NCBI RefSeq assembly: GCF_032118995.1
Contig: NC_092650.1
Coordinates: 682,001-746,000, forward strand
Length of the DNA stretch: 64,000 nt
Direction: 5' to 3'
Source of the DNA: Asterias amurensis
Taxonomy: Eukaryota; Echinodermata; Asteroidea; Forcipulatida; Asteriidae
Under the pieces are notes generated by a model, which saw only the letters and a list, made by a program, of their open reading frames with translations, did no database searches and was not told the DNA's origin. Below, in pieces: positions 1 through 64,000 of the stretch (position 1 is the stretch's first letter; every line of letters begins with the position of its first letter). The translations under genes were made by a program, and so were the position numbers.

Positions 1-59
1 TATTGATTGTTTATGTTATAACGTACCATTAGCAATAACAACATTCCATGAACATCTTT

Positions 60-144
60 TTGAAATGATTGTTTACTTTATTAATTATACCTTTACCATT
101 TGTACAAGTAGTAAATAAAATAATAAAGTAAACAATCATTTCAA
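60..144. repeat. Short perfect inverted repeat (fold-back fragment)
   Basis: A 23-bp arm at 60-82 is repeated as its exact reverse complement at 122-144, with a 39-bp AT-rich spacer. This is typical of the core of a small fold-back (MITE-like) element. No clear target duplication is visible. Confidence 0.6.
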
Positions 145-328
145 TTTATTTTACAGGAAGAAACAAAGGGAAATGTTATATTGATAACAAAAATTTAACA
201 AAATGTCTATTAACTGATCACACTTTCCTTTGACAGAAAAATCAGTGACACAGACAAATGATACTGATAGAAAATGTATGCCAAATGACATGGAATGATT
301 ACAACAATTAAATTAATTCCATGTTTAC

Positions 329-411
329 CTTCCTGATAATTTGCAATCTCCTGTTTCAATGGTCAGTGCATTTCCAATTGCATCCAAATTTGGATTCTCC
401 AAAAGCTTCAT
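329..411 (-). CDS. Possible first coding exon of a leftward gene running off the window
   Basis: On the minus strand an ATG at 411 in an acceptable context (CCAACATGA) opens 27 codons, MKLLENPNLDAIG and onward, ending in a donor GGAAG|GTAAAC at 329/328 in phase 2. The frame has a stop about 45 codons upstream of the ATG, so 412 to about 1100 could be 5' UTR. The rest of the gene would lie left of base 1. The protein is not recognised. A short chance ORF next to a GT is a real alternative. Confidence 0.3.
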
Positions 412-3400
412 GTTGGGTGTTTGCGAAATATTTGTTTCTGACTGAGTGTAGACTGGTGTGACTTCTAGCCTGCTGCTCTGATGAGTCTGCGACAACGGAA
501 CTTCCTTAACTTTACTTTGGAAAAAGTCCCTCAAAAAGTCAAAATTTCCTCTTCACGCAAATGTTGATTTTCCACTGATAAAACAACAGTGCATGTTTAT
601 AGGCCTGCTACTAAAACTAGGACTTGTGCAGTTCGTGGCTAACGGGTGAAAAATGGTGCACAAATCAACACCCACTGTCGAGTTTCTGATGTCAACAAGC
701 GAAAACTGCTCCATTGAAATAGCACAGGAGAATTGATGGATAATTGATTTCAAAATACCAAACAAAATTTGAAAATCAACCCAAGAAACCGCTCACTAAT
801 TCCACACTTGAGATACTCTTTCACCCTCTTATATCTGCCTAAAACTTGCTATATACTTAATAAGTTGACTGTATCATGTTTCAACAATTAAAGATGACTG
901 GAAATCAACAATTTTGACGAATTGTTTACCGACGAAACCGTTGTCAAATATCTCCTCAGCTGTAAAAATCCAACTATTGTCTGATTGTTGTTTCCTACAG
1001 TGGCACTGGTAACCACTGTGTTTACCGCACGGAAACTACACCACAGTGCATGAATACAACAGAGAAAAAAGTCATTCATTTACGGGACACCAGCGAATCA
1101 ATGACAGCCAGACGAGAGTTTTTACCTGTTTAGCTCGAATATTTACACTTATTCCTTACATTTTGCTCTGTATTCGTCTCGTTATTACGTAACTTTGTTA
1201 TGTATAAATTATTTTCACGATGTTTCCACAACAAACAATTTAGACAAAGGGAATACTATTTCTTAAATCCAAATCCCGTTTGCTACGAGGATACAAAATA
1301 AGCTGCATCGGTAAAAAAAAAAATAGTTAGCAGGGCTCGATCTTTCCAATTTGCGTATTTCTCTGAAGAAAAGGACAATCAAACATTGTTATACATTTCA
1401 CGTTGAACTAAGTTAAATCTTCCATTTTAATAAAGCATTAACACAGTTATTTGAAGAAAAAACGCGTCAGTAGTTTACATCCTCTAGAAAAGTGCTTAGA
1501 AAAATAAACCTTTGTTTTGTTTGCACGTTTTTGGTCAATGGCAGGAACGGTAACGATTTTTTTTAGTGATGTAAACCGAGCTTTTTTAAAGTTCACGATT
1601 TTTATGTGCGCAATGATGCTGGCTGGTCGTTGGAGTGGAATTGGTTGGAGTGTATGAGGTAATTTCCCAATTTTTGATGTTCTCGACGGGAATCTCCCCT
1701 GACGAGCAACAAAATTGTGAAATTATTATAACGGGTGCGGGGGTTGGGTTTTACCAGTCCATATTTTAAAAATCTGCATTGTGTAAGTTAAGTCGTCATT
1801 TGCAAGGTGTAGAGTGTGTTTTCATGGGGTATTGTTGTGCAGGGCGTCGGTGTGTGTGTGTTTTTTTTTAATGAAGTTTGTTACGAAAACCGGCCGTGCG
1901 CACCCGCCCGCTCCCGAAACTTTGCTGAAGTCGTGACCTTGAATGATTGATGTGACCTCGGGTTATCAACAGCATTTTCCTTTGGCAAGTTTTACTAGTA
2001 AAGAAACTACCCTATTGTTTACCATATTGTTTACCCCATGTACTCATGTCTGCTGGTTAATTTTTTTTTTTTTTGCATAAGGTTTGTCGCAAATTACCGC
2101 CTGACCAGCTAAATGATTTTGCCGAAAAGAGATTATGGGTTAATTTTTGTAAACCATGGTAAAAGAAAAGGGGTTTTCAAAGCCCCTTTTTCCATCCCAT
2201 GATGCCTTTCGTTTGGCAATTCAGCAAAATCAGTCAGGCGGTAGTTGCGATAAACCTTCTGGAAATGTTTTCAAAGAATAAATGATTTTGTAATCCTCAG
2301 CAAGTCAACCGGACAAGTTTATTTGTCTAAACTAGTTTTTCAGCCCTAGCTAAGTCAATGTTAATATTAAGTTGACTATTTTCATGGGTTTTGTTTTTGT
2401 TTTATTCTTATTTTCTTTCTATTTTTTTTTCTGTATTTTGTTTTCCTGTAACATTTAACTAGTTTATCGATGCGTTTGCTTGTTGTATGTAAAATGTCCA
2501 TTTCTTAAAAAAAAGTAAAAAATAAATACTTTTGACTAAATTGCACTTAATTTGCAGAATACCACTTGACTTGGATCCTTACTAATTACTTTAGCTTAGG
2601 CACGTCCCCACTTGTGTGGCTGACAATGGAGGAATAAGGGCTGAACCTCGGGATATAAAAATCCACTAGCCACACTAGTGAGGTGGGGCTTGGTAGCCCT
2701 GGTTAGATGTCTGTCGGTGCCAAAGCTCAGAGGAGTCCAACTTGGGCTAGGGGCTTGGCAGGTCTATCATGCAGTTTTATGCAGGTACATCGAGCTTGAC
2801 ATTCGACACGATACCCGGACTACGCTTATTCTGGCTTCCAGAGTTGTGCTTCCTTATTCTGAAAAAAGTTTTATAGGTGGAGCTTGAATTTCATGTTGGT
2901 GTGAACATGAGGTAGAAATAGCAAATCTATTATGAAGTTTTCATTTCAGTAGTCTGCCAGACTGTTTAGCATAGGTGACATGGGTGAGCGGTAGAGTTCC
3001 TGTTGACAATCAAACTAAAGTCTCCTACGGTGTGCATTTATGACAAGGTCAGAGAGAGCACTGATAACAACGAACTATCTTTGTGTGGTTTGAAAACTAC
3101 GGTTTGTCCTACCATGGAGGAAGGAAATTATACAAAAGAAAACCAAACGAATGTTCCACTAGCTCCAGAGGGTTGAATTCCAAAAGTTTTTATTACAATC
3201 AAACTGGCATTACAGTGTGTGGGACTTTGAGCAAACTGTTTGTTACTGTGGGACTTTGAGCAAACTGTTTTGTTACTGTGTTGGCCATACATGTAGTTGT
3301 TGCTCAAATCGACTGATTTAAATCATTGCACAATGGTCGACCAAGACACAAAGGAATTTGAACTGTAAGTTGAAAGAGTCTTTTGATTTCTAGAATGTTC

Positions 3401-3783
3401 AGTGCTTTTTGGAAATGTAAAATATTTCATTGGATTGTTTATGGATTTAAATAATGTATGGATTTTGTTTAAGTCAGAGCCTACAAAATAAACATGAAAA
3501 CCCAAGAGATTCTACAGTAAAATGGCTGAACAGGAAATACTGTACAACTACAAAGTGTGTAAAAAATGTAAAAAAAGTTGATTGAGGAAGATTTTTTAAT
3601 TTAGTATTAATTTTCTTTCCTTGTTTGTCACTTTCAGATCCAGTGTTGGTGGTTTGCACATCTCTCGGAAACATTTTAGAACTTTTTCGATGGATACATT
3701 CAGGTCTATGTTTTTATTACATCTGTGAAGTTAACAGATGTTGAAGAAAAATAAGAACCAAGCTCCGAGAAGACTGAAGTACG
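412..3783. other. Intergenic / 5' flank: no firm gene
   Basis: This stretch lies between the possible leftward exon and the PH exon of the RBCK1/SHARPIN locus. It is AT-rich with T and A runs and holds a fold-back element at 2079-2258. A good acceptor (TTTGTCACTTTCAG, ending near 3637) precedes the first coding exon, so about 3638-3783 may be the end of a 5' UTR exon. Open frames here are short and show no protein-like composition. Confidence 0.4.
2079..2258. mobile_element. Fold-back MITE
   Basis: The terminal inverted repeats match closely: AAGGTTTGTCGCAAATTACC at the left and its near-reverse-complement, ending GCGATAAACCTT, at the right. The core, around AAAAGGGGTTTTCAAAGCCC, is itself partly palindromic. 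No coding capacity is seen. The superfamily is undetermined. Confidence 0.65.
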
Positions 3784-5533
3784 ATGATGAAATCTAGTAT
3801 CTTAAGAGAAGAAATAATTCTGGTGTCAAAGGGAAAACTCTTACAGTTTGTTGAAAGCCAACACAAATGGGAAGAACTACACTCCGCAGTCAAGTTTCAT
3901 CTCCTGCGACTAGGGGATGATTTCATTCTTCGAATTTCAACCGATTGTCCTGAATCTGTAGTAAGTATAATTTTCTTCTTCAAGGGAAGTCAGGTTGGCG
4001 CAGTGGTGTCTTGCCTCGCCTTCTGCTTCTGAGGAGGGATTCAAATCTTACCGGGGGGGGGGGGGGGGGGGGCACTATGTGGATTGGGTTTTTCAGTCCT
4101 TACTTGAGTTTTTGGGTTTTCCCTGGAACAATTCACTGAGGTTTTCCTCCCACTTCTTAAACTGAAATTTCTTCATTGTCTTCTCACCTTGTAAAGATGC
4201 TGAAAAGGCTTTGTTGACAAGTATTATCATAGTTGTAGATGGCGTGTCATGGCCGACCGTTTAAGTGCACTGAACTCTGGTGTTTCTTATTAGCAGAGTA
4301 TGGGTTCAAGTTCCAATCGCTGCAATTGTGTACTTGAGCAAGATACCAAGTATCATAAAGATTCATGTTGCTTTGTCCTTCGGTTGGGACATTAAGTTGT
4401 TAGTCCTGTGTCTAGGATTGGTGCAGTAAAAGAACCCAGAATACTTATCAGGGCTGACACTCCACAAAGGTAACGAGGGTGATTGCTTCCACGCTCAATG
4501 GTCACTGCCATGGTTCCCTTGAAATGCTCCAGTAGAAATTTATAATTTGCTTATAGGGTGTCCTTTACCACGGAGAAAATGCCTTCGTGCCCTTGTGCTT
4601 TAAAAAATGCAGCAAACAGCAAAATGACCCAATGGAGTTTTTCAAGGATCTTTCTTGATCACAAAAAGAGGGGGTGTCTGATTTTGTTTACAATTTTATA
4701 GTGTATGGATGATACAATAACGATTTTTAAACTGTAAACTTCCTTGTAAGGACGCTAATGTATTGTATTCAGCAATTGAAAAACCTGAAAAAAATGTACA
4801 ATTATAGGAAGAAAAAGTCCAACTGTCGGTGAATGAATCTAGTGAAGACATTGATTCAGTTATAAAGTAAAGGATGTTTTATGTAACAATACTATGGTTA
4901 TTTTCACACCCGATGGGCATAAAGCACTCAGTATTGTCCTGCAAGGCAACCGTAGTTACATTATTAAGTATGAGACATACCTGCTGATCAGAGACATCAG
5001 AGCTACATTAACGTAAGTTCAATGTTCTCATACACTCAGCCCAACATGCCACGATTTTAGAGAAGATTTACTGACCAACCCTGCAGTCTTGTGAATTCCA
5101 GGTCCCAATTTCATGAGCTTCTTAAAAGCGAATCAAGAATTGCTGCTTAGCAAAACTAACCAGGATACCAGTCAATTGTGATATGACATGCGATTTTCTT
5201 GACAAGCAACTTTATTCTGGTTAGCATATTTTTGTTGCGCTTAGCTACTTTGTGTGCTTTGAAGCAGCTCATTGGGCCCTGCTGTGATGTGTAGCACTAC
5301 GATGCTTTAGATAATGAGGTCGTTTTAAAAATGTTTCTTGAATTGTTTCAATCCTACACAGCTTGTTGTGGAGGCCTGCACATCAGACATTGTGGGAGTC
5401 AAACCCATTCTAGAAAAAAGCCTGCAAGTGGATTTGGGAACTGTGAGGTTTTGTCTCCAATTTAAAACCAATCAAGACAGGACACAATTCTCTTTGATTA
5501 TTAAGAATGTACTCGATGAGGTACAGTCCAGAG
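3784..5533 (+). CDS. SHARPIN-like PH-domain exons (5' module of the RBCK1 locus)
   Basis: Two exons (3784-3960, 5362-5533) encode about 116 residues. An in-frame TGA 9 bases before the ATG fixes the start. The pattern follows the SHARPIN N-terminal PH-like domain: hydrophobic strands IILV, KFHLL and FILRIS, then [13 protein letters not shown], then GTVRFCLQF followed by helix [14 protein letters not shown]. Human SHARPIN has GTLSLHF and EAQRWAVLV at the equivalent place. The second exon ends in phase 1 (G). The LTM exon at 10278 begins CT-GGA and stays open back to its acceptor, so the join reads GCT (Ala) in frame. A separate small PH gene is the alternative. Confidence 0.65.
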
Positions 5534-8500
5534 GTGAGTCGGATTGTTTGTTTCTGTTTTATTTGTTTTTTTGTTTGTTTGTTTGTTTGTTTGTTTGTTT
5601 GTTTGTTTGTTTGTTTGTTTGTTTGTTTGTTTGTTTGTTTGTTTGTTTGTTTGTTTGTTTGTTTGTTTGTTTTGTTTGTTTGTTTGTTTGTTTGTTTGTT
5701 TGTTTGTTTGTTTGTTTGTTTGTTTGTTTGTTTGTTTGTTTGTTTGTTTGTTTGTCTGTCTTTGTTTGTTTGGTTTGTTTACATTCATACAGCATAAATT
5801 TAAAGGAACACGTTGCCTTGAATCAGACGAGTTGGTCAAAACAAAAGCGTTTGTAACCGTTTTTTATAAAATGCATATGGTTGGAAAGATGTTTTAAAAG
5901 TAGAATCAAATGATCCACACAAGTTTGCCTCAAAATTGCGTGGTTTTCCTTCTACTGTGCGAACTAACATGGTCGGCCATTTATGGGAGTCAAAATTTTG
6001 ACCCCCATAAATGGCCGATGTGTTAGTCGACGAGGTAAAAGGAAAACCACGCAATTTCGAGGCATGTTTGTGTGGATCATTGTATTCTACTTTTACAACA
6101 TCTTTATATCCATATGCATTTTATAAAAAACGGTTACAAACGCTTTTCAAAGACCAACTCGACCGATCCAAGGCAACGTGTTCCTTTAAAGGTAGGATCA
6201 AAGATTGGTTTTTGTTAATGTAACGTACATGTACATAAGTACATAAAGTGATATCTGGGTCAAATTATCAATAAAGATACATTAATATTAACTTGTGAAA
6301 GTTTTAGATTGAATACAGTGTTTTCATCTGGAATGGAGCCTCTAACTTCATTGTCAAACAATTGGTTTTTATCATGACATCAAAGTGAACTGACCTCCTT
6401 TTCAACTTCCCCCGCAGAAAAATCAGGAGGATTTAACCTACCACAAAATACCAACTACCAAGTCAAAACAGTTTCTCACAAAGCAACCATCTAAAAGTAC
6501 CCCATGTTATCGTGCATTACCGTCAGCAATCTGGGAATTTCCCTTTCCTGTAAAACCCCTCAAACAACTCGTTTGCACAGTTGGTTGGTGATAATCTAAA
6601 ATTAGCAATCATCAGCCAACCAATGATGGTAGGGCCTTTTTAGTTACTGTGGATGGTTTCATTTTAAAGAAGGGTTTACCGTTTTCCGTTTTAGCCGCTA
6701 TGATGTACACATCATCTGCCCAGGATACCTACACATACCCACCCTGTGCATACATCACTAGTGTACGTTTACCATACATACCTGAAACAGTTCTGTGTAC
6801 CAAGTACATTCATGGAATTCATTTACATACAATGTATCTGCTGTGATGATATTTACATGACAACTTGACATTGATTTACCTGCACTGATATAATGGAATT
6901 GCCCAAACACTATGGCACCAGAAAAGTGTCATGAGTGTGCGTGCTCGCCACTGTACAAAATGTGGGTTTATCACATGAACCTTTTACTATCATCGGAAAC
7001 ACGAAGAGTGACACAACTCAACTGAGTACATGCTGGAACATGTAATGTAGTTCACATACTTTGAGATTAGAGTATTATCTGATACAGTTTTAAGCCAGAA
7101 GGTAAGGATATTAAATATTTGCCATTTTGACTTGTCAAATTTATGTATCAAGTAGTCAGGGAAATTAACAATCTACAAATTCATTCATATCATTGTCAAT
7201 CAGAACTACTTTTAAGTGCAAACATCATTTCATGTTGTTGGTGTCAACATTGTTTATTGTAGCCCGTTTGTGTTAAAATTAGTAAGGGTATGCAAGATGT
7301 AAAATGTGCATTTTTCGTAGGTTAGATTTTAGATGGTCTTTGAGCTACAAATGTATATTGTTTTTATAACTAAAAACATAAACTTGACAAAGAAAATCAG
7401 TGTCCATGTACTTTTAATGTAGGTGATTGCAGACCTACAAAGTCTTACACATTGGCGTGAGACTAGCGCCTTAGGGGTCTGTTGGTTCTCTCCCAGAGTC
7501 CCATCCATGGCATTAGGGTTTTCTCTGTGTTCTCATATAAGCTTGGGCGATATCGATTTATTTTATTCACGATATATCGCCGACAATATATCGCGATATT
7601 CGATATAATCGCGATATATATTGAATTTGACATCATCAGTCTTCTAACTCCCATTGAAAGTTGTAGAAGACACAGTCATAGCATAAGAGAGGTGTTCTTA
7701 TGACCTACTCTTCTGGTTTTTCTTCAAACCTATGGGGTGCAAGATGTCTCAGCTAGCAAATACATCGCGATATTTAATCGATATCGCGATATATCGATAT
7801 TACAATTAAAACCAAAACAATCCGATATCGAAATCGTTTCCAAATTAGTATAGCCTTGCTTAAGGCAGTCGAATTATTCACTCCGAAAAAAGACCGCCGC
7901 TGTATAAAAACCCACCCGTATTCACTGTGCGTAAAACCCACCCGTATTCACTGTGCATAACATCGCACGACACGATGCCCCTGTACACTATCCGCATGCG
8001 GAGGCCGTAAGGCCGACAGCCTTGTAGGGTCTGTGTTGAAGCCACTGACCTCATTACTATAATAAGCGAAGAGTTCCCACGGTCAGCTCATTACCATAAT
8101 GCCCGCGAAAGATGAGACATGTCTACATCATCACACACCACCACCACGGACGCTCAGCGAGCATGATAGGCGTGTGTGATTGGACGTTAAAATGAATAAT
8201 TCATTTGACTCACATCCTGTGTTGTCTGATAGGTCTGACGACTGATATACATATTCATGAGCTGCATACTAGCATATCCTAGAGCCCCCCCAATTTCGTC
8301 CACTATTGGAATTTTTTCAAAACAACACATTAAAACGGGAAGATACAGACCCGACAAGGCTGTCGGCCTGACGGCCTCCGCATGCGGTTAGTGGTGTACG
8401 AGTGCGATGACTTGTGTGAACAGTATTCGTGCAATGTGACAGTGTGTATACGGGTGGGTCATTCGGTGTGATCGCACACACCATGCACAGGGTATACGGC

Positions 8501-11500
8501 GGGTGGGTTTACAGCTGCGTCTTTTCGGAGCGAATAATGCGACTGCCTTGAGCAAGGCTAAAATTAGTATCGCGATATTCGATAATATCGTGATATCGCC
8601 CAAGCTTATTCTCATATCATGAGTGCATTTTGGCGGTCGTAACCAATAACTGTTTTGGTTGAGTTTACCATTGGTAAATCAGTTGCCATTGACCGAAACG
8701 GTTTTTGGTAATGACTGCCAGATCGCACCCCATGTCTACATCTCTCCCATCCAGTTCTAAGCAATAGCAACCATTGACTGTTGATTTAAAAAAGCTGCAA
8801 TATTATGTTTATCTGCAGCAGAACAGAAGTACAGTAGGCCTACATAGTTTGCTTTCAAATTTAATAAAGTCAATTGGTTTTAGAAACTGCAGACTGCAAT
8901 TCTCAGAGCCGGTAAAGTTGTAGGCAATGTATCTTAGTTTTGCTGCTTGCAATCTGTTATGTGGTTAGAAAATGAATGCACACAATATTTTATATTTTTT
9001 AAATGTTTTCTTCACTTTCTAATGAGCCATGTCTATCTAAAATGTGTATCAATTCTCCAAATAACTTTTCCATTTCAAAAAGTCACAGTTTTTCCTATTG
9101 TTTTTTTGACTATGGACAATCATGGAATGTCAAGAAAATAATAACACTAAGACATTTGTAAATCGTCTAATGCAAAAAGCCTCTAAGCGCTCAAAGAGAA
9201 CAACAAAATAAACAATACGAGATAGATACAAGATACAAATAAGCAAATTACAAAAAAGCAGCTTTAAACAAATGAGTTTTCAAAGAACTAGCTTGGCGAA
9301 TATGCACAGGAAGACTATTCCAAAGAAACGACTGCTTCCTCTATTATAAAGAGTTATCTTTAGGTCCATAATGCTAGTATAGTAGGTAGTTTGGTATTGT
9401 ACGTCATACTTCCTTTAACAAAATAACTATAAATATGTACAGGTACAGGTGCTTTATGTTGGCAAAACAAATTAATCAGACATTAATTAGGGCATGTTTA
9501 CTTTACTAGTGACTGTTATTAACATATTATTAAAAGGATACACAAATTTACTAAAAATGTTCTTTGCATATAATCATGTGGATTGTTGGCCATACTGTGA
9601 TGTCTTTATCTTGTTTCACTTTCACATTTGGATTTTGAAGTTTTAAATACACGGCGCTACAATCATGAATACATGCATGCATAGTAGCTCTATTGTACAA
9701 GTAGTGTATTTTGGTTAGGGAAGCTTGCAAAATTCTTGCAATGTACACACGGACTAGCGATACAAATTTCAGACTAGTCTAAATTTAAGTTGAGTAGTTC
9801 GTCTGGCAAAAGTAAACAAACAAACATAATGGTATTTGGGAAAGCCCCTGAACAAAACGCCCTTGCCCTTTTCACACCGTATCTCTTATCCTCATGAACA
9901 CGGAAAAGCCCCAGGAGTTATTTTTACCCATTGGTTACCGTGCCGCACTGTCACACTGTCCCCGCCTTCATGTAGACCTCTATTCCACAGGGATCCAGTT
10001 GCACATTTCAAAGAGGGTTTTTACAGTTTTCCCTACTCAAGAACATGGGTTGGTATTCCAAAGTGGTATGGAGCCTTCCACGAGTAGTTAAAGGCATGAC
10101 ATTTTGACCTAAGCAGAGTCTTTCTTGAAGGCTAAATAACAACATTACAAATGAAATAAGTACTTGGGAACGTCTGTCATACACGTTGAAATTCCACGAT
10201 GTACGATGCCGATGTGAGTCAATGTATTCATACAACTAGTTACAATTTGTTTGTATTTTCTTTGTTCATTGTTACAGCTGGACTATTGAGGCAATATTCT
10301 CCTGCAATGGCGATGCCAAATACCAAATCTACCAAAGGAGCAGACATAGGTAAGGAAATAATTGCAACAAAGGTTTCACTAAATAAACTAGTTTATGGAA
10401 CGCTTGGTATTTTATGGAGCCACACCCTTTACATAAGCCAGCCTGTGGAATGATTTACTTGAAGGCAACAGCCTCTGTTTGCCCTGGGCCCAATTTCATA
10501 GAGCTGCTAAGCTCACAAATTTGCTTAGCATGAAATTTCTTCCTTGATAAAAACAGGATTAACCAAATTTCCATTTGTTGCATATTGCTTGTTACTAGTA
10601 TTCAGCTGTTGTTTGCTTATCCTGTAAATCATGTGAAAATTTGGTTGGTACTCCTGTTTTTATCAAGGCAAATATTTATGCTTAGCAAATTTGTGTGCTT
10701 AGCAGCTTTATGAAATTGTGCCCTGGTCTTGTCCCTGGTCTTGGCCATGTTGTCCCTTCCATTGGAAACCTCCATCGGAAGTCCTCTTTGCAAAATGAAG
10801 TGGCCTTTCACTCTCAAAGGTGAAATTTTCACTAGTACAGCACGCAGGAGTTTTATGAAATTCCATGCATGATTGGTCAATGAAACACTCGGCTGAATAG
10901 ACAAAATTCAACGATTAATGTACATGTACATGTAACTCAAAATCAAAGCCGGAAGCCAGCAAACTCTATTTGAAACATCTAGCACTCAGAATTATATGCA
11001 CTTTACGTTTTCTAACTCTCTGAATTCTAGGAAGTAGCAGTTTTTTTTATAATATTTATTTACAGCGCATAAGGGACATGTTTAATCACTATGAGTTATG
11101 TGCTATATAATAATGGTTAACCAATTGTTATTTTTTATTAGATATTTGAAATACTGTTTTGTCATTCTGCAGAAGCGTTAATTGAGAGCATGACGAGGGC
11201 TATTGCAAGTGGAGATTGTGAATCAGCGAGTCATGCAGCAGTATCACTAGCTCAGCATAAAGTCAAGTTGAGCACCCAAGCTGATGAGATTGGAGACGTG
11301 CCTGGTAATCGCAGCAAATTTAAGTAAGTCTTACCCCCATAAGCCTTCATGATATAACAGACACAATGCTACAACACTAGAAGGTTTGGGTTAATTTGTG
11401 TGTATACACCAAAACCAAACAGTGCACTCGTATAGCGTCCGCCATACCTCAAAAAGGCTTATTGAAAACTACAAATTTTTGTGCTTTCAGATGCCTAAAA

Positions 11501-14500
11501 AAATATAGCAAGACTTCAGGCCCAAAGCCTTTTAATATTTGAGTGAGAAATTCTCTCTTTGTCAAAAACTATGTTACTTCAGAGAAAGCCTTTTCCCACA
11601 ATCAACAGCTCTCCATTGCTTGTTACCAAGTAAGTTTTTATGCTAATAATTATTTTGAGTAATTACTAATGTTGTCCAGTGTTTGTAAAGGCACAGTTGT
11701 CATGACCAAGATGTAAACCTACTTTCTGATGACTCAGGGATGATGAATCTTTCAAAACAAAAAGGGCTTTCATACAGGTCGAAATGGTTCAATTATGTAT
11801 TTCGAATTGATCTATTACTTTTCCTCTTGTATTGTTCTTACAGCCTCGATGTAGTTCTAGAAGATCGGCTTTCATCAGGAACTAAGATCAGACTACCAGA
11901 TGTCATTCCCAACATGACCATCGCATACTTAAAGAAATTGGTAAAAACTTTTCCATGAACTTTGCATTACTCTATAGCAAAAAATAATCGGTGTGCATGA
12001 CAGTAGAGACGTCCCTGTGCCAATTTCAGAATAGTTAAGTGGTCGTGCGAATGCGAATGCGATGCAAATGAAGTACAAATTTCGACATCACAAATTTTCA
12101 ACGAACAATTGGAAAGAGTTGAGATGTGCACACCTCCTGCAAAACATTCGCAGCGCTGTGGCGTCAAAATTCACTTTACATATGAACTGGGCTTTACAGG
12201 CATGACAGATTAAGGAATAGCAAGGGTCTGCCCTTAACTTTTACAGTAATGAGCCAGAGGTGCTTGCTTGCTTAAGTCGAGTGGTGTCCTCGAATCACAG
12301 TGGTTCCCCAAGCCTTCCTGTCCCCCATGAAATCTGTTGATTCAAGTCCCGTGTCCTTTTTGAGAATGTCGGTGTAGGTTATTGACGGTCTACTAGGTTT
12401 CCTCCTCCCATGCTTAGAGTTCCACAGAACAATAGTGGACACTGGTTCAACACTAAAACAGCCAGCTGGACCACTTAGAGTGAATTTTCTCTGGTCCTCA
12501 GATGTTTTTAATTGGCATTTGGACGTCGGACAACAGTTAAGGGAGAACAATGGCGCGGAGTAGATTGAGGAAAATAATGAGGGGAATTTCTACTTTCACT
12601 GATCGTGTTTACAGTGATAACTGTTTTGTCTTCCGGCTAAGGTTTTCCAGATGTATGATTTCCCAGTTGAAGTGCAACGCTGGATAATCGGACAGAAGAT
12701 CATCAAAGACACCGAGTCGCTGATAGATCTACGAGTCAATTCCAGCACCCCAGTCTTCATCTACCTCATCTCGGCTGAGAAGGCTGGTATAACCAGACAA
12801 GGGGTTGAGGTCGGCAGACAGGCTTTATTGGAAGAACGGCAACAACGTAAGCTTCTATTTCAAGTTTGATGGGGTATAATTGTGAATGATACTGATGTCA
12901 TGGGGAACAGTTTAAAGGAACTGGACAATCTTTGGTAATTGTCAAAGACCAGTATTCTCACTAAATTTATCCCAACATAAGCATAAAATAACAAATCTCT
13001 GAAAATTTTGTTTCAATTGGTCATCGAAGTTGCAAGAGAATAATGCAAGAAAAAACACCCTAGTTGCACAAATTTGTTTGCTTTCGGATGCCTACAAGGC
13101 TTCTTTCAGGCCTGAAGTCTTTAATATTTGAGTGAGAAATCACATTACTTCCGAGGGAGCTGTTCCTCACAATGTTTTTTACTATCAACAGCTCTCCATG
13201 GCTTGTTACCAAGTAAGTTTGTATGTTAATTATTATTTTGAGTAGTTATCAATAGTGTCCGGTGCCTTTAAAGCATCAAATTCAATCTTGGTGGTTAACT
13301 CTGTCGAATCATATTTCCCCAACATGACTAATTTGTGAATAAGATTTTTGAGGATTTTGTGACTCGCTGAAGTAATTCATTCATTCATTTCATTCAATGG
13401 TTTATTTTAAAAATCTATTCAATTCGCTGCCAGCAGCAGAATTACATGAACAGTTACATAGTTAAAAGTTTGGAGTAAAACATGACATTACTATTTAAAA
13501 TGGCCTAAATCTTACACAGAAAAACGGAGAGGGAGAAGTACTGTTCACTCTAATAGGGAGGAGAACAGATACTTAAAATTAATTAGTTAAACATCCATTG
13601 CTTCTTCATTTCAACCTTGATTAAAACAAACCCACCACTGTTACATCCAATCCATCAACCCTTATAATTTGATTGTCTTTCCACCTCAACAGAAGCGCTC
13701 TTTCATCAAGTTGGCAATGCCAGTATGTTTGCGCCACCACCATCCGTCATCAGGACAAATCTTCTCGGCAGAGTACCCAAGAATGACCTGCCGAATGTTG
13801 TCCCATCTCCGGCTCCTACAGCTGCTCCACCTCCAAGGAAACGCACTGCAGCGGAAGTAAGTGTGTCATTCTCTCCAAGGGACTTACTTTCTTCTTGCCC
13901 TCCTTACGTTCCAGCAGACTTAAAGTTCTGTACAATTAAAAAGAAGATGCTGTGCAACAAACAGTTAGAATTTTTGCCAACACCAAGTGTCATGAGTGGG
14001 CTTGTCTAGTTCATTCGCAGGAAGTACGAACCGAGCGTTACACAACACACGGGGCCTATGGTTTCATGTCCGATCCAGAGGATGAAGCAATAATGATCAA
14101 GTGTCTTGCTTAAGGACGGGACTCGAATCCACACTCTGCTGTGCTGAGCAGAAACACCAGAGATAGAGTTTGATGTTCTTAACCGTGTTGCCGTAACACG
14201 CTACAATAAGGTTTATCACGATTCAGAACTGCAATGCGTTGTGGGTAGGCATGTGGGGCAGTTTGCTATGCGGTGTATGTTGTCATGTACGACTCGCGCA
14301 CGCATCGCCTATATCTTCGTGTGGGTTCAACAGCTCTCTCTTGATATTTTGCTATTCGCAATACACCTTATGAAGAACATTTCTGTTTGGTATACTTTTG
14401 ATTTTACATTTGTTTTGTGTTTCTTTCTTTTACTTTGACAAAATATGAAAAAGTGAGCTCTCTACTCCAAATAGAAATCATAACTTGATATGTTTGATCA

Positions 14501-17500
14501 TTGCTTATCATGTATTATACCTTTTGTAATTGTGTTTATTATTCTAGGTAGGCTGGCACTGCCCTGTGTGTACCTTAATTAACCCCCCTAGGGTGCCGGG
14601 GTGTAACGCCTGTATGACTGAAAGACCAGATGACTACGACCCACCAGCTGTGGGCTCCTACATTATGGATGATGCTGAGAAGAGAATACAGGATGACCAA
14701 GATCGCAATGATGCCTTGATGATGGAGGTGAGTTGTCTGTTCTGAATACGCACCCTAAGATTTTATTTCTCTGTATTGAACCGGAAATCCAGGGTAGTTT
14801 TTAACCCCCCCCCCCCCCCAAAAAAAAAAAAAAAAAGAATAAAAGATAATAAATAATTAATAAATAAATTAATAAATACATAACAATAACGGGGAGAAAA
14901 AATTCAAACTGCCTCTAACTACTGGGCGATCTCGGTGCTCTAATAAAATAACACAGCATTTAAAAAACACACTTTACTAAAACAATCAAAGCCACGGTCA
15001 TCGTCAGGAAGAAGTTTAAGATTAAGTAAAAGTATTGTCAAACTGTGGGGAAAGCAAGCAGAAACAAGAGTGTTTTAAGTTTCTACTGGCAGAGAGTGAT
15101 GTGCATTTGGCTGAGGTCTTCAGGAAGTGAATTCCAGAGTCTTGATGCTGTGTTGGAGTAAGCCCTGTCCCCGTAACTGGCCAGGCGAGTTCGAGGAACA
15201 TGGAGTGTATTGCTGATAGATAGACCCCAGGTCTTGGGTTCGAATCCAACCTGGGTAACATGCCTGTGATTTTTTTTTCAAAGAGCTCGGGCAAGTACTG
15301 AGGCAGTACTACAAACTCACATGTAAAACACGTTGTTGTATGTGGTGGGTAAAGCCAAAATTAATATTATTGACATGTTTATATTTAACAAAAATAAAAA
15401 AATTCAAGAGGACTATATGAATTATAACAACAGTCAAAAATAGTGAAACTAGGTAGCAGAAAAGACTTTTCTTAAAAAAGTTGCTGACGGCTTTAAAGAC
15501 GAAACTTTGGTAAACAAACAAACAGAATCCTCGGGGAATAGGTATTAAATATCAGCCACACACCAATGCTGACCACAGTTTATTTGAACAAAAGGGAATA
15601 CAACTTGTTACGGAACTGAACTTAAGAAGTGTAGATTAGATTAAAACTGGCACCAAGTGATGTCTGCTTAAAATATGATAATAATTTAATTTGATGGTCT
15701 TCGTTAAAGTGACGATGAAAGTGCTGATGATGACAGTGACAATGACAGTGCTGTTTATGGTAGTGTTGATGACAGTGCTGATAATGACCGTGACGATGAC
15801 AGTGCTATTTGTGGCAGTGTTGATGACAGTGACAATGACAGTGCTATTTATGGCAGTGTTGATGACAATGCTGATAATGACCGTGACGATGAGAGGCTTA
15901 TGATGATAATAACAATGACAGCACTGATAATGGCAATGACTGTGCTGTTGAAGACAGTGACTCTGAAGTGCTGATAATGACAGTGACGATGACAGTGCTG
16001 ATAATGACAATGACAGTAGGCCTACTGACACTGTTTGGAACACTGTAAGTACTCTCACTAATGCTGATCTACCAAACAACACACGATCTGGTCTGGTTCC
16101 CTGCCCCATCAACTAATGGTTTTTATATCTGAAATCAAGTCAAATCTGAAATCAAGTCTGCCTTTTGTTGGCTTACATCAGAACCATAATCGAAAGGAAG
16201 GGATACTATTGTTCACATGGTCCATAAATAAGCCTTGATGCAATACTTCAGTTGAGTCACCAGCCATTGTGAAACCAATCACTGTGGTTAATTCATCAGG
16301 CTGGTTTCTCGCTATGCTGAAGTCCAAAGCAACTTCAGAAAGCCATTCTGAACAGTATATATCTGGACTGATCCATTGTTCATTTCTTGCTTTGTCCCTA
16401 TATTATAGGGTCTTCAGGGACCAGACCAGAACCGTGAAATGTTTGATGATGACATCGATGAGATCATTAATGAGTTTGAGGATAGTATGACTTGAGGTGC
16501 ATGGACCGATACCAGTGCTGCCATCTCGCCCTGATTCTACAGAAAGTTCCCTCAAAATAAATCAACCTTTCCATGTTCTGATGAGCAGATATAAACAAGA
16601 TTTTGGAATTTTGCCCTCCTTGTGTAGAATATTTTTCTAAATTTATCCCAGATTGTTGCCTGAAATCTCCCTGATTGCAAGTTCAAATGATTGCAGCTCT
16701 GTCGTAACCTTCCAGGGCTTGATTTCACAAAGCAAGAAAATTCATTGTGAGACAAATTGCCAGTATCACCATAGTGATTTGTATTGTGACATCACACTTT
16801 GCTTAGCAACTACAGTTGATTTGCAGGTAAAATCAATCTCAGTTCTTTGTGAAATCGGCCCCGTGTACATCTCGTGTTTTATGAAAGTCTGAGGCTGTGT
16901 TTGAATTGATGGTTTGAACAGCGACTATGGCCGGATCTCTTCAGAGGTACATTCCTCGTCAGCGTCATTGCAGCTGGCGTCCAAAGCCTTAGCTGATTAT
17001 TACAGTTGCCGTCCACATGAACCAAGTTCTCTATTTGATGGACTTTTGTTTAACTTTATTGAGCAAAAGGGTTAACTATTAGTACACAGCTGCAAAACTA
17101 ACAAGTGCCAGGAGGACATTATTGTTCTCTTTAGTTAAAAAATGTCTTTGTTTCAGTCAGGCAGATAAACCTGACTGTTTAAGTAGTGAAACAGTTTGCT
17201 GACCCAAATTGTGCTCATTGTCTATTTCATCAAGTTAATTGTGTGTGAATTGAGGACCAACTTTATGTTCTGTAAATTTCTTGCCATTACGTACATGAAC
17301 TCAGTCATTTGTAAGCCAATCTGGAAGCCTGTCAACATGCAGCACTTGGCAATACATGCAGACAATTTAAAAAAGTTGAAACTTTTAAACTTTTACAAGT
17401 TCTGTTGGTAGTCCTGGGATTACGTGTAGGCTAAGGCTGCTGTTGCCCCGTTCTTGGCCTTGATGCCCTTTCAAGAGGTTCTTATGGACTTGAAAGTCTC

Positions 17501-20500
17501 TAATGGAATTTCCTTTTTTTATTTTCATAATGAAATTGGGGGTGCCTTGTGTCTTGGGGAAAAAAAATGTGGTTCTTTTAATCACTAGAAAAAGTGTGTT
17601 TCTTTCATCATTCCAAAGTTTACTAAGTGTCCTGACATTTCGACCTCAACTAGCAGAGTCTTTCCCAAAGGCTTAATGAGAAAAGCCTTTGAGAACGACT
17701 TTGCTAGGGTCCAAACACAAGGCTACCAACTACTGTGAATTTTGCATTTATACCATAGGCTCTTTTGGTTGGTAAGCAGTTTGCAATCAGCTAATTCTAT
17801 TTTCTCATTCCTTTCAAAATTGTTAGGGAAAAAAAACCACACAAAATAATCAGCCGATGCACGCTTCATCAGTGGTTGATGGCCAATGCAAGGGGTTTAA
17901 ACTGCATTAGATCAAGTGAAAGAAATGGTGCAATTGTGTTTTAAAAACACGAATCAGGTCCCACTTTCATGGGACTGCTTAAACCAGAACTCTGCGTTTA
18001 CGACTCCTAGATGCCCAATAGCACCACACGTTTTACAGCGGGCCATGAGCTGGGAGTTCTGTTGGTTTAAGAAGAGCCATGAAATTGGGCCCATTGGCAA
18101 ATTTTACTTAATTTTATTTTTTGGTTTGTTAAAAACCAGTGTATATAGTATGTATGTATGGACATTTCTAGATTTATTTTCTAATTACTGTTATGGATGA
18201 AGGAGGAGGGGGATTGGAGTGGGAGTCAGTCTTGGCAATTTAAATATTGTTTTGTTCTAACCTCGGATGGTGGGATTGCAGCCCTGACTACCATCACTAT
18301 AAGGATTTCAAAATCATTTTGTATACGTTCAGCCAAATTGTTACCAATCGTGAATTTTTGCATACTACTAGTGTGGCTTATTTTAAGCAACAACTGCAGT
18401 ATCAGAAGTTTTCAGAGTTTTAACCACATTCCAAGGGGGGGGGGGTGCCTTGCACAGCTGTGTACTGGATCTAATTAAGCATTTTCTACATATTTTGCGC
18501 CACTAACTCTGCTTAGCTGTGTTTATGAAATAGAAACTCTGATAATGCCCGCTCTGTAAGCAGAAAATATCTGCTTACAGGCTTTATGAAATGGGGAACT
18601 GGGTCATCACTACTTTACGGCCTATATGCATCAGAACTAACGCACTCTGCTTGGCAGGAAGTTTATGTTTTGACCAAAAGTCAAAAAGGGCATTGTGTAT
18701 TATCCATCTAGAAAAATCTTTTGATGTGTCACAGAAAATGTGAAATATTCAACCTCAATTACAAGTATTTTTAATAGAAAATACCTTAGAAAAGTAGAAA
18801 AGATCCTTTGTGGTTTATTCCTTGATATTTGAAATAATAAAGTTGTCACCCGATAAGGTGATCCCTCTGCTGCCCTTCCAAAGTTGTATCGTCTGTAAAA
18901 CTCTGGTGTAATCCCTGACTATCCCAAAACAAAGTTATTCACAAAATAACATAGGGCTACAATCCTAACCATATCTCGTTGGAACCCCTGACACTAAGCC
19001 CTCTTTCGCGGTCTGCGCTCCCATCAACATTGAGCGGGGGAGAGAAAGGGTGGCCCAAACATTTTTGTCGGGATCGTAGATAGCTAAGTTGGTAGAGCAC
19101 CAGCCGTCGATTTCACAAAGAGTTGGGACTCGTCTTATCTCGAGTTAAGACGAGTAACTCTTCCTAACTTAGGATTAATCTTAAGGTCTGCATGCTACAG
19201 TGCAGGGCTGGGACTCGTCCCAAGTCCTAAGATTAATCCTAAGTTAGGAAGAGTTTTGTGAAATCGACGCAGGACATTGCTGGTTCAAGTCCTGCTCTAG
19301 TCAATGTTCTTTGTTCAATTAGAAGAACATGAATGTATTATTGTAAATAACTATTGCTTATGTTTACTTAATATTGCTAAACGGTCTTCAAATTATGTTA
19401 CTCAGAACTGAAATACTATATTAAATATGAACATCAATCATTGTTTCATTTATTTGAGTCTATGTGAATGAATTTTTATTTGTTGTTAGTATTTATTACC
19501 CCATGTGGCTTGGCATGGCCCATCTTTTATTGGTCGTACATGTGCAATTGAGGACACTTTTTAGTACATAAAATTAAAGATTGTACATGTACATTAGTGA
19601 AGCTTTTGGAATACATAAAATATATCACACATATACGACTTTGGCAATGAAAGAGTTATAAAGAAATTAAAATTATTTGTTTGAAGCACTCTTCAAATTA
19701 ATGGCAATAACAACATTTAGTTAGTTAAGCCCGGTTCATACTTCATGCAAACGCGAATGCGCAGCAAATTTGATGTGAATTTGACGTCACATCCTCCTTT
19801 CGCAACGATTATTCGCAAGGGAGTAGAGCAGAGTTCAACTGCTGCGAATTGTTCGTTGCGAATTTGTGACGTCAAGATTCGCTTCGCATTCGCATGAAGT
19901 ACGAACCGGGCTTTAGCCTACTGCAGCGTTTGATAGTACAAAGCATTTTTGAGAAACTTTTTACTTTGAAGTTACATATATGTAAAAGGATAACAGTTAT
20001 ACGCCCCAAAATTTGAATCTGAGATTAAAGCTTCTCAGATTGTGTATACTATTAAGGATTATTCTTCCTGTGTCAACTTTTTGTTCCAGATTTTCGATTT
20101 TCGTTGCATTTTCTGAAAAATGCAACCACCTTTTTGAAATGAAATTTTTAGACGTTGCGTTTATTGTATACCAATATAAAATGTTCAAAAAAAAAAATAG
20201 GGACACTGCCAATAAAGAAATAGATGGCTCATTTGGTACAGCGCCGGCACGTTAATCCGGAGGTCGTTGGTTCAAATCCCATTCTGATCAATTCTTTGTT
20301 CAACCCAAAAATTCTTTTATTCTGTACATCCACATTTATAAATGGATTAAACAAATTAAAAGGTTTCACAAATTGTATTTAGTAAATACATCTTTTGTTT
20401 TTTGGTTTTAATTCAGATGGAACGGCAAGAGAAGATAAATGAGCAGAAAGACCGAGGTGCAAATTACCAGATGCTGGTAGAAACAGATGTAATGTCTTTA

Positions 20501-23150
20501 GTACCCAACACAGAGATGTTTCAATGTTTAATCTGCTTCGGGGATATTCCACAGGGGGAGGGAGTCATGCTGAGGGAATGTCTACATACATTTTGCAGGT
20601 GAGAAAGGTGTTGACAGTTTTAGGCAAGGGTTCTCTTTATATTAGACCTGATATTAAACGGTGGTAACAATTTGTTTGTTGGGGTGTTTGTTTGTTTGTT
20701 GGGAGGGAGGGTGTCGCAGAGGGCTCCTAGCTCATTTTGGTGTCCCAGGGATATTTGTCGCTGGAGAGTCTGTCCCCCTTTTGGAAGTTTTCACGGGCCC
20801 AGGGAGAAGGATTTAAAAAAGGGCGCTATCAGAAAGAATTTTGTACACAGCTCGCTGTATTTGGGGGACATAATCCCCTGCTACACCGGCACGATAATCC
20901 AGGGTTCGTTCGTTCGAGTCGCGCTGCAGTAAATTTTGTTCAAACCCAGAACTTTCCCTAACTTACCCATCAGTCAGTTTCCCTTGTGGTTTATTTACTT
21001 GGCATGTAATATTTGAGTATAATTCCTCCGTGCCCCCTAGTCATTACCTTGGTGCCCTTGAAATGCTCTTGTAGAAATTTACAAATTCCTCAAAGGGTGC
21101 CCGATATTAACCAAGGAGAAAATGTCTTGGTGCCCTTGCTCTTTAAAAAACAAAACGTACAGGCCTGACAACCACACCTTGTAGTTTAGGGTTTGAGATG
21201 CTTCACCAGATTTTAAGTACACGCTATTGCCCATGGTCATTGCCTTGGTGCTCTTGAAATGTTCCACTAGAGCGCCCTTTACCAAGGAGAAAATGTCTTG
21301 GTGCCCTTTGCCCTTTCAAATACTAAGCATCAAGGTCTATAATTCAATGTCTTTAATAAATCTCAACAGAGAATGTCTACAGGAAAACATAAGACACAAC
21401 ACAGAGCCTGTCATAATGTGTCCATACCAAGACGGAGACTACAGCTGCCCGGAAGTTATTATAGAAAGAGAAATCAAAGCGGTAGGTAATTTTTGTTTTC
21501 TTCTGATTAATGGGTTTGGATACTTTTTGTAAAACACAAAAGACGATGTTCAAAGATGGTTTGAAGATAATGGTAGAAGGCTTCCCTTACAATATTAATT
21601 GCTGGGGTGCTGTAGTTTTTCAGAATTGAGTAAAACAATGTCACAAAAAAAAGTGTTGTCTCCGAAGCCGAAAACTATTCTAGGACAAGGTACAATATCC
21701 TAATGCGACTCTTCTGAAAACATTGCTCTATGTTATTTTCAAATTTTTTTTTCCAAAAACTTGATGACAAATTAAGCTGAAACTTCCTACTAATTTAAAA
21801 AGGAAATGCTTTTTATATTTGGCCAACAGCTGGTCGGACCCCAAGAGTTTCAGCAGTATTTGAACCGAGGGCTAGCAGTAGCGGAGAATCAGGCATCGAA
21901 TGCCTTCCATTGCAAAACACCAGATTGTACAAGCTTCTGTTTCTACGATGACAACATTAACTTCTTCCCCTGTCCGGTCTGTAATAAGCAAAACTGTTTG
22001 ACGTGTAAAGCCATCCATGAAGGAATGAACTGTAAAGAGTATCAGGAAGATTTACTGAGGAGGTCCGCTAATGATCAGGCAGCAAAGAAGACTAAATTGA
22101 TGCTGGAGGTAAAGTTTTATTTTATTTTGAATCATTAGATATATCATTCCTGCTTCCTTTCAACCTCATTTTATTAACCCCCAAAGAATGTTACTGTTTA
22201 CTTTTAAGACACTGGACACTATTGGTAACTGTCAAATACCAGTCTTCTCACTTGGTGTAAATACACCAACAGACAAATACATCTTTGTAACCACCAATAA
22301 TTTACTTTTGAAATTAATTTTGTTTGCTAGAAAATGATCAAAACTGGTGAAGCGATCAACTGCCCTCAGTGTGGAATCATCATGCTGAAGAAAGAAGGCT
22401 GTGATTGGGTTAGATGCTCAATGTGTAAAACGGAAGTGTGTTGGGTTACCAAGGGACTCCGGTGGGGACCAGCGGTGAGTATATTTAATAGATGTTAAAT
22501 TTGCATCGTGGATGAAGAATATTCATTTTGGTTTTACCCGTATACACCGATAAGTGTTAGCAGTACTTTCCCAAGCTCTGTGAACAAAATATCACAGGCA
22601 CATAACTCTGGTGGGACTCGAACCCACGACCTTTGCAATTCAAGAGCAGTGTCTTACCAACTAGACCACAGAGGTGGCTAGCAGCAGTTTGAATCCTATG
22701 GATTATTTAGTGGCTGGATAGCCAAGCTAACATAGAGGCCTGATTACGAGAGTGGCTGGCCTAACTGGATTGTTGAATAGCTAGATGGCTAGCTAAATGG
22801 CTGGTTTCTCCATGTTGTGAAAAGCTAGCTGGTGCCCAGCTTTTATATGCAGCTGGCTGGCTGGCTTGTTGGCAGAGCTTTTTGTAAAGCTTGGTGGCTA
22901 GCTGACTGGTTGGCTTGCTGCCTGGCTGGCTGGCTGGCTGGCTGGTTAATAAGGGATTCTGTAAAGCTGGGTGGTTAGCACAGTTTGATGAAAAGATGGG
23001 TGGCTAGCTGACTGGCTGGCTTGGTGCTTAGCTGGCTGGCTTGCTGGCTGACTGGTTAACACAGCTCGCTGTAAAGCTGGCTGGCTAGCTGGCTGGTTAG
23101 ACCAGTTTTTTAAAAAGCTGGGTGGCTAGCTGACTGGCTGGCTTGCTGCT

Positions 23151-23181
<31 letters not shown>

Positions 23182-23535
23182 TTAACACAGCTCGCTGTAA
23201 AGCTGGGTGGCTAGCTAGCTGGCTGGTTAGACCAGTTTGTTAAAAAGCTTGGTGCCTAGCTGTCTGGCTGGCTGGTTAACACACCTTGCTGTAAAGTTGG
23301 GTGGCTAGCCCAGTTTGATAACAACTTAGTGGCTACCTGACAGGCTTTCTTAGGCTTGCAAGCTACAGTGATTAAGTTTACTTATGAGGCATCTTTGTTT
23401 CATTGCCAGAAATATAATTCTAATCATAATTTATTTTGATTTCTTCCTCTGTAGGGAAGTGGTGATATAACAGGTGGATGTAAATGCCGAGTTCAGGGGA
23501 GGAAGTGTCATGTAAATTGTCAGAATTGTCACTGA
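3784..23535 (+). CDS. RBCK1: RBCK1 (HOIL-1) RBR ubiquitin ligase with upstream SHARPIN-like PH exons
   Basis: Predicted exons: 3784-3960, 5362-5533, 10278-10349, 11173-11323, 11844-11940, 12651-12846, 13693-13856, 14548-14727, 20417-20598, 21370-21481, 21830-22108, 22331-22474, 23455-23535. All junctions are GT-AG and phase-compatible, giving 668 aa. An ATG at 10307 would give a 542-aa form without the PH part (human HOIL-1 is 510 aa). Order: PH-like ~1-116; LTM ~141-185 ([14 protein letters not shown]); UBL ~191-288 (QRWIIGQ); NZF ~346-365 (W-x-C-x2-C-x10-C-x2-C); RING1 from C440 ([12 protein letters not shown]); IBR ~502-590 ([16 protein letters not shown]); RING2 with catalytic Cys about 623 in [11 protein letters not shown]-terminus CQNCH as in human. 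In vertebrates HOIL-1 is a LUBAC subunit that makes ester-linked ubiquitin. The NZF has TL where human has TF. RBCK1 identity is very firm; the PH fusion is inferred from intron phase and similarity. AATAAA lies at 24241. Confidence 0.9.
4241..4460 (+). mobile_element. tRNA-derived SINE, family A
   Basis: An A-box-like TCATGGCCGACCGTTTAAG and a B-box-like GGTTCAAGTTCC are followed by the family's body (TGTACTTGAGCAAGATACC). Related copies lie at 14070-14205, 38936-39282, 44674-44790 and 50206-50480. Here the copy runs into a second repeat (TGCCTTCGTGCCCTTG family) after about 4460. Confidence 0.6.
4485..4615 (+). repeat. Interspersed repeat (CTTGGTGCCCTTGAAATGCTCC family)
   Basis: A sequence of about 90-130 bp recurs at 21045-21150, 21225-21315, 47520-47620 and 61870-61975. 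It shares TGCCCTTGAAATG, CAGTAGAAATTTA and ACCAAGGAGAAAATG. Two TTGGTGCCCTTG blocks flank the core. It is a dispersed non-coding repeat of unknown class. Confidence 0.6.
5100..5281. mobile_element. Fold-back element, GGTCCCAATTTCATGAGC family
   Basis: The left end GGTCCCAATTTCATGAGCTT is inverted at the right end as AGCAGCTCATTGGGCCCT, with a CTTAGCAAAA-rich interior. Other copies are at 10484-10726, 17957-18092 and 30704-30896, with decayed relatives near 18500-18605 and 41440-41530. This is a non-coding MITE family. Confidence 0.7.
5560..5772. repeat. (TTTG)n microsatellite
   Basis: About 48 tetramer copies with one 5-base interruption near 5671. It starts just inside the intron, about 25 bases after the donor of the second PH exon. 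It opens long low-complexity frames on both strands (CLFV or TNKQ repeats), which are not genes. Confidence 0.95.
5800..6189. mobile_element. TTAA-bounded fold-back element, family A copy 1
   Basis: A nearly complete palindrome of about 390 bp runs from TTAAAGGAACACGTTGCC to GGCAACGTGTTCCTTTAA, centred on CAAAATTTTGACCCCCAT near 5995. TTAA at both ends suggests TTAA target choice as in piggyBac-type elements, which is inference. Two further copies lie at 49043-49432 and 49475-49855. No coding capacity. Confidence 0.8.
6418..6494 (+). CDS. Possible alternative terminal exon giving a PH-only product
   Basis: A strong acceptor (CTTTTCAACTTCCCCCGCAG) is followed by 25 codons ([15 protein letters not shown] and onward) and TAA. 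It accepts phase 1, matching the PH exon that ends at 5533, and would give a 141-aa protein. No donor in the exon would keep frame with the LTM exon. No strong poly(A) signal was seen close by, so it may be a chance open stretch. Confidence 0.3.
7538..8608. mobile_element. hAT-like non-autonomous element (interrupted)
   Basis: It begins TAAGCTTGGGCGATATC and ends with the exact reverse complement, flanked by the 8-bp direct repeat TTCTCATA at 7530-7537 and 8609-8616. Eight-base duplications and GGGCGATA-type ends fit hAT-derived MITEs. The interior is rich in TATCGATA-like palindromes. About 720 bp of its length is a second element inserted at 7851-8560. No transposase is present. Confidence 0.8.
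7851..8560. mobile_element. Mutator-like (MULE) non-autonomous element nested in the hAT-like element
   Basis: Long inverted repeats start TAGCCTTGCTTAAGGCAGTC at the left and match the reverse complement of the right end with one change in the first 21 bases. Homology continues discontinuously for about 200 bp (CACCCGTATTC, CCGCATGCGG, AAGGCTGTCGG blocks). A 9-bp direct repeat AAATTAGTA flanks it (7842-7850, 8561-8569). Long TIRs and 9-bp duplications are the MULE signature. No transposase frame is seen. Confidence 0.75.
10484..10726. mobile_element. Fold-back element, GGGCCCAATTTCATA family
   Basis: The ends GGGCCCAATTTCATAGAGCT and AGCTTTATGAAATTGTGCCC are inverted. The inner arms CCTTGATAAAAACAGGA and TCCTGTTTTTATCAAGG are perfectly complementary. 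It lies in the intron just after the exon containing the short-form ATG at 10307. Confidence 0.8.
12912..13271. mobile_element. TTAA-bounded MITE, family B
   Basis: It starts TTAAAGGAACTGGACAATC and ends AGTGTCCGGTGCCTTTAA, with an interior of AACAAATCTCTGAAAATTT and CAGCTCTCCATGGCTTGTTA. A full relative lies at 53292-53655. Partial relatives lie near 11450-11700, 22205-22330 and 43085-43232. It is non-coding and sits in an RBCK1 intron. Confidence 0.75.
14070..14205 (-). mobile_element. SINE family A, reverse copy
   Basis: On the minus strand the tRNA-like head is at the right end (GTGTTGCCGTAACACG region) and a B-box-like GGATTCGAGTCCCG complement lies near 14125. CAAGTGTCTTGCTTAAGGAC matches the reverse complement of the family body. 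It is preceded at about 14010-14045 by a fragment of the CGCAGGAAGTACGAACC MITE family. Confidence 0.5.
15690..16015. repeat. Imperfect minisatellite (GATGACAGTGCTGATAATGA)
   Basis: Degenerate 9- and 18-base multiples built from GATGACAGTG, CTGATAATGA and GTGCTATTTATGGCAG fill about 320 bp of the intron between the NZF exon and the alternative last exon. It opens low-complexity frames on both strands that are not genes. Confidence 0.8.
16409..16495 (+). CDS. Alternative last exon: SHARPIN-like short isoform (PH-LTM-UBL-NZF)
   Basis: The acceptor TTTGTCCCTATATTATAG precedes 28 codons and a TGA. The phase is 0, exactly as needed after the NZF exon that ends at 14727. The peptide is acidic: [15 protein letters not shown], then [14 protein letters not shown] canonical AATAAA follows at 16556-16561, 61 bases after the stop. 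Splicing here would end the protein before the RBR and give 431 aa from the PH start (human SHARPIN is 387 aa) or 305 aa from ATG 10307. Rodent RBCK1 is known to have an RBR-less splice form (RBCK2), so truncation by splicing has precedent. An unrelated short exon remains possible. Confidence 0.6.
   Translation, partial: GLQGPDQNREMFDDDIDEIINEFEDSMT
16556..16561 (+). terminator. Poly(A) signal of the alternative last exon
   Basis: AATAAA lies 61 bases downstream of the TGA at 16493-16495, at a spacing usual for a compact 3' UTR. It is the main non-coding support for a transcript ending here. Confidence 0.5.
17957..18092. mobile_element. Fold-back element, GGTCCCACTTTCATGG family
   Basis: The left end AGGTCCCACTTTCATGGGAC is inverted near AGAGCCATGAAATTGGGCCC. 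AACCAGAACTC and GAGTTCTGTTGGTTTAAGAA form inner arms. Same family as 10484-10726. Confidence 0.6.
19076..19320 (+). mobile_element. tRNA-derived SINE, family B, interrupted by a MITE
   Basis: The A-box-like TAGCTAAGTTGGTAGAGCAC (19081-19100) and B-box-like GGTTCAAGTCC (near 19283) belong together. They are split by a fold-back insert at 19106-19268. CTAGTCAATGTTCTTTGTTC follows, as in the copy at 20216-20312. Confidence 0.6.
19106..19268. mobile_element. Fold-back MITE inside a SINE
   Basis: The ends GTCGATTTCACAAAGAG and GAGTTTTGTGAAATCGAC are inverted. GGGACTCGTC blocks and CTAACTTAGGATTAATCTTA inverted against AAGATTAATCCTAAGTTAGG form the stem. A relative with TTCACAAAG ends occupies about 16716-16862. 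Confidence 0.7.
19726..19914. mobile_element. Fold-back MITE, AAGCCCGGTTCATACTTC family
   Basis: AAGCCCGGTTCATACTTCAT at the left is inverted at the right as ATGAAGTACGAACCGGGCTT. The stem includes TTCGCAACGATTATTCGC-like and TTTGACGTCACA blocks. A second good copy is at 53044-53232 and a decayed one near 12034-12190. Confidence 0.8.
20216..20312 (+). mobile_element. tRNA-derived SINE, family B
   Basis: The tRNA-like part has GATGGCTCATTTGGTACAGC, GCCGGCACGTTAATCCGG and B-box GGTTCAAATCC, followed by CTGATCAATTCTTTGTTC. It lacks tRNA 3' pairing and has SINE tail sequence, so it is not called as a tRNA gene. A further decayed copy is at about 20875-20945. Confidence 0.6.
22610..22675 (-). mobile_element. 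tRNA-like SINE head, reverse
   Basis: The plus strand reads GGTGGGACTCGAACCCACGA then CTTACCAACTAGACCACAG. The reverse complement gives a B box GGTTCGAGTCCCACC and an A box TGGTCTAGTTGGTAAGAC. It lies in the last RBCK1 intron beside the CTGG minisatellite. Confidence 0.45.
22735..23345. repeat. CTGG/GGCTAGCT minisatellite in the last RBCK1 intron
   Basis: Runs of CTGG tetramers alternate with larger repeats of roughly 130-140 bp containing GGTTAACACAGCTCGCTGTA, AAGCTGGGTGGCTAGCTGAC and GGTTAGACCAGTTTGTTAAA. Two to three larger units are recognisable between 22960 and 23300. Confidence 0.85.
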
Positions 23536-23809
23536 ATGAATGAACTAGGAACCATTTATTGTGATAATAATAAGAATTTTGGGAGGCTATTCATCCTTAC
23601 TCAAAGCTTAGAAGCTGAATTGCGATGGACACGGCTACACTGTGTTCAAGCAGCTGGCATGCAAGAACGCCAGCCACATCGACCCATTGATTACCTTTTA
23701 CATTTTACCTTAGTTTTGTTTGATTCAAAGTTGGCGAAAGAAGATGAAGGTATCTTTGGGTCTTGGAGGATGTCTTTGTGAAAGGCTTTTCTTTCCGAAA
23801 GTCCCTAAA

Positions 23810-24206
23810 GGCATAGTATACCTTTAGTTTTTGGAACCGTTTGATTATTTTAAGGGGTCTTGGTGCTTTTTGTAGGACAAAAAAAACCCACAATGTCCAC
23901 AGATGATAATGATAGTTAGTAGAAAGCTTCCCTGAAAATATTACTGGCTGAGGTGCTGTAGTTTTTGAGAAATGAGTAAAACAATGTCATGAAAATAATT
24001 TTCGTCTCAGCGATTATGAGACAAAAATTATTTTAGCATGTAAAAACATATTTTCATTTCATTTTTTTACTCATTTCTAAAAAACTACAGCACCTAAGCA
24101 ACTAATATTTTAAGGTACGCTTTCTACCATCGTTATCTTCAAAACGGTGTAAGTTTAATGTAAATCTGTGGACATTGTGTTTTGTGTTACAAAAAGTACC
24201 CAAATC
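23810..24206. mobile_element. Large fold-back element in the RBCK1 3' flank
   Basis: The left half (AACCGTTTGATTATTTTAAG, CTTTTTGTAGGACAAAAAAA, AATGTCCACAG, GCTGTAGTTTTTGAGAAATG) is mirrored in the right half (CATTTCTAAAAAACTACAGC, CTGTGGACATTG, ACAAAAAGTACCCAAATCCT). A half copy occurs at about 21540-21720. It probably overlaps the RBCK1 3' UTR; AATAAA lies at 24241-24246. Confidence 0.65.
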
Positions 24207-24249
24207 CTTTGATCCTTTATATACCAGCGTAGATGAATACAATAAAACT

Positions 24250-26304
24250 AACAAATACGAGTTTCATTTCAAAAGAAGCGAACCTCACAGGAGAAATGGG
24301 AATTCACAATCTGAGAAACATTATACTAACAGTAACGCTTGTGGAATCAAATTAAAATTTTGGGGCAGAACAACTAAACTTTTTTTTTATTTTGTATACA
24401 TATAACCACATTTAATTGGAATAAAAAAAATTCTCAAATTGCTTTATACTATCGAAAGCTGCTGTATGCTTGTAATCGAAAATTTTTATTGCCAATAATT
24501 ATATGAGTTATACCCAAAGTATATCTGTTTGGTTGCCTCGCCTTTATTCCTTCAATCAATAGTGTTTGGTGACAATATTTACCTGTCGTTTATTTCTGTC
24601 AATATGCAAATTTATATATCTAGTCTTTGAGTATTGTGTGAAAATCACATTGTATTTCATGTCATACCTTGTTCCTCAAGGCATCTCCATGTTGGGTGTG
24701 TTTAAGATGATCTTTAAGAAGAAGAAGAAGATGAACAAAACAGCGAAGTAATAAAAAAAAAATGGCAACGTTTATATTTGTATAGTTTATTTTATGTTTA
24801 GATGTAAAACCAATGTTTCCGAAAATCTACTCTGCGGCGGTATTAGAGAAGTCTGCCGATTTCCAAAAAAGAATTACTCTGCGGTAGTAGAGTATACAGC
24901 AAGAACACTCGAACATAATAATTAAATGGGATTTGAGACATTGCATGGTGAGGGTACCAATATGTATTTGGTTTTGCGGTAACACCGTGTTTCTTAGAGA
25001 ACTGTCCTACTTTATACCGCCGAGTAGATTTTGGGAAATCGGGAGACTTCTCAGTGAAGCTTCTCAGTGATAATATATACGGAAAAACAATGGTTTTTTT
25101 TTTACTGTGAGACAACATTTTCTGCATTTCATAACAAAAATGGGGGTTAAAGAACAACCACCAGACGTAGTTAATATCGCATTTGATTTTTGTAACTGTT
25201 AGGGTCGTCTTTTTCTACTACTTGTTACAGTGGTAAGTCAATTTGTATCCTAGCGATGACCTGTATATATTATTGATCAGATCATTGTACTCGACTATCG
25301 ACCGATTGTGCCCACTCTCCTTGCAAGACGTTCCCTTTGTGTGCCGAATATCTTTTGAAGCACGGCCAGAACTATTCAATTGTTTGCCGATGCGCTTCGA
25401 TCTCCTTGGACAATCCGTAAAACTGTCGTAAAGATGCGTGTAGACAGGCGGTTGCTATTGTTAAACCGGTTGTAGCGATAAGTGTACTCTATGGTGTTAG
25501 GTGTCCACACCAGCAGTAGACAACATGCTAAGAATACTTCAGACGGATCTTGTGTACAAATCTTGTTACTTGAAGGACTTGAGAATCTTGTAGACGTTTC
25601 CACTTGGAAGAAACTTGGCTATAATATTATTGGAATATGCAGAAACAGTTCGACTTCTGTATATCACATAATACGATAATGTTCTTATGCTGTGAAGCCA
25701 TGGATGATTGAAATTTAGGAATTTTATCTTGACCTTTTTTTGGTTACCATGGAAGTAGATCTTATCCTCATCGTGTTGTTTGAGTAGGAAGAGCTTTTTC
25801 GACGATATTCAGTTGAGACCTAAAGAAGCAAATTGGTAAGCCTTAAATGAAATAGTTCATTTTAACAAGTAATGGTTTGCAATCAAAGATAATCCTGGTT
25901 ACCTGTCAATAGTATCAATTATTTCATTGAGAGTTCGTTTTATGAGCATTATTAGTAATTCATGTTTCTTTTGCAAAGTGTCATCGATTACATTCCTCTG
26001 TTTGGAGTTGTAGCAACTTTTCACGAATCTCCATTTTCATTCCGTGGTGTTGTTAATAAATCAGGCCATCCCAACTATTTTCTGCATTTTTACCATGGGT
26101 CCTTTTGGTTGGTAAGTTGTTTGCAACAGCTGTTTCTATTTGCTCGTTATAAATAGATGTTTAATATTATTTCACTTTAGGTTCAGGAACTATAGCCAAG
26201 GTATCTGGACTTGTATTCTGAAGGAATGGTACACAACATTTGAAGAGTTTTTGGCGCACACTTTCTAGTCAAAATGCACGCTTCCCTCACCGTCGGCAAG
26301 CACG
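24250..26304. other. Intergenic stretch between RBCK1 and the unrecognised membrane-protein gene
   Basis: No supportable exon. It holds a degraded inverted repeat at about 24815-25065 (AAAATCTACTCTGCGGCGGT against ACCGCCGAGTAGATTTT) and a copy of the CCTTTTGGTTGGTAAG repeat at 26085-26150. Related sequences of that repeat lie at 17740-17820 and 60620-60690. The promoter of the downstream gene probably lies in the right half but shows no clear core element. Confidence 0.4.
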
Positions 26305-29300
26305 ATGCCATGGGGCACTGAAGTCAGCAAACCATTGGATTTACCACCGAGCCGACCAAGGCTCCTTCGGCGGAGGTCCTCTTGGCGAAGACGGGGTTTG
26401 GACGGCACTCTTAGCACGGGTGAAATCGTGGTCGAGACCCATGGAAGGGTACGACTTCATGCACTCCGACTTTCGGACTTCGTAGTTGCAGTTTTATGTC
26501 TCTGGACTTTTGTTGCTGGTCTCACTCAAGCTGGTAAGTTGGATCAATTTTAGGAAATCTTTCTGTAGTCTGCCACCAATTTTTCACTCATTTTTACATT
26601 AGTGAATTTTTCATTTGATAAAACATTATTTCATTACAATTTCACAGTGAAATGAAGTGGTGGCTGCAGGATATGGAACCTTTTCCAAAAGTTATAACCC
26701 ATTTCGTCTGAGAATACCATTTATGACAGTAAAATTTCTAGGCCTACCAATTCTGTTAACAATTATTATGGACCCATTTTAACTTGTGACTTTGTTTAAC
26801 TTGTTACAAGAAAGGGTACTATTCTTTTGGTAATTACTCAACAATGTATCGTTGCTGATAAGAAGCATTATTATTCATCATGTTTTGAGAAAACTCTTCC
26901 CTTCAAATGAATGTGGTTTTATAGAGAGAGAGGAATTCAAAAATATTCCAACCTGAGAAACGTTTCTTTATTAACGTTTCTCAGATTGTGTATTCCAATT
27001 AGCGGATTATTCTTCCAGATTTCCGGCAATATCTAAAAGATGTTACCACCTTATGAAATGAAATGTCCACATTGGCTCAGTTTTATTGTATGGATTTCTA
27101 TATTTATTGGATTAAATCAACCAACGGCTCCAAAAAAAACCAAATGTATACTTTGCAGTTAGGCACACTCAAAGCGTACTCAGATATCAAATTCATTTGA
27201 TTGATTAATGGTTTACCGAAAACATGACTGGAAGTTAAAAACTGAATTGACCATGTGCCCAAGAATTAGTTAATCCCTAAAAACAACAAAATAAAGCATA
27301 TAAGAGCATTAAGGAAAGTAAAAAAAATTAAGACTCAAATGACAATAATTCAACACGGCATAAGAGAATTAATAACGAATTGTTTGAAATTTTACAATTT
27401 GTTGGAGGGCGCTTTTTGGTATATAAAATATTCAACTTTCTTCATCCGTCTCCTTTTCATGATAAGATTGTTTTCGATACCTCCATGCCACATACCTCTA
27501 ACATAATTGCATCATTGCTTATAGGGCTAACCTTCAATCTTGTTCAAACAATTTGCTTGTTTGTTGTGGTGTTTGATTGTTGTTTGTTTAGACGATCTTC
27601 CCGTCAAGGGAATCCAGTAAAGTCCCACAGGGAATAAGACAATAATTCAAAGTTTGTATAAAATAATTAATTACGAATTATTTAAAAAGTTAACTATTTG
27701 TGGGAGGGCGTTTTTTTGTATTAAAAGAAAGGAATTCAGCAATCTTCATCCGTTTCTTTTTTCCCCATAACATAACAAGCATTCTACCTAGAAGAATAAC
27801 AAATATCGAGAAACAAAACTAAGTTGTCAGTAGGAATTGTTTCCCGATTGAATAAAAATGCGTTTTTTACGGTTTTGTTCCATAACAGTTTTTACTTTCA
27901 CAGTTAGACAGTTTGTTTGAATGTAGACCTGCTGCCTGCAACATACTTTCGAAATTAATCTCTTTCACTTATTATGCCCTGTATACAGCTGGTTCTTACA
28001 CTTTTGAATATTTTGAAAAGATTTCCATAATCTTGTCTAGAACTCCAGATCTCTAAGTTTGTTTTTCGCAGCATGCTGCCATGGCTTGTTCCTGGGTGTA
28101 TCTAGATCTTAAGCTTAGCAACGGATAATCCCTTCCACACAAACGTTTCCACTGCTCACAAAACCGACAACTTTCCCCTTACCGGTGTTATTGAAACTAA
28201 AGTAGCATAGTTATGATTAAACATTCTGTAGACATCAATTTGGGAGACTTCTGTGAAATGCTCGACTTCATGCCCTACTCTTTTAGAAAAGAAAACAAAA
28301 ATGTTGAGATTTAAATGATAAAGTCTTCTCGCTAACTAATGTCCTTCCCAGTGGTTTACGATGGGTTTACCTCTGATTTAATCCAAAGCCTACACGGTCT
28401 CGAAGCCTTATAAATCCACTGGTCCAAAAAAGGATGTCCCAAAACCAGCAGGGCGCCCAAACGGTCACTAGTTTTAGATCAGCACTTAACAGAGTAAAGA
28501 TCTTTTGTTTGAAAATGTTGAAAAAACATCTCTTTGGCCAAACGAGGTACTGGGGGTATTGCCGGCTGTATATAGGCTAAGGCTGAGGACTGGGCATTTG
28601 TTCTAAATGAGCAACCAGAAGGTCGCCTTCAGGAGCACCATTGCCGGGTCATTGCAACAAACAAATGTTGTTCCCGACTTTTGCCTACAGTCTTACCAAA
28701 ACGACGATTTTCCTACCCCCTTTTGGGTGTTCGGGGGGGGGGGCGGTAAAAAAGACGGCTTTGCAAAGACTGACCCATCATTATTATGTTTTTTTTTTTT
28801 TTTTTTTGTGCTTTTTTGTTTCTAGTTTGTATATGTTTGTCAGTTTTTCTTTTATTAATTAAATTATTACCTGTCTCTGCACTGTATATTGTTCCCGTCT
28901 ATCTTATTAAAGTTCTCCCTTTCTATTTTACAAGTTTATCTTGGTTTTTTTTGTAAGACGAACATTGGAAAACAATGTTTATATTTTGTTTAACGTGATG
29001 TCTATAATAAATTGCATTGAATTGAATGTTTCTTTTAATTGGCAGAATCTGTAACTAATGCGAGTTGGGCATCAATGGCAAACTCAACTTCTGCCTCCCC
29101 AACAGTCGGCCCAGAATCCGGCCAGGACCAACCTGCAAACAGACCCATGGAGAGTAGCCTGAACAAAGTCTTCTATAGCATGCTGTTATTCGTTCTCGTC
29201 CCAATAACCGCGTACCTAACAGCCACTCTGATCAAAATCATCTGCCCTGTCGAGAAGACCCCTGGTAGCTTCTGCTGCCCCAAGTATCAGATTGGTGACT

Positions 29301-30685
29301 CAGGAGAAGAGGCTACCCAGAATGCTGATGTAGAGAAAGCTGGTAGAGATGAGAAGCTAGTGAAGAACGCCCTCTTGCTTCTCTTTACGATCGATGTGAA
29401 TGAAGAGAAGGAAGAGGAAGAGGAACTTAAAGAGATTGAGCAGGCGATGAAGAGATTGAAGGAGAGGAGATTAAGAAAGATGCGGAATATGATGAGACAA
29501 CAGCGCTTCCGTATCGGTGCTGGTGTTGAAGATCAAGTAATCGCGGCGTTCACCCCTTCCGGAAAAGAACAGCCTACAGCCCAAGATGGTTCATCAGAGA
29601 GCATAAATGTTACTGAGGAAGATTGCATGCACACTGACTCCAACCCGGTTGAAAATAACGAATCCACTCACACTACCCCTAACCAAGAAGAACGCGAAGA
29701 AACTACACAAATGCACACGGACCCAATTGCGAATAACCCAAATGGCGGTGTGAGCGTCAAGGAAAATAAACCCGCATGTAATACACCGATTGAAAATGTT
29801 CCCACCCCAAAACAGACAGTTGATGGCAGTGGTCCAGCCTCAAAGACTGAACCATTTGAAAATGGTGGCCCAAGTTGCGCAGTAGCTAACCCCCCAGACT
29901 CTATTTCAAAAGTATCAACAGAACCTAGTTCTGTGTCAAACTCGACTGAGGAACCTGTTGAAACGTCGGCCTCAAGAAACACCACAAATTCTTCGGGTTG
30001 CCCAGTGGAAATAGCAGAAGTTAAAAAACCAACAAGAAATTCCTCAACAGTTTCTTCATCGACCGTGACATTAATACAAATCCATAGTGAACGCAATGAT
30101 AGCACACCAACAAACAAACCACCGATGGAGAAAAGTGAACCAAAAGAAGTTGTCTTAAAAGACAAAGCTAAACAAACTGCATCATTGCCAGTCACAGATG
30201 AAACAATACCAAAACAGAAAGATGAGAACACCAAGCACATTAACAAATCATCTCCGGCAAAGAGCAACGAACCACTTAACAAAAACCATCAAGGTTCTTC
30301 AAAGAATCGCGCACATGAAATGTTACCAGAAAACAAAGCTACCGCAGAAACTCAAGCTACCACAAAATCCAAAGCTACCAAGAAAACTGGTTACAAAGAG
30401 ACCTATCAAGAGCGCGAGTCAACGCCTGCGAGTCCAACGAAGCAGACAGTTGTTGCTGATATTTCAAAAACGGACCACGTGCAAACAACGACAAAGTTGG
30501 AGAGGGTAAACATTGACTCTGATGTCTTGTCTTTACGAAGTTTCCAGTCCAACACCTGTTCAAACTCCAGTGATAGAGTCCCTCGTGGTAAACGGAAGGA
30601 AGAAGCGTCTGCTGAGACCGAAAAAGGTCGTCAGAACACGGTACCACTCAAGGCCATTCTTGTCCAAACTGTAGACATCGATTGA
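26305..30685 (+). CDS. Predicted single-pass membrane protein, long disordered tail (unrecognised)
   Basis: Two exons are proposed: 26305-26533 (phase 1, donor GCTG|GTAAGT) and 29046-30685 (acceptor TCTTTTAATTGGCAG), giving 622 aa. Exon 1 ends in a hydrophobic stretch FVVAVLCLWTFVAGLTQA with a good signal-peptidase site (TQA|ES), after an unusually long basic N-region of about 57 residues. Next come a short Ser/Thr-rich ectodomain with N-glycosylation sequons (NAS, NST) and a transmembrane segment FYSMLLFVLVPITAYLTATL. A Cys-containing juxtamembrane stretch (IICPVEK, GSFCCPKY) follows. An acidic-then-basic helix (about 190-225, EEEEELKEIEQAMKRLKERR) precedes about 390 residues of Ser/Thr/Lys-rich low-complexity tail ending AILVQTVDID. 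No family is recognised. Exon 2 is firm as an open frame; exon 1 rests on phase and the signal-like sequence. AATAAA lies at 30836. Confidence 0.6.
26534..29045 (+). other. Intron of the unrecognised membrane-protein gene
   Basis: 2.5 kb of AT-rich DNA with no supportable exon. It includes a short hairpin AGAAACGTTTCTTTATTAACG / AACGTTTCTC near 26955-26990 and a run of about 10 G at 28734-28743. A T-rich tract at 28790-28808 precedes the acceptor of the next exon. Confidence 0.35.
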
Positions 30686-30703
30686 CTGAAGTATAAGAAC
30701 AGG

Positions 30704-30896
30704 AACCAATTTCATAGAGATGCTCAAGCGGAAAATATTGCTTAACAAATTTCTGCTAAGCCGTCATGAGCAGGATAGGCTACCAGTCACATATTGTACA
30801 TGTGACATTGTAGTTTAGCTGGTAATTCTGCTAAGAATAAATTGGTTGTGCTTAGCTGCTTTTTGTGCTTAAGCTGCTCCATGGAATTGGGCCCTG
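30704..30896. mobile_element. Fold-back element in the 3' UTR (AATTTCATAGAG family)
   Basis: AACCAATTTCATAGAGATGC at the left is inverted as GCTCCATGGAATTGGGCCC at the right. It starts 19 bases after the stop codon at 30685, and its AATAAA at 30836 could supply the gene's poly(A) signal. Confidence 0.65.
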
Positions 30897-31825
30897 ATAA
30901 TAGGGGAATGCTAGCCCCTTTTTGAAAATACACCGTCAGTCATGCTGCCACCATCATGGTCCTGTTCCCTTTATCCAGTAACAATAATGAATGTTATTAT
31001 TCATTGTTCAAGAAAGGAACTCCTCGGTTTGATTGGTTTGATTACATTGATTTGATCGTTAGAAAATCAAGATGGCCGCACCATGATAAACGTAAAAGTT
31101 GCCTTATTGTGTGGAAACTGCTTGGTTAAAAACAAAGGAGTAAACTTATCTTTTTAGGTCAAAAGTGAGAGTATTGTTTTGGGAATGGTTGTTATTTTTT
31201 CTTTTCTGGCTAAACATGATGTTAGTTTTGGTGGGTCTTTTTCGTGAAATTTGTAAATGTTGGTACAGACTTGATCAGTTTCTACATCAGTGAGAATGAA
31301 CATGTACATAGCTAAAGACAACATAGAGAGAATATATTTTATCTGTACAGTTTAGTTTATACATTGATTCTTGACGATTCCTTTTTTTTAAGGGAAAAAC
31401 AAACTACAAACGGTCCTTTTTATTGTTAACAAATTCACATTTTGTATTTTCTCTCATCATATTTTCAATATTCATTCTGTATTGCCTTTGCATTGTATCA
31501 GATCTCACTTTAGTAATGCTTCATTTTAGTTTACCTGCCCTTTAAGGAGTTAGGATAGGCCTCTCTTTTCTATTATACAATGTTGCCATGTAATGTTCGG
31601 TAGCTTCACCCATGTTTCCACCTTCACCATGCAAAGTTTAAAATTCTACTTATAATTTTGATTGTAAACTCCTAAGTATCTTTCTTGGGTTAGAAAAATA
31701 TAATTTTTGTGACACATGATTTTGATCAAATTTAGGTAAAGAAAATCACCCCTAGCATTTTCAAAAACAAGGGGGTAAATGCTGGACTTTATACATGTAT
31801 ACCCATTGTGCTTTCTTTAATTTTT

Positions 31826-34731
31826 GCCTTAATTTGATCAAAATGCTGGACTTACCCCTTGTTGTTTTTTTCAATTTTTAGCCTAAATTTGATCAAAATG
31901 CTGGACTTACCCCTTGTGATTTTTTTTAATTTGTAACCTAAATTTGATTCAAATGCTGGACTTACCCCTTGTGATTTTTTCAATTTTTAGCCTAAATTTG
32001 ATCAAAATGCTGGACTTACCCCTTGTGATTTTTTTAAATTTGTAACCTAAATTTGATCAAAATGCTGGACTTACCCCTTGTGATTTTTTCAATTTTTTAG
32101 CCTAAATTTGATCAAAATGCTGGACTTACCCCTTGTGATTTTTTCAATTTTTTAGCCTAAATTTGATCAAAATGCTGGACTTACCCCTTGTGATTTTTTC
32201 AATTTTTTAGCCTAAATTTGATCAAAATGCTGGACTAACCCCTTGTGATTTTTTCAAAATTTTTGCCTAAATTTGATCAAAATGCTGGACTTACCCCTTG
32301 TGATTTTTTCAAAATTTTTGCCTAAATTGGATCAAAATGCTGGACTTACCCATTGTGATTTTTTTCAATTTTTTAGCCTAAATTTGATCAAAATGCTGGA
32401 CTTACCCCTTGTGATTTTTTCAATTTTTTAGCCTAAATTTGATCAAAATGCTGGACTAACCCCTTGTGATTTTTTCAAAATTTTTGCCTAAATTTGATCA
32501 AAATGCTGGACTTACCCCTTGTGATTTTTTCAAAATTTTTGCCTAAATTGGATCAAAATGCTGGACTTACCCATTGTGATTTTTTTCAATTTTTTAGCCT
32601 AAATTTGATCAAATAGCTGGACTAACCCCCTGTGATTTTTTCAAAATTTTTGCCTAAATTCGATCAAAATGCTGGACTTACCCCTTGTGATTTTTTCAAT
32701 TTTTTAGCCTAAATTTGATCAAAATGCTGGACTAACCCCTTGTGATTTTTTCAATTTTTTAGCCTAAATTTGATCAAAATGCTGGACTAACCCCTTGTGT
32801 TTTTTCAAAATTGTTGCCTAAATTTGATTCCAATGCTGGACTTACCCCTTGTGATTGTTTTCAATTTTTAGCCTAAATTTGATCAAAATGCTGGACTTAC
32901 CCCTTGTGATTTTTTCAATTTTTAGCCTAAATTTGATCAAAATGCTGGACTTACCCCTTGTGTTTTTTTTTCAAATTTTTAGCCTAAATTTGATCAAAAT
33001 GCTGGACTTACCCCTTGTGATTTTTTCCAATTTTTAGCCTAAATTTGATAAAAATGCTGGACTTACCCCTTGTGATTTTTTCAATTTTTAGCCCAAATTT
33101 GATAAAAATGCTGGACTTACCCCTTGTGATTTGTTCAATTTTTAGCCTAAATTAGATCAAAATGCTGGACTTACCCCTTGTGTTTTTTTTTCAATTTTTA
33201 GCCTACATTTGATCAAAATGCTGGACTTACCCCTTGTGTTTTTTTTTCAATTTTTATCATAAATTTGATAAAAATACTGGACTTACCCCTTGTGATTTTT
33301 TTCAATTTTTAACCTAAATTTTATTCAAATGCTGGACTTACCCCTTGTGATTTTTTTCAATTTTTAGCCTAAATTTGATAAAAATACTGGACTTACCCCA
33401 TGTGCTTTTTTTCAATTTTTAGCCTTTATTTGATCAAATTGCTGGACTTACCCCTTGTGATTTTTTTAAATTTTTAGTCTAAGATTGATCAAAATGGTGG
33501 ACTTACCCCTTGTGTTTTTTTTTTCAATTTTTAGCCTAAATTTGATCAAAATGCTGGACTTACCCCTTGTGATTTTTTCAATTTTTTAGCCTAAATTTGA
33601 TCAAAATGCTGGACTAACCCCTTGTGATTTTTTTCAAAATTTTTGCCTAAATTTGATTCAAATGCTGGACTTACCCCTTGTGATTGTTTTCAATTTTTAG
33701 CCTAAATTTGATCAAAATGCTGGACTTACCCCTTGTGATTGTTTTCAATTTTTAGCCTAAATTTGATCAAAATGCTGGACTTACCCCTTGTGTTTTTCTT
33801 TTCATTTTTTTGCCTAAATTTGATCAAAATGCTGGACTTACCCCTTGTGATTTTTTCCAATTTTTAGCCTTAATATGATCAAAATGCTGGACTTACCCCT
33901 TGTGATTTTTTTTCAAATTTTTAGCCTAAATTTGATCAAAATGCTGGACTTACCCCTTGTGATTTTTTCCAATTTTTAGCCTTAATTTGATCAAAATGCT
34001 GGACTTACCCCTTGTGATTTTTTTCAATTTTTAGCCTAAATTTGATAAAAATGCTGGACTTACCCCTTGTGATTTTTTCAATTTTTAGCCCAAATTTGAT
34101 AAAAATGCTGGACTTACCCCTTGTGATTTTTTCAATTTTTAGCCTAAATTTGATCAAAATGCTGGACTTACCCCTTGTGTTTTTTTTTCAATTTTTAGCC
34201 TAAATTTGATCAAAATGCTGGACTTACCCCTTGTGTTTTTTTTTTCAATTTTTATCATAAATTTGATAAAAATACTGGACTTACCCCTTGTGATTTTTTT
34301 CAATTTTTAACCTAAATTTTATTCAAATGCTGGACTTACCCCTTGTGATTTTTTTCAATTTTTAGCCTAAATTTGATAAAAATACTGGACTTACCCCTTG
34401 TGCTTTTTTTCAATTTTTAGCCTTTATTTGATCAAATTGCTGGACTTACCCCTTGTGATTTTTTTAAATTTTTAGTCTAAGATGGATCAAAATGCTGGAC
34501 TAACCCCTTGTGGGTTTTTTCAATTTTTAGCCTAAATTTGATCAAAATGCTGGACTTACCCCTTGTGTTTTTTTAATTGTTTAGCCTAAATTTGATCAAA
34601 ATGCAGGACTTACCCCTTGTGTTTATTTCAATTTTAAGCCTAAATTTGATCAATATGCTGGACTTACCCCTTGTTTTTTTTTCAATTTTTAGCCTAAATT
34701 TGATAAAAATGCTGGACTTACCCCTTGTGAT
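31826..34731. repeat. ~53-bp minisatellite array between convergent genes
   Basis: About 54 units of 50-56 bp fill 2.9 kb. The consensus joins GATCAAAATGCTGGACTTAC, CCCTTGTGATTTTTTCAATT and TTTAGCCTAAATTT. Length varies in the T run and in CAATTTTTAG versus CAAAATTTTTG. A degenerate half unit starts near 31715. Variant blocks recur in order at fixed distances, so the array has higher-order structure. It lies between the 3' ends of the 26305-30685 gene (+) and MTBP (-). Confidence 0.97.
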
Positions 34732-35202
34732 TTCCCCCCCCCCCGATTATATAGGGTTTTATAGTTGAGCTTGTCGACTTATAAATAAAATATCTGAAAC
34801 ACATTAAAGTTTGTTCTAAATTTATTACAACATATATCATCTAACTCTCAATAATAATTTACAACAAGTAGGAAAACTGTACAAGTGTACACAAATGTAC
34901 AACCCTATCACCAAATTTACTAAAATTGCATTACTACCCAATGGTCCAGTGCTGTAACTAAATGGGGGGGGGACCCCAGATGATGTCAGTGCCCCCCCCC
35001 CCCCATTTGAAGTCTGAACCTTTGATAGAAATTACTAAAATGTAAAGTTTTTAACAGTAAAACTGCATGAAATACCCACAAGTTCCCAACATGTTTTTAC
35101 TTGAAGTGCAGTAGGGTTACTGAGGGGTCACTTTCCAGTGCACCGTGGGTTAAATTGGTTGATTTCAAGGGCCCATTCTCAAGCTCCTCGCTCTACCTCT
35201 AG
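34732..35202. other. Short intergenic stretch after the minisatellite
   Basis: It contains runs of C and G (34733-34744, 34963-34971, 34994-35004), an AATAAA on the plus strand at 34784 and TTTATT at 34821-34826, an AATAAA on the minus strand that could end MTBP transcripts. Nothing coding is seen. Confidence 0.4.
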
Positions 35203-38200
35203 CTATGATTTCTGAACTCTAGTTCTTTCAAACTGAACGGCAAAGTCCACATTTGCTTCAGCAATCTTCTTCATCTCCTCATCCAGACCCTTAGACGTCT
35301 TCAGATCCTGATGATTGAAAAAAGAAAAACATGCAATTTAAAAAGAGGATAACATGTACCTACGGAAGCCCAATCAAAACAAGCACAAAATCCATGCAAA
35401 AATGTTTCACCAATAGACCCAATTCACCCAACGTCATCATCAGAATTATCTTAGATGCGCCATACAGGTGGACAATGTCATTGTGCGTTATTCAGTGAAG
35501 TGCGCATTTTAGGCGACGCATAAACCTATTGCCCACCAACATGGTGAACGGGCACAGTCGCCGCGTGTGACGTGGGCACAAAGGGTCAATAATTGGCCTT
35601 TTATCAACATGCTGCCACGCCCAAGATTCAAGGTCTAGTTCCAGCTGACACACCCAGATTTTACGAGGTTGGTCTCGCGGTCTCTTCCTCAGCTTGCGAT
35701 CGACATGGGCAGGTGCATCCATCAAGAGCCATATTATACATTTTTATTTCCAGCTTAGTAGTTCTTGTAACAAACACAGTAAAATTGGTGAAGTGGACAC
35801 TAAAATAACTTTTGAACTGAGAAGTCTCCTGAATTCCGAAAAATCTACTCAGCGGTATTAGCATACAAAGTAAGACAAGGTTTTTAAAGAACATCATACA
35901 CTCAGCAAATACACATCAGAGCTTCCAACATTTGCATCTTGCAATCAAGGAGATGTTGTACACCAATCAGGGGGATGTTTAGAACTACATCCAACAAATG
36001 GGGACAAAGTTTCCATAATCAGGGAGACTTTTAAATTAGGGAGAGTAAGCAGCTCTGGCACATGGTGTTACCGAAAAACCAATTACAGGGTGCCCTCGAG
36101 TAGCTTCTCTGGGTTGACCCCACGGTGCTCACTCTGACGAGCCCCTGACAAGAGCTAATTGAACGATCACTCACCCTCTCATGGTGATGTCATGCACCTC
36201 AGGCCAGCCCCAAGTGACCCACTCCACAAGCAGGGCACTTGGGGCTGACCCGGGTGAGCCCCTTGAATGACGTCAAAGCTATTCGAACATACCGGGGGCA
36301 GACTGGGGTCGACACAGGGAAGCTATTTGAACGTACCGGGGCAGATCAGGTTAGACCCGGGGAAGCTAATCGAAGGCACCCATACAAATCAAACATTTGT
36401 ACACACACCTTGACATAAAGCTCAGCCATTTTATAGAGTCTCTCAATACAAGCTTTGTAGCATTCACTCCCTTTCTTGATCCCTCTCCTGACAACTGTCT
36501 CTTTCACAATTGCCCTCAGTTTCTGTAAAAAAAAAATATACCATGACAAAAATCAAACAGTGGCTCTTGCAAACTGCTAAGAACCCTCCTTGGACGGATT
36601 ACACAGATGCGCTGTGATCAAGCAAAATGAGTGGTTTGTCGACCCATGTCATTTTTAATTTTTTGATACATTTGAAACAGCATACACTATGTTAATACAT
36701 AGTTTTACCTTCTTTGGTCCAAAAGCTGTTTTAAAGTTGATTTATCAAGAGATACGAGAGAACGATACTAATAAAAAGGAGTTTGAAGTTGAGTTGTTCA
36801 TTGAGCATACATCGGCATGTTTTGTTTTCATTGTTATTTTAACCCCTTTTTGATGTTGCAAATTTACACATATTTCTTGTATTTGTAAAAAACAGGAAAC
36901 TGCCTTACATACAAAACTTTTGTACAGTATTACTAGCTTTCTATGGCACTAAATAATAAAAAATCATAATCCTGCTTGAAAACTGTAAGCCCACTTACCA
37001 TCCTTGTCCTCTCTGAGCGTGAAACCTTTCTGACGTTACCGCTTGAAGACGATGTTAAGGTCTCCTGGATCTTCTTCTCTGTTAAGGGCTGGTCTTCTGA
37101 CGTCTCCTGCGCAGTAAGCTTCTTCCGCGGCGACACCCTCGTTGGCAACATCTCTGTAGGCTTCTTACGGGGTGACGTTCTTGTTGGCATAATTCTACTC
37201 AAATTAAAAGCGATACAAAGACATCTTTAAAAAACAAGATCCAATTTCCAGAGCACCCAATGTTTGAATTTGTAACACTCTGACGTTCATCGTAGTACAA
37301 AAATGTAACAATCATAGACGACAAATTTTAGGTACACGAAGAAAAATTTACTTCAGTGAAACTTTTCCCTAAGAGCTTCAGGTTTATGTTGCAGTAATAT
37401 ATTCCTTTCGTAAAATATTGCTCGAGTATAGCTTGTATTGCCATGACAAATTGCTACTGCTTGTTATCCGAGTGGGAATGTATAAATAAATGAATGAATA
37501 ACAGAAAGCTGAATCATATGCACCTTCTCTTAGCTGCTAGGACAGACGTCATGTCTGGTCTCTGCCTCTTCACACCTCGGCCATGTAGACGTCCTGGGCT
37601 TATCTTACTCCCCTTATCTAGCACCAGTCTACGCTGCTTCTCAGCTGACCTCTGACCCTTCTCAGCCGATCTCTGACCTCTTGAATTAAGCCTCGGATGA
37701 ACCTTCCCCTTTTTGGTAGCAGAAGAGGGATCTGGAGGGATGGTGAGCGTTGCTGGAGATGCTGCCTGCTCGGAGGAACACGTTGATGCCGTCTCAAAGC
37801 GGATGTAGCGCTGCTGCATCTTGGAGAAATGACGATCGACCTGCATAGACTTGCGAGAGTCTAAACAATACCTGAGGAACAAAACGAAAACAAACAATTC
37901 TGATGTTTGAATTGAACTCTAATGGAAATGTGATAATCTTACCCTACTCAGCTTGCTTTGTGTCTAAGGCTGTTTTAATTCTCATCACAAGAAGGGGATA
38001 ATGCAGTCCTTTCAAAAGAAAACAAACTCTTAAATTCTTCATTTTCTTTTTGAAAACAAAACAAACAAAATAGTCATGACATATCCACAAAATGTCCCAA
38101 AATCTTGAACTTTTCTGGCAAATGGCAGAGTGCAACCATCTGATGTTAGTTCAGATGTTAATTTCATTTTGAACATCTACGTACATTTTTATAGAATAAA

Positions 38201-38499
38201 ATAAAAAAACACTCACAAAACCAAAGATATACTTTGGCAACCCCTGTAAACAGTTTGCCTTTCTTTGGCAGACTTTACACTTACAGGATTCCTGGTGAAC
38301 TGATGAACTTCTGAGCCTCCTCGAATGTGGCCTTCTTGAGTTGATCCCAGTCCATGTCCGATGAGCAAACATGTCTCGACGCCGCTGACCCACTGGGTCT
38401 TTTTGCTGCTCCTACACCCACTGGGCACAGGTCCTCTGTATTGGGAAGTCCACTGGCTAGGAAGTGCTTCAGGAACTCTTCAGCGCTGAGCTTAATCGC

Positions 38500-38531
<32 letters not shown>

Positions 38532-41500
38532 TAATAAGCTTGCACCAGGTCCCCGTACCAACACACGATACTGGGATAGAGCCTTCTCAGTATGTGCCCC
38601 GTCATTATGGAACAGTCTCCCCTCCTACATCCAGAATGCTCAGACAATTGACAGTTTCAAAACACAACTAAAAACCCATCGTTTCAATGGTTTCCATCAG
38701 TGCCAATGAGATTACAATAATTTTGTTCTCATAGTCTAATGATTTTGGTTTCTTCTAAATAGCCTGTTATATCGTATATTTCGTGAACCTTTTGTATTAT
38801 TATTATTGTATATTTTTAGCTTTAATTTTCCCGTTTGCTTACTTAATCATTTTTTTCCTTTTTGTGAAGCGCTTAGAAACTTATTTTTAGTATAAAGCGC
38901 TATATAAATGTAATCATTATTATTATTAATAATAACCAGTTGTTATATAGCGATTTTCACACCCGAAGGGCGTCTAAAAGCGGTTTTAACATTAGTACCC
39001 CTGGTCACTGGGCCATTTAATTCATATCTTAAACCATCTCAGCTCCCCGGGGAGTATACAGCCGGTGCTACCAAATATGTACACACTAAGCAAAATTAAT
39101 CACAAGACCATCTCTGCTCTCACAGGTATCCATTTACCCCTGGGTAGAGAGAGGCAGTTATAGTTAAATATCTTGCTTCAGGACACATGTGTCACGACCG
39201 GGATTCAAACCCACACTCTGCTGAACAGAAACATCAGAGCTTGAGTTTGGTGCTCTTATCCGCACGGCCACAACACCCTATTTAGGTAGTGAAAACTCAC
39301 TATTGTCAGCCGGAGCTGGTACAGACAACCCAGCCAGCATCATCTCTCCAGACTTGAAGCGTTTAATCTTCTTCTCAATTGCTTCATGGTTCTGGAGAGC
39401 GAGGCGTTCCATCCAACTAGACGGGGGAACATCAAGCTCTGTAAAATACAACGGAGGGGATCAAAACAGATCAGAACATTTTCATTTCAAGAGTTGTAGG
39501 ATTTGAAACTTTGCATTGTGAAATTACAATTATAGTAAGGTTTGCGGTAACACCATGTAATGATAACCTCTAAACTCCTTGGTTGAAACCTACAGTTCTT
39601 TTCAGAACCACCCAATTTCATTTAGCGATTATCATTTATGGTGTTACCGCAAACCTTACTATTTCAAGAGTTATCAAATCGCAACATTTATAGGGCACCA
39701 TTCCAACTATCATTCACAACGTAATCTCTTGCAAGAGCAAGGCAACTTTTGTTTGGACTGGTAAGGGACACTCTTTCAGAGAATTATACATTTCTACTTG
39801 AGCATTCTAAGGGACACCAAGACAATGTGTCCAAACACGAAATACATCACAGATCTCTGTCAGCTGCTGAAAAAACCTTCTCTCTTGTCGCCACTAAACT
39901 TTGGAACAGTGGCTCTCCATCTCTGTGCTCTTCTGATTCACAGGTCACATCAGAGATCACACCCTGTTCCAACAATGATTTTGGGGTTCTTTATGATATC
40001 AATTTGCAATTTTGATTTATCGTTACAATGTTTCATTTTCTGTGTATCATCACAAACTGCTGTTATCTTGGAAAAAATGGCGGTATAAAAAACAATTTTA
40101 TTTGTATGTATGTATGACTCTTGATATAGGCATTCACCTGAAAATAGATTTTTATTTCTCAAGTAGTCCGAGTCAACATCATCCTGATCTTTTATTGCAG
40201 CAAACTCTTCCCTGGTTGCCATGTAGGTAGAGTAAACAGTTCCCATCAACAACCGCAGTTCGGCAAATGTGGTGACTGGTTCCCTGCCCTCAGACTTCCT
40301 GTCCTCTGTTAGGGTAAAAATAATGTGAAATTTTATAATATTAGATTTAAAGGCAATGATTTGTTGCTTTTCAGGGATCTTCCTGTAGAATCAGGGAGAG
40401 TTTTGCAGCTCTGCAACACAATTCACTTTGGGTAATACTGACAACTCAACTTAAGGTGAATCTTAGTGCTTTGTGAAATCAAACCACTGCTCACCTATAA
40501 ACTTCTTTAATGCTTCAGCTTGTATGAGTTCTACTTCCTCCAGTAAAAATTGTAGTTGAGCTCCGTCTAAACTTGGAATTGTACTAAGTGTTGTTCTGGC
40601 ATTTTCACAGTCTAGAAAAATACAACAAATACAATTTAATATCAACAGTTTGAGTAATTATAATAAAAGTAAACCATTCTTATATAGCACATGCATATTA
40701 CCGTGAGGTTCGTATGCGCTGTCGGTATTTTCCTACAAGGTATGTGTGGAGCTACATGTTGAAGTATGAAAACTATTCCTTTACATTGTGCTGTGGCGTA
40801 ATATGCTGCCAATCAAACCAGGAACACCGGGGCGAACCCCTTCTCTTAACGATCAGTGCACAGGCTTTTTATTCTGCATTCACAACACTCGGGTTGCTAT
40901 ACGTCCCATCCGAAGGAAGGACGAAGTAATAATGGTTAAGTGTCCCATCATTCTATTACACATTTAAATTGACTGGTAATCAAGAACACATACCATCAAA
41001 TGGCAGCAGATCCTGGTACTCTGCTAGCTTAGCATGTACAGCTCCACTCAGGTCATGCGGTGAGTTCATTACTTGAGCAGTAACTACATCATTATCAAGG
41101 TTGCCCCCGAGGTTGCCCCCGCCCACGAGGAGGTAAAAGAATTCCTGAGTTTCCTGCATGTTCAGGTCTGGTACTAAAATGAAATAAGACCGAGAATGGA
41201 AGTAAGAATGTTAGAGAAACATTTGCTCAAACCAAATAAATCTCATCAAAGGCTGATGGGGTGCGACTTGGCGGTCGTGACCAAGGACTGTTTGGGTTAA
41301 ATTGGTTAATCACTGGCCAATGACCGAAACGGTTGTTGGTTCCGACCGGCAAAACGCACCTCTGGCATGGGATGATGAGCTTGTACAAGTTGTAGTGATG
41401 TAGTGATGCATGATGGGACTGATTGCACTGCTGGTTGGAGCCCAATTTCATGGCTCTACTACTGTAAGCAAAGAATCAGCGCTTACAGAAGCAGGACATT

Positions 41501-44500
41501 CCACGCTTATGTCAAGCGTATTTCACGGGTTAGCAGGGAGTTTGTGCTTGTGAGTGTGTGTTATACTCAACATTACTAGACATTTTTCGCCGTCGTCAAA
41601 GGCCAGTTAGAAGTTTTCTTGATTGTCGTATCTGCGCAACTACAGTTCCATCTAAACTTGGGGTCACATGGCATTTATTAAAATCAGTAAGTAACAAATT
41701 TAAAAAAACACGTAAAATTCAAAAACACGTCAAATAAAGAAATATCTTCTTGAAAATCACCTGATAAGTCACCCGAATTATTTTTGACGTGTTCTTTCCA
41801 CTCTTTGGTGCTGAGCAGCTTGGCATGTTGAGTTGAGGCTCTTGGGGTCAACGTCCTACAGGGTAGTCTCATAATAACAGCCGTGTCGTTGGATCGACCT
41901 ATCGACGACAACCACTCAAGATAATGTTGAGATCTAGGAAGTCTGCTTCCTGGTAAAAGACGGCTGCATTCAAGATTAAGGAAATACAATCAGGCCTGAT
42001 ATGGGCTCTGGCTTGGGTTTTGGCTTGGGGCTCCGTCATCCATTTTGGAGCAGTGTACATTGGCTCGATGTTCCCAACAACACATGGAGCCCGGAGAGAT
42101 GGAGCCTGAGCCTAGGTTGGAAAAAACCTGTAGTAGACTAATGACCTCACTTAATTATGAGAGACCAGATAAATCTTTAACTTTACTGAACTATAATAAG
42201 TGTATCGGGTGGGTGGTGTAAAAAAGATTGTTTCTGTCCTACTACCTATCAGCGTAGGACAACAAACTCAAACTTGTATTTTTTGTACCCTATTATAATG
42301 AATTTTGACATCATGACCTCCATAGAGAACTTTTAAAGGATACAGTGACAGAGTGATTGGCGAAAGGTACATGCAGGGAACATCAGCTATCTGGACTGAA
42401 CATACAACCTGTAGCTGTTTGGAGAATGCCACAATCTGTGGATGAATAAAAGGTATGAGAAATGGATCCAAACTTTCACATTAAAGTAAACATTCTTTGT
42501 CCAGCAACATAAAAACATGAACTTGTGTTCTTTTGATGAACAAGGTCTGGGAGGGCACATCTTTTTTTTATGACAGTTTTTTTAACTTTTGCCTTCCCTT
42601 GACAGCCTCTGCTTGCTTTAAAGAATTATTGTCTCGTTCGAAAAAATTAAAATAAATAAAATAAATAAAGTTGCCTTTCCTGTGCAGATTTTGTTTTTTC
42701 CCAGTTTGTGTCATCAAAGAAACTCCTGAGTTTCTCATAAAAGTTTTGCACATTGTGTTCTCCAAAGTTAACATACTTTCCCCTTAAAATTTGAATAATA
42801 TATTTAGTACAAAGTACAAAGTTTGAGAATCGTTTTTTGATCAGTTACCTTCTTTGTCTGATGGGGTTTTGTTGACTTGGGTTTTGGCGATTTAGAACCC
42901 GCACTCTCCTCCACATACTCAACATTAACCTTTGACCTCTCGCTGAGGAGAGGACTCAAAGAAAATCCAGGAAGACAGACCGACTTCTGCCCCTAAATAG
43001 AAAATGAAAACAAAGATCTCACTGAGTAAGAACATGAGAATCAGTCGTCCATATTCGCTGTTAAATTCTTAACCGAGTGAGGCTTGTTCATAAGAAATTG
43101 TGAGCTAATATCAATATTTGCTGAAAGTTTCTCACAATGTTTTACAACAGCTTTCAATTGCTCATACCAAGTAATTTTTTATGCCAACAACTATTTTGAG
43201 AAATTACCAATAGTGTCCAGTGCCTTTAAGATGTTCAATTTATAAAGTCCAATTTAAGACTTTTTCTAACTTTGAAGGATCCGCAGAAACCCTAGATAAT
43301 TACCTTTCCATCAGCTACCAAAACCTCTCCCCTCCATGCCATGTCACCCATCACCACCTCATCTACTGAATCCAGCCCAACCACTCTCCCATGAAGATGG
43401 TTCACCCATGTATTCAGGGTACTGTCTTGGGGTCTGTCCACCGTTGCGTCATCAAGCACCACCGTCAGAACACCATCATGCCATGAGCAGAGGCGTTGTA
43501 AGGCTCCATAGAGTGTGATATGATCATTGATTGATACATCGGTGTTAGGTGACGCTAGCCAGAGGATGTCGAGGTAGTGTCCGGTACTAGGAAGCTTGTT
43601 AGCGAGGGCATGGATGAACTCAGCCATTGCTGCGGCCAACTCACTATGAAGGATAATAAACAAATCATGGTTTATTTATTTCATCAGTATTGATTAAAAA
43701 GACATTTGCATTAAAAAAGACTGACTTATACTCTCTAATGTACAAAAGGTAGTTAATCCGATAAAAAGCAGACAACATTAAAATGCACATTTGGAACAAA
43801 CCCCCAAAGGGCAAATGGCCCAGAATTACACAAAAAGACAAACTTATCACAGTTCTGTCCCTAACCAGATCAGGAAAACATTGCACAATGAAAACAGTTT
43901 AAAAACAAAAATGGAAGGGCACTAACGCATTTTCTTCTTGATAAAGGGAATGAAGGGAACCTCTAAGGAAGGAGTAAATTTTCAGCAGTATCCAGGCAGT
44001 GAACAGGAGCAAACCTGAAGTATCAGGCATGACTGATCGATCCATGCAAACTGCTCCTGCCAACTTTGTTTATTATTTAAAAAACTAAATCATGAATAAT
44101 AATATTTACTTGGCGTTAACTTCTTGGTTTTCAAAGACTTCATCATCTCCAATAGAAGTGTCTCCACAGCTAGTCGAACTCCTGCTACCCTTCTTATTGG
44201 TTGATCCCCTATCCAGTTGATTCAGCAACAGCCAATCAACATCCACGCTTTGATCTCTGTGTTTCAGACATGATGATTGGTCGACAACAGCAACATAATA
44301 CTTCCTCTGTGGGATGAAGCTATGCTCTGCTGTATTTTGAGAGAAGAAAATTGCATTAATCATCATTCGAGAAGTTTATCAAAAAATGTTCCATAAAACG
44401 AAATTTGAATAAAACAAGAGTCTTATTAATCACACGGAGCTACAAACATTCAAACAAACTACTTAAGACACTTGAACAAACAGAAACATTTTTAAGACAA

Positions 44501-45668
44501 GTTCTTGAAATCTTTTTGAATAATGACACAGATTCATGTAGCACATTTGAAGGACTAAGGACTACAAGGTGCTGCAGAGCATTCAGCAGTCAGTGCCGTA
44601 ACCAGAGGGACCTCTTAGCATTCTTAATGACAAGTGAAACTAGGTTATTCTTTATGCATACAATGCACAGGGCCTAAGCAGGAAGCAATAATGATGAAGT
44701 GTCTTGCTCAAGGACACAACTCACAAGTGTCCAGTCTGGAACTCCAATCCACACTCTGCCGATCAGAAACACCAGAGCTTGGGACCTGTGCCCTTTTGTT
44801 ACTGAACAAAAATACGAACCTAATAAAACTAATTTTACAATGTCATTTTTATGAATGACTCCAAAATAAAGGCATTCTTTTATTAAACATTTTAAGTAGT
44901 AACTTCTAAGTAACTTCTAGTAATATTACCTTTGTTACTTTGTGAGGTGATATTTGCAGCAATCTTTTGCTGAAAGGTTTTCAAATCTTTTTTGTCGGTG
45001 TCTGAAGGGAAAAAATTACACAACAAACTTTTATTAAAATAATTAATGATAATGGTACTTCTAGAAACTATAAGGCTCCCATGCTCACAGGGGAGCCTTA
45101 TAGTTTCTAGAAGTATGATAATGGAGGTATATCAGTTCGAAATACAATATTTATTTAATTTGATTTTGATGAAACTGACCCATAATTTTGGATCCTGATT
45201 TATTGAGGAACTGATGATGTAGATTGTAGTAAATGTAGGCCTTTTCCTTTTTCCATCGATCAACAAATTACAATGACACTGTATTCCACAAGCAAAAAAC
45301 AACCTCCTTACCTCTCGGTCGGGAAAGCACATATTTTATCATAAATTGATTGTTTACACTTACATTACAAAATACTGAAAAAGTTACTAAAAACAATAAA
45401 GTCACTAAAAAAATAAATAGTAGGCCTAACTAATACATTTTTACAACACTCATTCATTCTTCATTCAGTAATCAGTGTTTTATTATTTTTTATAGTTTCG
45501 ATTTCTACATATATTGGCAGTTTGATTTTACTCTAAATCTCTGATAACAAAAAAGAGCATCTATTACATACCATGATTCTTTCCAAGAGAAATTAAGAGA
45601 AGAAATCTCTCAGAATGTGAACAAACATCTCCAAATTTCGAATAGAAGCGGGCCTTTTCAGCAGTCAT
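35203..45668 (-). CDS. MTBP: MTBP, Treslin-binding replication-origin firing factor
   Basis: Sixteen coding exons, all with GT-AG sites and matching phases: 45572-45668, 44930-45001, 44110-44329, 43304-43643, 42849-42992, 42318-42435, 41761-41949, 40994-41173, 40495-40611, 40138-40305, 39301-39438, 38285-38498, 37524-37871, 36999-37194, 36409-36522, 35203-35307. They sum to 2760 bases and 919 aa (human 904). Matches to human MTBP span the length: SERFLLLISLG near the N-terminus, NKLPSTGHYLDILWLAS, AWRGE, STKEWKEHVK, SVPDLN, YCLDSRK and the C-terminal DLKTSKGLDEEMKKIAEAN (human DLKTSRGLFEEMKK). MTBP acts with Treslin/TICRR and TopBP1 in origin activation; its conserved C-terminal region binds DNA. 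Before that region lie two SPRKK motifs. The start codon is 98 bp from the RPL14 start on the other strand. Very sure of identity; single junctions could be off. Confidence 0.95.
38510..38935 (+). mobile_element. LINE 3' end fragment (CR1/L2-like tail)
   Basis: After an (AAT)n run, one frame encodes the typical C-terminal end of a non-LTR reverse transcriptase ORF: RYWDRAFSVCAPSLWNSLP, then SYIQNAQTIDSFKTQLKTH. A 3' UTR follows with AGCGCTATATAAATGTAATC and a 3' ATT-repeat tail. The copy is 5'-truncated and sits in an MTBP intron on the opposite strand. Confidence 0.7.
38936..39282 (-). mobile_element. SINE family A, near full length, reverse
   Basis: The minus strand begins with a tRNA-like head (CACGACCGGGATTCAAACC is the complement of the B box) and continues through the body shared with 50206-50480 (ACCCCTGGGTAGAGAG and GCTCCCCGGGGAGTATACAG in reverse). 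It abuts the LINE tail at 38935. Confidence 0.65.
39532..39662. mobile_element. Fold-back MITE, TAGTAAGGTTTGCGGTAACA family
   Basis: ATAGTAAGGTTTGCGGTAAC at 39532 is inverted as GTTACCGCAAACCTTACTAT ending at 39662. Inner arms ACACCATGTAATGATAA and TTATCATTTATGGTGT also match. It lies in an MTBP intron; fragments with TTGCGGTAACACC occur near 24971 and 36062. Confidence 0.8.
44674..44790 (-). mobile_element. SINE family A fragment, reverse
   Basis: GTGTCTTGCTCAAGGACACA and CCAATCCACACTCTGCCGAT match the reverse complement of the family head and body. It sits in the MTBP intron between the exons at 44110-44329 and 44930-45001. Confidence 0.5.
45046..45124. repeat. Perfect hairpin flanked by 10-bp direct repeats
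   Basis: Arms ACTTCTAGAAACTATAAGGC (45057 on) and GCCTTATAGTTTCTAGAAGT (ending 45114) are perfect reverse complements, extending to about 24 bp with a loop near ATGCTCACAG. ATGATAATGG occurs immediately outside on both sides (45046-45055 and 45115-45124). It lies in MTBP intron 1. Confidence 0.8.
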
Positions 45669-45766
45669 TCTTGAGCGCGCCACTTAAGTTGTATACCGCC
45701 CTCTTTTGATATATAAATGTCAATCCTGTGACGTCACTTCGGTCTCTTTTCACGCCGACCCCGAAA
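45669..45766. promoter_or_regulatory. MTBP / RPL14 bidirectional promoter
   Basis: Only 98 bp separate the MTBP ATG (45668, minus) from the RPL14 ATG (45767, plus). A perfect palindromic CRE, TGACGTCA, lies at 45729-45736. A pyrimidine tract CTCTTTTC at 45743-45750 fits a 5' TOP start for the ribosomal protein mRNA. No TATA box is seen between the two starts. The two 5' leaders and the shared core must fit within these bases. Confidence 0.75.
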
Positions 45767-48503
45767 ATGGTAAAGCATGGCGGACGAATTGTCCTTAAAT
45801 TCATAAGATTATGAGGTTTATAACTGCCAAAATTCACCAGATCCATAAAGAATAACCACTTACGCAACCATGACACTTACTGTCTGCTTAGATTTTCGTG
45901 TCGAGTTGAATATTTGTCATGTTTTTACAACTTTTAGTGGCGAAATCAATTTTGCAATTTCTTGCGTGGCAATGCTACTTCCATTTGTATGCCCAGTTTC
46001 CGGACGTGTGTTTGCATTGCATGAACTGGAATTATAGTAAAATTGCCCATCAATTTTTTTCTATTCAAATTAAATTTCACTTCAGTATTTTTTCCTATTT
46101 TGAAGTTATTATACTAGAGTATAAATTATCTGGCCGAAAATTAAGGGCTCTGCTTTCTTAGAATTTAGAGCAGGGAATTCCGAGCTTGCCGTGCTCGTGG
46201 CCGGCTCTGCACTTGAACCACTTGCACGGTGTCAGCAGAGTTGAGAATGGTTATCATCTCAACTCATCATAAGCGCTTAGCGCAGACCATGAAATTGAGG
46301 CCAGGGGCCAGATGAAACAAGGAAGTGCCTTTTCTTTAAATGTTGTTTATATCAGTTTATCAATAATATTAATAAGCCGATTCACTATTACAACTGCAAA
46401 GCCATGTCCGTTACTGCTGACAACGCAATTTGTTTATCTCCCGTGACCTTTTGACAATACCCTTTTGATAAACAAATTGCGTTGTCAGCAGTAACGGACA
46501 TGCGCAGCTGCAATAGTGAATCGGCTTATTAAATCATAATAATTCAAAATCAAGATGTTGAAAATTTAATTTAGAATTTTTGTTTTATTTTATGTAAATT
46601 AGATTCAGTTGTTTGTTAAATTCCGCAAAACCTGAAGTAGAAATTCCACCTGCCTTTGACATTGATTTTAATTTGCTGATTCTTCTTTGTTTCTCAGGTA
46701 TTCGAACGCTTTGTTGAGATCGGCCGTGTGGCCTTTATGGCCGTTGGTAAAAACAGGGGAAAGCTATGCGCCATCGTTGACGTCATTGATCAGAAGAGGG
46801 TATGTATATTTTTTAGGAAGGTTCCTTCGATCAACGATCAACTATTATCGGCTGGTTTTATTATCAGGAAAAGATTCTGCATACGGTCACCACTTTTTAA
46901 GGGATTTATTTTGTGTTTTTTACCTAAAATATTCCTCTTGAGGAATTGGTTGCTGAAACGGGAAAATTAAAGCTCATACTACATTGCACGGAAGGAACTC
47001 TCTCTCACAGTCATGCCAAACAAAAAGAACTAAAAATGGGTTGTAGCGAGCAACAATGTAAGACCACATATAGACCCGAATAAAGAAAAAGTAATGTTTA
47101 ATTTCTTCTCTCTTTCATATGAATCATTGGCTCAAAATTTAACTGCTTTGAATTAAGAATTAAAAAAAAAATCCTCTGCAGTATTTGGAAATATCTTTGC
47201 CGGGGGAACAAAAGAAAGAAGTTTCATGTTTTCATTTGTTTCCTTTTTGTTGTGAAACCAGGCTCTTGTTGACGGCCCATGCAGTGACTTCCCTCGTCAG
47301 CAGATCAGACTGAAGAAGCTTCATCTGACCACCTTCAAGATCCGTATCCCTCACTCCGCTCGCACTGCCACCGTCCGCAAGGCATGGGAGAAAGCAGACA
47401 TCCAGAAGAAGTGGCTGGGGACAACATGGGCCAAGAAGTTGGCTGCCAAGAAGAGGGTGAGTAAGCGGTTGGGTTTAGGTCGCCCCTCAATCCTGATAAT
47501 TCACGGAGGGCGATTCCCTTGTCATTGCCTTGGTGCCCTTGAAATCCTCAAGTACAAATTAACAATTTCCTCAAAGGGTGCCATTTACCAAGGAGTAAAT
47601 GCCTTGGTTCCCTACTGCCCTTGCAAAAATGAAGCATACAGGTCTGCCACCTTCTTAGAAACTTGGTGAATTTGATTTGCATCCGACATACAAAGTCATG
47701 CAGACAAATCAAATTCTACCTCAAGTCAATCTTTAAATTCAAACATAACTGCATTTTAAAGTCAACCTCAAAAATGACACGAATTGAGATAAATATTGTT
47801 GTTGATTTTACATCAATGCATTGGTTGAACACAATTGATTTTTAGTTCTTCACAGCTCCAATGGTTGCATAAATTTGAATGTTTTATGAAAAGACTGTAA
47901 ACTGTAGACTGCTTTCAACCCAAATGTTCTGTTGTTAATTTTCAGAGAGCCGACATGACCGACTTTGATCGCTACAAGCTCATGAGAGCCAAGCAAAAGG
48001 TATGCAGTTTATTCTTATTCCTACAAAAAAGATTTCTACCTTTTTTTAAAGTAAGATTTGTAAAATACCTCAATTTTATTAAAAGTTTTTTTAGCTGTAC
48101 ATGTCGGGTAATCGTTCCAACCAACTTCTACAAAAAAAGTTGGTTATTTTCCACTGGTCCAACTAAAAAAGTTGTTTTTCCGGAGTCCATTTTTCAGTCT
48201 TGGTGCAATCTCATATCATCATTTGCTAGGCTTTGATACTCGCTACCCGTTTCTGTCGTCGTTGCCCATTCAGTCCAGTCTTTAAAATCCAGTGTACATA
48301 ATTTGCTTATATACATGCTCCCTGCTCAAAATGTTTGAACACTAGCTCTAGTTTAGTACTAGCTCCTTGTTCACTAGAGTAGCAGAAAAAATCCTCTTGT
48401 TAACATCCCGCTCCAATTTTTTTTCTTGCAGAGGACAAGAATCATCAACACCGAGGTGAACAAGATGAAGAAGGCGAAGAGAGCGGCAGCCAAAGCCGAA
48501 TAA
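45767..48503 (+). CDS. RPL14: Ribosomal protein eL14
   Basis: Exons 45767-45769 (ATG only), 46698-46799, 47262-47456, 47946-47999 and 48432-48503 give 141 aa. The protein starts [18 protein letters not shown], close to human MVFRRFVEVGRVAYV, and keeps AIVDVIDQ and [13 protein letters not shown]. It ends [11 protein letters not shown], without the long Ala/Lys tail of the human protein (215 aa). It is a large-subunit cytosolic ribosomal protein. An initiator codon alone in exon 1 and a TOP-like leader are usual for ribosomal protein genes. AATAAA is at 48681-48686. Introns contain a fold-back element (46369-46532) and a dispersed repeat (47520-47620). No convincing C/D or H/ACA snoRNA was found by eye. 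Confidence 0.97.
46369..46532. mobile_element. TTAA-bounded fold-back element in RPL14 intron 1
   Basis: TTAATAAGCCGATTCACTAT at the left is inverted as ATAGTGAATCGGCTTATTAA at the right. Nearly perfect arms continue through GTCCGTTACTGCTGACAACG and CGTTGTCAGCAGTAACGGAC, leaving a spacer of about 27 bp. TTAA lies at both outer ends. No coding capacity. Confidence 0.8.
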
Positions 48504-48680
48504 ACTTCCTCCTGTCCTCTTAAGACGTCTTAGTGACCAAGATGGGTCTCCACAGTCTCGTAAAACTGTCTAATTGACGTTGCCACAACCATAAAAACTG
48601 CTTTGTAATATGATCACATATAAAAACCTCATACTTGTAAAATTGCTGGGCCCCTTTACTGGCCGTTTGGTTACAGAAGT

Positions 48681-48686
48681 AATAAA
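48681..48686 (+). terminator. RPL14 poly(A) signal
   Basis: AATAAA 178 bases after the RPL14 stop codon, in a 3' UTR without other close matches. Confidence 0.7.
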
Positions 48687-48999
48687 ATGAACACGGTGAA
48701 CTAATCAATATTGTTTGTAGTACAAATATGTGGTCTCTTGTATTTAATGGTTTATTTATGTTTAAGATCTGGTTTTCTTTAAAGTTCTCACATACCGTAG
48801 TTTTGAAGTTAACAAATCTCTTGGGAACTGTTGCTAAAATTATGGGAAAACTTTTTTCCCTAATAACAATTAAACAGTGCCTAATTTAAATTGACTTGGG
48901 GGAACAATCCTGGTTGGATAAATCAAATGGAGTGAATACATATGCACTTGCATTGTTTGGGGGTGGGGTATTTCAGAGGATACAATAAGCTTTTCTTTA

Positions 49000-49855
49000 A
49001 GACGATACCACAACGAGGAACTAAAGTACTTCACTGAGGAACTTAAAGGAACACGTTGCCTTGGATCGGACGAGTTGGTCTATAACAAAGCGTTTTTAAC
49101 CGTTTGTTATAAAATGCATATGGTTGGAAAGATGTTTTAAAAGTAGAATACAATTATCCACACAAGTTTGCCTCGAAATTGCGTGGTTTTCCTTCTACTG
49201 TGCGAACTAACATGGTCGGCCATTTATGGGAGTCAAAATTTTGACCCCCATAAATGGCCGACGTGTTAGTCGACAAGGTAAAAGGAAAACCACGCAATTT
49301 CGAGGCATGTTTGTGTGGATCATTGTATTCTACTTTTACAACATCTTTCTACCCATATGCATTTTATAAAAAACGGTTACAAACGCTTTTCAAAGACCAA
49401 CTCGACCGATCCAAGGCAACGTGTTCCTTTAAGACGATACCACAACGAGGAACTTAAGTACTTCACTGAGGAACTTAAAGGAACACGTTGCCTTGGATCG
49501 GACGAGTTGGTCTATAACAAAGCGTTGTTAACCGTTTGTTATAAAATGCATATGGTTGGAAAGATGTTTTAAAAGTAGAATACAATTATCCACACAAGTT
49601 TGCCTCGAAATTGCGTGGTTTTCCTTGTACTGTGCGAACTAACACGGTCGGCCATTTATGGGAGTCAACAATTTGACTCCCATAAATGGCCGACTGTGTT
49701 AGTCAACGAGGTAAAAGGAAAACTGTACAATTTCGAGGCATGTTTGTGTGGATCATTGTATTCTACTTTTACAGCATCTTTCTACCTATACACATTTTAT
49801 AACAAACGCTTTTCAAAGACCAACTCGACCGATCCAAGGCAACGTGTTCCTTTAA
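49000..49855. mobile_element. Two family-A fold-back elements in a tandem duplication
   Basis: Elements at 49043-49432 and 49475-49855 each run TTAAAGGAACACGTTGCC to GGCAACGTGTTCCTTTAA. Each is preceded by the same ~42-bp flank (GACGATACCACAACGAGGAA, then GTACTTCACTGAGGAAC). The duplicated unit is therefore flank plus element, about 430 bp, not two independent insertions. The second copy is slightly shorter. Confidence 0.8.
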
Positions 49856-50205
49856 GGATGCCAGGCACAGTGACAACCAGACATTTTGATTTGGAGGTAA
49901 GCCGGGGTAAAGACATTTTGGAGTTGGGGCTATTTAATTTAACAAGTCAATTATGTACATTTTGTTAATTTTTAAAAATTATTCTATATAAGGGGGCGAT
50001 CCCAGTTGGTGCATGACAAGAGTTGGTAGACGCATACTTCTCATATTGGAAGTAATGACATGCATTTGGCTAAGACAACTATATAATATACCGAATCTTT
50101 CATTTGTGCATGTTATCTATCTCATTTTGGGACTCTGAATGTAGAGTGAAGTACAGTACATCTCGAAAGATGCCAGATGAGTTGGTCTAACTGTTGAAGA
50201 AATAA

Positions 50206-50480
50206 GGTGTCATGGCCGAGTGGTTAAGAGCATTGAATTCAATTCCTGGTGGTTTAGTTATCGGAGTGTGGGTTTGAATCCTGGTAATGGCACTGGTGTC
50301 CTTGAGCATGATGCTTAAAGCCTTTACTACAATTGCTTCTCTTCACCCAGGGGTATACTGCGAGGGTAGAGGTTGATATTGTGAATGAAAAAGCCACTAG
50401 CGCCATACAGCAGCTCAGGGCTGTATACTCCACAGGGAGCTGAGAAAGATTAAAGGAATGTTATCGACCCAATGACCAGG
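50206..50480 (+). mobile_element. tRNA-derived SINE, family A, near full length
   Basis: The A box GTCATGGCCGAGTGGTTAAG (Leu/Ser-tRNA-like) and B box GGTTTGAATCC are followed by GTCCTTGAGCATGATGCTTA, CACCCAGGGGTATACTGCG and CAGCTCAGGGCTGTATACTC. The body matches the reverse copy at 38936-39282. Confidence 0.7.
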
Positions 50481-50567
50481 ACACTAATTACACATGTACT
50501 AATATTTATACACAACCGACTGGACAAGAAATTACAACACAGTACCAAACCATGAAATTATTAGGAA

Positions 50568-54985
<4,418 letters not shown>

Positions 54986-55230
54986 AGTAAAAAAAAAGGC
55001 CATAATATAAATAGGTGACAACAATATCATTGATAAACTTACGAAGACCACAAATCGTCAATATCAATGTCGAAAATAAGACCTTTCTTCACACTCGTCG
55101 CACAGCTAGATTTTGTAGAGATTCACGCCGCAGTCTTTCACGTTGTTTTGTTTTTGATGTTAACTGCTGGCAATCTCGGTCGTTGGTGGCGCTGTTCATT
55201 GACAACACGAACATTTTTTTTGTAGAAACG
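54986..55230. promoter_or_regulatory. METTL9 / ZC3H3 divergent promoter
   Basis: The METTL9 ATG (54985, minus) and the ZC3H3 ATG (55231, plus) are 245 bp apart and diverge. The interval must hold both 5' leaders and the promoter. No TATA box or recognisable palindromic factor site stands out. Confidence 0.55.
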
Positions 55231-58200
55231 ATGTCTGCTTTCAGCGACAGAGAAGCCACGCTTTCGCGGCTCTCGAAGTTACAAAGGGAGATCGAACAGT
55301 TAACTGGTAAGCATAAGAACCCAAACTTTGTTATTTTCAAATGTTTGTACTGAAATTGTTCTCCTTTCGGGTAAATTATAGTATTTGTCAGCTGCCCAGT
55401 TTCCGGACAAGGGAAACCCCCCCCCCCCCTACAAGATCTGTACGCAATAATTGGATTGGGATGGACCATCATACATGGAGGGTGTAATTTTTAACTGGTA
55501 TTTTTAGCTCTCCATGAGTTAGCCCCATTTGTGTGGCCAAGGATCCTTGGCCACACAAGTGGGGCTATCCTAGTTGTCGGGAGGAGGGTTACGTTATCGC
55601 AACTAGGGCTATCCATGAGTGGACTAGTTGCGATAATCGTAACCCTCCTCCCGACGGCCGCCCAGGCCGGAGGGTTACGAGTCTCGTTCGAGCGTAAACG
55701 GTTGATCTGGTCCAACACGTACAATTTGGACAGCTAGTCACCAGATTTGCCTGGGCGGCCGTCGGGAGGAGGGTTACGATTATCGCAACTATGAGTGGAC
55801 ATGTAATTATTTGTTCCCGAATGATATTTGAAAATATTCAGCTTGATCATTCTATCTTTCTATGGAAAGCTGGACCAGGGTTCAAAAAAGAACAGCAATT
55901 TCTACAGTTTAAAACAGAATATTTTATGAATTGCCACAATATTATTGATTGTTCAAAAGATCAAAGAAAATGAAGTCATTCATAAATTACTAAAAGTTGA
56001 AAATTTATTGGAGTTGTGCACCTCACTTGAGAAAAAGAAAAACATGAAGTTACACTTTGTTGTGCCTACCCTTAAGATGAATGTGAAAAAGACATAATTC
56101 GGGGAACAGTTTACTTCCCGAAAAATTGCACCAGTTATAAAAACCTAGACCCAGTAACTGTGGAGCTAGATTCCCTTTTTCGAAATTTTGGCGCTAGATT
56201 CCTTTTTATCGGTCATCATGACCGATAATGTCAAAATTTCGAAAAAAGGAATCTAGCGCCCCAGTTACTTGGTCTAGGGCTATGTTTGAATCATAATTTT
56301 GTTTCAAATTGTACTTTTATTCTTGTAAAAATTTTCTTTTGACAGATACTCTCAATCGTAAACCAAATTCAAAGGCAAAGTCTTCAAGTTATGACGACAG
56401 CAATAGATCCTCATCGAGGGCAGGCAGTCGCAGAGTCGTCCTTCCAGGAAGAAGTTCTAACTTGGTGACAGAGCCCAAGGGTTTTTCAGCTCGGACACCC
56501 GTACAACCTAGTCCTAGCTATGCAAGTAGGCTGCAAGAAATAGAGGCTAGGTATGCCACATCGGGTTTGGAGCATAATATTAAACCTGTTTTTGCTACAG
56601 CTCAAATTGTTAGTTCCCTTATTCCATCAGGACAACCTATCAGTGGAAAGAGTTGGACGAGTGCTCACCCAACCATGAACACTGGACAATTCCTTAATGT
56701 GGCTGGTAGCAGTAAGTCTTCATTTTCATTCCAACCTGTCAGTTCCCTCCTTCCATCGGGACAACCTATCAAGTCAAGTCAAGGTAGTCATGTCTGGAAA
56801 AGTCATCATCTGTCTGCAAACACTACACAACTCCTGAATGTTGCCGGTAGCCATAGCTCTTCCTTTTTGTTGGAACCAGCGAGACATTCTACAAAGAGAG
56901 ATAGGAACACAAGCCAGCAGCATACATCTAAATCATCTCACCGTTCTCAGGTTGTAACTAGCTACAGCCACGATTTGAGCAAGAAATCCAAACTGCTCTT
57001 GAACAATCAAGTTAAAAAGGTTGAAGAGAAGTACCTGATCCGTCCCAACTTGCCGATCATGCAGGAACAGCGAAAGCATGTTCTTCATTCCAGCTCTACA
57101 CTGCCCAAAGACCCATCAAGAGTAAAGTTATTGTCTAGGAAAGTGATCTCACCCTCGGCCTCTACATCAAAACAGTCCAGTAAGGATCCCAGCCGTGTAC
57201 AGTCAACCTCGTCCTTGTCTCTCCATAGCTCCAGCTCAGACAGGAAATCTAACAAGTACTCATGGCGACAACCGTCTCACACAAAACATTCCCAAGATGA
57301 ATCCCGTAAGCTTCCGTCCAGTAATGTCAAAAAATCACCCTTCAAGTTTGAGAAATCACAATCTTCAGGAAGCCGAGATTCTTCCCGGACCTCTACTGGC
57401 AGTCGGAGTTCAAGCCGAGATGCCAATCGTTCCAAGTATCATTACGATTCTCGTAGTACCTCGGAATCATCAGCCCATCGTAAACGCAGACACAGTGGGG
57501 ATCATCACACACATAGTTCTCCATACAGTTCATCTAAATACAAACTGACAGCCAGACCATCAAGTAGCAGATCAAATACTTCTTCCTCGGGCAGCGTACA
57601 AAAGCATTATTCTGCAGACAGAAGGCATGACACTTCTCCAGTTCATCGCAGCTCGAGCAACAGTCGGGTTACAAGCAAAAGTAGTCATGTATATATTCGG
57701 GGCAGAGGTCAGAACTATCTTTCGAGTAGAAATCATAGCCTTCCAACTAGAAGAGGTCGTGGGTTTGTGACCTTTAGAGGTCGTGGATCAAGAGGTCGTG
57801 GGTATGCAAGAGGAGCTGGAGTCTACAGAGGTCAAAGTGCACCAGGTTATAGTCCAAGAACAAAACAAGTATGGGGATCATCATATAGCCCAAGATATCG
57901 AGGGAAAGGTAAACACATTTCACTTCCTTTCAAACGTCAGTTTTGTTTTTGAACCATCTCCATCAATTCACCCAATAGGTTCATGTTTATGTTATTTGCC
58001 ACAATCTATCATTTTTTCTTCACACACAGGAAGATCTTCAAGGCACAATTTCACGCGTCCATCACCAAAGAAACATTCTCCAGGAGAAGGCTTCCGCTCA
58101 AAGTATGCGTTGATGAAGGCACAGAATACACTGAAGAAGCCGCTTTCCTTCATGGAGAAGTAAGAAGTCCTTAAATGTAGAAACTGGTGGGAAACAATCT

Positions 58201-61200
58201 TGTAAGGTTTACACTAACACTGCAGAATGATCCATGTCTGAGAATACGATGGTTCTTGAAAGAACTGATATTGTCAGAGGTGTATGTCAGGTTCCTATTT
58301 CCAAATGAAACGGTGAAAAATGTAATTTCCAACTTCCTGACAAGTTTTCCCTCAAGCCTACATTTTGTCACATTGAGCTGATTAGAATGAAATGTTGTCC
58401 TGAATGCAATCTTATTTTCTGGGTATTTCCTGTGATGAGATATACCATGATGAGTATCACAGTTCAAAGATGACAAAATGGTGTTTAGTTGCCTTGTTTT
58501 TTGTCGTGGCCTGTCGTGCGCCAACTTTGCATCAGCTTTTGTCTTTTGCCCTTACCGGTTTCATACCGTCTTATTGTGCTGTGCTTGTCTCGTGCACTTT
58601 GATATGCGTTAGCCTGTTTTGTACCATCTTGTGTTGCCATTGCCTGTCTCGTGCTGTCATGCTGTGCCATCCCCTGCCTCGTGCCATCTTGTGCCGCCCT
58701 ATGTCTTGTGCCGTCCTCTGTCTTGTGCCATCCTCTGTCTTGTGCCGTCCTCTGTCTTGTGCCGTCCTCTGTCTTGTGCCGTCCTCTGTCTTGTGCCGTC
58801 CTCTGTCTTGTGCCGTCCTCTGTCTTGTGCCGTCCTCTGTCTTGTGCCATCCTCTGTCTTGTGTCGTCCTCTGTCTTGTGCCGTCCTCTGTCTTGTGCCG
58901 TCCTCTGTCTTGTGCCGTCCTCTGTCTTGTGCCGTCCTCTGTCTTGTGCCGTCCTCTGTCTTGTGCCGTCCTATGTCTTGTGCCGTCCTCTGTCTTGTGC
59001 CATCCTCTGTCTTGTGCCGTCCTCTGTCTTGTGCCGTCCTCTGTCTTGTGCCGTCCTCTGTCTTGTGCCGTCCTCTGTCTTGTGCCGTCCTCTGTCTTGT
59101 GCCGTCCTCTGTCTTGTGCCGTCCTCTGTCTTGTGCCGTCCTCTGTCTTGTACCGTCCTCTGTCTTGTGCCGTCCTCTGTCTTGTGCCGTCCTCTGTCTT
59201 GTGCCGTCCTCTGTCTTGTGCCGTCCTGTGCTGTTGCTATTCTTGTGCCATGGTCTGTTTACCAATCACTTGTATACAATGTTGGTTCATTTTATCATAA
59301 CATTGGCGGGTTACAAGTTATATTTTACCCTTTAATATTGAAACTAAATTGAGTTTATTTGCTCGATAACAAAGCTTGATGTTTTCACTTTATAGGAGAA
59401 GATTGACTGTTCTTAATGACACACCCGTCCTGCTGAGGTCAAGGTACAGACTGGTCAAAGGTCATAGGAGTGTCCTTCGACCTGCATTCTCCAGCGCATC
59501 ACTGGTAACACCACTGCGGAAACTCCCCACGGTTAAGAGGCTTGTCACTGTGAAAAATACCAAGACCAAACTCATCCGCAGAGTCGCAGGTGACTAATAA
59601 CCCTAGTGAAACAGATCCTCACCCTCCCACTGTTGACTGTTTAATATCGTCCGCTGTGGTACATTGAATGATAGATAAACTTTGCTTGCCTGCCTGCAAT
59701 ATGGTATCATGTGGTGAATGCACAATACATACCACAGTCTAACTTTACAACAAACTTAAGCATAAGGCCTGAATTCTGTCTTAGCTGAGCTGATAAGTTG
59801 TCCACAATCTCTTGTATGAATCATGTTGCTCAGTAATAATAATAATTTATTTAGTTTAAAGTGCACTCTCTCCAGGCTCAGCCTGTTCGAAGGCGCATAA
59901 CAGTGAAAAATACCATAAGAAAATTATACAGAAAAAAGTTTAAGAAAAAGTACCCCAGTAACTCACTATGTATTTTCTTTTCCCTTCACTTAGGAGAGAA
60001 GATGTCATCAGGCTCAATGGTCAACCTACAAGGAGCACAGTTCAAACTGCGTATTAATCGGTTCAGTAAAGCACTGTATCGACTCCCACCTAATGCCTCT
60101 CAAGTGTCCCCGTCCAATGTACGTAGACTGGTGATGAAATCTGCCACACCCTCGGTTACAAGAAAAGTTGCAAGGTTGGTGATTAAATTTCTCTTGGAAA
60201 AAGTTTTGAGGAAATTTGAATTAAATCCCTTCTCTGGTTATCTATCAGGACACTATCCTAACAATCTGTACAAATTTCATCTAATTTTGATAATTACGTT
60301 AGCCAGTGAAAACAGCTAAAAAACAGTTCATGTTTTGTCAGGGATGTTATGTATACTCACATTGGGCTGAATTTGGTTGCAGTAATCAGGAAAGCAACAG
60401 TGATTGTGAGGGTCTATGAATGTCATTTCCTCAACTTGACAGTACGGGAAATATTTCTCTGGAAGATTGCTACTGGTGTGACCTTTATCTTTCAGATTTG
60501 AAATTGAAAAAAAAAGAAATTGGTAATTTAACAATAAATGAAATTAGTTAATGGCCTGATGTTTTGACCCTAGCAGAGTCTTCGAAGGAAGACTCTGCTA
60601 GGGCCACTAACTAATTTTGTATGGTATATACCATAGGTCCTTTTGGTTTGTAAGCAGTTTGCAATAGCTAATAATATTTTCTAATTTTAACAATCGTGTA
60701 CTTTGCCTTTACCTTCAGCCATGTTTTACAACGTAGCATCAACATTAGCCTAGCGGCCAAACACCGTAGTAAGAAGCAGTCTAACACTAAGCAATACTGT
60801 ATGTTCTACAACCTGTATGGGCGTTGTAAGAGAGGAGATGATTGTCCATACATACATGACCCGGAGAAAGTTGCTGTGTGTACTAGGTAAATAAGTTCAA
60901 CTTTCATTTTAAGAGAAAAAAATCATCTTTCTGGAGGTGTTTTAAAGGTCGATCGAAAGCTTTACACGGTGTGCTAAAGAAATATCATCTTATTTTTTTT
61001 AAACATTATTTTAAATCACACTTGATAAATAATAACCTTCACAGAAGAGTCAAAATTATTTTGTTTAAATCTTGACAGATTTCTACGAGGAACGTGTCCC
61101 AAAACGGACGGGTCATGTCTTTTCTCACACAAAGTCTCAAAAGAAAAGGTAAGCTTACAAAAACAAAAGAATAACTTAGAATTACAAAAATCTAAATTGA

Positions 61201-63480
61201 TTGGATGATTGGAAGAATGAATCAACGACTACTTAAGTTCTTAAGTTAGTTGAACGTGGGTAAAACTGTCTAAGATTGTTGCTCTTTTTTCTATTTTATG
61301 CATAAACTTCCGCTTCCCAGGTTGTGTTGTAAACGTGGGTGTGATCCCTGGCTACATGGTAGTTGACAGCTACAACATGGCTTTTGACTGGCAGCGCCAA
61401 ACGATGATATTGGCAAAACAGGGAGACCGCCAGCATTGGGCTAGATGGCTAAGTTGGTAGAGCGCTAGGACATTAAACTAGACGTCATTGGTTCAAATCC
61501 TTACGGACTTGACTGTTTAGGGGGTAACCCTGTTTCAGCCTGGGAGTATGTGCCCTTGATGAAAGTTGATTTGGTTGTCAGCCCAAATCAGTTAAGTGTA
61601 GCCGTCACTTTGAATTGCCCATCTGGCTTTGTTATGTTAGGCGATTTCTCATAAATGTTCTTTTGTTAAATTAAAAAAGTATGATAATATTCAATCAGAT
61701 GCCGGTGTGTTCCTACTTTCTGCGTGGTGTGTGTAACCGTGACGACTGCCCTTACTCACACGTCAAGGTCAGCAATAAAGCGACACCCTGCCCAGACTTC
61801 ATCAAAGGTTACTGCCCACTGGGAGAAAAGGTAATATTTAGTCTCAAAGTTTGGGTTACAAAGGCGGTTGCCTCCATGCCCACTGGTAATTGTCTTTGTG
61901 CCCTTGAAATGCCCCAGTAGAAATTTACAATTTCCTTAAATAGGGTGCCCTTTACCAAGAAGAAAAGGCCTTAAAGGCCAGCAATATCAAACAAATTTAC
62001 ACATAAAAGGACTAATGGTATTTTTACATTTTTAGTTGAGAGTATCAAGTTTGGAGTGTGAGTCGGAGTACTTAATAAGTTGAGTATCGAGTACAGACTT
62101 TGGGTATGAATACTTTGCTAGCCGAGTATGAGTTTCTTCAAAACAGCCCTGGAGTTTGAGTTCCAAGTACAAGTACTACAGCACTTTCATCGAGTAATAA
62201 ATTCAAAAAATTCTACTTGCAGTTTCATCAATGATTATAACATCCCCCTACGTAAAGCAATCTTTTTCTTGTGTTTTTCTGAAGTGTAAAAAGAAACATA
62301 TTGTGAGGTGTCCTGACTTCACACTGACAGGGAAGTGTGCAAACGGTGCAAAGTGTCCGCTCTTGCACAAGAGGGATCCAACCAAAAGCAACATCGCCAA
62401 AACCAAGACAAGAAAAAGTTCCACACAGGATTCTGAGACGGAGGAAGTAAGAACCTCTGACAGGTAAGCCATCAGGAAAAGGTGCTACCCCAAAACTTGC
62501 TTACAAAAAATTCATCCACTTAGCACAATTCAGCCGCAGGGAAGCAGTTAACATTTGACCGGTAACCTTCTTTTTGATTTTTTTTGTGTTTCTCTAAAGT
62601 GGATTTTTTTACTTTTGGTGCAAACATTTGTTTTGACTTGAAAAATTTACTGTGAGTCAGCTCTGAAAAAGATCAAACTGCAGCCATTTTTGTATTGTCC
62701 CCTGTATCCACACAAGTGTATTGTTAGCTCCAGATCTCAATACCTAAATTGGCCAGACTATTGGTAAATGATTCTAGTTTGAACTTTCCTGTCAAATTAT
62801 TTTCTATCAGCTACTTTTATCTTTTTTTTTACACACTAAAACAGAACTCCTACAGCAAAACACAAAAGAGAGAAACTTCTTTTATAAAACTATCCTCCGA
62901 TACGCCATCAAACAAGACAGCGCCCTCAACGCCTGATACAAGTGAGAAAGGAAACAGTTTCCAGCGAAACACTAGTGAGAGTCAACAAATAACGAGCAGT
63001 GGTGAGGGAGCCAGTATCATTCCTTCATTTGTCAAGTTGTCGAATGCCGATAGAAAGAAAAGTGTAGCGCCCTCAGTAGCCAAGACAGCAGTTAGTGACA
63101 GGGAGCCTGCGATTATCTCTAAGACAAACAGTAAGACATCCCGACCCCCTCAGGAAAATGGTATGGTCCAATCAACATCCAGAAAGCTACGAAGTGATAC
63201 ACTGCCCTCTGTTGGTGAAAGCTCCAAATCCTCAAAAGGTTTGACATCAATCATACCACAGGCATCTGCTGACCATCACCATCTTGTTGAAACAGCTCCC
63301 TCTTTGCCCAAAAGTGAAGATTCTTCTTTCATCGACCTCAACGTAACACCACCCTCACTGTTAGCAGCTGGGGAGGGTAGTGAGGAATTGCCTTCATTCA
63401 TTGAGCTGTATCCTGGTTCCCCCTTCAGTCCAATGGAAGAGTCCACCAATACTGCACAACAAGGTGAGCATCCTGCTTAA
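55231..63480 (+). CDS. ZC3H3: ZC3H3 (SMICL), five-CCCH zinc-finger nuclear RNA factor
   Basis: Exons 55231-55306, 56346-57908, 58030-58159, 59396-59589, 59994-60174, 60719-60886, 61079-61148, 61699-61830, 62285-62446 and 62845-63480 sum to 1103 aa (human 948), all GT-AG and phase-consistent. The N-terminus is a short coiled-coil-like segment. The 1.56-kb exon is Ser-rich and disordered, with an internal duplication and an RGG-like stretch (RRGRGFVTFRGRGSRGRGY). Five CCCH fingers span about 742-880: C-x8-C-x5-C-x3-H (GRCKRGDDCPYIH), C-x7-C-x6-C-x3-H, C-x7-C-x4-C-x3-H, C-x7-C-x5-C-x3-H, C-x8-C-x5-C-x3-H; two are split by introns. CPYIHDPEKVAVCTR is identical to human. The C-terminal tail carries four SFIxL motifs; human has LPSFISL. 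ZC3H3 acts in mRNA polyadenylation/export and PAXT-linked nuclear RNA decay. A donor-like AAG|GTGAGC 18 bases before the stop means the true end may lie in a later exon. Confidence 0.94.
55505..55800. repeat. Nested palindromes in ZC3H3 intron 1
   Basis: CCATTTGTGTGGCCAAGGAT is followed at once by its inverse (ATCCTTGGCCACACAAGTGG). Three copies of a GTCGGGAGGAGGGTTACG / ATTATCGCAACT block follow at about 55577-55605, 55625-55665 and 55745-55797, in alternating orientation and linked to GGCGGCCGTC. They look like remnants of one or two fold-back elements. Confidence 0.65.
56143..56279. mobile_element. Fold-back element before the large ZC3H3 exon
   Basis: CCTAGACCCAGTAACTGTGG and GCTAGATTCCCTTTTTCGAA at the left are inverted as AAAAAAGGAATCTAGCGCCC and CAGTTACTTGGTCTAGGG at the right. 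The centre is ATCGGTCATCATGACCGAT. It ends 66 bases before the exon at 56346. Confidence 0.8.
58697..59228. repeat. 17-bp minisatellite in a ZC3H3 intron
   Basis: About 31 nearly identical copies of TCTTGTGCCGTCCTCTG, preceded by degenerate copies from about 58560. Because 17 is not a multiple of three and the unit has no stop, several frames stay open and all read the same 17-residue repeat. These ORFs (up to 298 codons) are artefacts. A few units carry CAT or TAC variants. Confidence 0.97.
59876..59949 (+). pseudogene. Duplicated copy of the end of a ZC3H3 exon
   Basis: AQPVRRRITVKNTIRKLYRK encoded here resembles the end of the preceding exon, TVKRLVTVKNTKTKLIRR (ending 59589), and GTGAAAAATACCA is identical in DNA. 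An acceptor (CTCTCTCCAG) precedes it and AAAAA|GTACCC could be a donor. The phases (0 in, 2 out) do not fit the neighbours (1 and 1), so it is probably a decayed exon duplicate. Confidence 0.5.
61437..61672 (+). mobile_element. tRNA-derived SINE, family B, with LINE-like tail
   Basis: The A box GATGGCTAAGTTGGTAGAGC and B box GGTTCAAATCC are followed by GGGGGTAACCCTGTTTCAGC, GTCAGCCCAAATCAGTTAAG and GTTAGGCGATTTCTCATAAA. The tail matches 52640-52770. It ends 27 bases before the ZC3H3 exon at 61699. Confidence 0.65.
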
Positions 63481-63501
63481 GATTCAACATCCATTAGTGG
63501 T

Positions 63502-63866
63502 TTAAAGGGAAGGTACACGTTTGGTAATTACTCCCAAAACAAATATTAACTAAAAAACTAACTTGGTAACGAGCATTGGAGAGCTGTTGATCGTACATTC
63601 GTACACAAATTTTGAGAAACAGCTCCCTCTGAAGTAGCATAGATTTTGGGAAAGAGGTAATTTCTCACTAAAATAATAAAGACTTCTAGCCCATAAGTCT
63701 TTTATTCCTCTCTGAAAGCACACAAATTCGTCCAACAAGGGTGTTTTTTCTCTCATCATTTTCTCGCAACTTGGACGATCGATTTTATGTATTTTATGCA
63801 TTGTTGAAATACACCAAATGAGAAGACTAGTCTTAGACAGTTACCAAGCGTGTACCTTCCCTTTAA
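63502..63866. mobile_element. TTAA-bounded MITE, family C
   Basis: TTAAAGGGAAGGTACACGTT at the left and AGCGTGTACCTTCCCTTTAA at the right are inverted; TTTGGTAA and TTACCAAG extend the arms. Interior blocks (GAAACAGCTCCCTCTGAAGT, GTTGAAATACACCAAATGAG) are shared in reverse with family B. It starts 22 bases after the ZC3H3 stop. Confidence 0.8.
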
Positions 63867-64000
63867 GGGATGTTTTTATTGTAGAGCAAGTTGGTTTTTA
63901 TGGCTTCAATATTCAAAATGATGCAATAATTAAGTTTAGTTACATTCACTGCAGCAATGCACTCTAAGTAGTTACACTGTGCTTAAAGTATTGGGCAAGC
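63867..64000. other. Right edge, nothing recognised
   Basis: AT-rich sequence downstream of ZC3H3. If the donor near 63463 is used, a further ZC3H3 exon would lie beyond the window. Confidence 0.3.

Follow-up and report, generated by a model that had tools for sequence, protein, structure and literature searches.

A sea-star gene for a PH-LTM-UBL-NZF-RBR protein, probably co-orthologous to both SHARPIN and HOIL-1 of vertebrates

Gene model, domains and neighbouring features

The window, i.e. the whole stretch of 64,000 nucleotides from Asterias amurensis that was analysed, carries on its forward strand a gene spanning positions 3784-23535 (Table 1). Thirteen in-phase exons with GT-AG borders give, by translation of the splice model, a 671-aa protein with the domain order PH-LTM-UBL-NZF-RBR, and an in-frame stop at 3775 directly precedes the ATG at 3784. 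The first-pass annotation had attached two upstream exons encoding a PH-like domain to an RBCK1 gene, and this join holds. Both exons have GT-AG borders, the first being in phase 0 and the second ending in phase 1, the exon at 10278 has a phase 1 acceptor and a frame open back to 10190, and two related proteins, P0001 and P0004, contain the join. Some details of that annotation had to be changed: the single protein that it described is 671 instead of 668 residues long, and the exon at 10278, whose phase and open frame were rightly given, encodes a linker, the LTM match lying in the next exon. The exon at 16409-16495 was absent from the earlier gene description.

The gene is real. Its spliced translation matches the RBCK1-like isoform X1 of Asterias rubens (P0001), an orthologue of equal length, at 96% identity over the full length (24 differences in 671 residues, six of them within the PH part), although the public name of that protein says RBCK1-like only. 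P0004, a 428-aa open frame on a 4045-nt contig, is 83% identical and has the same PH and LTM segments joined. Since P0001 matches over its full length and P0004 shares the PH-LTM join, the spliced translation is beyond chance; the RefSeq protein models used for comparison are predictions. P0017 was discarded as splice support, as it reads through unspliced exon 3 and is uninformative. A TTGT run (5544-5780) begins 10 bases past the end of exon 2.

Table 1. Exons and associated signals of the PH-LTM-UBL-NZF-RBR gene (positions in the window).
Feature	Position	Strand	Content and evidence
Coding exon 1	3784..3960	+	ATG and PH superfold, first half, aa 1-59; GT donor; matches P0001 and P0004
Coding exon 2	5362..5533	+	Second half of the PH superfold, aa 60-116; AG/GT borders; ends in phase 1
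Coding exon 3	10278..10349	+	PH-LTM linker, about aa 117-140; follows exon 2 in P0001 and P0004
Coding exon 4	11173..11323	+	LTM (LUBAC tethering motif), match 11190-11279 = aa 147-176; Pfam PF25393, E 2.6e-7
Coding exon 5	11844..11940	+	UBL, first part; GT-AG, matching phases; whole UBL match 11875-12746
Coding exon 6	12642..12846	+	UBL remainder; matches PDB HOIL-1/SHARPIN chains 5y3t, 2lgy, 4dbg
Coding exon 7	13693..13856	+	Proline-rich linker; GT-AG, matching phases
Coding exon 8	14548..14727	+	NZF zinc finger and next segment; PF00641, E 2.3e-7; phase 0 end, after which the two 3' ends diverge
Alternative last exon	16409..16495	+	28 aa and stop; AG acceptor, phase 0 frame; 434-aa PH-LTM-UBL-NZF form without RBR
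AATAAA, candidate poly(A) signal of short form	18836..18841	+	One of three AATAAA between short-form stop and exon 9
Coding exon 9, long form	20417..20598	+	Linker and RING1 start
Coding exon 10	21370..21481	+	RING1 remainder
Coding exon 11	21830..22108	+	IBR region; aligned region of bird P0007 is the best IBR stretch of P0007
Coding exon 12	22331..22474	+	RING2; presumed catalytic Cys621, codon 22400-22402
Coding exon 13	23455..23535	+	Cysteine-rich C-terminus and long-form stop; 8eaz_A match covers aa 406-671

Pfam recognises the LTM, NZF, RING and IBR in the window protein. The LTM, which precedes the UBL, scores 30.9 bits (cut-off 27.5), and the UBL (PF00240) reaches 19.7 bits, under its cut-off of 25.4; in a PDB sequence search the LTM-UBL part is of LUBAC type, with matches to SHARPIN (5y3t_C, E 1.2e-14) and HOIL-1 (5y3t_A, E 6.9e-14). 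The RBR matches HOIL-1 8eaz_A with E 1.1e-103. Two IBR stretches are reported by Pfam, with coordinates for the one in RING2. By sequence comparison, Cys621 in RING2 is the predicted catalytic residue, its GCDW motif being common with that around Cys458 of a 508-aa HOIL-1 (P0008), which we take to be mammalian. Mouse HOIL-1 with the C458S change is described as inactive (PMC9016349).

Several other features lie in the window. A tRNA-Ser (TGA) occupies 22603-22675 on the minus strand, inside an intron of the RBR part, and a tRNA match of lower score (34.2 bits) lies at 20218-20290 on the plus strand, upstream of the RBR exons. Further downstream, matches to MTBP_C (37517-37918, 5.4e-14) and MTBP_N (43295-43675, 2.2e-13) point to a minus-strand gene for an MDM2-binding protein, and 50571-50885, also on the minus strand, matches the Pfam DREV methyltransferase family (E 5.4e-20). 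A stop-free frame of 548 aa at 29039-30682 (+) has no Pfam match above the cut-off. Two tandem arrays are present, one at 31800-34733 (55-bp unit, ~53 copies) and one at 58687-59227 (17-bp unit, ~32 copies).

A probable short form with an alternative 3' end

Exon 8 ends in phase 0 at 14727. The long form resumes at 20417, and another acceptor, just before 16409, opens onto 28 codons and a stop. P0004 uses the same 14727|16409-type junction, and its tail equals that of the window in 20 of 25 aligned residues. The segments matching P0004 cover 12.7 kb in the window and the P0004 contig has 4045 nt; hence this contig is most likely a spliced transcript. AATAAA occurs at 16556, 18836 and 20211 between the short-form stop and exon 9, and use of the second of these would give ~3.7 kb plus the 5' UTR, in line with the size of the P0004 contig. 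The occurrence of this form in a relative suggests that the sea-star gene probably makes, by splicing, a SHARPIN-like short form of 434 aa. Its domain set equals that of mammalian SHARPIN, which is described as a separate 387-aa product with PH, UBL and NZF (PMC9084887), whereas the long form has an extra RBR.

One might argue that the short form is functionless noise of splicing or of premature polyadenylation. It was seen in one relative, and a search with the short form as query found five proteins, among which only P0004 has the tail; in P0001 and two other starfish proteins the RBR follows instead, and P0017 is unspliced. We nevertheless hold noise to be rather unlikely, in view of the agreement between the two tails and of precedents elsewhere in the family. 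RBCK2, a splice variant of mammalian RBCK1, reportedly inhibits the ligase activity of RBCK1. For the mollusc Aplysia, it has been suggested that a HOIL1 isoform without TRIAD (XP_035825204.1) may be a functional counterpart of SHARPIN (PMC9334734). As proposed here for the window gene, a single gene is there described as giving an RBR-less SHARPIN-like isoform beside HOIL1.

The domain in front of the LTM

From sea-star sequences alone, the part of the protein before the LTM is predicted to fold as a PH/EVH1/RanBD superfold. The AF2 model of the A. rubens PH piece, made with four sea-star sequences, has seven strands and a C-terminal helix (pLDDT 89.7); a model of full-length P0004 has a mean pLDDT of 51.6 and is poor outside the PH part. 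As to the comparison with the SHARPIN PH structure that the first-pass annotation had proposed, the predicted superfold is that of a PH domain; the SHARPIN PH itself (4emo) is not among the 50 matches listed per structure search, where EVH1 and Ran-binding domains are the closest of the solved structures listed.

Direct sequence proof that this part is a SHARPIN PH failed. The Pfam family Sharpin_PH (PF16764) has no match in the PH part of the window nor in the four sea-star PH pieces, and a profile of 71 vertebrate SHARPIN PH pieces (those of 120 proteins that fitted the cutting pattern, the other 49 being dropped) matches the sea-star PH no better than its reversed control (P 0.16 and 0.14). 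Single vertebrate pieces score slightly higher against the sea-star PH than shuffles do (mean 12.3 and 10.7). When the window was scanned in six frames with the vertebrate profile, exons 1 and 2 were not among the matches listed, and an unrelated frame at 34576-34746 ranked first (E 0.094); with the hemichordate PH added to the profile, the frame of exon 2 came second (E 0.64).

These results leave room for an EVH1- or RanBD-like superfold gained independently in sea stars, a view favoured by the closest structures listed, by the non-significant direct comparison with vertebrates and by the absence of a Pfam match. We consider it quite improbable. The PH of a hemichordate protein (P0006) links both sides, with 1.2e-10 to vertebrates and 3.6e-5 to sea stars, and none of 300 shuffles did as well. 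This protein has Sharpin_PH and an RBR in the same architecture as the window protein, and the PH has the same place, ahead of the LTM, in the proteins of sea stars, the hemichordate and vertebrates. Hence, we argue for homology of the sea-star PH with the SHARPIN PH through this single hemichordate protein.

A survey of other RBCK1-like models for an N-terminal PH had been suggested as well. Among the matches obtained, which include one hemichordate and one named mollusc, A. rubens P0001 and the hemichordate P0006 have the PH; the brittle-star model P0005 (isoform X2) starts without it. The homologue searches scored 7995 candidates sharing most words (16 matches) for the sea-star protein and 7989 for the SHARPIN-type one treated below (best 120 of 557). 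Both P0005 and a frog model (P0010), also an isoform X2, start just before the LTM and are possible PH-less isoforms.

Duplication and domain loss in vertebrates

In two trees, vertebrate SHARPIN and HOIL-1 form one clade (support 99/99 and 100/100) and the ambulacrarian genes fall outside it. These trees included 15 of the 120 listed SHARPIN-type proteins and four HOIL-1 proteins, and each was rooted on one or two long-branched outgroup sequences. P0004, P0010, P0015 and P0016 were omitted from the 16 homologue matches, as was P0014 from the second tree. The first tree kept part of the PH columns; in the second, sequences were cut before the LTM, except P0081, which was cut at the wrong place. 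Because the ambulacrarian genes lie outside the SHARPIN and HOIL-1 pair, the proposal of an undivided ancestor, made in the first-pass annotation, stands, and the window gene is best read, on these sequence comparisons, as a pre-duplication co-orthologue of both vertebrate genes. It shares with vertebrate HOIL-1/RBCK1 the order LTM-UBL-NZF-RBR, the RING2 cysteine and the cysteine-rich C-terminus, and differs from it by the PH in front and by branching before the duplication.

The gene might instead be orthologous to only one of the vertebrate genes, if echinoderms lost the counterpart of the second. Long outgroup branches and the mere four HOIL-1 sequences make deep placement harder. Yet, AU tests reject one-to-one orthology in both trees, whether the ambulacrarian genes are grouped with SHARPIN alone (p 3.4e-5 in the first tree, 0.0018 in the second) or with HOIL-1 alone (p 2.4e-5 and 0.0013), and we regard this possibility as very improbable. 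The duplication itself appears to predate the divergence of sharks and bony vertebrates, as the shark SHARPIN sequences group within the SHARPIN clade and the HOIL-1 sequences, all from animals other than sharks, branch outside that clade.

The first-pass annotation had further supposed that the vertebrate genes split the two ends between them after the duplication. This does not fit the SHARPIN lineage, which keeps PH and RBR in sharks, bony fishes, amphibians, reptiles and birds. A hummingbird protein named 'sharpin' was used as query, and among the best 120 of its 557 matches Sharpin_PH is found in 112 and absent in 8, as counted by hand in the match table, where some species stand with more than one isoform or record. 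Sharpin_PH occurs together with the RING1-like, GCDW and C-terminal CxNCH motifs in 102 of these best 120, and at least one of the three RBR motifs is missing in 11; the sequences without PF16764 or an RBR motif may be partial models. The 119 of the best 120 that are named come from birds, turtles, lizards, snakes, amphibians, coelacanth, gar, sturgeon, teleosts and sharks, and none of them is from a mammal. As a group, teleosts have a PH and RBR SHARPIN besides HOIL-1, different species having been sampled. These vertebrate proteins are tied to SHARPIN because the hummingbird PH matches the solved SHARPIN PH 4emo (2.1e-10), and the bird protein P0007 matches HOIL-1 8eaz_A with 1.1e-124. Non-mammalian SHARPIN proteins (P0007, P0120, P0106) thus resemble the window protein in the order PH-LTM-UBL-NZF-RBR and in the RING2 cysteine, but they are post-duplication paralogues and their PH, unlike that of sea stars, is recognised by Pfam. 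The splitting seems to have been completed only after the duplication, because non-mammalian SHARPIN retains both ends and the mammalian protein is described without the RBR (PMC9084887): the PH appears to have been lost in HOIL-1, and the RBR later in the SHARPIN known from mammals.

Among these matches, P0122 has PH and RBR in one frame of a 2990-nt contig. Hardly credible, finally, is the idea that the PH exons form a separate small gene and that their join to the exon at 10278 is a gene-model artefact: the PH and linker exons are 4.7 kb apart and the public models of P0005 and P0010 lack the PH, but the join of exons 2 and 3 is present in both P0001 and P0004, the phase 1 GT donor ends an exon whose read-through frame enters the TTGT repeat, and PH and RBR are joined in P0122, so that we reject it on P0001, P0004 and the phase 1 donor.

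We return to the reading that we hold to be probable, i.e. a co-orthologue of pre-duplication type, one gene for a PH-LTM-UBL-NZF-RBR subunit with a long and a short form, which was later split in vertebrates. The single gene would encode a subunit of the linear-ubiquitin ligase complex with HOIP. Choice of the 3' end after the NZF exon would then decide between a long form with a HOIL-1-type RBR (14727 to 20417) and a short form with the SHARPIN domain set (14727 to 16409). Mammalian SHARPIN and HOIL-1 are described as having LTMs that co-fold into one domain and UBLs that bind two sites of HOIP (PMC6044281). Should sea stars possess a single gene of this kind, LTMs of identical sequence would have to come together, in long-long, short-short or mixed pairs. 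How many HOIL-1-type RBRs a complex contains would then depend on the ratio of long to short form. The short form could even be an activator, by displacing an RBR, because reduced ligase activity of HOIL-1 is described as augmenting linear ubiquitin signalling in mice (PMC10967397). In vertebrates the gene would have doubled, the PH being dropped from HOIL-1, PH and RBR being kept in SHARPIN of non-mammalian jawed vertebrates and the RBR being lost from the SHARPIN known from mammals. A bolder extension, which we offer tentatively and with some doubt, is that SHARPIN was ancestrally a ubiquitin ligase, that LUBAC of fishes, amphibians, reptiles and birds has three RBRs (HOIP, HOIL-1 and SHARPIN), that sea stars tune the number of accessory RBRs per complex by 3' end choice in one gene, and that mammals fixed the SHARPIN-like short form when one duplicate was stripped of its RBR.

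LUBAC is described as one catalytic and two accessory subunits whose ends differ, with the PH in SHARPIN, an immune regulator in humans, and the ubiquitin-ligase RBR in its partner HOIL-1, and the SHARPIN PH has been described as 'unique' (PMC11322871). The sea-star gene, which lies outside the duplication, unites the two ends in a single protein, with a possible route from one gene to both domain sets, and may show a state of SHARPIN and HOIL-1 that preceded vertebrates. The sequences also suggest that an RBR-less SHARPIN is not the vertebrate norm, and because of this, work on mammalian SHARPIN may not transfer to chicken or zebrafish, whose SHARPIN may itself ligate ubiquitin. In the open-licence literature, judged mostly by title, we recognised no report of a SHARPIN or HOIL-1 with both PH and RBR; publicly available sequences, with the Pfam labels attached to them, already display the architecture.

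Two further homologues deserve mention. P0016, a HOIL-1-like RBR protein, comes from the dipteran insect Diamesa serratosioi, even though HOIL-1 is reportedly missing from Drosophila. P0014 (866 aa, on a 2776-nt contig) resembles HOIL-1 in its UBL-NZF-RBR part, matches the LTM weakly and carries in front a CAP-Gly domain instead of the PH.
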